In this document: piece by piece, positions 1-64,000 of the stretch
How the letters are laid out: the number at the start of each line of letters is the position of its first letter
How positions within the stretch are numbered: the stretch's first letter is position 1
Source: Hymenopus coronatus
Taxonomy: Eukaryota; Arthropoda; Insecta; Mantodea; Hymenopodidae
Direction: 5' to 3'
Assembly: GCA_030762935.1 (NCBI GenBank)
Contig: CM060890.1
Span: forward strand, 149,072,129 to 149,136,128
DNA length: 64,000 bases
Position numbers and translations under genes: made by a program
The notes under the pieces: generated by a model
Database searches by the model: none
What the model was told of the DNA's origin: nothing
What the model saw: the letters and a program-made list of their open reading frames with translations, nothing else

Positions 1-1170
1 GTGTGTATCTCTGTGTGTGTCTGTGTGTATCTGTGTGTTTGTCTGTGTGTATCTCTGTGTGTGTCTGTGTGTATCTCTGTGTGTGTCTGTGTGTATCTGT
101 GTGTTTGTCTGTGTGTATCTGTGTGTATCTGTGTGTTTGTCTGTGTGTATCTCTGTGTGCGCCTGTGTGTATCTGTGTGTTTGTCTGTGTGTATCTCTGT
201 GTGTGTCTGTGTGTATCTGTGTGTTTGTCTGTGTGTATCTGTGTGTATCTGTGTGTTTGTCTGTGTGTATCTCTGTGTGTATCTCTGTGTGTATCTCTGT
301 GTGTATCTCTGTGTGTGTCTGTGTGTATCTGTGTGTTTGTCTGTGTGTATCTCTGTGTGTATCTCTGTGTGTGTCTGTGTGTATCTGTGTGTTTGTCTGT
401 GTGTATCTCTGTGTGTATCTCTGTGTGTGTCTGTGTGTATCTGTGTGTTTGTCTGTGTGTATCTCTGTGTGTGTCTGTGTGTATCTGTGTGTTTGTCTGT
501 GTGTATCTCTGTGTGTATCTCTGTGTGTATCTGTGTGTATCTGTGTGTATCTCTGTGTGTGTCTGTGTGTGTATCTGTGTGTTTGTCTGTGTGTATCTGT
601 GTGTTTGTCTGTGTGTATCTCTGTGTGTATCTCTGTGTGTATCTGTGTGTTTGTCTGTGTGTATCTCTGTGTGTGTCTGTGTGTATCTGTGTGTTTGTCT
701 GTGTGTATCTCTGTGTGTATCTCTGTGTGTGTCTGTGTGTATCTGTGTGTTTGTCTGTGTGTATCTCTGTGTGTATCTCTGTGTGTGTCTGTGTGTATCT
801 GTGTGTTTGTCTGTGTGTATCTCTGTGTGTATCTCTGTGTGTGTCTGTGTGTATCTGTGTGTTTGTCTGTGTGTATCTCTGTGTGTATCTCTGTGTGTAT
901 CTCTGTGTGTATCTCTGTGTGTGTCTGTGTGTATCTGTGTGTTTGTCTGTGTGTATCTGTGTGTATCTGTGTGTTTGTCTGTGTGTATCTCTGTGTGTAT
1001 CTCTGTGTGTATCTCTGTGTATCTGTGTGTTTGTCTGTGTGTATCTCTGTGTTTGTCTGTGTGTATCTGTGTGTTTGTCTGTGTGTTTGTCTGTGTGTAT
1101 CTGTGTGTGTGTCTGTGTGTATCTGTGTGTTTGTCTGAGTGTGTGTGAGCCTCTGTGTGTCTGTGTGTGT
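1..1170. repeat. TG-rich compound microsatellite array
   Basis: The array mixes short units such as GTGTGTATCT, GTGTGTGTCT and GTGTGTTTGTCT, repeated for over 1.1 kb and continuing off the left edge. All three forward frames stay open only because the units lack stop codons. Right of the array the sequence passes directly into H-element body (AAAATAGCTCAAAAACGAAA), so this is the H internal microsatellite, greatly expanded. Not coding. Confidence 0.95.
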
Positions 1171-1590
1171 AAAATAGCTCAAAAACGAAACGTTCCTTAA
1201 ATACCAAATTTGTTATTTAAGTTCAGTATCTTCTAAGGATACGACACGAAGATTTTCTTGAAAATCCCCCTACCCCAAACTACCCTCAACATGGAAAAAA
1301 GCAGTTCTAACGATGTTGATTAAAATATCTTATATTTAAGATATTTTCATAAAAAGTACGATTAATATCTTGAATTTTTTGGGAGTAGCGTACGAAGGAG
1401 ATTTTATTCTAGTTGGGTTTTTTTCAGATTTAGTAAAACGGTTAGACCGGAGGACATAGGATAAAAACTTAGTGCACAAAATATGTAAAAATCGTTAAAA
1501 TACACAACTTATGTAATATTCGTTTTTTTATGTACAGCTGACAGTTTCTTAGATATTCTTTGTTATTGGTTTCAACTTTTCTCAAAGGGG
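1171..1590 (-). mobile_element. H element (Helentron/HINE-like), fragment
   Basis: Body of an H element read on the minus strand, beginning at the conserved CTCAAAAACGAAA box beside the microsatellite. It carries the degenerate 'CGACACGAAGATTTTC' and 'ATCTTGAATTTT' blocks and stops near TTCAACTTTTCTCAAAG, before the H 5' terminus. Strongly diverged from the consensus. Confidence 0.8.
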
Positions 1591-1984
1591 AAGTGACGTT
1601 TCGTTTCATCTATCTTGTTTTACTTCAGAGCTTTATCCTAGTAAATATGCAAAATGACATTTCTGCTGTGAATGTGAGGGTTTCAGCGACGTATACATAT
1701 AGCACCAACTTTGTTAAACATTCTAGACTGTTGGAGAAAGTGACGTCATGACTGGAGCAGATTGATGTATCCAATCCCAAGAGTAAAGTTCTTACCCCTC
1801 GTCCTCTTGTTCCGGCCAGAAAGCATGTTTTTGTGCCACGTCTGGCCGTGTTTAACTTATTGTCTTATTGCATATGTTTCCTTTTCTTAGATTAACTTCA
1901 AATATTGTCACCTCTTCTTTTGGAATTTCCTTTATCTTACCAAGTAGGTAGGTTGACAAGCTATTGCTTTCCACCCGAATATTT
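1591..1984. other. Unassigned spacer
   Basis: About 400 bp between two H copies with no recognisable coding, repeat or RNA structure. Short open frames here (for example 1560-1751) have no recognisable domain. Confidence 0.5.
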
Positions 1985-2829
1985 TTACTTTCTCTACACG
2001 TATGATATACATAGTGGTTAGAGAAGGTAACGTATTCCACCCAAAAATTCGATACCGAGATTTCACTGGAAATATATTAGGGTACCCTGTATCCAAAAAA
2101 AGCATTTTCAGAAAAAGGTCCGTGTGTGTGTCCGTGAACACGATAACTCAAAAACGAAAAGTCGGTAAAACACCAAACTTGGTATTTAAGTTTAGTATCT
2201 TCCAGGGATGCGACACGAAGATTTTGAGAAAAATCCCCCTTACCCCAACTAACCTTTGCATGGAACTTTTTTTCACAAAGTTTGATTTTCTCAAAAATTG
2301 CTCTAACGAATTTCATTAAAATATCGTATATTAAAGCTATTTACCTGACAAATAAAATGTATATCTTGAATTTTCTGGGAATAGCCTCTGAAGAGTACTT
2401 TATTCTGGATGAATTTTAGGAATTTAGAATAACGCTAAACCGTAAGAGATGGACAAAAACTTACTGCACGAAAACTGAAGAGCACTTTAAAACACACAAT
2501 TTATGTTATATACATTTTTTTTGGAGTTCATTGTTTTTGAGACATTCCTAGTTTTTGGTTTCTGCTTTGAAAATTTTAAACTTTTCTCACACAGGAATTT
2601 ATCAACTGCTGTCCATACAAAAGAACTACAGTCACATAGCAACCAACTTTTGACTATCACTTTAACCTATGGTACTCCCTTATTTAACTTCTACTTACAG
2701 GGAAACCGGTAAAGAGACTATTTCTGCTTATGTTTTCTGATTTGCATGAAGTAAAAAGAAGTGTAAGCTTTTTAGGAATAATTTGTTGCAGAGATGTAGA
2801 GAAAGTCATGTGAATTGTACAATCAGATG
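1985..2829 (-). mobile_element. H element, near full length
   Basis: A complete minus-strand copy of 845 bp and a good reference for the family. On the plus strand it opens with the degenerate palindrome (TTACTTTCTCTACACG...GAGAAGGTA). It continues through a short TG microsatellite near 2119-2137, GTGAACACGATAACTC, the small palindrome near 2167-2188 and the long AT-rich body, and ends in GTAGAGAAAGTCATGTGAAT. The inverted motif ACTTTCTCTAC / GTAGAGAAAGT is visible at both ends. Short open frames within it recur in other copies only because of homology, not coding. Confidence 0.9.
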
Positions 2830-3296
2830 TTTACTTTTTACAGGTACTAAAAAATAAAACAAAATAAAATCTATAATACAACATCCTGGCATCTTGTTCC
2901 CTATACCAGGACGTATATTGCAAACTTTATCATTTATTTCCCACTTTTAAATTATTGTTATACATCATTATTTTACAGATAATACTTATATACTAATAAC
3001 TCAAACTTTACTTTAAAACAAAAACAAATTAATATAAACTGAAATAAAATAAGTTCCAACCATAAAACAACTTTCACTAACACTAAATCATCCATTATTA
3101 ATTACTGGAATCCAGTAACACAAATAACTGGTAACCAGCTATTTACCCATAAAACTATGCTCTAGATTATTAAGACAAATGAAAAACTAATCCTATACTA
3201 CTGGTATCCAGCAGAATATGCACTGGTTACCTGCGCAACTAAATAATTATATTATACAATAATTTCTTTACATTGTAGTAAACTGTAGTAAATTGT
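2830..3296. other. AT-rich unassigned spacer
   Basis: Very AT-rich sequence with no open frame of note. It leads into the 44-bp array, whose boundary is sharp at 3297. Confidence 0.5.
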
Positions 3297-3780
3297 CTTT
3301 TACTTCCTTTGGCTAATATCTGTTACTAATTATACCTAATCTTTTACTTCCTTTGGCTAATATCTGTTACTAATTATACCTAATCTTTTACTTCCTTTGG
3401 CTAATATCTGTTACTAATTATACCTAATCTTTTACTTCCTTTGGCTAATATCTGTTACTAATTATACCTCATCTTTTACTTCCTTTGGCTAATATCTGTT
3501 ACTAATTATACCTAATCTTTTACTTCCTTTGGCTAATATCTGTTACTAATTATACCTAATCTTTTACTTCCTTTGGTTAATATCTGTTACTAATTATACC
3601 TAATCTTTTACTTCCTTTGGTTAATATCTGTTACTAATTATACCTAATCTTTTACTTCCTTTGGTTAATATCTGTTACTAATTATACCTAATCTTTTACT
3701 TCCTTTGGCTAATATCTGTTACTAATTATACCTGATCTTTTACTTCCTTTGGCTAATATCTGTTACTAATTATACCTAAT
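3297..3780. repeat. 44-bp tandem repeat, 11 copies
   Basis: Eleven head-to-tail units with a constant 44-bp period, each starting CTTTTACTTCC and containing TTTGGCTAATATCTG and TACTAATTATACC. Variation is limited to single substitutions (GGCTAA/GGTTAA, CCTAAT/CCTCAT/CCTGAT), which indicates recent amplification. The unit does not match the H element. Confidence 0.95.
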
Positions 3781-4098
3781 CTTTTACATCATCATTACAC
3801 TAAACTCACTGTATTTAACTTTTTAACACTATTTAACACTTCACTAACACTTCCTCCCCTTGCCTCGTACTGTCCACCGCCAGAAGCCCATAATCCACCA
3901 TTCCTGCTCTCATACGCCTTCTGCATCCCTCTTATCGCTCTGGTCTACACCGGCTCCTTCTTCTTCGCCTCCTTCTACTATACTCGGCTCTCCATCTTCC
4001 ATTAGTCTCCATATTTAGAATTAGTTTGCATTATTTGTTCTTCCTCTTCTTCCCATATACTTCCTCCCTTGGGTTCATAGTTATTTAAGTTGCAATTT
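3781..4098. other. Unassigned spacer, C/T-rich
   Basis: Flank of the 44-bp array. It has a higher GC, pyrimidine-rich part (about 3850-4010). On the minus strand this gives a short Arg-rich reading frame with a stop in it. No known family recognised. Confidence 0.4.
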
Positions 4099-4405
4099 TT
4101 ACAGGTACTATATACATAGTGGATAGAGAAGGTATTGTATTCCACCCAAAAATTCGATAGAGATTTCACTGGAAATATATGTTTTGGGTCCCCCTGAATC
4201 CAAACAAAAAAGCAGTTTTGGGAAAATGTCGGTTTGTGTCTGTATGTGTGTGTTTGTGGACAGCATAACTCAAAAACGAAAGGACCGTTAAATACCAAAC
4301 TTGGTATTTGAGTTTGGTATCATCCAAGGATGCGACACAAAGATTTTCAAGAAAATGCCCCACCACAGATTAGCCTTTACATGGAAAAGTTTTTGAAATT
4401 ACTAT
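4099..4405 (-). mobile_element. H element, 3' half
   Basis: Minus-strand copy with palindrome, CACCCAAAAATTCGATA box, short microsatellite and the GTGGACAGCATAACTC variant box (the second H subfamily). Truncated after the CATGGAAAAG block at about 4405. Confidence 0.85.
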
Positions 4406-4788
4406 ATAGGAAGGGAGATTTTATCATTGTAATACTTACATTAGTTCTCAAATGGTACATGACGACCATCTTTATTTACACAATGTTTTTTCTTTCTTCA
4501 CTGCCTCCTGAATTATGACATGGCCGACCGTGTCTTCACCCAATGTTCGAATATCGATAGCAACAATAAAAATAGGGAACAATTATTTTATTTCAGCTTT
4601 TAATAACAAGTACATGAAATGAAAACAAACGTTATTTTATTTGAGGTTATTGCAATCATCTCATACATAAGAAATACAAAGAATGATTATTTTCACTCCT
4701 TTTTTAACTAAGTGCATTATGATCTGGATAAAACATTAAATAAACATTGTAACTAAATTAATTCAAAGTACAATTGAGGGGGTCAGTG

Positions 4789-5017
4789 CAACAGTGGTCT
4801 AACCAATCTTTTTAAAAAATGGAGAATTAACTCAGTTAAACACACCTGGTTTCTTTGAGAATAACGAAAACCTAATTTTAATCGAACTGATTGTTCACTG
4901 ACACTTTTCCACATTACTGCACAATAACACATTGAGTACTGTTAACATAATGTTGAGATATACCTAACAATTTTTATTAGTGTGGTGCAAATCTTTTTCT
5001 GGGTTAGACCACTGTTG
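4789..5017. mobile_element. Candidate MITE with 16-bp inverted ends
   Basis: A perfect 16-bp inverted repeat, CAACAGTGGTCTAACC at 4789-4804 and GGTTAGACCACTGTTG at 5002-5017, bounds 229 bp of AT-rich non-coding DNA. A further TGTGGTCTAA lies just outside at about 5019. This is the shape of a small non-autonomous DNA transposon. No clear target-site duplication was seen and no second copy is in the window, so identity is tentative. Confidence 0.45.
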
Positions 5018-5510
5018 TTGTGGTCTAAAAGTGAGGGTTGACTATCACCTGTTACCAATAACCAAGACAGGAGGTTAAACAAACGAACGTCAGGTGCGAC
5101 AAGATTTCAAAGAAATGAACATCAGCTGCGATAAGATGTTTGACAATATCGCTACAGTCAGATGACTGTGACCGGTTGAAATTGCCATTCCATTGGCGCT
5201 GAATTGTCATAAGTAATATAGCGAGAGCTCTAGAGAAAAGTTGTTGCTCGAGTTGTATTTAATAAGACTATTTCGTGAATAAATTAACAATGATTATCCT
5301 ACTATATGGACAGGAAGAATAATATTCCATTTGTCTTGGTAACGTATAATTGATGAGGTCCATATCATAAATCATGGCCTGCCTAGTTGCTTAACTGGTT
5401 CCACACACTCTCTGTTGTTTTTAGTATTCTGTGTTTTCAATTAATATGTCTATTTCAGCGATAGACCTTTCCCCAAAACGTTTATACGGTAATATAACTG
5501 CACACTGATA

Positions 5511-5512
5511 TT

Positions 5513-5547
<35 letters not shown>
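5511..5547. repeat. (ATT)n microsatellite
   Basis: About twelve ATT units in a row. Confidence 0.95.
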
Positions 5548-5956
5548 GAGACGAACATTAGTTCAGAGAGAAAACAAAAAACAAAGATTAAAATGCAGAG
5601 ATAATGAGTTCCGGTTGGTTGGAGTTTTACGTGCCAATGTACTGGATTGGCCACCTGCTACGATTAATTGTCAATTTAATTCTACTGTCATTAGTCATGC
5701 AATGAAGAAAAAGTCGGTGTGGATAAGACAACTGTTTGGCTAAGAGAAGGTGGCACCCCTGAGTGGGAACCTGTTTAAGGATTCCCCTCACATGTCCCTC
5801 CCCAGGACAATCTGAGGGCCCTGCGCTGCCCTTAATCGCGTAACACTGTCGAGTCAATCACGTAATGCAACCGTCCGTTAGCAAGGTGATTTTGAGGTGC
5901 TCAGCAAGATACGTACGCTCCCAGAATCTGTTTCCTTCTGCCAGCTCCTCGCACAT

Positions 5957-6597
5957 TTATTATTGCTCCATTCACATCACTTTCTCTACATCTCTGCTAC
6001 AAATTATTGTTAAACAGTTTTCTTCTATCTCCTTCCTGCTAATCGAGATAAACATTAACAGAAATAGTCTTAATACTTGCTTCCTTGTAAGTAGAAGGGA
6101 ATACTCTAGGATAAAGTGATAGTCAAATGTTTTAAAAGCTGGTTACTATGGGATTCAAAGCCATCTCTTTGGTAGCCAGGAGTTGACAAGTGAAACCAGT
6201 AACCAGGAGTATCTCGAGAACGGTCAACTGCAAGAAAAAATGTAGGTATATAACATAATTATGTGTTTTAACGAGATCTACGTTTTTGTCTAACTCTTAC
6301 GGCTTACCAGCTACGTAAAATTCATCCGCAATAAAGATGTCTTCCGAGCTACTCCCACAAAATTCAAGATATACATTTCCTTTGTCATAAAAATATCTTA
6401 AACGTAAGGTATATTAATTAAAACTGTTAAGAACCATTTTTGATAAAATAACAATTTTAGAAAAATGTTCCATGTAAAGGGTAGTGGGTGGGGGAATTTT
6501 CTTGAAAATCTTCGTGTCGCATCTTTGGAAGATACTAAACTTAAATACCAAGTTAGGTACTTAATGGACCTTTAGTTTTTGAGCTATGCTGCCCAAA

Positions 6598-6650
<53 letters not shown>

Positions 6651-6780
6651 GATCATTTTTCTAATTTTTTCAGGGGGTCCTAAAACATGTATTTGCGATG
6701 AAATCTCGGTTTCGAATTTTTGGGTGCAATACAATACCTTCTCTATACAATATGTACATAGTAAGTGAAGAGAACGTAAT
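5957..6780 (+). mobile_element. H element, near full length
   Basis: Plus-strand copy. It begins at the degenerate 5' end (GCTCCATTCACATCACTTTC) and runs through the CTTGCTTCCTTGTAAGTAGA and ATTCAAGATATACATTT blocks, then a CT/CA microsatellite in the standard internal position. It ends with a degenerate 3' palindrome near 6745-6780. It belongs to the 'GCTATGCTGCCC' subfamily. Confidence 0.85.
6599..6650. repeat. (CT)n(CA)n microsatellite inside an H element
   Basis: A CT run followed by a CA run, occupying the internal microsatellite slot of the H copy at 5957-6780. Confidence 0.95.
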
Positions 6781-7584
6781 AAGGTGCAGGAAATATTTCC
6801 ATAACACACGCTTTAAATGGTCTCTGTACCCAGAAAAACAGTTCTACTTTCTTTACCTTGTACAGTCGGGAGCAAAAACACATGTCAATAGATTTCCTTG
6901 CCTAGACAGTTTCACTTTATTTAATGTCCCACCTCCCATTTGAGTAAACAAACTGAGCGCGAAAGGATTGGGAAACGAAAGTACTTTATGTTAAATGGAT
7001 GGAAGATGACCTGTACTACTGGTAATATATAAGAAGTCTGACTCTCAACCAATGAACAGAGGTCAGAAGCGCGGGAAAGACAAACATTATGTGAAGCCTT
7101 ACTCTCATTATATCTATCATTTGAAGGGAACAAAGAACGCGGACAACAATCCTAACATTATTACCGTTATTGAGCAAGAGTATAGGGCTTCTGAGCTATA
7201 TGGAGTATTGCAAGAACAGCGCCAAATTGATACAAGAAATTCTATGAACAAGTTTACTACTGTTAATAAAAGTAGAAAGTAATGGTAAGGAACGACATAT
7301 CATAAATCAGCCAGTAAAATGAAGAAGAATTTTAAAAAGCGTCGCAAATACTTGAAAAGGCTTCTTAACCTTCTTAGTACTTATTTTCTCGCGAAACTCA
7401 GATAATAATGAATGTTATCAAAAATCTGTGGTTATTTTGAAAAGGTAGTATTTGAATAAAAAAAACTGATGTGTTCCATACACAAGACTTTGTTTACCTG
7501 TTCTGCGAAGAAATTATTCTTATAAAATATTCTTTTATTTGCATCATGAAAATCTGGACAAACATTAGAATAAGTTACGTAAGG
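6781..7584. other. Unassigned spacer
   Basis: About 800 bp without a recognisable element. A 76-codon frame at 7052-7282 encodes a hydrophilic peptide that I cannot assign. The 'GGAAATAGTCAAATCTTTT' at the end marks entry into a truncated H copy. Confidence 0.4.
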
Positions 7585-8210
7585 GAAATAGTCAAATCTT
7601 TTAAAAGCTGGGTGCTATGCGATTGAAATGTGGCTCTCCTTCATTGGTCAGCAGTAAAGCAAAAGAAACAGCAATAACAAATTCGTGTTCGAGAAAAGTT
7701 TATTCTAAAATTGAAACCAATACAAGGAATATCTCAGAAATGATTAACTCACAAAAAATGTGCATGACAACATTTGTGTTCTCATAAATTAACGAGATCT
7801 ACATTTGTAGTAACTGCTTGTCTAACTCACACGGTTTATCAGTTCCACAAAATCCAATCAGATAACTTCAGAGGCTATACCCACAAAATGCATTTATTTG
7901 CATGTAAATGTATTTAACATATGGCAATTTAATACAAAATTGTTAGTCATTTTTGAGAAAATCAACATTTTCAAAAATATTTTCCATGGAAAGAGTGATT
8001 TGGGGTTGGGAGACAATCTTCATGTCGTATCCTTTGAAGATGAGAACTTAAATATCAAGCTTGGTATTTAACCATCTTTTGGATGTTCATAGACACGCCT
8101 TTATTGAAAATGTTCTTTTTATATAGGGGAGCTTCCAGTGAAATATTGGTACTGAATTTTTGGGCAAAATGCAGTACTTTCTTTACGTGTGTACTGTGTT
8201 GACAAAGTTA
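7585..8210 (+). mobile_element. H element, 5'-truncated and diverged
   Basis: Starts at the AAAAGCTGGGTGCTATG block, so it lacks roughly the first 170 bp of the family. It runs to a diverged 3' end (CAGTACTTTCTTTACG). The CA microsatellite is almost lost. Confidence 0.75.
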
Positions 8211-8321
8211 TTAACGTGTAGATGCATTTGATTCCTATAGTGTTTTTCTTTTCTCAATGTTGGCATAATCCCACTATCAGTTGTATTTAACATCTACATG
8301 GGCTCGTGTTGGATTAAATAA

Positions 8322-8846
8322 AAATCTGAAGTGTTTCATTCACATGACTCTCTACATATCTGTAACAAATGTTTGTTAAAAAGCTCATGTTTCTATTTAC
8401 TTCATGCTCATCGCGAAAACATTAGCAGAAATAGTCTTATTACTTGCTTCCTTGTAAGTAGAAGCCAAATAAGGGAGTACCATAGGTTAAAGTGATAGTC
8501 AAAAGCTGGTTGCTATGTGACTGAAGTCCCTTTGTTTGTATACACAGGAGTTGATAAATTCCGGTATGAGAAAAGTATAAGTTTTTCAAAGCTGAAACCA
8601 AAAACAAGGAATATCTAACAAACGATTAACTCCATGCAAAAAATTAATATAACATAAATTGTGTGTTTTAACATGGTCTACATTTTTTGTGTTGTAAGAT
8701 TTTGTCCATCTTCTTCGGTTTAGCAGTTATGCAAAATTCCATAAAATTCACCCAAAATAAAGTAGTCTTCAGAGGCTATTCCCAGAAAAGTCAAGATATA
8801 GCTTTAATTTGTCACTTAAATATCTTTAATATACGACATTTTAAAG
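8322..8846 (+). mobile_element. H element, 5' half
   Basis: Begins with the terminal sequence AATCTGAAGTGTTTCATTC and retains the GAAACCAAAAACAAGGAAT and ATGCAAAATTCCATAAAATT blocks. It breaks off at ATATACGACATTTTAA, where unrelated DNA starts. Confidence 0.85.
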
Positions 8847-9599
8847 GACGTGGACAACAAACCCAAAATTTAAACGTCAGCAGAAATTCTTGTATTGTGA
8901 ACATGTGTATGGCTTGCCTCGTAATTCAAAAGTGATTCTGGTGAGAGTAGGCGGTCGAGACCACGAGCTGCCGAACACGATTCCCACAAATCACTTGAGG
9001 CCTGTGTGTTCTCACTCCGGAGAGGGTTCCACATAACAGGATAGCTTTAAATGAGAGAGGGCATTATCAACGTGCGGCCGAAACCGAATAGTGGGAAACG
9101 AGTCATCGTGCTGGGTCACTAATATACTCCAAGCAGTCCATCCCGACGCAGGGAGCGCTAGGGGCCTGCTCCCCAAGTGTGAATGAGCTCCTTGGGTCTT
9201 CCAGACGACTCCAACACTACCCCGCCGCGATATGCCGTATTTCAAAAGCGTATTCACCACCACGGAACGGTGCCATTACCATCATCATTTAAAACCCTAA
9301 AAGAGGCCGATAGGATGAAATGTAGATGAAGTGAAGGGGAGGGAATGAAGAAGTCTCCCCAGCATTAGCACAATTACTCCGAAACACCCAAGGGTAAGAG
9401 GGAATCAAACCCAATACCAGTCCGAGATGACACGCAGGTATAACTGGTGCAACAGATGTGGACATGTGAACATCTTAATGAGAGCTAGGAAGCGAGTTGT
9501 ACTTTCAGATAAGCAGTTTACCAGTCGATTCATGTCTGTCACCTGCACTGATAAACCTGTGTTATATTCATATCTATACAAATGGCCTACTATATAAAC
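8847..9599. other. Unassigned, relatively GC-rich spacer
   Basis: The 8930-9280 part is richer in GC and CpG than its surroundings. A reverse-strand 83-codon frame (9012-9263) has no recognised domain. On the minus strand around 9390-9410 a GGGTTTGATTCCC string resembles a tRNA B box, so a decayed SINE is possible. No family can be named. Confidence 0.35.
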
Positions 9600-10057
9600 A
9601 ATGTGCCTCCAATTCTTCCACACCTGACAGTCCCTCGTCTTCGCTTACGTCATTGTCATCATCAACGCTATCGCTACTTTCTGCACCTTTATCCTGCATT
9701 AGAATTCTTTCTTTTTTATTTTCTAAGATTCTTTCTAATGATTTTCAATGTTCTCAATATGACGACATACATTTTCCCATTGTGGCCTGCCAATTTCTGC
9801 AATTCGCTGGCGACATAACTGTTCCACATCTTTTAATTTAAAAGTGATATATTAAGTTTTATTTTTCTTTCTTTCTTATCTTTGAGAACCCTGGAAACGG
9901 AACTCAGTGAAATATCAGTTGCCTTGGCTACTCTTTCATTCACTTTCTACAGGCTTTTGAAGAGCTCTTGTTTCATGAAGTCAAGCACATTTACAATTAT
10001 TTCTCTGCTCTGACTATGTAACACCTTGCCACTTATCTTTGAAAACGTAGGAGCCAT
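9600..10057 (-). pseudogene. Decayed N-terminal part of a helix-turn-helix transposase-like gene
   Basis: On the minus strand an ATG at 10057 opens a peptide beginning MAPTFSKISGKVLHSQSREI, followed by IVNVLDFMKQELFKSL and a stop. After the stop the same frame continues KVNERVAKATDISLSSVSRV, then LKDKKER. The second part has the look of a DNA-binding helix-turn-helix followed by a basic stretch, as at the N terminus of arthropod Tc1/IS630-type and related transposon genes. Further downstream, fragments such as QWENVCRHIENIENH and an acidic Ser/Asp-rich stretch appear in other frames, so there is at least one stop and several frameshifts. No catalytic domain remains. It could instead be a domesticated regulatory gene fragment. 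Family is uncertain. Confidence 0.5.
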
Positions 10058-10473
10058 GGTTAAAGTAATAAACTGAACACTATTTCCTGCCCACTTTGAA
10101 TACAAACATATGCAAACAGAATGTACAAGTTTGCTCACTGTGACTTTAAGTAAGCAAAGTATCACAAACTCCGATAAGCTAGGCTCGGTAGCTGGGTTGG
10201 CGGTCAGGGTCACGATTCCGCAAGTTTTGCGACGGCAATATAGACACGCACCAGAGAGGGTGTGCCAGCGATCTTGTGTCCGCGGGGATTACAGTCTTTC
10301 CATTGAGCCTTGCGCGCGTACTGCCGCAAAGAAACACACCTGAGAGACAAATGGAACCCACAACCTCGTTATTGCAGCGCCACATAGCTCGATAAAAATG
10401 TTAGTAGTCAGAGTAGAGAAATCCGTACCTTCGAAATGCCAGCCTCTCGGTAGCAATCCTTACATTCGCTATC
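10058..10473. other. Unassigned, GC-richer spacer with SINE-like look
   Basis: The stretch from 10178 begins GGCTCGGTAGCTGGGTTGGC, which resembles a tRNA A box. A convincing B box at the right distance is missing, so I do not call a SINE. Confidence 0.3.
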
Positions 10474-10722
10474 ACGAGAAGATACTGTATTCCACCGAGA
10501 TTTCACCACAAATTACGTTAAGAATGCGACACGAAGATTTTCAAGAAAACCCCCCTTTACGTTACAAGCTGTTTTGAACATTTTGATTTTGTCAAAAATG
10601 GCTCACGATTTCTTTAAGATGTGTTCGTGACAAATAAAATGTATGTCCTGAATTTTGTGGAACAGCCCCTGAAGACCTCTTCACTCTGCACAACTCGTAA
10701 ACTACAAGAGACAGACAGCCTA
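10474..10722 (-). mobile_element. H element, internally deleted remnant
   Basis: Minus-strand remnant holding GATACTGTATTCCACC, then a jump across the microsatellite zone to GCGACACGAAGATTTTCAAG, and later ACAAATAAAATGTATGTC. The deletion removes about 150 bp of the usual internal part. Confidence 0.8.
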
Positions 10723-10789
10723 ATTAAGTCAAACACATGCTAGACATGCTAGATCATTTCCGAAAATTACTTATTAGTGTTTTTTTTTT

Positions 10790-11569
10790 ACTTACTCTAC
10801 ACTTACTATGTACATAGTGTATAGAGAAGATATTGCACTCCACCAAAAAAGTCCATACCGAGACTTTACTGGAAATATATGTTTTAGGGTCCCAAGCATT
10901 TTCAGAGAAAGGTCCATCTGTGTGTGTGTGTGTATGTGTGTCTGTGAACAAGATAACTCAAAAACGAAAAGTCGGTAAAATACCAAACTTGGTATTTAAT
11001 TTTAGTATCTTACAGGGATGCGACACGAAGATTTTGAGAAAAATCCCTCCACCTCTAATTACCCTTTATATGGAACTTTTTTCGAAAATTGTTATTTTCT
11101 TAAAAATTTCTCTAACGATTTTGATTAAAATATCGTATATTAAAGATATTCATCTGACAAATAAAATGTATATCTTGAATTTGCTGGGAATAGCCTCTGA
11201 AGACTACTTTATTCTAGATGCATTTTACGGAATTTTGCATAACTGCTTGTCATATACATTTTTATCGTGGAGTTGATCGTTTTCGAGATATTCCTGGTTT
11301 CAGCTTTAAAAAACTTATACTTTTCGCACACAGAAATTTGTCAACTGCCCATACAAACAAAGGAACTTCAATCACATAGCAACCAGCTTTTGACTACCAC
11401 TTTAACCTATGGTACCCCCTTATTTCGCTTCTACTTACAAGGAAGCGAGTAATAAGACTATCCCTGCTAATTGTTTCCCGATTAGCATTAAGTAAATAGA
11501 TGCATAGCTTTTTAACAATAGTTTGTTGCGGAGATGTAGAGAAAGTCATGTGAATAGAACACATCAGAG
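10790..11569 (-). mobile_element. H element, near full length
   Basis: Minus-strand copy from the palindrome (ACTTACTCTACACTTACTAT) to the 5' terminus ACATCAGAG. It keeps the TG microsatellite (about 10918-10940), AACAAGATAACTCAAAAACG and the small internal palindrome. Its 5' end directly abuts the poly-T (A-tail) of a SINE at 11570. Confidence 0.9.
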
Positions 11570-11810
11570 TTTTTTTTTTTTTTTTTTTTTTTAGCTTTAC
11601 CTGGTTGTTGCTATCAGGCGATGAATGAAATTGGTAAAATGATGCTTAAATGAAGTCGGGGTCCATGGAGCTTAAAGTTGCTGGACAGCCGTCTTCTCAG
11701 AATATGGGAAAACCCCGAAGAAAACTTCATCCGGGTAACTCACCGTAAGCGGGGTTCGAACTCGTGACCTGTTGAATGTGAGGCAAACACGCCACCCCGC
11801 AATACCTAGG
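11570..11810 (-). mobile_element. SINE1 (tRNA-derived), full length
   Basis: Minus-strand copy of the same SINE as at 20358-20591. It has a 20-odd nucleotide A-tail (T run 11570-11592), the body AGCTCCATGGACCCCGA in reverse, then a B box GGGGTTCGAACTC-type motif near 11750-11765 and a degraded A-box end at 11810. The sequence before the B box contains TGCCTCACATTCA, the anticodon-arm equivalent of a tRNA-Val(CAC)-like head. Confidence 0.85.
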
Positions 11811-11874
11811 CTTCAATCGTTTGTTTTATTTTTAAAGTACCTAAACTTTTTTTTTTTTTTGTAGTGTCAACTCC

Positions 11875-12100
11875 TAGTCATGCAAAATTTCAATCACATG
11901 CAACAGCTTTTAATATATTTGACTATCACTTTAGCCTAGTGTATTCCCTTATTTCCCTTCTATTTACAAGAAAGCAAGTAATAAGACAATTGTGATCATG
12001 TTTATCTAGATTAGTATGAAGTAGACAGAAGAATAAGTTTTTCAACAATAACTTGTTACAGAGATGTAGAGAAAATCATGTGAATGGAACACATCAGATT
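11875..12100 (-). mobile_element. H element, 5'-end fragment
   Basis: Minus-strand fragment holding only the first ~225 bp of the family, ending in AATGGAACACATCAGATT. Confidence 0.9.
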
Positions 12101-12640
12101 TTTTGTTTCACTTTGGTATTAATAAGGTCTGAGAGAGACTACTTCCGTCCTTGTCTCCCAGTTCTCGCCCGTTCCTTTATTCCCGAAGGGCAAACGAAGG
12201 CAGCAGACGTTATAGAAATGTGCGGTCTGCAATTCCCATCTTCTGCTTCTTCTTCTCCTCCTCGCAGAGATAACGCCATATTGACTCCAACATGGAAAGT
12301 CTGTGGGCCATTTATTATACGTAATAACCGAGAGGGGGCGATGGATTAAATAAAAAAAATAATAAAGTAGGTAATCAAAGAATGGTAAAAACAGATAAGG
12401 GCGATCCAATTTTCTCGTGCCGCGCGGCGCCTCCACCATCTCTACACAGCTTTCCACGTTATGCTGAGTCTGTCGCCGCATATTGTAGTGTAGTCTTGTG
12501 GCTTACATGTCCCGCAGACATGAATAATTCATCAGCGGTAAAGAGTATTATTATTACTATTATTATTATTATTATTATTCTAAAACACAATGTAGAAGCG
12601 TCTTAACTCCCTCTCTCTGCTGACGTAGTAAACAACATTC
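12101..12640. other. Unassigned, GC-richer region
   Basis: Contains an ATT microsatellite at about 12547-12580. Open frames of 98-120 codons on both strands overlap each other here and show no known domain, so none is called. Confidence 0.4.
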
Positions 12641-13540
12641 ATTTAGATCTGTCTGCTACCGTGAACAGTAGCGAATGGAAGGTAGTTCGACGTGGGCATA
12701 AAAATGGTAGGAAACCATTGAGATGGGATACATTTGGATGGCGGGGCAGGCAAACAGGCGGAGTATTTGAGAAAAAAATTAAGAACCGCCTCTGTGATAT
12801 TGATAGATAGCAAATAATTGCACAGAGAAGGTTTCATTAGAAGTACAGTCTGGACTAAAATCGGAGTGCTCTATGGAGAAATACAACAAAACAGGTACCA
12901 AACTCATTAGAGAGGGGCTCGCGTGGATTAGACTAGGAGTATGGGGGAGCACAAACATTGCTGACGAGAATGGTACGAGAATCTGTCCCATTTGCGAGGA
13001 GTAAGAGTCGTGGACCCACATCTTGGCAGGATGTTGGGGTACGGAGGAATGCAGGGAAAAATATTAACCGCGATCCTTTACCACCGCGAATATAGAGCTT
13101 GAAGTATGTTGGATGCTACTGGCAGGCACGGAAGACGTGGACAGGCTAGGTTAATTTATACTTAACGCTAAACAGCTGAGATCTGATAAGAACAACTAAA
13201 CAAAAGTGACTACAATGTTTTACATACATATATTTTATGTCATACTTAGGTCACTGTTGTGTTATGGCTTTATATATTGTGTATATATTATGTGTATATA
13301 TTTCTTTTCAGGGTATTTATCTATTATAAGAGCGTACAATTATGATGGTGTACTCTGAGCTATAAATTTAAATTGATATATTTGAATATCGTTGTATTTT
13401 TATTTTCGTGTTTACTCTTAATTCTTTGTTGTTGTTTTAATATTGCTTTTTAGTGAGTATTACAAAAACACGTACGGACCCGTGCGATTGTTGAAGTTCA
13501 ATGTATAATATTGTTGTATCAATAAATACACTTATTCATT
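12641..13540 (+). pseudogene. LINE ORF2 C-terminal remnant with cysteine motif and 3' UTR
   Basis: A plus-strand frame reads RLGVWGSTNIADENGTRICP, then ICEE, a stop, ESWTHILAGCWGTEECREKY, a stop, and later LEVCWMLLAGTEDVDRLG, again followed by a stop. C-x2-C-x7-H-x4-C (CPIC...H...C at about 12985-13030) is the C-terminal cysteine motif of non-LTR retrotransposon ORF2 proteins, here of a type common in insects. At least three in-frame stops make it dead. It ends in an AT-rich 3' UTR with a terminal AATAAATACACTTATTCATT-like tail. Only the 3' end of the LINE is present, as expected from 5' truncation during reverse transcription. The left boundary is uncertain. Confidence 0.75.
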
Positions 13541-13821
13541 CATGGACCTAACTTAAAAGTATTTTATATCGACAAACCCAAATCTATAGTCGTGACATGG
13601 TGAATATGCATCACATTTTTCAACACAGATGATGTTGGTAAGCCAAGTTGGTGTTACCATCGTATAGCGTCATTTCTCTCAGTTAGGCCTTCAATGTGTT
13701 TTCGCTAAATGATAAATTTGATATTTTTTCCATTCTCTATCTTTTCTGCAAAAAAAAAAAAAAAAGGTATTCTTACAAAGGCTTATTCTTCTATTTCATG
13801 CTAATCGAGATAAATATCAAT

Positions 13822-13921
13822 TGATTCAACAGGTCGCCAGTTTGAATCTCGTTTAGAGTGAATTAACAGAATAAGGTTTACCTCGGGGTTTTCCCTTAAC
13901 CTGAGAAGACGAATGTCCAGT
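13822..13921 (+). mobile_element. SINE1, 5' part (split by an H element)
   Basis: B-box end (CAGTTTGAATCTC) plus the GGTTTTCCCTTAACCTGAGA body and GACGAATGTC. It is interrupted at this point by the H copy beginning at 13925. Confidence 0.75.
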
Positions 13922-13924
13922 TTT

Positions 13925-14810
13925 TTACTTTCTCTATACGTGCTATGTATATAGTGTATATAGAAGGTATTGCACTCAACCAAAAAATTCCATACCGAGA
14001 TTTCACCGGAAATATATATTTTAGGGTCCCCTGTATCCAAAAAAAGTATTTTAAGAAAAAGGTCCGCATGTGTGTGTATGTGTGTCCATGTGTATGTGTG
14101 TCCGTGTGTCCGTGTGTCCATGTGTCCGTGTGTGTGAACACGATAACGAAAAGTTGGTAAAATACCAAACTTGGTATTTAAGTTTAGTATCTTCCAGGGA
14201 TGCAACACGAAGATTTTGAGAAAAATCCCCCCACCCCAAACTACCTTTACATGAAACGTTTTTCGAAAATTTTGATTTTCTAAAAATGGCTCTAACGATT
14301 TTGATTAAAATATCGTATATTAACGATATTTACATAACAAATAAAATCTCTATTTTCAATTTTCTGGAAACAGCCTCTGAAGACTACTTTATTCTCGGTC
14401 AATTTTACGGAATTTTGCATAACTGCTAAACCGTAAGAGATGGACAAAAACTTACCACATAACAAATGTAGAGCACCTTAAAACACACAATTTATGTTAT
14501 ATACATTTTTTTTCGTGGAGTTGATTGCTTTTTAGATACTCCTTGCTTTTTTTTTCAGCTATAAAGACTTATACTTTTCTCATACAGGACTTTGTGAACT
14601 CGTGTCCATACAAACAAAGGAACTTCAGTCGCAGAGCAACCAGCTTTTGACTATCACTTTAACCTATGGTACCTCCTTATTTCGCTTCTACTAACAAGGA
14701 AGCAAGTAATAAGCCTATTTCTGCTAACTTTTGCTCCATTAGATGAAGTAAATAGAATAATTTGTTGCAGTGATATAGACAAAGTCATGTGAATAGAACA
14801 CATCAGAATT
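13925..14810 (-). mobile_element. H element, full length, inserted in SINE1
   Basis: Complete minus-strand copy of about 886 bp with palindrome, a TG/TCCG microsatellite (14067-14135) and a 5' terminus ending GAACACATCAGAATTTT. SINE1 body lies on both sides, so the H element is younger than that SINE. Confidence 0.9.
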
Positions 14811-14811
14811 T

Positions 14812-14924
14812 TAACCCATGACTCCCGAGATCATTTGAGCATCGTTTCACCAATTTGATTCGTTCGATATGACCAACAAGGTTAAAGGACGTTAAGCAAA
14901 CAAATGAAAAACCAAACAAAAAAA
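14812..14924 (+). mobile_element. SINE1, 3' part (split by an H element)
   Basis: Resumes at CCATGACTCCCGAGATCATT and continues with GATATGACCAACAAGGTTAA, AGGACGTTAAGC and an A-rich tail. Some SINE sequence (about 20 bp) is missing between the halves. Confidence 0.7.
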
Positions 14925-15790
14925 TCTGATGTGTTCCATTCACATGACTTTTTCTATAGCTCTGCAACAAATTGTTATTAAAAAGCTTATGCTTCTATTT
15001 ACTTCATGCTAATTGAGAAAAAATTAGCAGAAATATTCTTATTACTTGCTTCCTTGTAAGTAGAAGCGAAATAAGGGAGTACAATAGGTTAAAGTGATAG
15101 TCAAAAGCTGGCTGCTATGTGACTGAGGCTCCTTTTTGTGTATGGACAGGAGTTGATAAATTCTTGTGTGATAAAAGCATAAGATTTTACAAGGTGAAAT
15201 CAAAAACAAGGAATATCTCAAAAACGATCATCTCCACGAAAAAAAATGTATATAACATAAATTGTGTGCCTTAACGTGCTCTGCATTTTTTCTATGGTAA
15301 GTTTTTGCCCATCCCTTACGGTTTAACAGTTATGCAAAATTCCATAAAAGTCATCCAGAATAAAGTAGTCTTCAGAAGATATTCCCAGAAAATTCAAGAT
15401 ATACATTTCATTTGTCAGGTAAATAGCTTGAATATACGATACTTTAATCAAAATCATTAGAGCCATTTTTGAGAAAATCAAAAATTTTAAAATAGTTCCA
15501 TGTAAAGGGTAGTTGGTTTGGGGGATTTTCTCAATATATTTGTATCGAATCCCTAGAAGATACTAAACATAAATACCAAGTTTGGTATTTTACCAACTTT
15601 TCAGTTTTGAGTTATCGTGTTCACATGCACACGGACACACACACATACGGAAGTTTTTCTGAGAATGGTTTTTCTTTGGATACAGGGAATCTTAAAACAT
15701 ATATTTCCGGTGAAATCTCGGTATCGAATTTTGGGTGGAGTGCAATACCTTCTCTATACACTATGTACATATGCGTATAGAGAAAGTAAA
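14925..15790 (+). mobile_element. H element, full length
   Basis: Plus-strand copy of 866 bp, from AATCTGATGTGTTCCATTCA to the palindrome TACACTATGTACATATGCGT followed by ATAGAGAAAGT. It begins exactly at the end of a SINE1 A-tail. It belongs to the GTTATCGTGTTCAC subfamily. Confidence 0.95.
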
Positions 15791-15888
15791 AACGATAAAC
15801 ATAAGCAGAATTTGCTGAAGATAAGGGAATAGTGAATTTTTTTAAAAGCTGGTTGCTATGTGCTTGAAAATCGTTTTTCTTTGAAAAA

Positions 15889-16690
15889 TGTTATGTGTTC
15901 CATTCGCATGACTTTATTTAAAGAGTGTATACTTCGTACTAATAGAGAAAAACAGCAGAAATAGTCTTATTACTTGCTTCCATGCAAAATAAGGGAGTAC
16001 CATAGGTTAAAGTGACAGTCTAAAGCTGGTTGCTATGTGACTGACGTTCCTTTGTTTGTATGGATAGGAGTTAACAAATTCCTGTATGAGAAAAGTGTTT
16101 TCCAAAGCTGAAATCAAAAACAAGGAATGCCTCCAAAACAATCATCTCCACGAAAAAAATGTATATAACATTAATTTGTATTTTAACGTGCTCTACATTT
16201 TTTGAGTTTCAAGTTTTTTTCCATCTCTTACGGTTTAGCAGTTATGCAAAATTCCGTAAAATTCATCCAGAATAAAGTAGTCTTCAGAGGCTATTCCCAG
16301 AAAATTCAAGATATACATTTTATTTGTCAGGTAAATATCTTTAATACATTATATTTTAATCAAAATCGTTAGCTATTTTTTAGAAAATCAAAAGTTTCGA
16401 AAAAAGTTCCATCTAAAGGATAGTTGGGGGTGGGGGATTTTTCTCAAAATATTCGTGTCGCATCCCTGGAAGATAATAAACTTAAATACCAAGTTTGGTA
16501 TTTTACCAACTTTTCGTTTTTGAGTTATCGTGTTCACAGACACGCGGACCTTTTTCTGAAAATACTTTTTTTTTGGATACAGGGGACCCTAAAACATATA
16601 TTTCCGGTGAAATTTCGGTATCGAATTTTTAATGGAGTGCAATACCTTCTCTATACACTAGGTACATAGTGCGTATAGAGAAAGTAAAAA
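15889..16690 (+). mobile_element. H element, full length with small 5' changes
   Basis: Begins TATGTGTTCCATTCGCATGA and ends at the palindrome near 16655-16690 (GTATAGAGAAAGT). The internal CA tract is almost absent (only ACAGACACGCGGACC). A short separate H scrap (AAAAGCTGGTTGCTATGTGC) lies just before it at about 15840. Confidence 0.9.
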
Positions 16691-17129
16691 ACGGTACCTA
16701 AATATATTAAGTGTGTGTTTTAATGATGTGTACATTTTTGTACAGTGTCTTAAGTTTACCAGTTATGCAAAAGTCATCTATGCCCAGAAACTGTAATATA
16801 TATTATAACGGAAGCTTGACCTGCTCTAACAATACAGTCAACGGACACAATAGTCGAAAAAACAAAGTCCTTTGTTTGTTTCTCTGCGAAACTTCTCGTC
16901 TATCTTTATATCTGCAGTGTTTTCCTGTAATTTCTATAACTGGAACTTTCTGAGTCCGGCTACCGACCATATAAAGGGCCGACAAGTGTACTGAGTTGAA
17001 GATGAATCTAGCGAGTGATGCTTGGTAAGAAAGTGACTTAGTTATTTGAGTACCAGAAGTGCAAGTGTTGTATTACATGTAGTGCTCCAGTATATAATGA
17101 AGTGCATTTAACAGAAACTGGTATGGTAC
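16691..17129. other. Unassigned spacer
   Basis: No gene supportable. A TATAAAG string at 16970-16976 is the only promoter-like word and has no associated coding sequence. Confidence 0.4.
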
Positions 17130-17318
17130 AATATATTGTCATGTCAATATCTTTAAATAATTACAACCATTTTCGAGGGAAAAACCCTAAAATTGTTCTA
17201 TGTAAATGGTAGCTTAGGGTTGGGGATTTTCTTGAAAACCTGGTGTTGCATTTTTGGAAGATACCAAGTTTGTTGTGTAACGACATTAGGTTTTTGAGCG
17301 ATGCTGCCCAAACGCACA
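17130..17318 (+). mobile_element. H element, internal fragment
   Basis: Diverged piece covering GTTCTATGTAAATGGTAGCT, GGATTTTCTTGAAAACC, TTTTTGGAAGATACC and GAGCGATGCTGCCC just before the microsatellite slot. It is followed by about 230 bp of unassigned DNA. Confidence 0.7.
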
Positions 17319-17551
17319 CATATACTACTTTTCAGAACATATGACCCTGCCCCACTGTGCTTCCAAAGTTTGGAATTGGTATGTGTGCGGCTGATACCAA
17401 GTCTTCCACTTACTAGTCCCTTAACTGAGGCGCGAATCTCGACTTGCAAGCAGAGTCTCTTCGTTTTTTTGCTAACGGTTACTGCCCAGTGGTAGACGGA
17501 AGCTGTCCCGTTTGAAGGCCACCAACTATAAATACACAGACCTTTTTCTAA

Positions 17552-18596
17552 AAATCTGATGACTTTCTCTACCTGTTCCACAACAGGTTTCCTTACAAAA
17601 GCTCATTCTTCTATCTACTCCATGCTAATCGAGATAAACGTTAACAGAAATTGTCTTGTTACTTGCTTCCTTGCTACTAGAAGGCAATACACTAGGATAA
17701 AGTGATCGTAAATTTTTGCTAAGTGAAACAATTGAAATTTGGTTCTTTTTGCTTGCTAGGAGTAAACAAAAAGACACGAAACGAAACATGTCTCCCCTTT
17801 GAGAAAAGTTGAGTGCCTTAAAAATGAAACCAATAACTCGAGAAAAAAATCGTCAAAAAAATGGAAATAACATAAATTGTGTGTTTTAATGACATCTCAA
17901 TTGTTTGTAGTAAGTTTTTGCCTATCTCTTATGGTTTCCAGTAACACAAAACCCATCGAGAATAAAGAGTATATTCCTAGAAAACTTGAGTTGTAGATTT
18001 CGCCTGTCATAAAAATATCTTAAACATATGACATTTTAATATAAATCGTTAGAGCCATTTTTGAGAAAATCAAAATTTTCGAAAAATATTACATGTACAG
18101 GGTAGTTGTGGTGGAGTTATCTCGTGAAATGAAATGAAATGGAGTTTTATTTATGGAAGCTCTTTAACTACTGTGGTTCTCTACGTCCCATTCCATACTG
18201 CGTGTGAAAGACCACTTCATTTTGCTCAGAGGCCTCTTTATCATACTTGAGGTTATTTTACGTACGATAAATCTACGACACGGGACCAACGGCATACTCC
18301 CATTCTATACTGCGTGTGAAAGACTGCTTAGCTTTGCTCGCAAGCCTCTTTATCATACTTGAGGTTATTTTACGTACGATAAATCTACGACACAGGACCA
18401 ACGGCATACTCCCCTTCCGAAGGAAGCCATGCTAAGGATTTTTACGCGCGAAAAAATCCATCGTCCTCCGCTGGGTATGAACCCGCGACCTTGGTTATAT
18501 GAACCATTACACCACGGAGGGCGTGTTACATCGTTGGAAGGTAAATACCAAGTTTGATATTTAATCGACTTTTGAGGTATGCTGCCCACACGGACA
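17552..18596 (+). mobile_element. H element split by SINE2
   Basis: Plus-strand copy beginning AATCTGATGACTTTCTCTAC (terminal hairpin partly deleted). It stops at GGAGTTATCTCGTGAA near 18127 and resumes after the SINE at GTTACATCGTTGGAAGGTAA, running to GCTGCCCACACGGAC. The 3' palindrome is lost. Confidence 0.8.
18128..18533 (-). mobile_element. SINE2 (tRNA-derived) with internal 112-bp duplication
   Basis: Minus-strand SINE, head at 18533 (CGCCCTCCGTGGTGTAATGG, then TTCATATAACC) and a B-box-like GCGGGTTCATACCC. The body carries GAAGCCATGCTAAGGATTTT (plus strand 18423-18442). The segment beginning ATACTGCGTGTGAAAG occurs twice, at 18195 and 18307, so the body is tandemly duplicated with a 112-bp period. 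A single-unit copy is at 39799-40089. Confidence 0.85.
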
Positions 18597-18642
18597 TAAT
18601 GTCGCCATAGAATAGTTTTATAGCAGTCACTAATAAGGATAG

Positions 18643-20345
18643 AAGTTAGAGAAAGTAACGTAATACGTAATCCACCCAAAAATTCTCTACCGAGCTTTCG
18701 CCGGGAACATAGGTTTCAGGAACCCATGTATCTAAAAAAAAAAAAAAAAAAAAAAACATTAGAAAAAGGTCTGTGAGTGTGTGGGGGCAGCATAGCCCAA
18801 AAACAAAAGTCATTTAAATACCAAGCTTGATATTTAAGTTCAGTATCTCCCCCAAGATGCGACACAAAGATATTCAATACAAGTCCACCAACACCTTTTT
18901 CAAATTTTTGATTTTATATAAATGCCTCTAATGATTTTGTATAAAATTTCTTATCGTTAACATATCAATGGAAAGTATATCTTGAATTTTCTGGGAAAAG
19001 TTTTTGAAGACCTCTTCATTCTGGATGATTTTTGTATAACTGACAAACCGTAAGAGATATACAAAAACTTACTACACAAAAATGTAGATCTCATTAAAAC
19101 AGGCAATTTATGTCATATACTTTTGGGATGGAGTGAACCGTTTAGAGAAATTCCGGATTATTAGTTTCAATTTGAAGCCACTTAAACGTTTCTGGAACAG
19201 GAAGACATCCGTTAAAAAAAAAAAAAAAAAACACAGAATGGAATTTCAATTATTTCATATAGCGACCAACTTTTATAGGACCAGACTATCGCTTTAGGCT
19301 GTGCATTTGCTTATCTCCCTTCTACTTACAAGGGAGCTAGTAATAAGAATAATTCTACTTATGGTTAGCATGATGAAGATAACAGATTCATGTTTACCGA
19401 ACAGCTAGAGGACATCATGTGAATGGAACACATTAGATGTTTCCCTTCTACTGACAAGGAGCTAGTAATACTGCTAGTGTTTATCTTGATTAGCATGATG
19501 AAGATAACAGATTCATGTTTACCGAACAGCTAGAGGACATCATGTGAATGGAACACATTAGATGTTTCCCTTCTACTGACAAGGAGCTAGTAATACTGCT
19601 AGTGTTTATCTTGATTAGCATGATGAAGATAACAGATTCATGTTTACCGAACAGCTAGAGGACATCATGTGAATGGAACACATTAGATGTTTCCCTTATA
19701 ATCACAAGGAGCTAGTAATACTGCTAGTGTTTATCTTGATTAGCATGATGTAGATAACAGATTCATGTTTACCGAACAACTAGAGCACATCATGTGAATG
19801 GAACACATTAGATGTTTCCCTTCCACTGACAAAGGAGCTAGTAATACGACTAATTCAGCTGGTGTTTATCTTGATTAGCATGATGAAGATAACAGATTCA
19901 TGTTTACCGAACAACTAGAGCACATCATGTGAATGGAACACATTAGATGTTTCCCTTCTACTGACAAGGAGCTAGTAATACTGCTAGTGTTTATCTTGAT
20001 TGGCATGATGAAGATAACAGATTCATGTTTACCGAACAACTAGAGCACATCATGTGAATGGAACACATTAGATGTTTCCCTTCTACTGACAAGGAGCTAG
20101 TAATACTGCTAGTGTTTATCTTGATTGGCATGATGAAGATAACAGATTCATGTTTACCGAACAACTAGAGGACATCATGTGAATGGAACACATTAGATGG
20201 TTCCCTTCCACTTACAAGGGAGCTAGTAATAAGACTAATTCCTTATGTTTATCTTGATTAGCATGAAGTAGATAACATATTAATGTTTTGAATAAAAGGT
20301 TTGTTTACGGAACAGCTAGAGGACATCATGTGAATGGAACACATT
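18643..20345 (-). mobile_element. H element with tandemly multiplied 5' end
   Basis: Minus-strand copy starting at a degenerate 3' end (TTAGAGAAAGTAACG), with a poly-A run at about 18729-18750, a short microsatellite and GGCAGCATAGCCCAAAAACA. The normal body reaches about 19376. From there its 5'-terminal portion is repeated about eight times (see the 125-bp array). Confidence 0.85.
19377..20345. repeat. 125-bp tandem array derived from the H 5' end
   Basis: Units starting AGATAACAGATTCATG lie at 19377, 19502, 19627, 19752, 19887, 20012, 20137 and 20269. The period is 125 bp except for two insertion-bearing units. Each unit contains CATGTGAATGGAACACATTA (H terminal hairpin), then CTTCTACTGACAAGGAGC and TTATCTTGATTAGCATGATG, which is the first ~125 bp of an H element in reverse. 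Units are nearly identical, indicating recent amplification. Confidence 0.95.
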
Positions 20346-20357
20346 GGATTTTTTTCT

Positions 20358-20591
20358 GCCCGCCTGGGTAGTGTGGTGGTAGCGTGTCTGCCTCACATTC
20401 AACAGCTCGTGAGTTCGAATCTCACTTAGGTTGAGTTATTCGGATAAGATTTTTTCGGTGTTTACCCTTATCCTGAGAAGACGAATGCCGAGTAACTTTA
20501 AGCTCCATGGACCCCGAGATCATTTCACCAATTTTATTCATCGTCCAATATGACCAACCAGGTTAAAGGACGTTAAACTACATAAAAAAAA
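20358..20591 (+). mobile_element. SINE1 (tRNA-derived), full-length reference copy
   Basis: 234 bp: head GCCCGCCTGGGTAGTGTGGT, then GTGTCTGCCTCACATTC and B box GAGTTCGAATCTC. The body includes CTTATCCTGAGAAGACGAAT, CTCCATGGACCCCGAGATCA and GACCAACCAGGTTAAAGGAC, and it ends in an A-tail. Head resembles tRNA-Val(CAC). Such SINEs are transcribed by RNA polymerase III and mobilised by a partner LINE. The tail abuts the H element at 20592. Confidence 0.9.
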
Positions 20592-21450
20592 TCTGATGTG
20601 TTCCATTCACATGATTTTCTCTATATCTCTGTAACAAATTATTGTTAATAAGCTTATTCTTTTATTTATTTCATGCTAATCGAGAAAAATGATCTTGCTT
20701 TATTGTAAGTAGAAGCGAAATAAAGGAGTACCATAGGTTAAAGTGGTAGTCAAAAGCTGGTTGCTATGTGACTGAAGTTCGCTTGTTTGTATGGATACGA
20801 GTTGGCAAATTTCTGTATGAGAAATGTATAGCTTTTTAAAAGTTGAAACCAAAAACAAGGAACATGTCAAAAACGATCAACTCCACGAAAATAAAATTAT
20901 ATAACATAAATTGTGTGTTTTAACGTGCTCTACATTTTTTGTGTGTTAAGTTTTTATTCATCTTTTAAGATTTAGTAGTTATGCAAAATTCATCCAGAAT
21001 AAAGTAGTCTTCAGAAGCTATTCCCAGAAAATTCAAGATATACATTTTATTTATCAGGTAAATATCTTTAATATACGATATTTTAATCAAAATCGTTAGC
21101 CATTTTTTAGAAAATCAAAATTTTCGAAAAAAATTCCATGTAAAGGGTAGTTGGGAATGGAGGGATTTTCTTGAAAATCTTCGTGTCGCATCCGTGGAAG
21201 ATACCAAACCTAAATACCAAGTTTGGTTTTTAACGGACTTTTCGGTTTTGGGCTATGCTGCCCACAGACACACACACATACACACACACACAGACAGACA
21301 GACACACATGGAAATTTTTCTAAAAACGTTTTTTTTTGGATTCAGGAGATCTCAAAACATTTTTTTCCGGTGAAATCTCTGTATGGAATTTTTGAGTGCA
21401 TTAAAATACCTTCTCTATACACTATGTACATAGCGCGTATAGAGAAAGTA
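20592..21450 (+). mobile_element. H element, full length
   Basis: 859-bp plus-strand copy from TCTGATGTGTTCCATTCACA to the palindrome (CACTATGTACATAGCGCGTA, then TAGAGAAAGT). The CA/CAGA microsatellite lies at 21267-21307 after GGGCTATGCTGCCC. Confidence 0.95.
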
Positions 21451-21462
21451 AAAAAAGAACTA

Positions 21463-22985
21463 TTTTACTTACAAGGGAGTTAGTAATAAGACTAATTCTG
21501 GGCGTTATATTCGACCGGAAGTTAACATGGGCTCCTCAAATAACTGCCCTCAAACAAAATTGCATAAGACGAATAGCAGCAAAGAAGTGGGGAGCACATT
21601 TTAAAATCTTACTAAATACTTAGAGAAGCATCATTCGATCTAAACTGGATTACGGCAGTATAATGTTTAACTCGGCAAAACCATCTGTATTAAATAAACT
21701 CAACTAGGAGCATGTCGCACTAGCCCGAGTGCTAGTTCTCAAACAGAAGCAAATGAACCGCCCTTTGATATACGAAGAAAACAGCTGAGTACCTATGTCT
21801 TATGCACTTAATATAGCAGCCTCGCCTGTGGATTTTCCGAATGAACATTTACAGAAGAAAAATCCAATGCCTTTTGCACTATGACAGAAACAGTACTTTC
21901 AAGAAACACATTTACCATTTTCTAACATTGCCACAATTAATCTAACCACAGACATCCCTGCTTGGAGAGTTACACTTCCTGAAATTAACATGAAAATATC
22001 CTACTTTGTTAAAAGCCAAACAAATAAACTGATATACAAGCAACTACTGAAAGAACAATGACAGCATTACCCACATTATATTCACATATATACCGATGGA
22101 TCGCAGACTGGAACGGGTGTGGTTTATCCTGCCCACACCATGCTGTACACATTATCGCATTTCTACCCTATATTTAGTTGTGAGCTATATGCCATCAAGA
22201 AAGCATTTCTATATTTATCCGAGACAAAGAAACCTGAAGCTTGCTTGATTCTAAATCCAGTATACTGACTCTACAAGATCTGTTCTCTACAAATCCACTG
22301 GTCCAAGAAATTCAACAGGTATCTACATTTCTAATGAAACAAGGAAGGGAAATAGCCAGAACATTTTAGGTAATGAGCAGGCAGACTCTGCAGCAAAGGA
22401 GGCCACAAGACTCCCAATACATGAAGAGACACCTTTACCCCACAAACATGTTGCAAAATATGCGTCCTCTGGCAAACAACATGGGCACAATCACCTCCTA
22501 GCAAACTACACGACATTAAACAGAACTCCACTGCAGAAACTGAGACGGAAAGACTATCGGACACACCAAGTTAACCCATTCCCATCTACTGAATAGAACA
22601 GCCCAACCTGAATGTCACTTACTCTCAGAGTGTCCTCAGCATGGACAGCAGCGAGCAGAATGCAATCTACCAGACATCCAAGAAGCACTCAACAATTCAT
22701 CACACAGCAAAACACTACTTAAATACTTAAAACTAACAAATATGTATAATGAAATATAATGTTACATAAATTTATGAAATTGTATATACCAATGTAAATG
22801 GTACCATTAAAACATGTTGTCGCGAACTACCTTGTAAGTTCAAGCAACATAAAATAAATAAAATGACTCATTCTACTTATGTTTATCCTGATTAGCATGA
22901 TGTAGATAACAGATTAATGTTTTCAATAAAATGACTGTTTACAGAACAGCTAGAGGACATCATGTGAGTGGAACGCGTCAGATTA
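21463..22985 (-). mobile_element. H element 5'-end fragment split by a LINE
   Basis: Left piece TTACAAGGGAGTTAGTAATA to 21499 and right piece from 22865 (GACTCATTCTACTTATG) to the 5' terminus near 22985 (GTGGAACGCGTCAGATT). Together they make one minus-strand H fragment, interrupted by the LINE copy. Confidence 0.85.
21500..22864 (+). pseudogene. LINE ORF2 remnant: end of RT and RNase H region, 5'-truncated
   Basis: Plus-strand frames read ILGVIFDRKLTWAPQITALK, then CIRRIAAKKWGAHFKILLNT, a stop, and RSIIRSKLDYGSIMFNSA. This is the post-catalytic end of a Jockey/I-type reverse transcriptase domain. After a stop and frame changes, HIYTDGSQTGTGVVY marks an RNase H start (TDGS) and CELYAIKKAFLYLSE its continuation. 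A later GNEQADSAAKEATRLP is the terminal RNase H motif with the D of 'QADSAAKEA'. Numerous stops and shifts make it non-functional. It ends in an A/T-rich AAATAAATAAAA tail. Flanking GACTAATTCT (21490-21499) and GACTCATTCT (22865-22874) form a 10-bp target duplication with one mismatch, in an H element. Confidence 0.85.
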
Positions 22986-23077
22986 TTTCCCTTCCACTTA
23001 CAAGAAACTAAGTAATAAGACAATTTCTGTTAATGTTTTTCTCGATTACCATGAAGTAGATAAAAGAATAAGTTTTT
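22986..23077 (-). mobile_element. H element, 5'-region fragment
   Basis: Short minus-strand piece (TTCCACTTACAAGAAACTAA to GAATAAGTTTTTAA) immediately before the next complete copy. Confidence 0.75.
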
Positions 23078-23893
23078 AATTTCTCTACACGTACTATGTA
23101 TATAGTGTATAGAGAAGGTACTGTAATGCACCCAAAAATTCGATTCCGAGATTTCACCAGAAATATATGTTTTGAGGCCCCTGAAACCAAAAAAGCATTT
23201 TTAGAAAAATGTCCGTGTGTGTGTTTGTATGTGTGTATATATGAGTGTGTCTATGTGTGTGTCTGTGGACAGCAGAGCTCAAGAACGAAAAGACCGTTAA
23301 ATATCAAACTTGGTGTTTAAGTTTAGTATCTTCCAAGAACGGGACACGAACACTTTCAAGAAAATCCCCCCATCCTCAAGTAATTTTGATTTTCTTAAAA
23401 ATGACTAACGATTTTGATTAAAATACTACATATTAAAGCCATATATATCAGAAGTAAAATGTATATCTTGAATTTTCTGGGAATAATTTCTAAAGGCCGG
23501 TTTATTGTGGATGAATTTTGCTTAATTTAGTATAACTAGTAAACCGTAAGAGGTATACAAAAACTTACAATACAAAAAATGTAGATCTTGTTAAGATACA
23601 GTTTTTTTATGGAGCTTACCGTCTTCGAGGTATTCCTTGTTATTAGTTTCAAATGTCCGTTTTTCTTTTTTTCTACTGCTGGCCAAGCATGGAAGCTATT
23701 TGCAACGACAGTCGCATAACGACAGCTTTTAAAACAGTTGACTAATATATTCCCTTAGTTACAGCCTTCTTATAAAGAACTAAGTAATAAAATTCTGCTA
23801 ATGTTTATCTGGATTAGCATGGTGTTGAAAGTAGAATTATCTTTTGTAAGAAGTTTGTTTGTAGAGAAAGTCATGTGAGTGTAACGCATGGAG
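23078..23893 (-). mobile_element. H element, near full length
   Basis: Minus-strand copy with a well-preserved 3' palindrome (TCTCTACACGTACTATGTAT, then ATAGTGTATAGAGAAGG), TG microsatellite at about 23212-23270 and GTGGACAGCAGAGCTC. The 5' end reads GAAAGTCATGTGAGTGTAAC. Confidence 0.9.
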
Positions 23894-24298
23894 AGATGTG
23901 TAGGTTAGACTGCACGAAAGCGAGGACAGGGTGACATGAAACTAGGTATAGTTTTATAACCATAATGCTCGACCCATATTCTCTAAGATGGTGCTGCCTC
24001 TTCTTTATAGACTGCTATTCGCTGAAATTGCCTGCAACCCTCCTTCGGCAATAAAACTTGAAGACTAGAATCTGTGAGGAGGGAGATTATGATTATTTTT
24101 CAGACGCCGCAATTTTATTTGCACGAATTTTCCCCCTCTCTCTTTTGTGGGGTGACGAGATATTCCTTTCTTATTCGAAAGATGACTTAAAGAACAGAAG
24201 CACATCTACGGTAACTGAACTTTAAAACCTTCACTTACCACATTTTATCGCTTTATTGTTTTGGTGGCTATTCATCAATTTTATAAACATTGCTTTCT
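23894..24298. other. Unassigned spacer
   Basis: Single-copy-looking DNA with no open frame or motif I can interpret. Confidence 0.45.
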
Positions 24299-24404
24299 TT
24301 TTACTTTCTCCAGCAGGTAACTACAATAGAGAAGGTACTGTATTTCACCCAAAAAGTCGATATCGAGATTTTACCAAAAATACGTGTTTAGAGACATCCT
24401 AAAA
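24299..24404 (-). mobile_element. H element, 3'-end fragment
   Basis: Minus-strand start (TTTACTTTCTCCAGC...GAGAAGGTACTG) through CACCCAAAAAGTCGATA, cut off where a plus-strand copy begins. The two form an inverted pair. Confidence 0.8.
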
Positions 24405-24455
24405 AAATCGTATGTGTTCCATTCACATGACTTTCTCTACCTTTCTTTAACACAT

Positions 24456-24492
24456 TATTATTATTATTATTATTATTATTGTTATTATTATT
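24456..24492. repeat. (ATT)n microsatellite next to a SINE tail
   Basis: An ATT run with one GTT, sitting at the A-tail end of the reverse SINE1. It probably grew from that tail and the H target ACAAATTATTGTT. Confidence 0.9.
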
Positions 24493-24730
24493 TTGGTAGT
24501 TTAACGTCCTTTAACCTGGTTGATCATAACGGACGATGAATGAAATTGGTTAAATGATGCTCAAATGATCTCGGGGTCCATGGAGCTTAAAGTTACTCGA
24601 CATTTGTCTTCTCAGGATAACGAAAATCCCCGAAAGAAACCTTATCCGGGTAACCCACCCTAAGCGAGGTTCGAACTCAGGACCTGTTGAACATTTGGCA
24701 CACATGCTACCACCACACTACCCAGGCGGG
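24490..24730 (-). mobile_element. SINE1, full length
   Basis: Reverse SINE1: TAGTTTAACGTCCTTTAACC at the tail side, GGTCCATGGAGCTTAAAG in the body, the B box as GCGAGGTTCGAACTC and the head ending CCACACTACCCAGGCGGG at 24730. ACATTATT occurs on both sides, suggesting the target duplication. Confidence 0.9.
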
Positions 24731-25412
24731 AACATTATTGTTAAAAAGTTTATTCTTCGTTGTACTTCAGGCTAATAGAGATAAATATTGGCAGAAATTG
24801 TCTTTATTACTTGGTTCCTTACAAGTAAAAGGGAATGCACTAGTCTAAACCTCTAGTCAAACGTTTTAAAATGTGGTAATTCCTTTCTTTGCGTGGCAAG
24901 TTCCCATATAAGAAAGGTATGTTTTTAAAACTGAAACCACCCCACCAAAAAAATGTATATTACATAAATCGTGTGTTTTAACGAGAATTACGGTTTTTTG
25001 TTAGGTAAGTTTTTGTCTATGTCTCATAGTTTACCAGTTATGCAGAATTTCATAAAATTCATTCAGAATAAAGATGTCTTCAGAGGCTATTACCAGAAAA
25101 TTCAACATATATATTTTATTTGTTATGTAATCTTTAATATACGATATATCAAAATCGTTAGAGTCTTTTTTGAGAAAATATTTCCATGTAAGGGCTTATT
25201 TGAAAATGTTGGTGACGCATCCTTGGAAGATACCAATCTTAAACACCAGGATTGATATTAAAGGACTTTTTGAGCTATGCTGCCCAGAGACACACAGAAA
25301 ACACACGGATATTTTTCTAAACCACCTTTTTTGGACTAAACATGTATTTTTGGGTACAGCACAATACCTTCTCTATACACCATGTACATAGTGCGTGTAG
25401 AGAAAGTAAAAA

Positions 25413-25730
25413 AGGAATAGACTCCTTAAGTGATGACGTCAGTCTTTGCTAGGTTTTTCCAAACAACTGGTTGCGAAGGAGTTTCTTCAGTGCATTCGTA
25501 TATTGTTTTGCGAGAAGGTTATTTTGAAATGTTTAGATTAATTATTTATCGTTCTGAGAGTTCATAGTTGTTAGGAATATTAAAGGTAAATGTAGCGAAG
25601 CATTGCAATATAACATGGTGATATACAAAGACCGACTTAACACTAATTAAACACTACTTAAACTCTACAAATGTGTATTATGTAAATCTTTTACTACCCC
25701 TAGACTGAAAGATCTGTTGCTCAATTGTTT
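25413..25730. other. Unassigned spacer
   Basis: No recognisable element or reading frame. Confidence 0.4.
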
Positions 25731-26130
25731 CACATAGTCAGTTTTTAAAACATTTGACTGTCGTTTTATCCCAGTGTATTCCCTTATTTCCCTTCTACTT
25801 ACAAGGAAGCAAATAATAAGAGGATGTCTGTTAATGTTTATCTTGGTAAGTTTGAAGTTATTTAAATTGGTTAATTTTGCTGTAGCCCACAGATGGCGCT
25901 GTAAGAGGAAATCACAACTTGCGGACGCGAAATGGCGAAATTTTGCCCAGAATCATTCTTCTTTCAAGGTATGGTCTGCAAATAAACATTACACGGGACC
26001 ACTTGACTTCCCTACAGCAGAAGGAAGCCTGTAATCTTTGGTTTAGACATTTAAGTTTGAAGTAGATAAAATAATAATCTTTTAAGTATAGTTTATATCA
26101 TGAAAGATAGAGGAAAGTAGCACATCATTA
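25731..26130 (-). mobile_element. H element 5' fragment with an insertion
   Basis: Minus-strand 5' portion (TTTGACTGTCGTTTTATCCC, CTTCTACTTACAAGGAAGC) to about 25850, then about 200 bp of foreign DNA. H resumes at TTTGAAGTAGATAAAATAAT, with a repeated TAAGTTTGAAGT on both sides (25849 and 26051 areas), and ends near 26130. The insert is not identified. Confidence 0.65.
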
Positions 26131-27175
26131 TGTATATATATACATATATATTTAGACTGTTGATGTTAAAAGTACGTCTCTCACCAGAAGTCAGTAGTGT
26201 TAAAAGTAGAAAAGTCTGTCACTCAGTGTTATAAAATTATAACAACTTTGGTTTATGTGTCCACGGCCTCATTCAAGTAGGCCATGACTGAAAGCTCGTA
26301 TCGATCCAAAATGGCGGATTAACATGGAATCTGCCGAACCAAACGAAATTATGCAAGCAGTGGAGAGAGCAAAATTACAACTGCTACACTGCCTCCGTTG
26401 TATAGAATGTTTTCGTTTTGTACGAGTAAGTCATCATGTTGTCAGCACTGATGCTAAGCAAGGCAACAACTGAATATCGCATACCATTAAGCATGAACTC
26501 TGTGAAATAGTTAAAACAATCTATTTATAATTTTAATACGTCTATAAATATTGACAACTGTCTAAAAATAGTGAATGACAAACGTGTTAAAATTGACTTA
26601 TATTGTTCGTTTCGCAACTTCCACTCACAATATAAAACAGCATTATCCAACTATTATCGTATCTCATACACTTCAGGTACCCTAGGAAACAACAAAAATG
26701 AGTTTTACTTCAATGGATATTATTTTAACTTCTTTGGCAGCGCCCCATTATTTAAATAATGAAACTTCCTTGTCATATAAGTCCTTCGCCTTGCCGGGTA
26801 ACAAACTAACTACAGTTTTTTTAAATAGTCTAAAACTTCTTCGGGAATATCCATTTTCATTCATTTATTGATTTATTTGGTGCAGTTTAAACAGCCAGAA
26901 TTGAAACTGTTTATTCCGGCGGGGTTACGAACAAACAAAACACTATCTACGTCACGGCCAAAATTCAATTCCTCGTAATGACGACTCTAATAATATTAAT
27001 ATTAATAAATACAAGAATATTTCAGTTAATGTTAGGCTAAAACGTTGTATATAACACGTGAATTATTAGACTATTTTTTGCTCAGGAAAATTAGAAACAT
27101 CCCACTCACAAATAAGAGTCTATTGAAGACACTTATAATATAAATTAGTTTTCCGTGAACTTATAATTCAGAAAT
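26131..27175. other. Unassigned region of 1 kb
   Basis: AT-rich with a short TATATACATATATA tract at 26132-26150. Forward frame 26571-26759 has no recognisable domain. Nothing repeats elsewhere in the window. Confidence 0.4.
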
Positions 27176-27986
27176 CAGATGTGTTCCATTCACATGACTT
27201 TCTCTACATCGCTGTAACTAATTATTGCAAAAAGCTTATTCTTCTTTCCACTTTATGATAATCGAGATAAACATTAGCAGAAATTGTCTTAATTACTTAC
27301 TTCCTTGTAAGTAGAAGGGAAATAAGAAATACACTAGGATAACGTGATAGTAAGATGTTTTAAAAGCTGGTCGCCATATGGATGAAATCCAATTCTATGC
27401 ATGGCCACAATTTTACAACTTTCCGTGTGAAAAAACATCTGAAACAAATAACAAGGAATATCGCAGAAATGGTCAATTCAACGGAAAAAACGTATATGAC
27501 ATACATTGTGTGTTTTAACGTGATCTACATTCTTTGTGCTGTACGTTTTTACATATCTCTTACGGTTTACCAGTTACGCAAAATTCAGCATAAAGAGGAC
27601 TTTAGATGCTATTCCCAGAAAAGCTCAAGATATACATTTTGTTTGCCATGTAAATATCTTTAATATACGGCATTTTAATCAAAATCGTAGAGCCATTTTT
27701 TAGAAAATCAACATTTTCGAAATCTTTTCCATATAAAGGGTAGTTTAGAGTAGGGAATTGTTTCTCAAAATCTTCGTAATGTATCCGTGGAAGATACTAA
27801 ACTTATATACCAAGTTTGGCACTTTACCGACTTAGTTATCGTGTTCACAGGCACATGGATCTTTTTCTGAAAATACTTTTTTTGGATACAGGGGATCCTA
27901 AAACGTGTATTTCCGGTGAAATCTCGGTATTAAATTTCTGGGTGCATTACAATACCGTTTCTATACCTTATGTAGAGAAAGTAAAA
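27176..27986 (+). mobile_element. H element, near full length
   Basis: Plus-strand copy from ATCAGATGTGTTCCATTCAC to a partly deleted 3' palindrome (CTTATGTAGAGAAAGTAAAA). The microsatellite slot is reduced to ACAGGCACATGGATC. Confidence 0.9.
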
Positions 27987-28333
27987 CTGTGTGTATTGGG
28001 CTAGTCAGCGAGTCTTTTCTTTGACTCCGATAAGGTGGAATAGAAAATTTGTTCTGGTTTATTGCATTTAAAATCCTTTTTCCGGGTGATTCAATATTTT
28101 GTCTTTTGGAAGGCTATCATGTTTCGCAAGTCACTTTTCTTCTGGCGAAGCGTTGTCACAGGTTGAGTTCATTGCTCAAGTAATGAGATCATCTGTCCGA
28201 GTGACCCTCCCCATTTTCACAGCCCTTCTTCCTTCAACTCAATTTACCGCCACTGCAGACATACCATCTTAACAAAAACATTCTAGCCTTAGGCTGAAAC
28301 ATCATCACTTCTACAAGAAAATATTCTTCAAAA
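27987..28333. other. Unassigned spacer
   Basis: No recognised feature. Confidence 0.4.
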
Positions 28334-29185
28334 ACCTGATGTGTTCCATTCACATGACTTTCACTACATATCTGCAACAAATTATTGTTAAAAAGCCTAT
28401 GCCTCTATTTACTTCATACTAATCGAGAAAAAAATAGCAGAAATAGACTTATTACTTGCTTGCTTGTAAGTAGAAGCGAAATCAGGGTGTACCATAAGTT
28501 AAAGTGATAGTCAAAAGCTGGTTGCTATGTAACTGAAGTTCAATTGCTTGTATGAACAGGAGTTGACACATGCTTGTATGAGAAAAATGTTTCAAAGATG
28601 AAACCAATAACAAGGAATATCTCAAAAACGATCATCTCCACGAAAAAAATGTATATAACATAAATTGTGTGCCTTAACCTGCTCTACATTTTTGTATGGT
28701 AAATTTTTGCCCATCTGTTACGGTTTAACAGTTATGCAAAATTCCATAAAATTCATCCAGAATAAAGTAGTCTTCAGAAGATATTCCCAGAAAATGTAAG
28801 ATATACATTTTATTTGTCAGGTAAATAGTTTGAATATACGATATTTTAATCAAAATCATTAGAGCCATTTTTGAGAAAATCAATTTTTTTTAAAATTGTT
28901 TCATGTAAAGGGTAGTTGTGGTGGGGGATTTTCTAAATATCTTTGTATAGAATCCCTAGAAGATACTAAACATAAATACCAAGTTTGGTATTTTACCGAC
29001 TTTTCAGTTTTGAGTTATCGTGTTTACAGACACACGGACACGGAAGTTTTTCTGAGAATGTTTTTTCTTTGGATACAGGGACCTTAAAACATATATTTCC
29101 GGTGAAATCTCGGTATCGAATTTTTGGGTGAGAGTGCAATACCTTCTCTATACACTCTGTACATAATACGTATAGGGAAAGTCAA
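28334..29185 (+). mobile_element. H element, full length
   Basis: 852-bp plus-strand copy, CCTGATGTGTTCCATTCACA to the palindrome (CTCTGTACATAATACGTATA, then GGGAAAGT). Microsatellite nearly absent (ACAGACACACGGACACGG). A mariner remnant starts directly after it. Confidence 0.95.
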
Positions 29186-29186
29186 A

Positions 29187-29499
29187 ATGTGCGAATTAAA
29201 GTTAGAATTGCTTGAACATCCACCCTATTCGCCACATCTAGCACACAGTGACTACCACATGTTCCCAAAATCTCAAACAATTTCTTGAAGAACCAAGATT
29301 TCACAGCACCGTGGAGGTCATTGATGCGGTAAACAGCTATTTTGAGAACCTTAATAAATAGCACTACAGGGATAGTCTAATTAAATTGGAACACCATTGT
29401 GACAAATGTATTAACCTTTCTGGAGATTATACTGAGAAATAAAGCAAAACAAACAAAAAATATATGTTTTTTTTCATTGAGAGGCCCTGGAATTATCAG
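29187..29499 (+). pseudogene. mariner transposase C-terminus and 3' end
   Basis: Plus-strand translation gives MCELKLELLEHPPYSPHLAH followed by SDYHMFPKSQTIS and a stop. This corresponds to the mariner 'PPYSPDLAPSDYHLF' signature around the third catalytic Asp (the D of SDY is kept; two other family residues are changed). After a shift NSYFENLNK, a stop and HYRDSLIKLEHHCDKC, then INLSGDYTEK, match the mariner C terminus. It ends in GGCCCTGGAATTATCAG, a decayed terminal inverted repeat matching CCCGGGACTTATCAG of the copy at 35393. Inactive fragment. Confidence 0.85.
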
Positions 29500-29519
29500 C
29501 CGATCCCCGTATGTACGTG

Positions 29520-32500
29520 TCTGTGATTGTGAGAGAGTGTGTGTGTGTGTGTGTGAGTGTGTGTGTGAGTGTGTATCTGTGTGTGAATGAGGGAGTATGT
29601 GTGTGTGAGTGTGTGTGTGTGCGAGTGTGTATCTGTGTGTGAATGAGGGAGTGTGTGTGTGTGTGTGTGTGAATGAGGGAGTGTGAGTGAGGAAGTGTGT
29701 GTGTGTGAGTGAGGGAGTGTGTGTGTGTGTGAAGGTGTGTGTCTGTGTGAGTGTGCGTGTGTCTGAGTCAGGGAGCATGTGTGTGAGTGAGGGAGCGTGT
29801 GTGTGAGTGAGGGAGCGTGTGTGTGTGAGTGAGGGAGTGTGTGTGAGTGAGGGAGTGTGTGTGTGAGTGAGGGAGCGTGTGTGTGAGTGAGGGAGCGTGT
29901 GTGTGAGTGAGGGAGTGTGTGTGTGTGTGAAGGTGTGTGTCTGTGTGAGTGTGCGTGTGTCTGAGTCAGGGAGCATGTGTGTGAGTGAGGGAGCGTGTGT
30001 GTGAGTGAGGGAGCGTGTGTGTGTGAGTGAGGGAGTGTGTGTGAGTGAGGGAGTGTGTGTGTGAGTGAGGGAGCGTGTGTGTGAGTGAGGGAGCGTGTGT
30101 GTGAGTGAGGGAGTGTGTGTGTGTGTGAAGGTGTGTGTCTGTGTGAGTGTGCGTGTGTCTGAGTCAGGGAGCATGTGTGTGAGTGAGGGAGCATGTGTGT
30201 GAGTGAGGGAGCGTGTGTGTGAGTGAGGGAGCGTGTGTGTGAGTGAGGGAGCGTGTGTGTGTGAGTGAGGGAGTGTGTGTGAGTGAGGGAGTGTGTGTGT
30301 GAGTGAGGGAGCGTGTGTGTGAGTGAGGGAGAGTGTGTGTGAGTGAGGGAGTGTGTGTGTGAGTGAGGGAGCGTGTGTGTGAGTGACGGAGAGTGTGTGT
30401 GTGAGTGAGGGAGTGTGTGTGTGAGTGAGGGAGTGTGTGTGTGAGTGAGGTGGTGTGTGTGAGTGAGGGGGTGTGTGTGAGTGAGGAAGAGTGAGTATGT
30501 GAGTGAGGGAGTGTGTGTGTGAGTGAGGGAGTGTGTGTGTGAGTGAGGGAGTGTGTGTGTGAGTGAGGGAGTGTGTGTGTGTGAAGGTGTGTGTCTGTGT
30601 GAGTGTGCGTGTGTCTGAGTCAGGGAGCATGTGTGTGTGTGAGTGAGGGAGTGTGTGTGTGAGTGAGGCAGAGTGAGTATGTGAGTGAGGGAGTGTGTGT
30701 GTGAGTGAGGGAGTGGGATTGTGAGTGAGGGAGTGTGTGTGTGAGTGAGGAAGAGTGTGTGTGTGAGTGAGGGAGTGTGTGTGTGTGTGAGTGACAGAGT
30801 AAGCGTGAGGGAGTGTGAGTGAGGGAGTATGAATGAGGGAGTGTGTGTGTGTGAGTGAGTGAGGGAGTGTGTGTGTTTCAGTGAAGGCGTGTGTGTGTGT
30901 GTGAGTGAGGGAGTGTATGTGTGTGAGTGTGTGAGTGTGTATGTATATGAGTGTGTGAGTGTGTGTGTTTATGAGTGTGTGAGTGTAAGTGTGTGTGCGA
31001 AAGTGTGAGTGTGCGTGTGTCTGTGTGTGAGTGAGGGAGTGTGTGTGTGTGAGTGACAGAGTAAGCGTGAGGGAGTGTGAGTGAGGGAGTATGAATGAGG
31101 GAGTGTGTGTGTGTGAGTGAGTGAGGGAGTGTGTGTGTTTCAGTGAAGGCGTGTGTGTGTGTGTGAGTGAGGGAGTGTATGTGTGTGAGTGTGTGAGTGT
31201 GTATGTATATGAGTGTGTGAGTGTGTGTGTTTATGAGTGTGTGAGTGTAAGTGTGTGTGCGAAAGTGTGAGTGTGCGTGTGTCTGTGTGTGAGTGAGGGA
31301 GTGAGTGAGTATGTGAGTGTGTGAGCGAGTGTGTGTGAGTGTGGGAGTGTGTGTGTCTGTGTGTGAGTGAGGGAGTGTGTGAGTGTGTGAGATTGAGTGT
31401 GCGTGTGTGAGATTGAGTGTGCGTCTGTGAGAAAGTGTGTGGGTGCTAGTGAGGGAGTGAGTGTGAGGGAGTGAGTGGGTGTGAGTGAGAGAGTGTGTGT
31501 GAGGGAGTGTGTGTGAGTGAGCTAGTGTGTGGGTGTGAGTGAGAGAGTGTGTGTGAGTGAGGGAGTGTGAGTGCGAGTTAGTGCGTGTGAGAGAGAGTGT
31601 GTGTGAGAGTGTGTGTGAGTGTAAATGTGTGTGAATGTGTGAGAGTGTGTGTGAGGGAATGTATGGGTGTGAGTGAGAGAGTGTGTGGGTGTGAGTGAGA
31701 GAGTGGGTGTGTGTGAGAGTGTGTATGTGAGGGAGTGTGTGGGTGTGAGTGAGGGAGTGTGTGTGAGAGTGTGTGTGAGGGAGTGTGTGGGTGTGAGTGA
31801 GGGAGTGTCTGGGTTTGAGTGAGGGAGTGTGTGGGTGTGACTGAGGGAGTGTGTGTGAGTGTGTGAGTGAGAGTGTGGATGTGAGTGAGAGAGTGTGTGG
31901 GTGTGAATCAGGGAACGTGTGTGTGTGAGGGAGTGTGTGGGTTTGAGGGAGTGTGTGGATGTGAGTGAGGGAGTGTGTGAGTGTGAGTGAAAAAGTGTGT
32001 GTGTGAGTGAGAGAGAGTGAGTGTGTGAGTGAGTGTGTGTGAGTGTGTGTGGGTATGAGTGAGGGAGTGTGTGAGTGAGTGTGTGAGTGTGTGAGTGTGT
32101 GTGTGAGTGTGAATGAGGGAATGTATGAGTGAGGCAGTATGTGTGTGAGTGAGTGAGTGTGTGTGTGAGTGTGTGAGTGAGTGAGTGAGTGAGTGAGTGA
32201 ATGTGAGTGAGTGAGTGAATGCCAGTGAGTGTGTGAGTGAGTGTGTCTGTGTGTGAGTGAGGGAGTGTGTGTGAGAGGTATTGTGAGAGTGAGTGAGTGT
32301 GTCTGTGTGAGTGAGTGTGTCTGTGTGAGTGAGTGTGTGTGGGTTCGGTAGTGAGTGAGTGTGTCTGTGTGAGTGAGTGTGTGTGGGTTCGGTAGTGAGT
32401 GAGTGTGTCTGTGTGAGTGAGTGTGTGTGGGTTCGGTAGTGAGTGAGTGTGTCTGTGTGTGAGTGAGGGAGTGCGTGATTGAATGTGTGTGTGTGAGTGA

Positions 32501-33540
32501 GTGTGTGTCTGTCTGTGAGTTCGAGTGTGTGAGTGCGTTGTGTGAAGTGTGAGTGAGGGAGTGTGTGAGTGGGTGTGTGTGAGTGTGAGTGAGGGAGAGT
32601 ACGAATGTGTGTGTCTGTGTGTGAGTGTGTGTGAGTGTCTGTGTGTGAGTGTGTGTGAGTGTCTGTGTGTGAAAGCGAATGTGTGAGTGTGTGTGTGTCC
32701 TTGTGCGAGTGTCTGATAGTGTGAGTTTGTGTGAGTATGTGAGTGTATGTGAGTGTGTGTGAGAGTGTGAGTGTGTGTGAGAGTGTGAGTGTGTGTGAGA
32801 GTGTGTGTGAGTGTGTGTCAGTGAGTGTGTGTGCGAATATGTCTGTGAGTGTTTGTGATTGTGTGTGTGAGTTTGTGTGAGTGTGTGAGTGTATAAGAGT
32901 GTGTGGAAGTGTGAGAGTGTGTGAGTGTGTGGGAGAGTGTTTGAGTGTGTGAGTTTGAGAATGTGTGAGTTTATGAGTGTGTGGGTGTGCGAGAGTGTGT
33001 GAGAGTGTGTGAGTGTGTGTGAGAGTGTGTCAGTGTGAGAGTGTGTGAGAAATTGTGAGTGTGTGAGAGTGTAAGTCAGAGTTTGAGTGTGTGTGAGTGT
33101 GTGTGTGAGAGTGTGTGGGTGTGTGTGTGAGAGTGTGTTAGTGTGAATGTGTGTTAGTGTTTGTGAGTGAGTGTGAGTGTGTGAGTGAGTGTTAGGGTAT
33201 GAGTGTGTGTGTGAGTGTGTGAGTGTGTGTGTGTCTCTGTGTGAGTGTGTGTGTCTGTGTGTTAGTGTGTGTGAGTGTGTGTGAGTGTGTGTGTGAGTGA
33301 GTGTAAGTGTGTGTGTGTGTGTGTCGGTGTGAGTGTTTGAGCGTGTGCGTCTTTGTGTGAGTGTCTGTGATTGTATGTGAGTGTGTAAGTGTTTGTGTCT
33401 GTGTATGAGTGTGTGTGTGAGTGAGTGTGAGTGTGTGTGTGTGTGTCTGTGTATGAGTGTGTGTGTGAGTGAGTGTGAGTGTGTGTGTGTGTGTCTGTGT
33501 ATGAGTGTGTGTGTGAGTGAGTGTGAGTGTGTGTGTGTGT
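29520..33540. repeat. 4-kb (GTGTGAGTGAGG)-type compound array
   Basis: About 4 kb of GT/GA repeats (GTGTGTGTGAGTGAGGGA, GTGAGAGTGTGT and others) with very little C on the plus strand. It contains higher-order structure. A 198-bp block marked by CTGAGTCAGGGAGCATG recurs at 29763, 29961 and 30159 (again at 30614). A 262-bp block with GTGACAGAGTAAGCG lies at 30791 and 31053. A block with GTGGGTTCGGTAGTGAG is triplicated near 32340-32450. The right end passes without a break into H sequence (GTGGACAGCTTAGCTC), so it is most simply an expanded H microsatellite. The reverse-strand reading frames (417 and 232 codons of Ser/His/Thr/Leu/Pro) are artefacts. Confidence 0.95.
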
Positions 33541-34112
33541 GTGGGTGGACAGCTTAGCTCAAAAACGAAAAGACCGTTAAATAGCAAGCTTGGTATTTAG
33601 GTTCGGTATCTTTCAAGCCTGTATCTCGAAGATTTTCAAGAAAACTCCCCCACTCCCAACTAGCCTTTACATGAAACATTTTTCGGAAATTTTGCTTCTT
33701 TAAAACACGGCTCTAACGATTTTGATTAAAATCCCGTATATTAAATATATTTACATCCCAAACAAAATGTGTATCTCGGATTTTCTGGAAATAGCCTCTG
33801 TAGACCTCTTTATTCTGGATGAATTTTGCTTAACTGCTAAAGAGTAAGAAGTAGACAAAACCTCACCATACAAAATATATTGAGCATGTTAAAACACACA
33901 ATTTATGTAACATGTCGTGAAGTTGAGATATTCCTTGTTTTGGTTTCAGTTTTTAAAAACTTATACTTTTCTCATACATGAATTTGTCAACTCCTATCCA
34001 TACAAACAAAGGAACTTCAGTCATATAGCAACCAGCTTTTGACTATCACTTTAACCTATGGTTCTCCCTTATTTCGCTTCTACTTACAAGGAAGCAAGTA
34101 ATAAGAATATTT

Positions 34113-34173
<61 letters not shown>

Positions 34174-34262
34174 ATATTTATGAAGTAAATAGAGACCTAA
34201 GCTTTTTAACAATACTTTGTTGAAGAGATGTAGAGAAAATCATGTGAATGGAACACATCATA
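33541..34262 (-). mobile_element. H element, 5' two-thirds attached to the giant array
   Basis: Minus-strand body from GTGGACAGCTTAGCTCAAAA through GATTTTCAAGAAAACTCCCC to the 5' end GTGAATGGAACACATCA. The 3' portion beyond the array is missing; a mariner remnant takes its place. Confidence 0.9.
34115..34167. repeat. (TA)n microsatellite inside an H element
   Basis: About 26 TA units replacing the H segment that normally reads TTTCTGCTAATTTT. Confidence 0.95.
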
Positions 34263-34487
34263 AAGATATTAACTGAATGCTTACTATACGTGGAGAGTAA
34301 GTAAGAAATGGGTCAGGGTGAAGAAGGGCTGCTGTGGATAACGAGGTTAGAGACGGCGCTGGACAGCTCCCCTTTGTGATATCTCACCCTCACAGAAAAA
34401 AATGAACGTCTTGCACTTTACGCCCTTATCTAAATCAACATAACAGAAACTGAATATAACAGCAGTACCAAACATGTACATGAAAAT

Positions 34488-35368
34488 CTGATGTGTTCCA
34501 TTCACATGACTTTTTCTGCATCTCTGCAACAAATTATTGTTAAAAACCTTTTGTTGCTATTTACTTTATGCTAATTGAGAAAACATTAGCAGAAATAGTC
34601 TTATTTCTTGCCTCCTTGTAAGTAGAAGCGAAATAAGGGAGTAGTAAGGTTTAAAGTGATAGTCAAAAGCTGGTTGCTATGTAATTGATGTTCCTTTATT
34701 TGTAAGGACACAAGTTTACAAATTCCTGTATGAGAAAAGTAAAAGTTTTCAAAGCTGAAACTAAAAACAAGGTATATCTCAAAAACGATCAACTCCACGA
34801 AAAAAAGTTATTTAACATAAATTGTGTGTTTTAATGTGCTCTACACTTTCTGTGTTTTAAGTTTCTGTCCATCTCTTACGGTTTAGCAGTTATGCAAAAA
34901 TCCGTAAAATTCATCCAGAACAAAATAAGTCTCCAGAGGCTATTCCCAGAAAATTCAAGACATACATTTTATTTGTCAAGTAAATATCTTAAATATACGA
35001 GATTTTAATTAAAATCCTTAGAGCCATATTTAATAAAATCAAAATGTTCTTAATTTTTTCCATGTAATGGGTAGTTTGGGGTGGGGGGGATTTTCTTCAT
35101 ACCAAAATTAAATATCAAGTATGGTTTTTCACGGTCTTTTAATTTTTTAGCTATGCTGCCCACAGACAAACAGTCAGACAGACACACAGAGAGACTGACT
35201 AACAGACAGACACACACACGGACATTTTACTAAAAAATTTTTTTTTGGATTCAGGGGGTCTCAAAACATAGTATTCCGGTGAAATCTCGGTATCGAATTT
35301 TTGGGTGCAATAGAATAGCTGCTCTATACACTATGTACATAGTACCTACGTGTAGAGAAGGTAAATAT
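34488..35368 (+). mobile_element. H element, full length
   Basis: Plus-strand copy from TCTGATGTGTTCCATTCACA to CTATGTACATAGTACCTACG, then TGTAGAGAAGGTA. The microsatellite is a CAGA/CACA mixture (35163-35221) after GCTATGCTGCCC. A second H 5' end (35371-35392) begins at once and is cut by a mariner at the TA of CATATACTAGGG. Confidence 0.95.
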
Positions 35369-35392
35369 ATCTGATGTGTACCATTCATATAC

Positions 35393-36348
35393 TAGGGTCT
35401 CCTGATAAGTCCCGGGCCTATTAATGATAACAGCATTTAAAAAAATATTTTGCTTTATTTCTCAACATAATCTCCAGAAAGACCAATACATTTGTCTTAT
35501 CGTTGTTCTAACTTAATTACACCATCTCTGTAGCTGTTTAGCCCGCTCGGGTAGTGTGGTGGTAGCGTATCTGCCTCACATTCAAAAAGTCTCGCCAAGG
35601 ATGAGTTACTCGGATAAGGTTTTTTTCGAGGTTTTCCCTTATCCTGAGAAGACGAATGTCGAGTAACTTTAAGCTCCGTGGACCCCGAGAACATTTGAGC
35701 ATCATTTCACCAATTTCATCCATCGTCCGATATGACCAACCAGGTTAAAGGACGTTAAGCTACAAACAAACAAAAAAAAAATAAGAAACTGTTTACCGCA
35801 TCAATGACCTCATTGCTGTGAAATCCTCGGCCTCCAAGAAATTGTTTGAGGTTTGGGAACAGTTGGTAGTCACTGGGTGCTAGATCCGGCGAATAGGGCG
35901 GATGTTCAAGCAATTCCAACTTTGATTCGCACATGTTTCCCATTGCAATGACTGAACGATGAGCCGGAGAGTATAGTCGTGATGAAACAAGATTTTCTTT
36001 TTTTTCTTCTTCTTTTTTTTCAAATGTTTTTTTTCTTTTGACCTCATCACTCAAACGTTGCAGAAGCTTGGGTAGTAGTCACCAGTCATATTTTTACTCT
36101 TTTCCAAGTAATCAATAAAATTAATTCCCTGTGCATGCCAGAAAACACTCGCCATAACCTTGTTAGCTGACAAAATTGACTTTGAATTTTTTTGGAGTTG
36201 ATGCACCTGACGCACGCAATCCACTGTTTTGACTGTGATTTACCTTCTGGAGTGTAGTGATGCATCCAAGTTTCTTCCGTGGTAATAAGCCGTCTCAAAA
36301 TTTCACCGGGAGTTTTACGGTAGATCTCCACATTCTTAACAAAAACAG
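35393..36348 (-). pseudogene. mariner element, transposase dead and split by SINE1
   Basis: A terminal repeat CTAGGGTCTCCTGATAAGTC starts at 35393 beside a TA. On the minus strand the C-terminal coding part reads PPYSPDLAPSDYQLFPNLKQ, then FLGGRGFHSNEVIDAVNS. Further upstream LRRLITTEETWMHHYTPEGK corresponds to the first catalytic block. There the usual DETW is EETW, so the first catalytic Asp is lost, and the second block reads LYSPAHRSVIAM instead of DNAPAH, so the second is lost as well. Only the third (APSDY) remains. A SINE1 separates the last ~40 codons. The N-terminal third and the other terminal repeat are missing; H sequence follows at 36349. Confidence 0.9.
35541..35788 (+). mobile_element. 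SINE1 inserted in mariner
   Basis: Plus-strand SINE1 (GCCCGCTCGGGTAGTGTGGT... to CAGGTTAAAGGACGTTAAGC and an A-rich tail). The B box is damaged by deletion (AAAAAGTCTCGCC). CTGTTTA at 35534-35540 and 35789-35795 is a likely 7-bp target duplication of the mariner coding sequence. Confidence 0.9.
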
Positions 36349-36434
36349 TTTTTCACATAAAAAGAATAAGCTTTTTAATAATAATTTATTTCAGAAATGT
36401 AGAGAAAGTCATGTGAATGGAACACAATAGATTT
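36349..36434 (-). mobile_element. H element, 5'-terminal stub
   Basis: AGAATAAGCTTTTTAATAAT to ATGTGAATGGAACACAATAG: the outermost ~85 bp of an H copy. Confidence 0.85.
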
Positions 36435-36889
36435 TTTATAGTGTTTAACGCCTGTTTTTACCACTATGGTACCGTAGGCGATGACACTGCTGATACATGG
36501 AATGTGATGGCGGGGGAAACCCTCCCTGCGCCACTTTGTCCACCACAAATGTGACATGCAGTCGAAGCCGGCTTGTTTTGACTCACTTTAAGCCAAGGAG
36601 ATAGCGGGTTGTTGCACGATATGGTTGCCACAGGAAGGAAGGATCCCGCAGAATAATCTAATCCCCATTTTCCGAGTCCCTGGTCCTGGCCGGGGGTAGG
36701 TATTAGCCATCAGAATTAATTCGCAGCTGTGTATTCTGTTATGTAAAGTGTAAACCGCGTGATATGCTCTGCTGTGGCGTGTAATTGAAATTTGGTGACC
36801 TCTGTCACCCCGCGCACCGCCAGCGTTTTAAGAACCAGCAACCCTCAACATGTCACAATCTGCCCATTGTTTCTCGAATGCAACTGACA
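36435..36889. other. Unassigned, GC-richer spacer
   Basis: Contains GGAAACCCTCCCTGCGCCAC and other GC-rich stretches. No SINE boxes at proper spacing and no coding domain were recognised. Confidence 0.35.
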
Positions 36890-37277
36890 TTTCAAACCTG
36901 TGTACACTTTTAAAATTGCATTGCTCTTAAATATGTAACTGAACCAAATTACATTCAAATTAGCTAAATACTTTGAAAACTAAAAACCATTTTTTCTACG
37001 ACCGAGCGTAATTGAGTAGTTTAAGAGCTCATTTCAGATCGCAAATTTGATTTTTACGGAATCCACGCGTAAAGAAGTGCAGCAAGCGTAAAGTAATTTT
37101 GTTCCAACTTTACGCTCGCCAAAATAATTCACGATATTAGTGTGTATACATCACTGATCAACAGACAAACAATTAAAATTAGTCGTGCACGATATAATGT
37201 TATGTTCAACGTCAATAAGTGACAAATATTCTTTCGCAGTTCTAACGGTATCAAGATCCCCCAAAAATCTGTCAATT
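36890..37277 (+). repeat. Repeat X, copy 1
   Basis: A second dispersed family. The core runs from TTTTTCTACGACCGAGCGTA (about 36990) through TTACGGAATCCACGCGTAAA and GAAGTGCAGCAAGCGTAAAG to ACTTTACGCTCGCCAAAATA (about 37110-37130). GAGCGTAA / TTACGCTC are inverted. A left arm (AAATTGCATTGCTCTTAAAT) and right arm (ATACATCACTGATCAACAGA) are shared with copy 2. Non-coding. Confidence 0.8.
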
Positions 37278-37962
37278 TTACTTTCTTTACACGTACTACC
37301 TGCCTACATAGTGTATAGAGAAGCATTACACCCAAAAATTCAATACTGAGATTTCACCGGAAATATATGTTTTGAGGCCCCTGAGTCTAAAAAAAGCATT
37401 TTAGAAAGATGTCCATGTGTGTGTATGTCGGCAGCACACCTCAAAAGCGAAAAGTCTGTTAAGTATCAAACTTGGTATTTAAGTTCAGTATCTCCTAAGG
37501 GTGCAAAACGAAGATTTTCAAGAAAATCCCCCACCTCAACCACCCTTTTCATGGAAAACATTTCGAAGACTATGAGTTTCTCAAGAACAGCTCTAACGAT
37601 TTTGATTAAAATATCCTATATTAAAAATATTTACATGACAAATAAAATGTATATCTTGAATTTTCGGGGAATTACCATTGAAAAACTCTTCATTCTGGAT
37701 GAATGTTGTTGAATTCTGCACAACTACTAAACCGTAAGAGACAGTCAAAAACTTACTGTACAGAAAATGTAGATCTCGTTAAAACCCATAATTTATTTTT
37801 CTTGGTAGAGCTGACCGTTTCTGAGATATTGCAAAACAGCTGTCTTATTATTTTCAAGCTTAAAATAGTCAAACGGGAATTTGTCAACTCCTGTCCATAC
37901 AGACAAATTAATTTCAATCACATAGCAACCAGCTTTTAAAATATTTGACTGCCACTTTCATC
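37278..37962 (-). mobile_element. H element, 5'-truncated
   Basis: Minus-strand copy starting TTTACTTTCTTTACACGTAC, with a short TG tract (37410-37425) and GGCAGCACACCTCAAAAGCG. It runs to AGCAACCAGCTTTTAAAATA and TTTGACTGCCACTTTCA, then stops, without its first ~180 bp. Confidence 0.9.
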
Positions 37963-38470
37963 TGCATTTTTAAAGATTACATTACTGTTAAATATGTACC
38001 TAAATAAAATTACATTCTTATTGACCGAATAATTTGACAGCTAAAAATTATTTTATACATTTTATTGTATAAATAGGTCTCATAATATATCCCATGCTTC
38101 AATTTTTCTAATAAAGCTCTGAACCGCAAGCAAAATCTGTACTAAAGTATATTTTTTCTACGACGGAGCGTAATTGAGTAGTTTACAAGCTCACTTCAGA
38201 TCGCTAACTTGATTTTTACGGAATCCACGCGCAAAGAAGTGCAGCAAGCGTAAAGTAGTTTTGTTCCAACTTTACGCTCGCCAAAATAATTCACGATAAT
38301 TTGTATACATCACTGATCAACAGACACTACTTCATAAATTTCTCATTTTGTGCCTCGGGGTTTAGCAGGTAGTAAATTTGATTCTGCTTCTTTCGCATCA
38401 GTTCTAAGGATATCATAATTCTCACAGAACAACAATAATACTGGTTTGTCACGTCCTGCTATAACCGTAC
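37963..38470 (+). repeat. Repeat X, copy 2
   Basis: Left arm AGATTACATTACTGTTAAAT (37975), core TTTTTCTACGACGGAGCGTA (about 38151) to ACTTTACGCTCGCCAAAATA (about 38270), and right arm with CATCACTGATCAACAGACAC. A further block GGGTTTAGCAGGTAGTAAAT to AATACTGGTTTGTCA is shared with the copy-3 region. Confidence 0.8.
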
Positions 38471-38549
38471 CGTCATCGCGCCCAACAATGCAAAATAAAT
38501 AACCGACCATAACCCTTGGTGTATGACAAACTTAACCTCAAATGTATTT

Positions 38550-38725
38550 CATATATTTGACTATCACTTTAGCCGAGTGTATTCCTTTATTTCCCTTGTA
38601 CTTACAAGGAAGCAACAATTTCTGTTAATGTTTATCTTGATTATCATGAAGTAGGTAGGAGAATAAGCTTTTGTAAGAGTAAATTGTTGCAGAATAGGTA
38701 AAGAAAGTGAACAGTCAGATGTTTT
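38550..38725 (-). mobile_element. H element, 5'-end fragment
   Basis: TTTGACTATCACTTTAGCCG through TTCCCTTGTACTTACAAGGA to GAAAGTGAACAGTCAGATG. The terminal hairpin has been lost. Confidence 0.85.
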
Positions 38726-39063
38726 GATCTAGCAGACAAGCGAACGTTCACGGGAATGGCATCTGAAGCAGCACTTGCTCCATCTATCAGACGGCAGAAG
38801 AAGTAAGGTGACCCTCATACTGTTCTTAATTAAAATTTGTAGCGCAATCTTTACGTGCCCTAAGCTTCTTTTCGAACATGGGGATAGGCTTATGAGCCTC
38901 AGAGTGGAAAATTTGAAATAATGCAAGCGTGTTCAACTTCTTCATGTAATCCCCAAAACATGATTCTCTTTACACACTCGCCGTTTACTAATGTGTGAGC
39001 GTAAAGGACGCAATTTACCAACATAGATGAAATTAATTGCTGCTCTGGAATAATGTTAAAAGA
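38726..39063. other. Unassigned spacer
   Basis: No recognised element. An H 5' tip (GCTGATGTGTTCCATTCC) begins at 39065 and is cut by the mariner at 39093. Confidence 0.4.
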
Positions 39064-39092
39064 GCTGATGTGTTCCATTCCATTCCTACCTA

Positions 39093-40440
39093 CTAGGACG
39101 GTTCAATAAGTCATTAGAAATTCCACTCGTAGCATCGAAAAGTTTGTATAGTATCCGTCGTCTCCTACTAGATGGCAGCTATATCCATCACGTGGTTTCG
39201 TAGCCTTAGGCGATTCAATCAACAATCTTATGCTGATTTAGAAAGATGGAAAACACAATTTTCGTGCGGTGATTAAACACTTCTATTAAAATAACTTAAC
39301 ACCGAAAGAGATAAAAGCCGAGTTGAAGTTCATGGCACATCTGCTCCTGCGTTTGTCACAATTTACAATTGGATAAATGAATTTAAACGTGGCCGTACAT
39401 CCACAAATAATGAAAATCATTCCAGACGTCCAGTAGAAGTGACTTCCTCTGAAATGATCGACAAAATCCAGGATATGGTTTTCAGTAATCGACGAATCAA
39501 AGTTCAGGAAACAGTAGAGGTCACAGGTACAGTGTTCTCAATTGTTCATCAAAAATTAGGTATGACAAATGTCTCGTCAAGATGGGTGCCGCCTTTGCTC
39601 TCAATGGAGAAAAAATGCAATCGTGTGATCGATTCAGAAGCTGGTTTGCCAATTTTCCGTCGCAATCCTGACGAGTTTCTGCGCCGATACATAGCTGTAA
39701 ATGAAACATGGATACACAACTACATTCCAGAGACAAAAATACAGTCAAAACACTGAGTTTTAAAAGGTGAACCGGCTACGAAGAAGGCAAAGGTGATGGA
39801 ATGGCGTTTTATTTATGGACGTTCTTAACTGCTGTGGTTCTCAGCGTCCCATTCTAAATTGGGCGTGAAAGACCGCTTAATTTTGCTCAGAGGCCTCTCT
39901 ATCAGGCTTGAGGTTCTTTTACGTGCCGTAAATCTACGACACGGGACCCACGGCTTTACTTCCCTTCCGAAGGAAGCCATGCTAAGGATTTTTACGCCCG
40001 AAAAATCCATCGTCCTCCGGCGGGTTTAAACCCACGACCTAGGGTATATGAAGTCAGCATGGTAACCATTACACCACGGAGGGCGACAAGCAAAGGTGAT
40101 GACCTCGGGGTTTTTTTGGGATGCACGCGGAATCATTTACATTGATTACTTACAGAAAGGAAGAATTACGCATCGTTATTGCACCGGTTGAACGGAGAAA
40201 AAGCGCCCAAATCTGGCAAAGAAGAAGATTCTCTTATCAAGACAGTGCAAGGGTTCACAATTTAAAAAATTGTAGAATTAAGGTTAGAAATACTACAACA
40301 TCCACCAGGTTTGGCCGCCAGTGACGTTTTATTTCCAAACTTGAAAAAATGGCTCGACGGAAAAGGATTCAGATCTCCCAAACAGAGGAGCTACAGATTG
40401 GAAAGCTGGAAAAGTGTATTGAGCTAAAGGAGATTCTGGC
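39093..40440 (+). pseudogene. mariner element, transposase dead and split by SINE2
   Basis: Begins with a terminal-repeat-like CTAGGACGGTTCAATAAGTC after a TA. N-terminal coding fragments in shifting frames include TIYNWINEFKRGRTSTNNEN, then HSRRPVEV; next TSSEMIDKIQDMVFSNRRIK is the helix-turn-helix region. The longest open part (39439-39756) ends FLRRYIAVNETWIHNYIPET. The catalytic DETW reads NETW, so the first catalytic Asp is replaced. SINE2 follows, and then the C-terminal half resumes with heavy damage (IYIDYLQKGRI; the catalytic DNAPAH block and the PPYSPDLAP block survive only as decayed traces near 40240-40330). Over six stops or shifts are visible. The 3' terminal repeat is not clear. 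Confidence 0.85.
39799..40089 (-). mobile_element. SINE2 inserted in mariner, with 12-bp target duplication
   Basis: Reverse SINE2: head CGCCCTCCGTGGTGTAATGG at the right, B-box-like GTGGGTTTAAACCC, body with GAAGCCATGCTAAGGATTTT on the plus strand. GCAAAGGTGATG occurs at 39787-39798 and 40090-40101 as a perfect 12-bp duplication. Only one copy of the 112-bp body segment is present, unlike 18128-18533. Confidence 0.95.
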
Positions 40441-40610
40441 GAAAAACAAAAACAAATGTACCGTATATAATTTGTTTTCTATCCTTGTCAAAGAATGCCT
40501 CTACGGAAAGTCATTTGAATGAAACACAATTAATAACCAAGTTCTCCTATCCACTTCATGCTAATCGAGATTAACAATACCAGAGTTGGTCGCTATGTTC
40601 TCTTAGCATG

Positions 40611-40811
40611 GCCCGCCTCGGTAGTGTAGGGGTAGCGTCTCTGTCCGCATTGAAGCGGTCACGAGTTCGAATCTCGCTTAGGGTGAGTTATCCGGGTAAT
40701 CTTTTTTTTTTTTTTTTCTCGATATTTCCCTTATCCTAAGAAGATGAATGTCGAGTAACTTTAAGTTTCATGGGCCCCGAGATCATTTCACTACCACAAA
40801 AAAAAAAAAAA
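40611..40811 (+). mobile_element. SINE1, slightly shortened
   Basis: Head GCCCGCCTCGGTAGTGTAGG, B box GAGTTCGAATCTC, T-run (40703-40718), GAAGATGAATGTCGAGTAAC and an A-tail. The usual stretch before the tail is deleted. Small H scraps lie before it (40500-40600). Its tail abuts the next H element. Confidence 0.9.
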
Positions 40812-41600
40812 TCTCATGACTTTCACTAGCAACTCCACAAAACAAAATTCACATAAAAGGTAATTCTTCTTTCAACACCGCGCTAATCGAGATAAACATT
40901 AACAGAATTGCATTACTTTAGACTGGAACTAAGGGAATGCACTATGCTAAAGTGATAGTCAAATGTTTTAAAAACTGTCGTGATGCGATTGTTATTGGAA
41001 ATCGCATCTTTGCTTGACCAGGAGTAGAACAAAAGAAAAACGGTACTCCCGTCTGAGAAAAGTATAAGTACTTCACAACTTAAACTAATAACAAGGAATA
41101 CCTCGAAAACGGTTAGCTCCACGAAAAAACGTATATGACATAATTTGTGTATTTTAACAAGATCTACACTTTTTGTGTAGTAAGTTTTTGTCTATCTCTT
41201 AAGGTTTATTAGTTATGCCAAATTAAGCAAATTTCATCCAGCATAAACAGGTCCTTAGAAGCTATTCCCAGAAAATTCAAGATGTACATTTTATTTGATA
41301 GGAATGGCTTTAATATGTGGTACTTTAAACAAAATCGTAGAGCCATTTTTAAGAAAAACAAAATATTCGAAATCTTTTACATGTAAAGGGTAGTTATGGG
41401 TGTCGTATCCTTGGAAGATTCTGAACTTAAATATCAAGTTATGTATTTTATCGACTGTTTGTTTTTGAGTTATGCTGTCGACAGAAAAAACACATTGTTT
41501 TTGAGATTCGTGAAGCCTCAAAACGTGTATTTCCGCTGAAATATCGAATGTTTGGATGGAATACAATATGTACGTCCTTCAATTCTTCTCTAGATACAAA
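40812..41600 (+). mobile_element. H element, lacks its terminal hairpin
   Basis: Starts TCTCATGACTTTCACTAGC at the SINE A-tail, so the outermost ~14 bp are missing. The body is diverged (CACCGCGCTAATCGAGATAA). The microsatellite is lost and the 3' end is degenerate near 41570-41600. Confidence 0.8.
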
Positions 41601-41649
41601 CACACAGACACACACACACACAAACACACAGACACACACCCTTTCTAAA

Positions 41650-41985
41650 ATTATTTTTACTTTCTCTAGTTCGTATTTGTCCAATGCACATATAAAACAT
41701 ATTGTATTCAGCTAAAGGAACTGGATACCGAGATTTCACCGGAAATATGTTTTGAGATGCCCTGAGTCCAAAAAAAAAAGACCTGTGTATATGTGTGTGT
41801 GGACAGCATGTCTCAAAAAGGAAAAGACCGTTAAATACCAAACTTGTTAGTTATGTTTTGTAACTACCAGGGATACGACACGAAGATTTTCAAGAGAATT
41901 CCCCACCCCAAACTACTCTTTATATGGAAAATGTTTTGAAAAGTTCGTTTTTCTCTAAAATGGTTTTGATTAAATTGCCGTGCAA
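41650..41985 (-). mobile_element. H element, 3' third
   Basis: Minus-strand start TTTTACTTTCTCTAGTTCGT, then ATACCGAGATTTCACCGGAA, a short TG tract and GGACAGCATGTCTCAAAAAG. It ends near 41985 at repeat X. Confidence 0.85.
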
Positions 41986-42645
41986 TATAGTTATTTTGTG
42001 ATGTTACGGTTTTTGATTCGAGCGGGAATATTGTGAAACGAGACGCAGTCGAGAATCAAAAAGAAACTTAACGCTCGCGTATCATTAAATGTTTTTTCTA
42101 CGAGAATTTTCTGATATTAAAAGAAAAGCAAGGAAACATTATATAAATTTGAGGTTAAGTCTGAGCCATTCACTATCTTATAAACTCAACTTCATATTGT
42201 GTCTCAAACTTTTGGGGATTTAGCAGGTAGTAAATTTGATTCTGCTTCTATCGCAACTCTAAGAATATTATAATTCTCCAAAAAAATTTCAGAACAATAA
42301 TAATACTGGTTTGTCATGGCCTGCTATAATTTTAATTCTTAGTAATGGTAAAAGTACGGTCTATATCTGTTTATTTTGGCGAGCGTAAAGTTGGAACAAA
42401 ATTACTTTATGCTTACTGCACTTCTTTCCGCGTGGATTCCATAAAAATCAGTTTGATATTTTAAATGAGCTCGTAAACTACTCAATTACCTCGGTCGTAG
42501 AAAAACGATATTTGCATCTCAAATAATATACAAATTATTTCATTGTAATATTATGAATTCAATTGTTAGAAATGTTGTATGGTCGCGATATGACCTAGGA
42601 GTTAAAGCAACCTAAATTAAATATATATATATAATTATATCGTAA
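41986..42645. repeat. Repeat X, copy 3 (rearranged)
   Basis: The block GGGATTTAGCAGGTAGTAAA to AATACTGGTTTGTCATG (42210-42320) is in the same direction as in copy 2. The core (TATTTTGGCGAGCGTAAAGT, then GAAAAA at about 42370-42510) is reverse-complemented. Relative to copy 2, one half is inverted. A further GAGCGGGAATATTGTGAAAC stretch at 42018 has a partner near 43912. Confidence 0.7.
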
Positions 42646-42760
42646 ATTTCTGGGAATAGTCTCTCAAGACCTTTTTATTCTGGATAAATTGTGTATGACT
42701 AGTAAACTGTAAGAGATAGACTAAAACTTACTACACAATATATGTAGATATCGTTTAGGT
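42646..42760 (-). mobile_element. H element, internal scrap
   Basis: TTCTGGGAATAGTCTCTCAA to TATGTAGATATCGTTT, the middle of an H copy. A palindrome-end scrap (GGAATGCAGTACCTTCTCTA) follows. Confidence 0.75.
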
Positions 42761-43419
42761 GGAATGCAGTACCTTCTCTATCTATATAGTATATACAGTT
42801 AGTTGTGGAAATGCGATCTCTCGGTTGCCTTGTAAACGAAGAGTTTTTTGTTCATATTTCATCATTCTTTATGATTAGCACCCTTCGTTATATTCGAATA
42901 AGCTGGCAATAGGGAACAAGAGAATTTAAGACTTATCATTATTATTGGGAACTCAGAAGTGAAGAGGGTCTTACCGATTTCAGCGAAATCGGAATATAGC
43001 AAAACTGTCCACTCGACCATCCCCTCTAATCTAGTCCTCGCTAAGCCGATTACTGTGAAAGAAGGAAAAAATCTCCTTTTTTTTTGTTATACAGAAACAA
43101 AACAGCAGCAACTGTTTTTGTTTTTCCCTGTACAAAATCTTACATATGAGCACTCTTGTGATCTCTAACGCACCCGCCCAAGTGCTCCAGGGGCTTGGAT
43201 CCTCTCGCGTGTAAAAATAATCTAAATCCGATGATGGGTCTTAGACCGCGCGCGCTAGAGTCCGCAAATTTTTAACACAACCCTCTACTGTTATCTTTTT
43301 AAGTGTGAAATTAATGTATAATTGGACTAATATAATCGTCTTATGCCCCTGCGTATTGCCGGGCCGATAGCGCGCACTTACTTCCTGAAAACAAACTCTC
43401 ACGCGCGCGATTAATTCCT
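42761..43419. other. Unassigned spacer
   Basis: The forward frame 42959-43168 shows no known domain. A CpG-containing GC-rich patch (43170-43260) has no further features. Confidence 0.4.
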
Positions 43420-43645
43420 GGACACTTCTTTCTTGCCTCCTTTATTCTCTCCTTCTTCCTTTCCTTCTTACCTTTTTCTTTCTTCCTTTCTTTCTATCCA
43501 CGTTCCTCTGCTTTTTTCCTTTCTTTCAGTTTTTACTCCTCCGTTCCTTTCTTTCTTTCTTTTTTGTTTCTTTCCCACCTTTATTTTTCTTTCTTTGTTT
43601 TTTGCATCTTTCTTTCTTTCCATTATTTTTTCTTTTTAGTTTCCG
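43420..43645. repeat. Pyrimidine (CTTT)n-rich low-complexity tract
   Basis: About 220 bp of nearly pure C/T with CTTTCTTTC and CCTTCCTTTC units. The 68-codon Phe/Leu/Ser frame over it is an artefact. Confidence 0.9.
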
Positions 43646-43664
43646 TACCACATACACTGAGTAG

Positions 43665-43830
43665 ACCATTCACCGGAAACAATAAGTTTGAGGACCCCTG
43701 AATAAAAAAATCTAATCTGTTCCATTCGCATGACTTTCTCTACATCGCTGTAAGAAATTATTGTTAAAAAGCTTATTCTTTTATCTATTTTATAATTTTC
43801 GAGATAGATATTAATAGAAATTGTTTAATG
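43665..43830 (+). mobile_element. Two abutting H element scraps
   Basis: First a minus-strand piece of about 40 bp (CATTCACCGGAAACAATAAG), then at 43712 a plus-strand 5' end (TCTAATCTGTTCCATTCGCA) reaching 43830. They are inverted relative to each other. Confidence 0.75.
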
Positions 43831-44036
43831 TTGAGATTTTCATTTACACTGAAATTATTTATCGTGCAATTCGGTGTAATCTGAAATTAATAAAATTATT
43901 TAATTATACAATGTTGTGAAACGAGCGCTCTGATATAAAAAGAAAAGCAAGGAAAGCTGCTCTTCTCCAGGGGTTGGTTGGTGCGCGGATCAACAGCCTC
44001 TCCAGTGACAAGTCAGCAAGCAGTAACTGTCAAACT

Positions 44037-44526
44037 GACTTTCTCTACACGTAGCTACTGTGTAGACAAGGTACTATATTGCACCCAAAAATTAAATACC
44101 GAGCTTTCAACGAAAATATATGTTTTCGGACGCCCTGAACAAAAAAAATGTTTGTAGAAAAAGGTGCGTGTGTATGTGCGTGTATCTATGGGTAGCAGAG
44201 CTCAAAAACGAAAAATCAGTTAAATACCAAACTTGATATTTAAGTTCAGTATATTCCAACGATGCGACACGAAGGTTTTCAAGAAAATTCTCCCGCCCCA
44301 AATTACTCTTTACATGGAAAAAAATTGGAACATTCTTATTTTCTCAAAGATGGCTCTAACGATTTTAATTAACATCTGTTATATAAGAAATAAAAGTTAT
44401 ATATTGAATTTTTGGGAATAGCTTGTAAAGACCTCTTCATTCCGGATGAATTTCTTTTGAGATAGATAACATTTTACTATTCAAAAAATGTAGACCTTCC
44501 TAAAACAGACAATTTATGCCATATAC
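44037..44526 (-). mobile_element. H element, 5'-truncated
   Basis: Minus-strand copy from TGACTTTCTCTACACGTAGC through GGTAGCAGAGCTCAAAAACG to ACAATTTATGCCATATACAT, where the next copy starts. Confidence 0.9.
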
Positions 44527-45499
44527 ATTTTTATTTTCTCTATACGTACTATGTACATAGCGTATAGAGAAGGTATTGTATTCCACCCAAAATTTTGATA
44601 CTGAGAATTAACCGGAAATACATGTTTTGGGTCCCCCTGAAACAAAAAAATATCATTTTTACTTTCTCTATACGTACTATGTTCGTAGTGTATAGAGAAG
44701 GTATTGCACTCCACCCAAAAATTCGATACCGACATTTCACCGGAAATATATGTTTTAGGGTCCCCTGTATCCAAAAAAAGCATTTTCACAAAAATGTCCG
44801 TGTGTGTGTGTGAACACGATAGCTCAAAAACGAAAAGTCGGTAAAATACCAAAGTTGGTATTTAAGTTTGGTATCTTCCAGGGGTGCCACACGAAGATTT
44901 TCAGAAAAATCCCCCCACCCCAAACTACCCTTTACATAGAACTTTTTTCGAAAATTTTTATTTTCTAAAAAATGGCTCTTACGATTTTGATTAAAATTTC
45001 GTATATTAAAGATGTTTACCCGACAAATAAAATGTATATCTTGAATTTTCTGGGAAGAGTCTCTGAAGAATACTTTATTCTGGATGAATTTTACGGTATT
45101 TTGCATAACTGCTAAATCGTAAGAGATGGACAAAAACTTACAACACAAAAAATGCAGAGCACTTTAAAACGCACAATTTATCTTATAGATAATTTTTAGT
45201 GGAGTTGATCGTTTTTAGATAGCCCTTGTTTTTTGGTTTCAGCTTTAAAAAGCATACTTTTGTCATAAAGGAATTTAGTAATTCCAGTCCATACAAACAA
45301 AGGAAATTGAGTGACATAGCAACCAACTTGTGACTATCACTTTAACCTGTGCTACTCCCTTATTTTAATCCTACTTCCAAGGTAGCAAGTAATAGGACTA
45401 TTTCTTGATTAGCATGAAGTGAATAGAATCATAAGCTTTGTTGCAGAGATATAGAGAAGTCATGAGAATGGAACACATCAGATTTTTACAAAAAGGCCC

Positions 45500-45533
<34 letters not shown>

Positions 45534-46210
45534 ACAGCATAGCTCAAAAACGAAAAGACCGTCAAATACCAAACTTGGTATTTAAGTTTGGCATCTTCCA
45601 AGGATGCGACAAGAAGATTTTCAAGAAAATCCTCCACCGCCAACTACCCTTTACATGGAACTTTTTTCGAAAATTTTGATTTTCTCAAAAATGGCTCTAA
45701 CAATTTTGATTAAAATATCGAATATTAAAGATAGTTATCTGACAAATAAAATGTATGTCTTGAATTTTCTGGAAATAGTCTCTGAAGACTATTTTATTCT
45801 GGATGAATTTTACGGAATTTTGCGTAACTGCTAAATCGTAAGAGATGGACTAAAACTTAACATACAGAAAATCTAGAAGGGATTAAAACACACAATTTAT
45901 GTCATACACTTTTTTCGTGGAGTTGATCGTTTTTTTTAGATATTCCTTGTTTTTGGTTTCTGCTTTGGAAAACATACTTTTCTCATACAGGAATTTTCCA
46001 TACAAACAAAGGAACTTCAGTCACATAGCAGCCAACTTTTGATTATCAGTTTAGCATATAGTACTCCCTTATTTCCCTTCTACCTACAAACATGCCAGTA
46101 ATAGCACTATTTCTGTTATTTTTTCTTGATTAAAATTAAGTAAATAGAATCATAAGCTTTTTAACAATAATTTGTTGCAGAGATGTAGAGAAAGTCATGT
46201 GAATGGAACA
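44527..46210 (-). mobile_element. H element (outer), split by another H element
   Basis: Left piece 44527-44655 (palindrome to CCCCTGAAACAAAAAAATAT) and right piece 45487-46210 (ACAAAAAGGCCCGCGTGTGT to GAAAGTCATGTGAATGGAAC) together give one consensus H copy. It is interrupted by the complete copy at 44656-45486. Confidence 0.9.
44656..45486 (-). mobile_element. H element (inner), full length, nested
   Basis: 831-bp minus-strand copy, ACTTTCTCTATACGTACTAT to AATGGAACACATCAGATTTT, with GTGAACACGATAGCTC. It belongs to the other subfamily from its host copy (GTGGACAGCATAGCTC). Confidence 0.95.
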
Positions 46211-46279
46211 GTTATACCGCTGTGACTCGGTCCGCAGAGTCTTATTTGTTAAAGCATGGTGCACCATGGGTAGGAAAAG

Positions 46280-46760
46280 GCTATCATCTCTTACATCCCA
46301 AATCAACCGTTATACATTTTATAATATTTGAGATAGGAAAACAAGAAGTCACATGCTGGGTTTTATAAAATATTGGGAAGATGTCTTTCGTTCTCTTGTT
46401 CAACATACACCATTCTTTGTGAACAGGATCTTGCAGATGTCTTGGAATGTTAGTAATTTCTTGCGAGATGGTATCTTTCAATTTCTGTTGCGTTGATGGA
46501 AAACTTTTTGTCGAAGATAACAACCAAAAGTCGGTGGGATTAAAATCTGGAGATCGTAGAGGCCACTTTTTTCTAAAGTGTCTATTGATTACACGATCGC
46601 CAAAGATCTAAGTAATTACTTGTTTTGCAGGGGCGTGGATATAGTGGATGGAGGGCCATCTTGAATGAAGATAATGTTTTCCATATCGTGATTCCTCATT
46701 TTTGGCCTGACGAAGTTTTATAACATGCCATGGTAGTGCTCACCATCTACAGCAGGAGGT
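46280..46760 (-). pseudogene. DDE (IS630/Tc1-like) transposase C-terminal remnant
   Basis: In the minus-strand frames, ENIIFIQDGPPSTISTP matches the 'QQDGAPPH' second-Asp block of arthropod DDE transposases. Then FGDRV-like and KWPLRSPDFNPTDFWLL fragments match the 'WPPRSPDLTPCDFFLW' third block, and the frame FPSTQQKLKDTISQEITNIP (minus frame 46284-46523) follows as the C terminus. Several stops and shifts separate the parts. Same superfamily as the pseudogene at 50170-51850 but not a close copy. Confidence 0.75.
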
Positions 46761-48343
46761 ATGAACATGTTAACGGAGGGAAACACCTCGGCAACTGCGA
46801 CCATCTATTACGGCGTAGAACCCCGGGGGTAAGGGGTCAGAGGAGGGGAAGCCACAGGGCAGCACACAGGATAGATTGCTGGTTTTCCAGTAATATATTT
46901 GTTTTAAAATACTTTGCTTATAAAATTATATTTTAATTCATTCATAGCTTAATTTTTCTTTTTTGATAGTTCAATTCCTTGTTTGCTGATTTTAATTTGT
47001 AATTTTAATTTTTAGATTAATTACCTGAAAAATGTATATAATAGATAGAAGTTGTAATGGTTGTCTTTATAAATAGATTTAAAGTTTGAATGTATACCCC
47101 GTTATTGTTACCTGGATGCCGGGGTCGTATTCGATTTTATTTATGAGCATAAAATCGCTCGCATCCCTAAAAAGTGGTCGCCAACACTTTCGCGCCCGTT
47201 GGGACCGTCTTTGGAGCAGATTCACCGGAAGTAACCTATTATAATGATTGGTATTATACTCCGGAGACTTGTACTGACTTACATAGGCTTGCGTAATGAG
47301 GCTAACAATTCAATTTTCTGTATGCACTTATTCCGCAACTTTCTATGAGTAATAAAGATTCTTTTCAGGCAGGCATATACGTAGGAGTCGATGGCTCACG
47401 TGTTGGTTTGCTTTCTGTTCCCAACATTATAAAGTGACACACTGCGCAAAGACAAGAACATGTTTATCACTGCGAGCCACAAAATCAAGCGAGTTGGTGA
47501 CGACTGCTAATAGTTAAACACAATTTTTCTCACAATTTTCTTTTGTTAATTTTTCGGCCTAGATTATATATTTTCACTGATTCCGTAATTTTCGGATCGA
47601 AACAAAGCTTTTCTCACCAAATGGGGGCTTTAAATTCGTATAAAAAAGAAAAACTGTTACTGGAAAATATTACAGTGAGCTATTAGCCTAGTGGACAAGA
47701 GTGTCCATGTCAACTTTAAGGATATGCCTCTGGGCTGATAGTGCTGGCAGGTGGCGTGCGGATGAATGCTGTGCGTGTGTTTCTATTGACTCCCTCCTGG
47801 ACGTAAGGTGTCCTCACCGTTGTCTGGCCTTTCCTTTACCACCAAGACATCACTTCACATTCACTGCTATAAATGTGAAAGTTTTTCGTTACAAATTAAT
47901 TCCCTTACTGTTCGTGTTACATGTCAGTACTAGACCTCGGTTTTGGGTTCAGAAGCACACACAGTTACTAACACACAGAATAGTCAGCGGTATAAAGAGA
48001 GAATAATGCTAGTATAAACATGCACACCTCGAGGTATAATCTCTACCAAAAGTAGCTCATTACATGTATTAACAATATATACATTGTTCTAATTCATAAA
48101 GTAACACAACAAACCAATTATTTCATAATATCATTAATAAATAAAAATACTCAGCATAATAATGTGATGAGCTTTAAAAAGACAATGAACATAATTCTAG
48201 CAAACACAATTCCTTACAGTGAATTACAAGATACACCTTTACTGTATCGAAAGAAAGTGCTCTTTTCCTGTTACTCAAAATAAGTTAGAATCATCCACAA
48301 GTTTGTTCAGGGTCCATCATCTACCCTTTCGCATTTTCGACAT
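46761..48343. other. Unassigned region of 1.6 kb
   Basis: The longest repeat-free stretch here. The 101-codon forward frame 47701-48006 has no recognisable domain. TAGCCTAGTGGACAAGAG at about 47685 resembles a tRNA A box but no B box follows. Nothing can be assigned. Confidence 0.4.
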
Positions 48344-48450
48344 TTTTACTTTCTATATACGTACCATACACTAGTTTATAAAGATGATATTGCACTCCAC
48401 CCAAAAATTCGATACCGAGATTTCACCGGAAGTATATGTTTTAGGGCCCC

Positions 48451-48513
<63 letters not shown>

Positions 48514-49236
48514 CATTTTCAGAAATAGGTCCGTGTGTGTGTCTGTGTAAACACGATAACTCAAAAACGAAAAGTCGGCAAAATATCAAACTTGGTATTC
48601 AAGCTTAATATCTTCCAGGGATGCAGCACAAAGATTTTGAGAAAAATCACCCCACTCCAAACTACCGAACTTTTTTTCGAACATTTTTATTTTCTCAAAA
48701 ATGCCTCTAGCGATCGATATTGATTAAAATATCACAAATTAAAGATATTTACTTGGCAAATAAAATGTATATCTTGAATTTTCTGGAAATAGCCTCTGAA
48801 GACCACTTTATTCTGGATGCATTTTACGGAATTATGCATATCTACTATACCGTAAGAGATGGACAAAAACTTACCACACAAAAAACGTAGAGTACGTTAA
48901 AACACAGAATTTATGCTATATACATTTTTTCGTGTAGTTTATTATTTTTGAGATATTAGTTTTTATTGGTTTAAGCTTCTAAAAGCGTAAACTTTTCTCA
49001 TGTAGGAATTTGTCAACCCCTGTGCATGCAAACAAAGGAACTTCAGTCACATAGCAACCAGGTTTTGACTATCACTTTAACCTATGGTACTCCCTTATTT
49101 CACTTCTACTTACAAGGAAACAAATAATTAGACTATTTCTGCTAATTTTTTTCTCGATTAGCATGAAGTAAATGGAAGCATAATCTTAAAAATAATTTGA
49201 TTCAGAGATGTAGAGAAAATCATGGAACACATCAGA
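48344..49236 (-). mobile_element. H element, full length with TA expansion
   Basis: Minus-strand copy from TTTTACTTTCTATATACGTA to AATCATGGAACACATCAGAT. A (TA)n tract replaces the CCCCTGTATCCAAAAAAAGC junction. The ordinary TG microsatellite is still present at 48533-48547. Confidence 0.9.
48454..48512. repeat. (TA)n microsatellite inside an H element
   Basis: About 29 TA units between AGGGCCCCCTT and AAGCATTTTCAG of the H copy. Confidence 0.95.
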
Positions 49237-49274
49237 TTTTTTAATCTACGGTCTCTTTCAGTGTTCACTGGTTT

Positions 49275-50035
49275 ATCTACTAGCAGCAACTGAAGGAGGC
49301 CAGTTAGTGAGCAATGCTAGATAGTGGTGTAGAGACCACGCAAGCCTACTCCAACACGTCATAGTTATACTCTGTGTGTACCGAACCTCAAGCCGGCAAT
49401 TCCTGACCCTGGACCAAGCTGTAGTCATCGTCTGCTAGCAGCAACTGATAGAGGCCAGGCAGTGAGCAATGCTAGATAGTGGTGTAGAGACCACGCAAGC
49501 CTACTCCATCACGTCATAGTTACACTCTCTGTGTACCGAACCTCAAGCTGGCAATTCCTGACCCTGGACCAAGCTGTAGTCATCATCTGCTAGCAGCAAC
49601 AACGAGGTTAGGCAGTGAGCAATGCTAGATAGTGTTGTAGAGACCACGCAAGCCTACTCCATCACGTCATAGTTATACTCTGTGTGTACCGAACCTCAAG
49701 CCGGCAATAACTTGACCCCGGACCAAGCTGTAGTCATCATCTACTTGCAGCAACTGAACGAGGCCAGACAGTGAGCAATGCTAGATAGTGGTGTAGAGAC
49801 CACGCAGGCCTACTCCATCACGTCATAGTTATACTCTGTGTGTATCGAACCTCAAGCCGGCAATTTCCTGACCCTGGACCAAGCTGTAGTCATCATCTAC
49901 TTGCATCAACTGAACGAGGCCAGACAGTGAGCAATGCTAGATAGTGGTGTAGAGACCACGCCAGGCTACTCCATCACGTCATAGTTATACTCTGTGTGTA
50001 CCGAACCTCAAGCCGGCAGTTTCCTGACCGCGGAC
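49275..50035. repeat. 155-bp tandem repeat, about 5 copies
   Basis: CTAGATAGTG lies at 49317, 49472, 49625, 49781 and 49937 (period 153-156 bp). Units contain GTAGAGACCACGCAAGCCTA, CATCACGTCATAGTTATACT and GACCAAGCTGTAGTCATC. Not related to H, SINE or LINE sequences here. Origin unknown. Confidence 0.95.
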
Positions 50036-50169
50036 TATTACATTGGTATAAGGTATTTATATTATATAGTAACCCTTTCGCGGCCTTTCTCCCCTTCACT
50101 ACTCCCGCGCCGTCTGCCGGGACTTCGGAACGCAATTTCTGAGTGAGGTGCGTCACTTAACTGTAAACT

Positions 50170-51850
50170 ATACTTTAAGCATGATCTGTACCACCTGCAA
50201 GAAAAACTGTCGGGTTCAGGCGAGTTTAACAGAAACAAAACTGGTGTCACTTTGGAGCGATCGCTCACAAATTAGTGCAGCAAACACATCTTCTGCTAGA
50301 AATGCTACTCGTCTCTTGAAACTAAAACCTTGTCACTACACACATTAAAATGGTAAACGTGTGAATTATTGCGTTTGGTTTTTCCAATCTGTAGAAAGAA
50401 GTTTCATTGACTCGCTGAAATAGGCGTGTGAGTACTCACAACAGCCGATACTGGGCTTCAGAAACACCTGTGCTATCGGATGAAACATCTCACTATGATC
50501 ACAAGAATAATAGGCCCCATTTTCTTTGATGAAACGATATGTGCAGAACGAAATCAAGAGAATAATTCCCAAACTATTTTTTTTTTCATGTTATTGTTTG
50601 CTGATCAACATTTATGCTATACAGGTCATAGATAATAAAAACATTAAATATGACCATGTAGGCTTCTCTAACATAAACAGAAAAAGTTATTAGTACAGAC
50701 ATGGTTATATAACTTTACAAATAATGTTACAATTGAATGAAACTATAAGTGATAACAATAATAACTTACAACAAATTAAACCACATGATTATGAAGTTTA
50801 TGTATAATTATTAGCAGGAGTCCTCTGTGTCACTGACTAAGAAATGTTGTGGTAGTTTTCTTTTGTGTGTAGTTTTGATATGCAGGTTAAATGCTTGAGC
50901 ACCAGTAACGTTGTTGAAGAATGTCTTGGAGAGATGTTTCATATAGCGTTCTATTGGAGGTTGGTGTTGAAGCTACGTATTTCTTACAAACCTGGTGCAT
51001 TTGAAGCTCTGCGGAGAAACTTGTTTAGTACAACTTGTAGTTTATGAATATTGGTTTTATTTGTTGTGGACCATATAGGAGCTGAGAAGAGGTCGAATTA
51101 AAGATTTGTAAAGAAGAATGGAGCAGTCCAGGCCAATCTTGGAGCGTTTATTAATTACTGGAGAAAGCTTGATGAACCTTGAGTTAGTAATATATCATGC
51201 CATGTCATTTTTGTGTTCAGTAGAAGGCCAAGATATTTAACTGAGGTTTGAGGTTAGATGTTTATTCTGTAAATGTAAATAATCAAGGTTCTGACAGGGT
51301 CTTAGAGAAAATATTTTTCCTTCGTCTTGTTGATGTTAAGTGAAATGCGCCATACTGTAAGCCATTCAGCTAATAGTGAAAGAGATGCTTGCTGATGTCT
51401 AGTTGCTGTATTTAGTTTGGAGTGTGAATAAAACAGGAAAGTCGTCTGCGATGGAAGCTGGTCGTAAATCAGGAATATCGAGTGAATATATTACACAATA
51501 GCAGTGCGAGAACTGATCCCAAACCATTTTTCGATTGCTTGATAGAAGAAGAGAAACCATGTGGTTGGTTCCAGCAAGATTCTGCAACAGCACACACAGC
51601 TGCCGAATTGTTCAATACAGTAAGAGAAGTGTTTGATGACATAATTATTAGTGTTGAATTGTGGCCCCCTCGATCTCCTGATCTAACGATTTGTGATTTT
51701 ATTTATGGGGTTCTTTAAAAGACAAAGTGCACCATTCCAATCCTCACACCACACTACAGGAACTTGGAGATAATGTTGTGCTAAAAATTACAACAATCCG
51801 TGCTCCTGAGCTCCATTGAGTGAGTGATAATAACATTTCTTAAGAGATAC
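50170..51850 (+). pseudogene. DDE (IS630/Tc1-like) transposase pseudogene split by a LINE
   Basis: Plus-strand remnants in order: N-terminal region ending SSARNATRLLKLKPCHYTH (helix-turn-helix part of the arthropod family), then KRVNYCVWFFQS, then STHNSRYWASETPVLSDETS (family block 'RYWSSENPH...HEVPLHD') and IIGPIFFDETICAERN. After the LINE insert come PKPFFDCLIEEEKPCGWFQQ and DSATAHTA (second catalytic Asp of 'QQDSATAHTA') and WPPRSPDLTICDF (third catalytic block). KDKVHHSNPH follows after a shift. At least five stops or shifts. The open part 51482-51718 is the best-preserved piece. Flanked on the left by the 155-bp array. Confidence 0.85.
50581..51510 (-). pseudogene. LINE ORF2 RT and C-terminal remnant inserted in the transposase
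   Basis: Minus strand: YCVIYSLDIPDLRPAS and then IADDFPVLF carry the YADD-type catalytic motif of reverse transcriptase, with Y replaced by I. LLAEWLTVWRISLNINKTK and VKYLGLLLNTKMTWHD follow in the same order as in Jockey/CR1-like LINEs, and a C-terminal NPPIERYMKHLSKTFFNN comes last. The 3' tail is the T-run at 50577-50586. AATAATTCCCAAACTATTTT at 50561-50580 and AACTGATCCCAAACCATTTT at 51511-51530 are its diverged target duplication. Stops and shifts disable it. Confidence 0.85.
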
Positions 51851-52174
51851 GGTACTTCTTTGAAATCAACATTTCCAGAATCCACTGTAAGGTAAGGATT
51901 TTAGTCTGCCTCTGCCCGCACAACTTTCCCCGGAAACTCTCTCGCGCATTGTTAGAGAGCATGCAAGTGGGTTACCATATAAAATAAAGACCCTGTATTA
52001 GCGAAGTTAAAGAGCTTTTTGTTTTATTATGTTACTACTATAAGCATTGTCATTATTGTTGTATAATTTATGCTACCACTGCCAAACCTATGAAAATATC
52101 TGTGTGTTCACATTCGAAGCATAAATACTAATTCGAGACATTGTAATCATCCAATTGTTCTACCAAGCATGAAC

Positions 52175-52180
<6 letters not shown>
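51851..52180. other. Unassigned spacer
   Basis: AT-rich flank of the transposase pseudogene. Its terminal inverted repeat was not identified. Confidence 0.35.

Positions 52181-52243
<63 letters not shown>
52181..52243. repeat. (TA)n microsatellite
   Basis: About 31 TA units. The overlapping frames rich in Ile/Tyr are artefacts. The following 170 bp (for example CTATTTCTCAACGTAATCTC) resemble mariner-type 3' flanks but are too short to classify. Confidence 0.95.
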
Positions 52244-52247
<4 letters not shown>

Positions 52248-53103
52248 AAATAAAGAAGATTTTAACACAACTAAACAATAACGAAAGTTGGCAACACAAC
52301 TCTTTATTTACAAAATTACAGTGCCTTACTCTATTTCTCAACGTAATCTCCTTTCTGTCAAGTTCCGATACAGCATTTGATACCGCGAGGCCGGTGTCTT
52401 CAGCGTTTTCGAGAAAAACAATCTGATGTGTTCCATTCATATGACTTTCTCTACATCTTTGTAACAAATTATTGTTACTGAGCTTATTCTTCTATCTATT
52501 CCTGATAATCCAGACAAACATTACCAGAAATGGCCTTATTACTTTGTTCCTTATAAGTAGAAGAGCAATAAGGAAATATACCAGGCTAATCCGACAGTCA
52601 AATGTTTTTAAATGTGGTTGCTATGGAATTGAAATCCGTTTCTTTGTGTGGCCAGGAGTTCACAAGATTCAGTATGAGAAAGGTTTTAAGTATTTTAAAA
52701 CTGAAAACAATAACAAGGAATATCTCGATAACGGTCAACTTAAGGAGAAAACTGTATGTGTCACAAATTGTGTGTTTTAAGGAGCCCTGCATTTTTTGTG
52801 CAGTAAGTTTTTGTGTATCTCTTACTAACGCTTTACCAGTTATGTAAAATTCAAAACAAATTATTCAGAATAAGGAGGTCTTTAGAGTCTATTCCCAGTC
52901 AAGATATACATTTTATTTGTCATGTAAATATCTTATATATAGGTAGGAGATTTTAATCGAAGTCGTTACCCATTTTTGAGAAAATCAAACTTTTCGAAAA
53001 ATGTTTTATGTAAAGGGTAGTTGAGTGTGGCGGGATCTTCCTGTCGCATCCTTGGGAGATACTCAACTTTATTGTCAAGTTTGGTATTTAACGGACTTTT
53101 CGT

Positions 53104-55236
53104 TTGTTTTTTTTTTTGTTTTTTTTTTATTTATTTATTTTTTGTTTTTGTTTGTTTTTTTTTTTTTGAAAGGGGGAGACAGAAAGAGAGTTGGAAAGGA
53201 GAAAGATCCTGAGTTATTTCCTCAGCCTGGTGAAAGTAAGGAAAATAGTTGAGGTGAAATTGAGGAAATGGAAATAGAGGAAAGGGGAGTGATGGAGTAC
53301 CGCTTATGCACCTCCGTTAATAAGGGCAGTCTGCGTTGCTGCCGGACGATATCCGGGAGCGGGTAGAGGAAGGATAGCTAAGCATTACCCATGGCCCGAA
53401 GGCCCTGGGTAATAGCACGTAGGAAGTAGGAGGTGGAGTGAGGTAGAAGTAAAGGGTGATACTTTATTTTGTTGCAGGACGGGTGGCTGCATTAGATTTC
53501 TTGAGTACCTCTCATAAAGTTGTAAGGCGTAAGTGTTGGCTGGATTGGAGGGGTCACGCATCCGTTCTGGTACAAAGATGGTGGAACGTCGAGTTACGGA
53601 GTTGCGCCAAGGCTGCTGGTTGGCAGCTTCAGTATTTGTGTATAAGTCAGTGTTGAGCAGCTGCTCAGTAATAGGGTGTGTGGCCTGTATCTATGTGGTC
53701 TGGGTTGTTGCGTCGCATTGGCTTCTGGGTGTTGTGGAATGTTGCAGGAGAGTGGCTTCTATCCGGGTGAGTTTTCTGTGTCATTGTGATCAGTTCCTAT
53801 TCTGTCAGTCAGTGAGGTGGTTAGGAGTTCAAGGCCGTCTTTGGTTGCGGAATCGTTGAGTCGTGCTGTGCAACTAGTTGCGAACGTCCTCAACACATTC
53901 GCAGTAGCGGCGGTGGTCTGCTGCAAGTCCTGGAGCCCGGCCTCGATTGTGTGGAGTTTTCTTGGAGTGGCGGTCTGGGTCTCAGTAATGGCGGCGGAAA
54001 TGGCAGTCAGCGCCTCCTCCAGCAGAGCCAATCGGGAGCTGATATGCAGGACCTCAGAGTGGAGGTGCTGTACGGCATCCTTCATGGCACTATCGGGTGG
54101 CGCTGCTGCTGCTGGTAGCAGTGGAGTGATGGTGGAGGCGGGTGTGGCCCTCGCTGTGTCTGCTGAGGGTATGGCGGCGACGGTTGTAGACGAGTGCTGT
54201 GTGCGGCGGCTGCGAGGGTACAGCGGGCACTGCGCCTGACCCGTGAAATGGCCGAAGCCATCACAGGTGGCGCAGTACCTACGGCGGAGTCTCAAATCAT
54301 GCGCTGTGCATGAGGCGGTGGCTGTTGGAGCGCCACAGTAGTGGCACCTTGGATTTGCAGAGCATGTTTCAGCGGAGTGGCCAAATTGGCAGCATCGGCG
54401 GCATGGAGTAGGCCTGGGCTCTCGGCTTGCCTCGATGCTAAGGCGCCGCCCAAACATGGGCAGGCCCTCGCGTAAGGCAGCCTCGAGGTCCCCGACAACG
54501 GCGAATTCTAGTCTCACCAGAGGTGACCAACCTTTGGAAGACATTATCATCATTGGCGTGCGGCAGCGGTGATGAGCCTGGTTGGGAGATCTCTTGGTAC
54601 CCCACGGATAACTGCACTGTGTTTCTTGTGAAGTAGCGGCGATGTCGACTGCGGTGGTAAAGGCTGTGGTGTGGTTGGTGCTGCGCTGGTATTTGAGAGC
54701 GGCGAAGTTGCGGAGGCCGACAATTGCGGGTGCAATTGCCGGGCTTCTTCGGCGGTGGCAGAATAGGTTGCCGGCAGTTGCGGTTGCAACTGCCGGTAGT
54801 CGGCTGAGGCAAGAGGTGGTAGGGTGACTCTCGGGAGCTGGTGCTGCGCTGGTAGTGGCTGCAGCGGCTACAGGAGGCTGTGATGGAGAAATGTCTATAG
54901 CAGCGGCCGGCAAACTGCGGTGATGAGAGGCGGTTGGGTGGCCGAGGTGCCAGCTAGTATGGCCGGCGGGTTATCTGCTGCGCCGTCGGCTGTTGTGGGT
55001 TTTTCAGTCAGATGCGCTGTGCTGGCGGCGGTGGAATGTAGCATCATCGACGACTGGTGTGCTTGCGGCCCGGTCTCCGCCAACGCCATCGCCGGAGACA
55101 CCATCCAGAAAGCACTACCGCGCTCCGGTGATGACTCCGGCGTTTCATGTATGGCAGGAGAAAGTGCTGCTGCGTTGGAGTTGCTACCATTTCGGCGCTT
55201 CTTCTTTCCTGAGCTCTTCTTAGGCATGTTCCTCGG
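53104..55236 (-). mobile_element. LINE derivative carrying only ORF1
   Basis: A 2.1-kb minus-strand insert with an A-tail (T-rich run 53104-53167 on plus). A 3' part follows holding GGCCATGGGTAATGCTTAGC and CCGGATATCGTCCGGCAGCA in minus-strand sense, then ORF1 and a very short 5' leader. The GC content is far higher than the surrounding AT-rich DNA. No reverse transcriptase sequence lies between the ORF1 stop (53759) and the tail (about 590 bp), so ORF2 has been deleted or this is a non-autonomous family. Confidence 0.8.
53759..55227 (-). pseudogene. LINE ORF1 (Gag-like zinc-knuckle protein), one frameshift
   Basis: Reads on the minus strand from an ATG at about 55227 (MPKKSSGKKKRRNGSNSN, basic N terminus). 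It runs about 110 codons to a stop at 54895, then continues in another frame for 384 codons (54913 to 53759). A Pro/Ala/Thr-rich region is followed by three zinc knuckles: CRRCCQFGHSAETC (C-x2-C-x4-H-x4-C), CHYCGAPTATASC (variant, lacks the standard spacing) and CATCDGFGHFTGQAQC (C-x2-C-x4-H-x6-C). Next come a Ser/Thr/Ala-rich linker and a C-terminal stretch with heptad-like Leu spacing (LHSEVLHISSRLALLEEALT, then TIEAGLQDLQQTT) that may form a coiled coil. This is the architecture of ORF1 in Jockey/I-clade LINEs, where the protein binds the RNA and forms the retrotransposition particle. The change of frame, near 54895-54913, is the only clear break. Alternatively the two open frames could be a programmed overlap. 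Confidence 0.8.
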
Positions 55237-55423
55237 GCCTTTTTGAGCTATGTTGCCCACACACACACACACACACACGCACACGGACCTCTTCTAAAAT
55301 GCTTTTTTTTTGTTTCAGGGGGTCCCAAAATATGTATTTCCGGTGAAATCTCGTTGTCGCAATGTTGGGTGCAATATAATACTTTCTCTATACACGATCT
55401 GCAGAGTATACGTAGAGAAAGTA

Positions 55424-55840
55424 ATACAATACGTAAAGCTTGTGTGCCACGCCTACTTGGAAATACTAACTGCCTGAAAGTATATTACCCTTAATAAGTG
55501 AAATTATTAGTCTGCCATTCAATTAAGTATTAATGTAATGTTGTTTATTACAGTTTTCTGGGTTGGCAATACAAACGCACCCAGTATATTTTAATAAAGT
55601 TTGGTTGTAAGTACCCTGGTACAGAGTTTCCAGTGGGACTGAAAAAGCCAGGCGACCGTCTCGGCAATAAATTGCGCTGTTTTCAGATGTCAGTCTTTTG
55701 TCTTTATCACGCCGCCGCACCCCACATGATATAATGTCCCCGCAGTGACGTATTGTTTCAAAACTGCGCACATTGAATGTTTCTGTTCGGGAGGAAGCGC
55801 GTGATTCGTCTAAATGCCTGATAAATATCATTTGTTCCCC
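55424..55840. other. Unassigned spacer
   Basis: Between the H copy and the 112-bp array. A minus-strand frame of 102 codons (55523-55831) has no known domain. Confidence 0.4.
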
Positions 55841-57750
55841 GCGGTACAGTCGCTGCCAAGTGCCCTAGACTCTGCGTGCGGGAGGTGCCGGGTTCGATCT
55901 GCTTCCTCTTCAACCAGCAATGTCTCCATTATCATCCGTTCCCTGAGGCACAAAGCGGTACAGTCAATGCCAAGAGCCCTAGACTCTGCGTGCGGGAAGT
56001 GCCGGGTTCGATCTGCTTCCTCTTCAATCACCAATGTCTCCATTATCATCCGTTCCCTGAGGCACAAAGCGGTACTCGCTGCCAAGAGCCCTAGACTCTG
56101 GGTGCGGGAGGTGCCGGGTTCGATCTGCTTCCTCTTCAACCAGCAATGTCTCCATTATCATCCGTTCCCTGAGGCACAAAGCGGTACTCGCTGCCAAGAG
56201 CCCTAGATTCTGGGTGCGGGAGGTGCCGGGTTCGACCTGCTTCCTCTTCAACCAGCAATGTCTCCATTATCATCCGTTCCCTGAGGCACAAAGCGGTACT
56301 CGCTGCCAAGAGCCCTAGAAACTGCGTGCGGGAAGTGCCGGGTTCGATCTGCTTCCTCTTCAATCACCAATGTCTCCATTATCATCCGTTCCCTGAGGCA
56401 CAAAGCGGTACTCGCTGCCAAGAGCCCTAGATTCTGGGTGCGGGAGGTGCCGGGTTCGATCTGCTTCCTCTTCAACCAGTAATGTCTTCATTATCATCTG
56501 TTCCCTGAGGCACAAAGAGGTACAGTCAATGCCAAGAGCCCTAGACTCTGCGTGCGGGAGGTGCCGGGTTCGATCTGCTTCCTCTTCAACCAGTAATGTC
56601 CCCATTATCATCCGTTCCCTGAGGCACAAAGCGGTACAGTCAATGCCAAGAGCCCTAGACTCTGCGTGCGGGAGGTGCCGGGTTCGATCTGCTTCCTCTT
56701 CAACCAGCAATGTCTCCATTATCATCCGTTCCCTGAAGCACAAAGCGGTACTCGCTGCCAAGAGCCCTAGATTCTGGGTGCGGGAGGTGCCGGGTTCGAT
56801 CTGCTTCCTCTTCAATCACCAATGTCTCCATTATCATCCGTTCCCTGAGGCACAAAGCGGTACTCGCTGCCAAGAGCCCTAGATTCTGGGTGCGGGAGGT
56901 GCCGGGTTCGATCTGCTTCCTCTTCAACCAGCAATGTCTCCATTATCATCCGTTCCCTGAGGCACAAAGCGGTACTTGCTGCCAAGAGCCCTAGATTCTG
57001 GGTGCGGGAGGTGCCGGGTTCGACCTGCTTCCTCTTCAACCAGCAATGTCTCCATTATCATCCGTTCCCTGAGGCACAAAGCGGTACTTGCTGCCAAGAG
57101 CCCTAGACTCTGCGTGCGGGAGGTGCCGGGTTCGACCTGCTTCCTCTTCAACCAGCAATGTCTTCATTATCATCTGTTCCCTGAGGCACAAAGCGGTACA
57201 GTCAATGCCAAGTGCCCTAGATTCTGCGTGCGGGAGGTGCCGGGTTCGATCCGCTTCCTCTTCAACCAGCAATGTCTCCATTATCATCCGTTCCCTGAGG
57301 CACAAAGCGGTACAGTCAATGCCAAGAGCCCTAGATTCTGGGTGCGGGAGGTGCCGGGTTCGACCTGCTTCCTCTTCAACCAGCAATGTCTCCATTATCA
57401 TCCGTTCCCTGAGGCACAAAGCGGTACAGTCGCTGCCAAGTGCCCTAGACTCTGCGTGCGGGAGGTGCCGGGTTCGACCTGCTTCCTCTTCAACCAGCAA
57501 TGTCTCCATTATCATCCGTTCCCTGAGGCACAAAGCGGTACAGTCAATGCCAAGTGCCCTAGATTCTGCGTGCGGGAGATGCCGGGTTCGATCTGCTTCC
57601 TCTTCAATCACCAATGTCTCCATTATCATCCGTTCCCTGAGGCACAAAGCGGTACAGTCAATGCCAAATGCCCTAGACTCTGCGTGCGGGAGGTGCCGGG
57701 TTCGATCTGCTTCCTCTTCAACCAGCAATGTCTTCATTATCATCTGTAGA
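55841..57750. repeat. 112-bp tandem array, 17 copies, each with a tRNA B-box-like motif
   Basis: The landmark TGCCAA(G/A) recurs at 55854, 55968, 56080, 56192, 56304, 56416, 56530, 56644, 56756, 56868, 56980, 57092, 57206, 57320, 57434, 57548 and 57662. There are two unit types, 112 bp (ACTCGCTGCC) and 114 bp (ACAGTCAATGCC), in mixed order. Every unit contains GGAGGTGCCGGGTTCGATCT or a near variant (one reads GGAGATGCC), matching the Pol III B box GGTTCGANNC, preceded by CCCTAGACTCTGCGTGC as in a tRNA anticodon arm. Open frames on both strands (up to 273 codons) arise from the unit length and the absence of stops; not coding. Confidence 0.95.
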
Positions 57751-57836
57751 GACAGCAGACAATGATTGTAAAGTAACAGCGCTATGAGGTTTGATGACAA
57801 GGAAAATGTACATAGTAGCCAGAAAATGTATTGAAT

Positions 57837-57900
57837 TTCCCAAAAATTCGATGACAAAATTTAGCCTTAAATATATGTTTTGAGATCCCCTAAATAAAAC
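57837..57900 (-). mobile_element. H element, 3' scrap
   Basis: CCCAAAAATTCGATGACAAA to TGTTTTGAGATCCCCTAAAT. The palindrome itself is lost. Confidence 0.7.
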
Positions 57901-58400
57901 CAAGCCAGGTGGGACTGGCATTCGGGAGGTACCGGGTTCAATCCCCATTGTCCGCGAATTCTGTCCTTGGGGTTTTCCGTGTTTTCCAGAGACCGCTTAG
58001 GCGAATACTGGGGAGCTGTATATCTACCACGGTTCTTTTCCCTTTCATTACCCTGTTCATGTTCCAGGTCGGTGGCAGGTGTGGCTTGAGGCTTTACAAG
58101 CAGATGGCGCAGTTGATTGCTCCGAATAAAACTCTCTTCCCCTTGGTTGAGGCTAGGAGCCGTTGCAGACACCTCTTTCCGGCCTCCCAGCCCTTGTACA
58201 GCCTCCAGGGCTGCCATCTAGTTACTGTTAGGGACTTCCATGCGTCTCTGCGTTTAGCCCCTTCGTTTCCTGAGGTTACCCCTCCTCATATCCCTTCCCC
58301 CGGGCCGAAATAGATCAGTACTTGGTCACAATTGCCGAGGTGTCCCCCGCTGCTAGTATGCTCTGTCTTAAATAAAATAATTATTAAGAATATAGTTGCT
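57901..58400 (+). mobile_element. Candidate third SINE (tRNA-like head)
   Basis: The head includes GGCATTCGGGAGGTACCGGG and TTCAATCC (B-box-like, about 57918-57945). The GC-rich body has no domain, and the end shows TAAATAAAATAATTATTAAG and an A-run touching the next H element. CGGGAGGT(A/G)CCGGGTTC is shared with the 112-bp unit just upstream, so both may derive from one tRNA-like head. A single copy, so the SINE call is tentative. The 134-codon frame is not supported as a gene. Confidence 0.45.
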
Positions 58401-58410
58401 GTAAAAAAAA

Positions 58411-59043
58411 AATCTGATATGCTCCATTCACATGTTTTTCTCTACATCTCTGTAACAAAGTATTATTAAAAAGCTTATGCTTCTAATTACTTCATGTAAA
58501 TCTAGGAAAAAAATCAGCAGAAATAGTCTTATTACTTGCTTCCTTATAAGTAGAAGGGAAATAAGGGAGGACCATAGGTTAAAGTGACAGGCAAAAGCTG
58601 GTTGCCATATCCTTGTTTGTATGGACAGTAGTTGACAAACTCTTGTATGAGAAAACTAAGTTTTTCAAAGCTGAAATTAAACACAACGAATATCTTAAAA
58701 ACGATTAACTCCACGAAATAAATGTATATAATATAAATTGTGTGTTTTAATGTGCTCTACATTTCCTGTGTGTTAAGTTTTTCTCCATCTCTTACGGTTT
58801 ACCACTTATACAAAATACTGTAAAATTCATCCAGAATAAAGACATCTTCAGAGTCTATTCCCAGAAAATTCAAGATGTACAATTTTTTGTCATGTAAATA
58901 CCTTTAATAAATGCCCACACATACACACACACACAAACATACACACAGACAGACACACACACACGGACATTTTTCTAAAAATTATTTTTTTAGATGCATT
59001 ACAATACCTTCTCTATACACTATGTACATAGTGTAGAGAAAGT
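58411..59043 (+). mobile_element. H element with internal deletion
   Basis: Plus-strand copy TCTGATATGCTCCATTCACA to TACACTATGTACATAGTGTA, then GAGAAAGT. About 200 bp before the CA microsatellite (58915-58969) are missing. Confidence 0.9.
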
Positions 59044-59590
59044 AATTGGATCTTTTTTTCGAAAATTTTGATTTTCTCAAAAATGGCTCTAACGATTTTG
59101 ATTAATATATCGTATATTAAAGATATTTTTATGACAAATAAAATGTATATCTTGAATTTACTGCGAATTGCCTCTGAAGACTACTTTATTTGGATCAATT
59201 TTACGGAATTTTGCATAACTACTAAACCGTAAGACATGGACAAAAACATACCACACAGAAAATGCAGAGCACATTAAAACACACAATTTATGTTATGTAC
59301 ATTTTTTTCGTGGAGTTGTTCGTTTTTAAGATATCCCTTGTTTTTAGTTTCAGCTTTGAAAAACTTATACTATTCTCATACAGGAATTTGTCAAATAGCA
59401 ACCAGCTTTTGACTATCACTTTAACCTATGGTGATCCCTTATTTCGCTCCTACTTACAAGGAAGCAAGTAATAAGACTATTTCTGTTAACTTTTTCTCAA
59501 TTAGCATGAAGTAAATAAAAACATAAGCTATTTAAAAATAATTTGTTGCAGAGATGTATGAAAATCATGTGAATGGAACACATCAGATTT
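59044..59590 (-). mobile_element. H element, 5' two-thirds
   Basis: Minus-strand copy from ATCTTTTTTTCGAAAATTTT to TGAATGGAACACATCAGATT. It lies tail-to-tail with the preceding plus-strand copy, forming an inverted pair. Confidence 0.9.
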
Positions 59591-59637
59591 TTTTTCAATT
59601 AGATGTTGTCTACACGCACACACCAACCTTTTCCTAA

Positions 59638-60394
59638 AACAAGATGTATTAAATTCACATTACGTTTTATACATCACGGTAACAAATTATTTTTTAAAAG
59701 CTTTTTCTTCTATTTCCATTATGCTAATAGAGATAAACATTAACAGAAACTGCCTTGTTACTTGCTTCCTTGTAAGTAGAAGGGAATACGCTAGAATAAA
59801 GTGATAGTCCGTTTAAGAAAACTTAGGTTTCTTCAATCTGAAAGCAATAAACAGGTGTATCTCAAAAACGGTCGACTCCACGAAAAAGTGTATGTAACAT
59901 AAATTAAGTGTTTTAACTAGATCTACGTCTTTTGTTAAGTAAGTTTTTGTCTATCTCTTATGGTTTAACAGTTATGCAAAATACTGTAAAATTCATCCAG
60001 AATAAGGACATCTTCAGAGGCTATTCCCAAAAATTCAAGATATACATTTTATTTGTCATGTAAATACCTTTAATATACGATATTTTAATCCAAGAGCCAT
60101 TTTTTGAGAATTTGTCCATGTAAAGGGTAGTTGGAAGTGGGGTATTTTCATGAAAATGTTTGTGTCACATCCTTGGAAGATACCGAGTTTGATTACCAAG
60201 TTTGGTCTTATCGTTTTTAGCTATGCTGCATACAGACACACACACAAACACGGACATTTTTCTAAAAATATCTTTTTTGATTCAGGGGGACCCTAAAACA
60301 TGTATTTCTGGTGAAATCTCGGTAAGGAATTTTTGGGTGCAATACAATACCTTCTCTATACACTGTATACATAGTACGTGTAGAGAAAGTAAAA
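59638..60394 (+). mobile_element. H element, near full length
   Basis: Plus-strand copy with a diverged 5' end (AGATGTATTAAATTCACATT). The CA tract lies at 60234-60254 and the palindrome (CACTGTATACATAGTACGTG) is followed by TAGAGAAAGT. Inverted relative to its left neighbour. Confidence 0.9.
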
Positions 60395-60675
60395 CCAGTA
60401 TTTTCCAATTTAGATAATTTGTAACATGTTTCTGAAACAATTTTGTTTATAATTCTATGATATCATAGAGATTTTGAAAAACAAAAAGTCATTATTTATT
60501 ACTTGAACTGTTGAGAAGCAGGTCTCATTACGACTGCGGCAGTCTCTCTACTGTACAGTAGTAGCGGTTATAACTGCCTGCCGACAGCACACGTGTTCAC
60601 TCACGCTGGTGTGACAGTCAGTGCAAGGGACAGGCGCGCACTCACAATATTATATTACACGGAAATATACAAAAA

Positions 60676-61180
60676 CCTCATGTGTTCCATTCACATGACT
60701 TTCTCTACATCTCCATCCTTTAACCTGGTTGGTCATATCAGAAGATGAATGAAATTGGTGAAATGATGCTCAAATGATTTTGGGGTCCATTGAGCTTAAA
60801 GTCGCTCGACATTCGTCTTCTCAGGATAAGGGGGGAAAAAAAACTTATCCGGGCAACTCGCCCGAAGACAGATTAAAACACGCTACCTCCACGCTACCCA
60901 GGGGGGCAAAAAATTATTGTTATAAAATATTTTTCTATGTACTTCGTGCTAATAAAAACTAACAGAAATAGTCTTATTACTTGGTTCCTTGTAAGTAGAA
61001 GGGAAATAAGGGAGTAACATAGATTAAAGTGATAGTCAAAAGCTGGTTGCTATGTGGATCAAGTCCATTTCCTTGAGTGGTCAGGAGTTTACAAATTTCC
61101 ATAAGAAAAACGGTTTAAGTATTTTAAAACGGAGAGTAATAATATTGAATATCTGAATAATAGTGAACTCCATGAGAAAA
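60676..61180 (+). mobile_element. H element 5' part, split by SINE1
   Basis: Begins CTCATGTGTTCCATTCACAT, is cut at CTACATCTCC by a reverse SINE1, resumes at AAAAATTATTGTTATAAAAT and runs to GTGAACTCCATGAGAAAAC, where another H 5' end starts. Confidence 0.85.
60714..60906 (-). mobile_element. SINE1, shortened
   Basis: Reverse SINE1 (CTTTAACCTGGTTGGTCATA, GTCCATTGAGCTTAAAG, CGCTACCCAGG at the head end). Missing its A-tail portion and part of the B-box region. Confidence 0.85.
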
Positions 61181-62178
61181 CAATTGTGATGTGTTACACT
61201 CACATAACTTTCTCTGCTGCTCTACAAACAAAAGATTATTCTTCTAATCGAGATAAACATAAGCAGGTTGTTCTTGTTACTTGCTTCCTTGTAAGTTTAG
61301 TTTCTAAAAGGATTAAGATGAGGATGTAATAGCCTGAATTAGAATATTTTAATGAAGCTCCGGTGGAGTATATATTGGAAGCTAACAATGGAATGAAGAA
61401 GAGTAAATTAATTTCTAGACCTATTCATGCTCCAAGGGAAAAAAAGGAAGGCGCTATGCCAAAGTGATAGTCAAATGCTTCAAAAGATGACATGGCAAAT
61501 TGCTTCTTTGCTTGGACAGGAGTAAAACAAAAGAAAAAACGAATATTTCCTGTCTGAGAAAAGTATTATACACTTTACAATTGAAACCAATAACAAGGAA
61601 TATCTCGGAAAGGGTTACATAGAGGACATAAATTGTTTTGAGGAGAATTACGTTTTCTGTGCAGTAAGTTTAGTCTATATCTTACGGTTTAACAGTTAAG
61701 CAAAATTCATCCGGAGTGAAGAGGTCTTCAGAGGCCATTCCCAGAAAATTCAAGACGTGCGATGTAAATGTCTTAAATATATGGAATTTTAATGAGAATC
61801 GTTAGAGCTACTTTTGACAAAATTGTTCCAGGGAAGTAAAGCCATTGGTCGTAGGTGAGAACATTAAGCCTCGGTATTTTAGGTAGTACGCTCAATACAG
61901 AATGGCAGAGCAGTTAGAGGACCCTCTTGCTCACTTTTTCGTGACTGTAAACACACGTACAACTATCGCTGCGGTGGCCGCACACCCCGTAAAGCCATTG
62001 GTCGCAGGTGAGAACATTAAGCCTCGGTATTTTAGGTAGTACGCTCAATACAGAATGGCAGAGCAGTTAGAGGACCCTCTTGCTCACTTTTTCGTGACTG
62101 TAAACACACGTACAACTATCGCTGCGGTGGCCGCACACCTAGTAAATATCAACTTTGGTATTTAAGCGACTTTTCGTA
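61181..62178 (+). mobile_element. H element interrupted by a duplicated 153-bp insert
   Basis: Starts TGTGATGTGTTACACTCACA and retains the body to GTTAGAGCTACTTTTGACAA and TTGTTCCAGGGA. After the insert it resumes with ATATCAACTTTGGTATTTAA and GCGACTTTTCGTA, then stops at the start of a minus-strand copy. It also holds an unplaced ~140-bp insertion near 61300-61440. Confidence 0.8.
61836..62141. repeat. Direct duplication of a 153-bp segment
   Basis: GTAAAGCCATTGGTCG begins at 61836 and 61989. The two units are identical apart from one or two bases, suggesting a very recent event. The segment includes GAATGGCAGAGCAGTTAGAG and ACACGTACAACTATCGCTGC, and is not found elsewhere in the window. 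Confidence 0.9.
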
Positions 62179-62905
62179 TTACTTTCTATATACGCACATA
62201 GTGTATAGAGAAGATATTGCACTCCACCCAAAAATTACATACCGAGATTTCACCGGAAATATATGTTTTAGGGTCCCCTTTATCAAAAAAAAAAACATTT
62301 TCAGAAAAAGGTCCGTGTATGTGTGTGTCCGTGTGTCTGTGAACACGATAACTCAAAAGTCAATATAATACCAAACTTGGTATTTAAGCTAAGTATCTTC
62401 CAGGTGCGGCACGAAGATTTTGAGAAAAACACCCCCACCCCAAACTACCCATTACATGGAACATTTTACTAAACTTTTTATTTTCTCAAAAATGGCTCTA
62501 ACGATTTTGATTAAAGTATCTTATATTAAAGCTATTTACCTGACAAATAAAATAAATATCTTGAATTTTCTGGGAATAACCTCTGAAGACTGCTTTATTC
62601 TGGATGAATTTTACGGAATTTTGCCTAACTACTAAACCGTAAGAGATAGATCAAAATTTATTACACAAAACATGTAGAGCACGTTAAAACACACCAATTT
62701 ATGTTATATACATGTTTTTCGTGGAGTTGATCCTTTTTTAGATATTCCTTATTACTTTCTCCATACGCACTATGTGCATAGTGTATAGAGAAAGTATTGC
62801 ACTCCACCAAAAATTCGATACCGAGATTTCACCGGAAATATGTGTTTTAGGGTCCCCAATATCCAAAAAAAGCATTTTCACAAAAAGGTCCGTGTGTGTG
62901 TATGT

Positions 62906-62937
<32 letters not shown>

Positions 62938-63920
62938 CTGTGAACACGATAACTCAAAAACGAAAAGTCGGTAAAATACCAAACTTGGTATTTAAGTTTA
63001 ATATCTTCCAGGGATGCGACACGAAGATTTTGAGAAAAATCCCCCCACACCCAACTACCCTTTACATGGAACTTTTTTCGAAAATGTTGATTTTCTCAAA
63101 AATGGCTCTAACGATTTTGATTAAAATTTCGGATATTAAACATATTTACCTGACAAATGAAATGTATATCGTGAATTTTCTGGGAATAGCCTCTGAAGAG
63201 TAGTTTATTCTAGATGAAGTTTACTAAATTTTGAATAACTGCTAAACCGTAAGAAATGGACAAACACTTACTACACAAAAAATGTAGAGCACATTAAAAC
63301 ACACAATTTATGTTATATACATGTTTTTCGTGGAGTTCGTCGTTTTTGTGACATTCCTTATTTTTTGTTTCTGCTATGAAAAACGTATACTTTTCTCATA
63401 CTGGAACTTGTCAACTCCTATCCATATAAACAAAGGTACTTCATTGACATAGCAACCAGCTTTTGACTATCACTTTAACCTACGGTTGTCCCTTATTTTG
63501 CTTCTACTGACAAGGATGCGAGTAATAAGACTATTTCTGCTAATTTTTTCTGATTAGCATAAAGTAAATAGAAGTATAAGCTTTTTAAGAATGATTTGTT
63601 GCAGGGATATGGAGAAAGTCATGTGAATGGTACACATCAGATTTTTTTGATTTCACCTTTAAAAAACTTGTACTTTTCTCATAGAGGAATTGTCAACTCC
63701 TGTCCATACAAACAAAGGAACTTCAGTCACATAGCAACCAGCTTTTGACTATCACTTTAACCTATGGTACTCCCTTATTTCACTCCTACTTACAAGGAAA
63801 CAGGTTATAAGACTATTTTTTCTCGACTATCATTAAATAAATAGAAGAATAAGCTTTTCAACAATAATTTGTTGCAGAGGTGTAAAGAAAGTCATGTGAA
63901 TGGGACACATCAGATTTTTT
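62178..63920 (-). mobile_element. H element (outer), split by another H element
   Basis: Left piece 62178-62752 (TACTTTCTATATACGCACAT to CTTTTTTAGATATTCCTTAT) and right piece 63640-63920 (TTTGATTTCACCTTTAAAAA to GAATGGGACACATCAGATTT) are collinear with the consensus. One copy, cut in a T-rich stretch. Confidence 0.9.
62753..63639 (-). mobile_element. H element (inner), full length, nested
   Basis: About 887 bp, from TTACTTTCTCCATACGCACT (palindrome) to GAATGGTACACATCAGATTT. TG microsatellite at 62892-62942 and GTGAACACGATAACTC. Its clean insertion inside another H copy defines both family ends. Confidence 0.95.
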
Positions 63921-64000
63921 GAGTTACGTTGTTGTCGCTCAATGAAGCGACGCACTCGCCGTCTCTGCTGATAACCAAGGGGCAGTTTTAACTTGAAATA

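Follow-up and report, generated by a model that had tools for sequence, protein, structure and literature searches.

What kind of element is the repeat located at 20592-21450 of the window, the 64,000-base stretch of DNA analysed here? The initial annotation described it as a Helentron-associated, DINE-1/HINE-like element present in about 50 copies. The repeat, here denominated H, is real, and sequences matching it are scattered over the window. In a profile search (profile built from 11 near-full copies) H-related copies make up 27,228 of the 64,000 bases (42.5%), distributed in 69 fragments. The figure of about 50 copies holds, because the 63 fragments scoring at least 20 bits are joined by simple greedy chaining into 51 units, seven of which are units of one satellite array. 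K2P distances of the 11 copies to their majority consensus range from 0.072 to 0.200, and most of them are therefore old. The copy at 62753-63641 and two copies found on other chromosomes are mutually within a few per cent.

The orientation of the element had been reversed, and 5' and 3' ends swapped. The strand initially read as that of the element was rejected on end motifs, T flanks and subterminal repeats; T/A context and ends fit the reverse strand, and the true 5' to 3' direction is from 21450 to 20592. Read on its own strand, H starts next to a T-run with TACTTTCTCTAYAC, followed by a spacer and by an inner repeat, GTGTATAGAGAAGGTA, complementary to the 5' repeat. A GT/GTCT microsatellite is found about 140 nt into the element, and is followed by a non-coding body. 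The element is closed by the 3' subterminal repeat GTAGAGAAAGT and by the stem-loop CATGTGAATGGAACACATCAGA, which forms the 3' terminus and is adjoined by a T-run. In the copy at 20592-21450 these features all map on the minus strand. The 5' subterminal inverted repeat ACTTTCTCTAT is at 21439-21449, a single base away from the 5' terminus; the inner repeat is at 21407-21422, the internal microsatellite at 21263-21308, the 3' subterminal inverted repeat ATAGAGAAAAT at 20614-20624, and the terminal stem-loop, a candidate rolling-circle terminator, at 20592-20613. What had been taken as a 5' hairpin is this 3' terminal stem-loop, and the supposed 3' palindrome results from the 5' subterminal repeat and the complementary inner repeat. 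The A/T-runs hosting the element are real, those described as A-runs being T-runs on the strand of the element.

The 3' motif, searched allowing up to 5 mismatches over 22 positions, occurs 34 times in the window, 7 times in inner satellite units; the 5' motif (up to 8 mismatches over 29 positions) occurs 19 times. In three order-1 Markov control sequences, hits were 0, 0, 0 and 0, 1, 0, respectively. Subterminal inverted repeats had been reported, and are indeed found: the 11-mers are complementary, with 0-3 mismatches, in 13 two-ended copies chosen by the analyst, ten of which pair at a fixed position and three after an indel shift. In the 62753-63641 copy the same unusual change is found in both repeats. 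Hairpins, the stems of which were read by eye from the sequence, are found at both ends, and the inverted repeats are asymmetric, being located 1 nt from one end and 22 nt from the other.

Full H copies are found on the plus strand at 1986-2827, 13926-14807, 44660-45482, 48347-49236 (this one featuring a (TA)n expansion) and 62753-63641, and on the minus strand at 14925-15788, 28335-29183 and 34487-35363. Some are nested. The 62753-63641 unit splits an outer H copy (62180-63914, plus strand), identified by both empty-site and profile searches, the own flanks of which join into H-like sequence. The 44660-45482 unit is inserted in the H copy at 44532-46210, where it has turned the 5' module into a 128-bp tandem dimer. 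The target of the 13926-14807 unit is a SINE-like repeat, and a SINE-like repeat (60716-60832) is in turn found within an H copy, near the H 3' end (60680-61181). The reciprocal insertions suggest that both types of sequences were probably active in overlapping periods.

Sites of insertion are T-rich. All the 22 hand-listed 5' ends have T at -1, and 13 have TTTT at -4 to -1, a string found at 1.8% of the window positions. At the 3' side (29 ends, seven inner satellite units being excluded and two ends added by hand) T is found at +1 in 25 and at +5 in 28 cases; the +1 base is A or G in the remaining four. Empty sites were searched by joining the flanks of 18 copies and looking for uninterrupted relatives. 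Matches across the join were found for nine copies. Five are low-complexity sequences, self-matches or very weak, and four are readable, those of 62753-63641 (many contiguous matches), 62180-63914 and 44660-45482, all in H, and that of 13926-14807, in the SINE-like repeat. The three H-in-H targets are T-runs, the SINE-like target is less clear. Filled sites carry about 3-5 more Ts than empty sites, and no target duplication of fixed length was detected in the four sites readable among the 18 copies tried. Insertion without a clear duplication, as initially proposed, is thus borne out, Ts being duplicated at most. Within T-runs a T-only duplication looks the same as Ts carried by the element, an ambiguity that Thomas et al. 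report also for HINEs.

Two alternative origins of H can be weighed at this point. H could be a MITE derived from a cut-and-paste DDE transposon, as it is short, lacks coding capacity and has inverted repeats near both ends, and DINE-like elements were formerly classed in this way (PMC4067079). No DDE partner came to light among the sequences examined. The asymmetry of the inverted repeats (1 nt versus 22 nt), the possible formation of hairpins at both ends, the lack of a fixed duplication at the four readable empty sites and the H 3' end found also in a Rep-encoding element, described below, make this origin extremely improbable. The same holds for a SINE, or another repeat retroposed at A/T-runs. 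Insertion in A/T-runs, some resembling SINE-like tails, would fit; both H ends are however sharp and hairpin-bearing, Ts are found at both ends rather than as a one-sided tail, the window has no Rfam match at gathering scores, and one H end is shared by the Rep element.

H had been described as devoid of coding capacity. Stop-to-stop frames of up to about 150 amino acids do occur in H, and the five frames tested match no Pfam family. The companion statement that the window hosts no Rep/helicase copy agrees with tblastn, in which 11 Rep relatives and 5 partner frames gave no window match at E<=0.01. Ten window ORFs scanned against Pfam similarly gave nothing above cut-off. Four ORF fragments (35758-36352, 39295-39753, 46287-46607 and 51428-51715) look mariner-like by their motifs, and Pfam gave nothing above cut-off for them. 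For a zinc-knuckle-like ORF at 53762-54970, 7999 candidates were scored, and none proved to be related at E<=0.001.

Rep-helicase genes were sought in the whole 3.13 Gb genome assembly, and 112 matches to PF14214 were found. In 17 of the best 30 loci the Rep motif is of the canonical type (GLPH or GMPH, plus a second His), and is broken in the rest; RGSPH was found in none of these 30. The strongest hits being canonical Rep genes, H might be regarded as a derivative of canonical Helitrons (5'-TC, 3'-CTRR, insertion between A and T), moved by those residing in the genome. The strand initially assigned to H starts with TC, yet neither strand ends with CTRR. T, and not A, precedes the 5' end in all 22 cases, which speaks against the canonical targeting between A and T, and a GSPH-type Rep is flanked by H ends. 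A canonical derivation is consequently very improbable. H fragments found in three of the 30 canonical loci provide no test, because loci of 3.3-3.5 kb do not extend as far as the ends of the elements. Canonical GLPH-type Rep genes (L013-L042) coexist in the genome with the GSPH type; several have long open frames, but stops occur in most of the genes. One of them, L042, was considered as a partner and discarded, since it reads TSPHAH in a broken frame within an otherwise canonical sequence.

Among 16 weaker PF14214 loci, GSPH was found only in L067, on contig C21, which reads VEIQMRGSPHEHMFFW. Its motif, EIQMRGSPHEH, matches ExQxRGSPHxH, with S before P in place of the GLPH arrangement. The S-type motif is reported as diagnostic of Helentrons (PMC4067079), and by this motif the protein can be placed in the Helentron/Helitron2 type. 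Two relatives of L067 from the protein collection (P0001 and P0003) share the S-type motif. A genome search with the L067 Rep gave 65 matches from 90 candidates. Pfam domains identified in the C21 copy are Helitron_like_N (51.2 bits), PIF1 (69.9 bits) and Pif1_2B (29.3 bits). The element features, in one orientation, an H-like 5' part, Rep, the PIF1 helicase and AGAGAAAGT-TATGTGAATGAAACACATCAGA-TTTTTTT. The sequence upstream of Rep/helicase matches H consensus positions 67-548 (70% identity, E 2e-49), the downstream sequence positions 845-876 (94% identity, E 1e-8). Stops break the coding stretch of the element; they interrupt the L079 copy, and no intact copy was seen. These Rep elements, which encode a Helentron-type Rep and PIF1, are decayed relatives of H residing in its own genome. 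Identity of the leader to H is only about 70%, and this element may therefore not be the immediate partner of H.

The search for longer elements sharing both ends with H, suggested by the initial annotation, succeeded for Rep, helicase and 3' end; the 5' end is indicated by similarity, and the expected endonuclease was not found. The Rep-element copies of C21, C11 and C17 all have an H-type 3' terminus followed by Ts, and then unrelated flanks. The C11 and C17 copies align with the C21 element up to the 3' end, and diverge thereafter. That a Rep element shares with H the way it ends is documented directly by three concordant 3' ends. The downstream regions of 13 other copies (7 + 6) were fetched by guessed position, and the Rep-element terminus was found only in C11 and C17, each after a further small fetch. 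In the C3 copy similarity is lost about 100 nt before the 3' terminus, in L083 earlier. The Rep-element terminus was not seen in the nine other regions, among which an ordinary H 3' end was found once and inverted H copies in some.

The 5' end is less sharply defined. A 1-kb query spanning the leader and its join to the core matched at least 45 places, with 40 of 1375 candidates scored. In three other copies the alignment continues through the leader at 85-89%, and 23 of the 45 matches listed begin at query base 333-350. The join between H-like and core sequences (CACATCAAGACRATGAAAAGA...) is conserved in four of eight upstream regions (C10, C11, C13 and C21 at 61.2 Mb). In these, the H-like leader has the same orientation, and is full-length in C10 and C11, partial in C13 and C21. 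Joins differ in the other four regions; C7, for instance, has H inserted into a T-run, and in C16 the H is inverted. The leaders split into two clades, of which the first lies next to an old H copy and the second on a long branch. The C21 and C3 copies have common sequence upstream of TACTTTC, hence divergence of the flanks does not define the 5' end of the Rep element. By similarity, this end plausibly corresponds to the H-like leader. The leader may be either the ancestor or a descendant of H.

No endonuclease was found in 12 frames of the C21 copy, in which about 900 nt separate the helicase part supported by Pfam from the 3' end. In the 3' parts, no frame encodes more than 115 (C21), 107 (C11) and 78 (C17) amino acids. 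By its motifs, the 115-residue frame may be the end of the helicase. Ends, insertion in T-runs and Rep-helicase relatives fit the DINE-1/HINE-type class originally proposed, and H, a non-autonomous rolling-circle transposon, very probably belongs to the Helitron2 group, which includes Helentrons and DINE-1/HINEs. H is a new family, and its class is already known. As described in PMC5148889, Helitron2 elements have asymmetric inverted repeats and a hairpin at each terminus, insert between TTTT and T or C, and lack an endonuclease; Helentrons are members of the group which feature in addition an endonuclease. By these definitions, and because no endonuclease was found, the label of Helitron2-type is preferred over that of Helentron in a strict sense; the initial assignment is supported as to class, and amended as to orientation and endonuclease. 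H could alternatively be a strict HINE, derived from a Helentron bearing an endonuclease that was missed or has been eroded. The anatomy of H fits that of HINEs (PMC4067079), and the 900 nt following the helicase part of C21, where frames are broken, could once have held the domain. The 12 frames lacking an endonuclease, and the short size of the longest frames in the three 3' parts, make this derivation unlikely. With the Helitron2-type assignment, a very abundant unclassified repeat receives a firm class, and same-genome Rep-helicase relatives having the same 3' terminus.

H resembles DINE-1/HINE elements, as these are described in PMC4067079, in the lack of coding capacity, the subterminal inverted repeats with an inner repeat beside the 5' one, the microsatellite, the 3' stem-loop, the tandem repeats carried by some members, the T-rich targets, the variable number of Ts and the lack of a clear duplication. 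The subterminal inverted repeats of DINE-1/HINEs measure 11-15 bp. In mite HINEs (PMC4067079), in contrast, the 3' subterminal repeat is located about 38-60 bp from the 3' terminus, versus 22 nt in H. A further difference is that the search for an endonuclease in the partner of H gave none. Fusarium FoHeli elements of the Helitron2 type share with H and its relatives the asymmetry of the inverted repeats, the hairpins found at either end and a Rep-helicase without endonuclease; they differ because the number of Ts is invariant, whereas it varies in H, which has its own terminal sequences and resides in what appears to be an animal-like host (PMC5148889). The Pacific oyster Cg_HINE (PMC7492417) similarly has a GTCY-type microsatellite in the left part, a 3' palindrome and T-rich targets, and carries tandem repeats. 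In Cg_HINE these are found between the end modules, whereas the unit repeated in H2, an H-related copy described below, contains the 3' terminal stem-loop.

H could move as follows. The Rep-helicase of the longer relative would nick the 5' end, between the T-run and TACTTTC, and one H strand would then be peeled off. Peeling would stop at the 3' subterminal repeat and stem-loop, and the single strand would be joined into a T-run without duplication. Nicking and termination are for H steps that we infer. H may have been moved by the decayed Rep elements or by intact kin, and would be a shortened derivative.

H units are often found head to tail. The exact join GGAACACATCAGATT-N(0-12)-TACTTTCTCTA occurs 3,936 times (1964+1972) in the genome, the reversed control never. 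At locus L006 complete H units, plus a partial 3' module, are arranged head to tail with TTTT in between. The spacer consists of Ts only in 18, and of TTTT in 12, of 20 join loci, which are the first matches and all come from contig C1. In a small sample of 89 sequences, from which the join-selected loci L043-L062 were excluded, 19 exact 3' ends and 2 head-to-tail associations were found, tail-to-tail and head-to-head associations being both absent.

In five of the 20 dimers, 250 or more positions were available for comparing the two units. Distances between their units (0.128-0.229) fall within the range of 256 unrelated pairs (mean 0.197), and 14% of these are closer than the closest dimer (L043). 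Shared derived changes are not in excess in four of the five; L049 ranks in the top 7%, L060 in the bottom 16%. In two of the five dimers, units differ two- to three-fold in divergence. These data, obtained from five pairs and with a test that a star-like burst would blur, lean towards separate insertions beside an older copy more than towards concatemers. Rolling-circle concatemer copying could still have generated the dimers. PMC12628747 describes repeated insertion as a source of dimers, and concatemer copying as a source of Helitron arrays. The tandem Helitrons attributed to rolling-circle slip by Xiong et al. (cited in PMC12628747) are likewise head-to-tail arrays of a single element. Many of them have several 5' ends but only one 3' end, whereas complete units or 3' modules are repeated here, and the five H pairs look more like separate insertions.

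In the H-related copy H2 (18641-20348, plus strand), which lacks the 5' end, the 3' module is repeated in tandem. The eight units measure 125-151 bp and all terminate at the stem-loop, and the seven joins between them are found at the consensus-equivalent CCC^TTATTTC; a similar join is at 22982/22983. The sequences at 18641-20348 and 22856-23077 represent an H-related family having a different 3' subterminal repeat (CTAGAGGACAT) and nearly the same stem-loop; the unit joins of its tandem 3' module are at a T-rich site.

It is possible, and for the time being a tentative reading, that H spreads chiefly by inserting in the T-runs of older H copies, and that oriented joins, satellites like H2 and the H leader of the Rep element all stem from this preference. 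T-runs both at the ends of and inside older H copies would be used. A nested insertion would generate at once a dimer of the 128-bp type, which unequal exchange could expand, and the Rep element may have gained the H leader when an internal terminator had weakened and was read through. A literature search, which is no proof of absence, found no published description of self-insertion yielding a 3'-module satellite. If self-targeting is true, non-autonomous H reshapes its own helper. Thousands of oriented joins and a 3'-module satellite provide a testable case of satellite seeding by re-insertion, rather than by concatemer copying.

Viral contigs were also monitored. The H 3' end had 0 matches, a 22-nt match to an H 5' piece in one contig was judged fortuitous, and three contigs with a degenerate Helentron Rep motif were set aside, as their long ORFs are phage-like by eye and none is Rep-helicase-like.

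Other repeats decorate the window. GT-rich simple-sequence arrays, kilobase-scale and distinct from H, are found at 29517-33547 and 1-1146, and are GTGTGTGAGTGAGGG-like and GTGTGTATCTCT-like. A GC-rich tandem array of 112 bp (16.8 copies, 94% match) spans positions 55841-57744 of the otherwise AT-rich window. Tandem arrays of 44 bp (3296-3787), 156 bp (49275-50029) and 153 bp (61835-62146) were also identified, and the latter two adjoin H copies.
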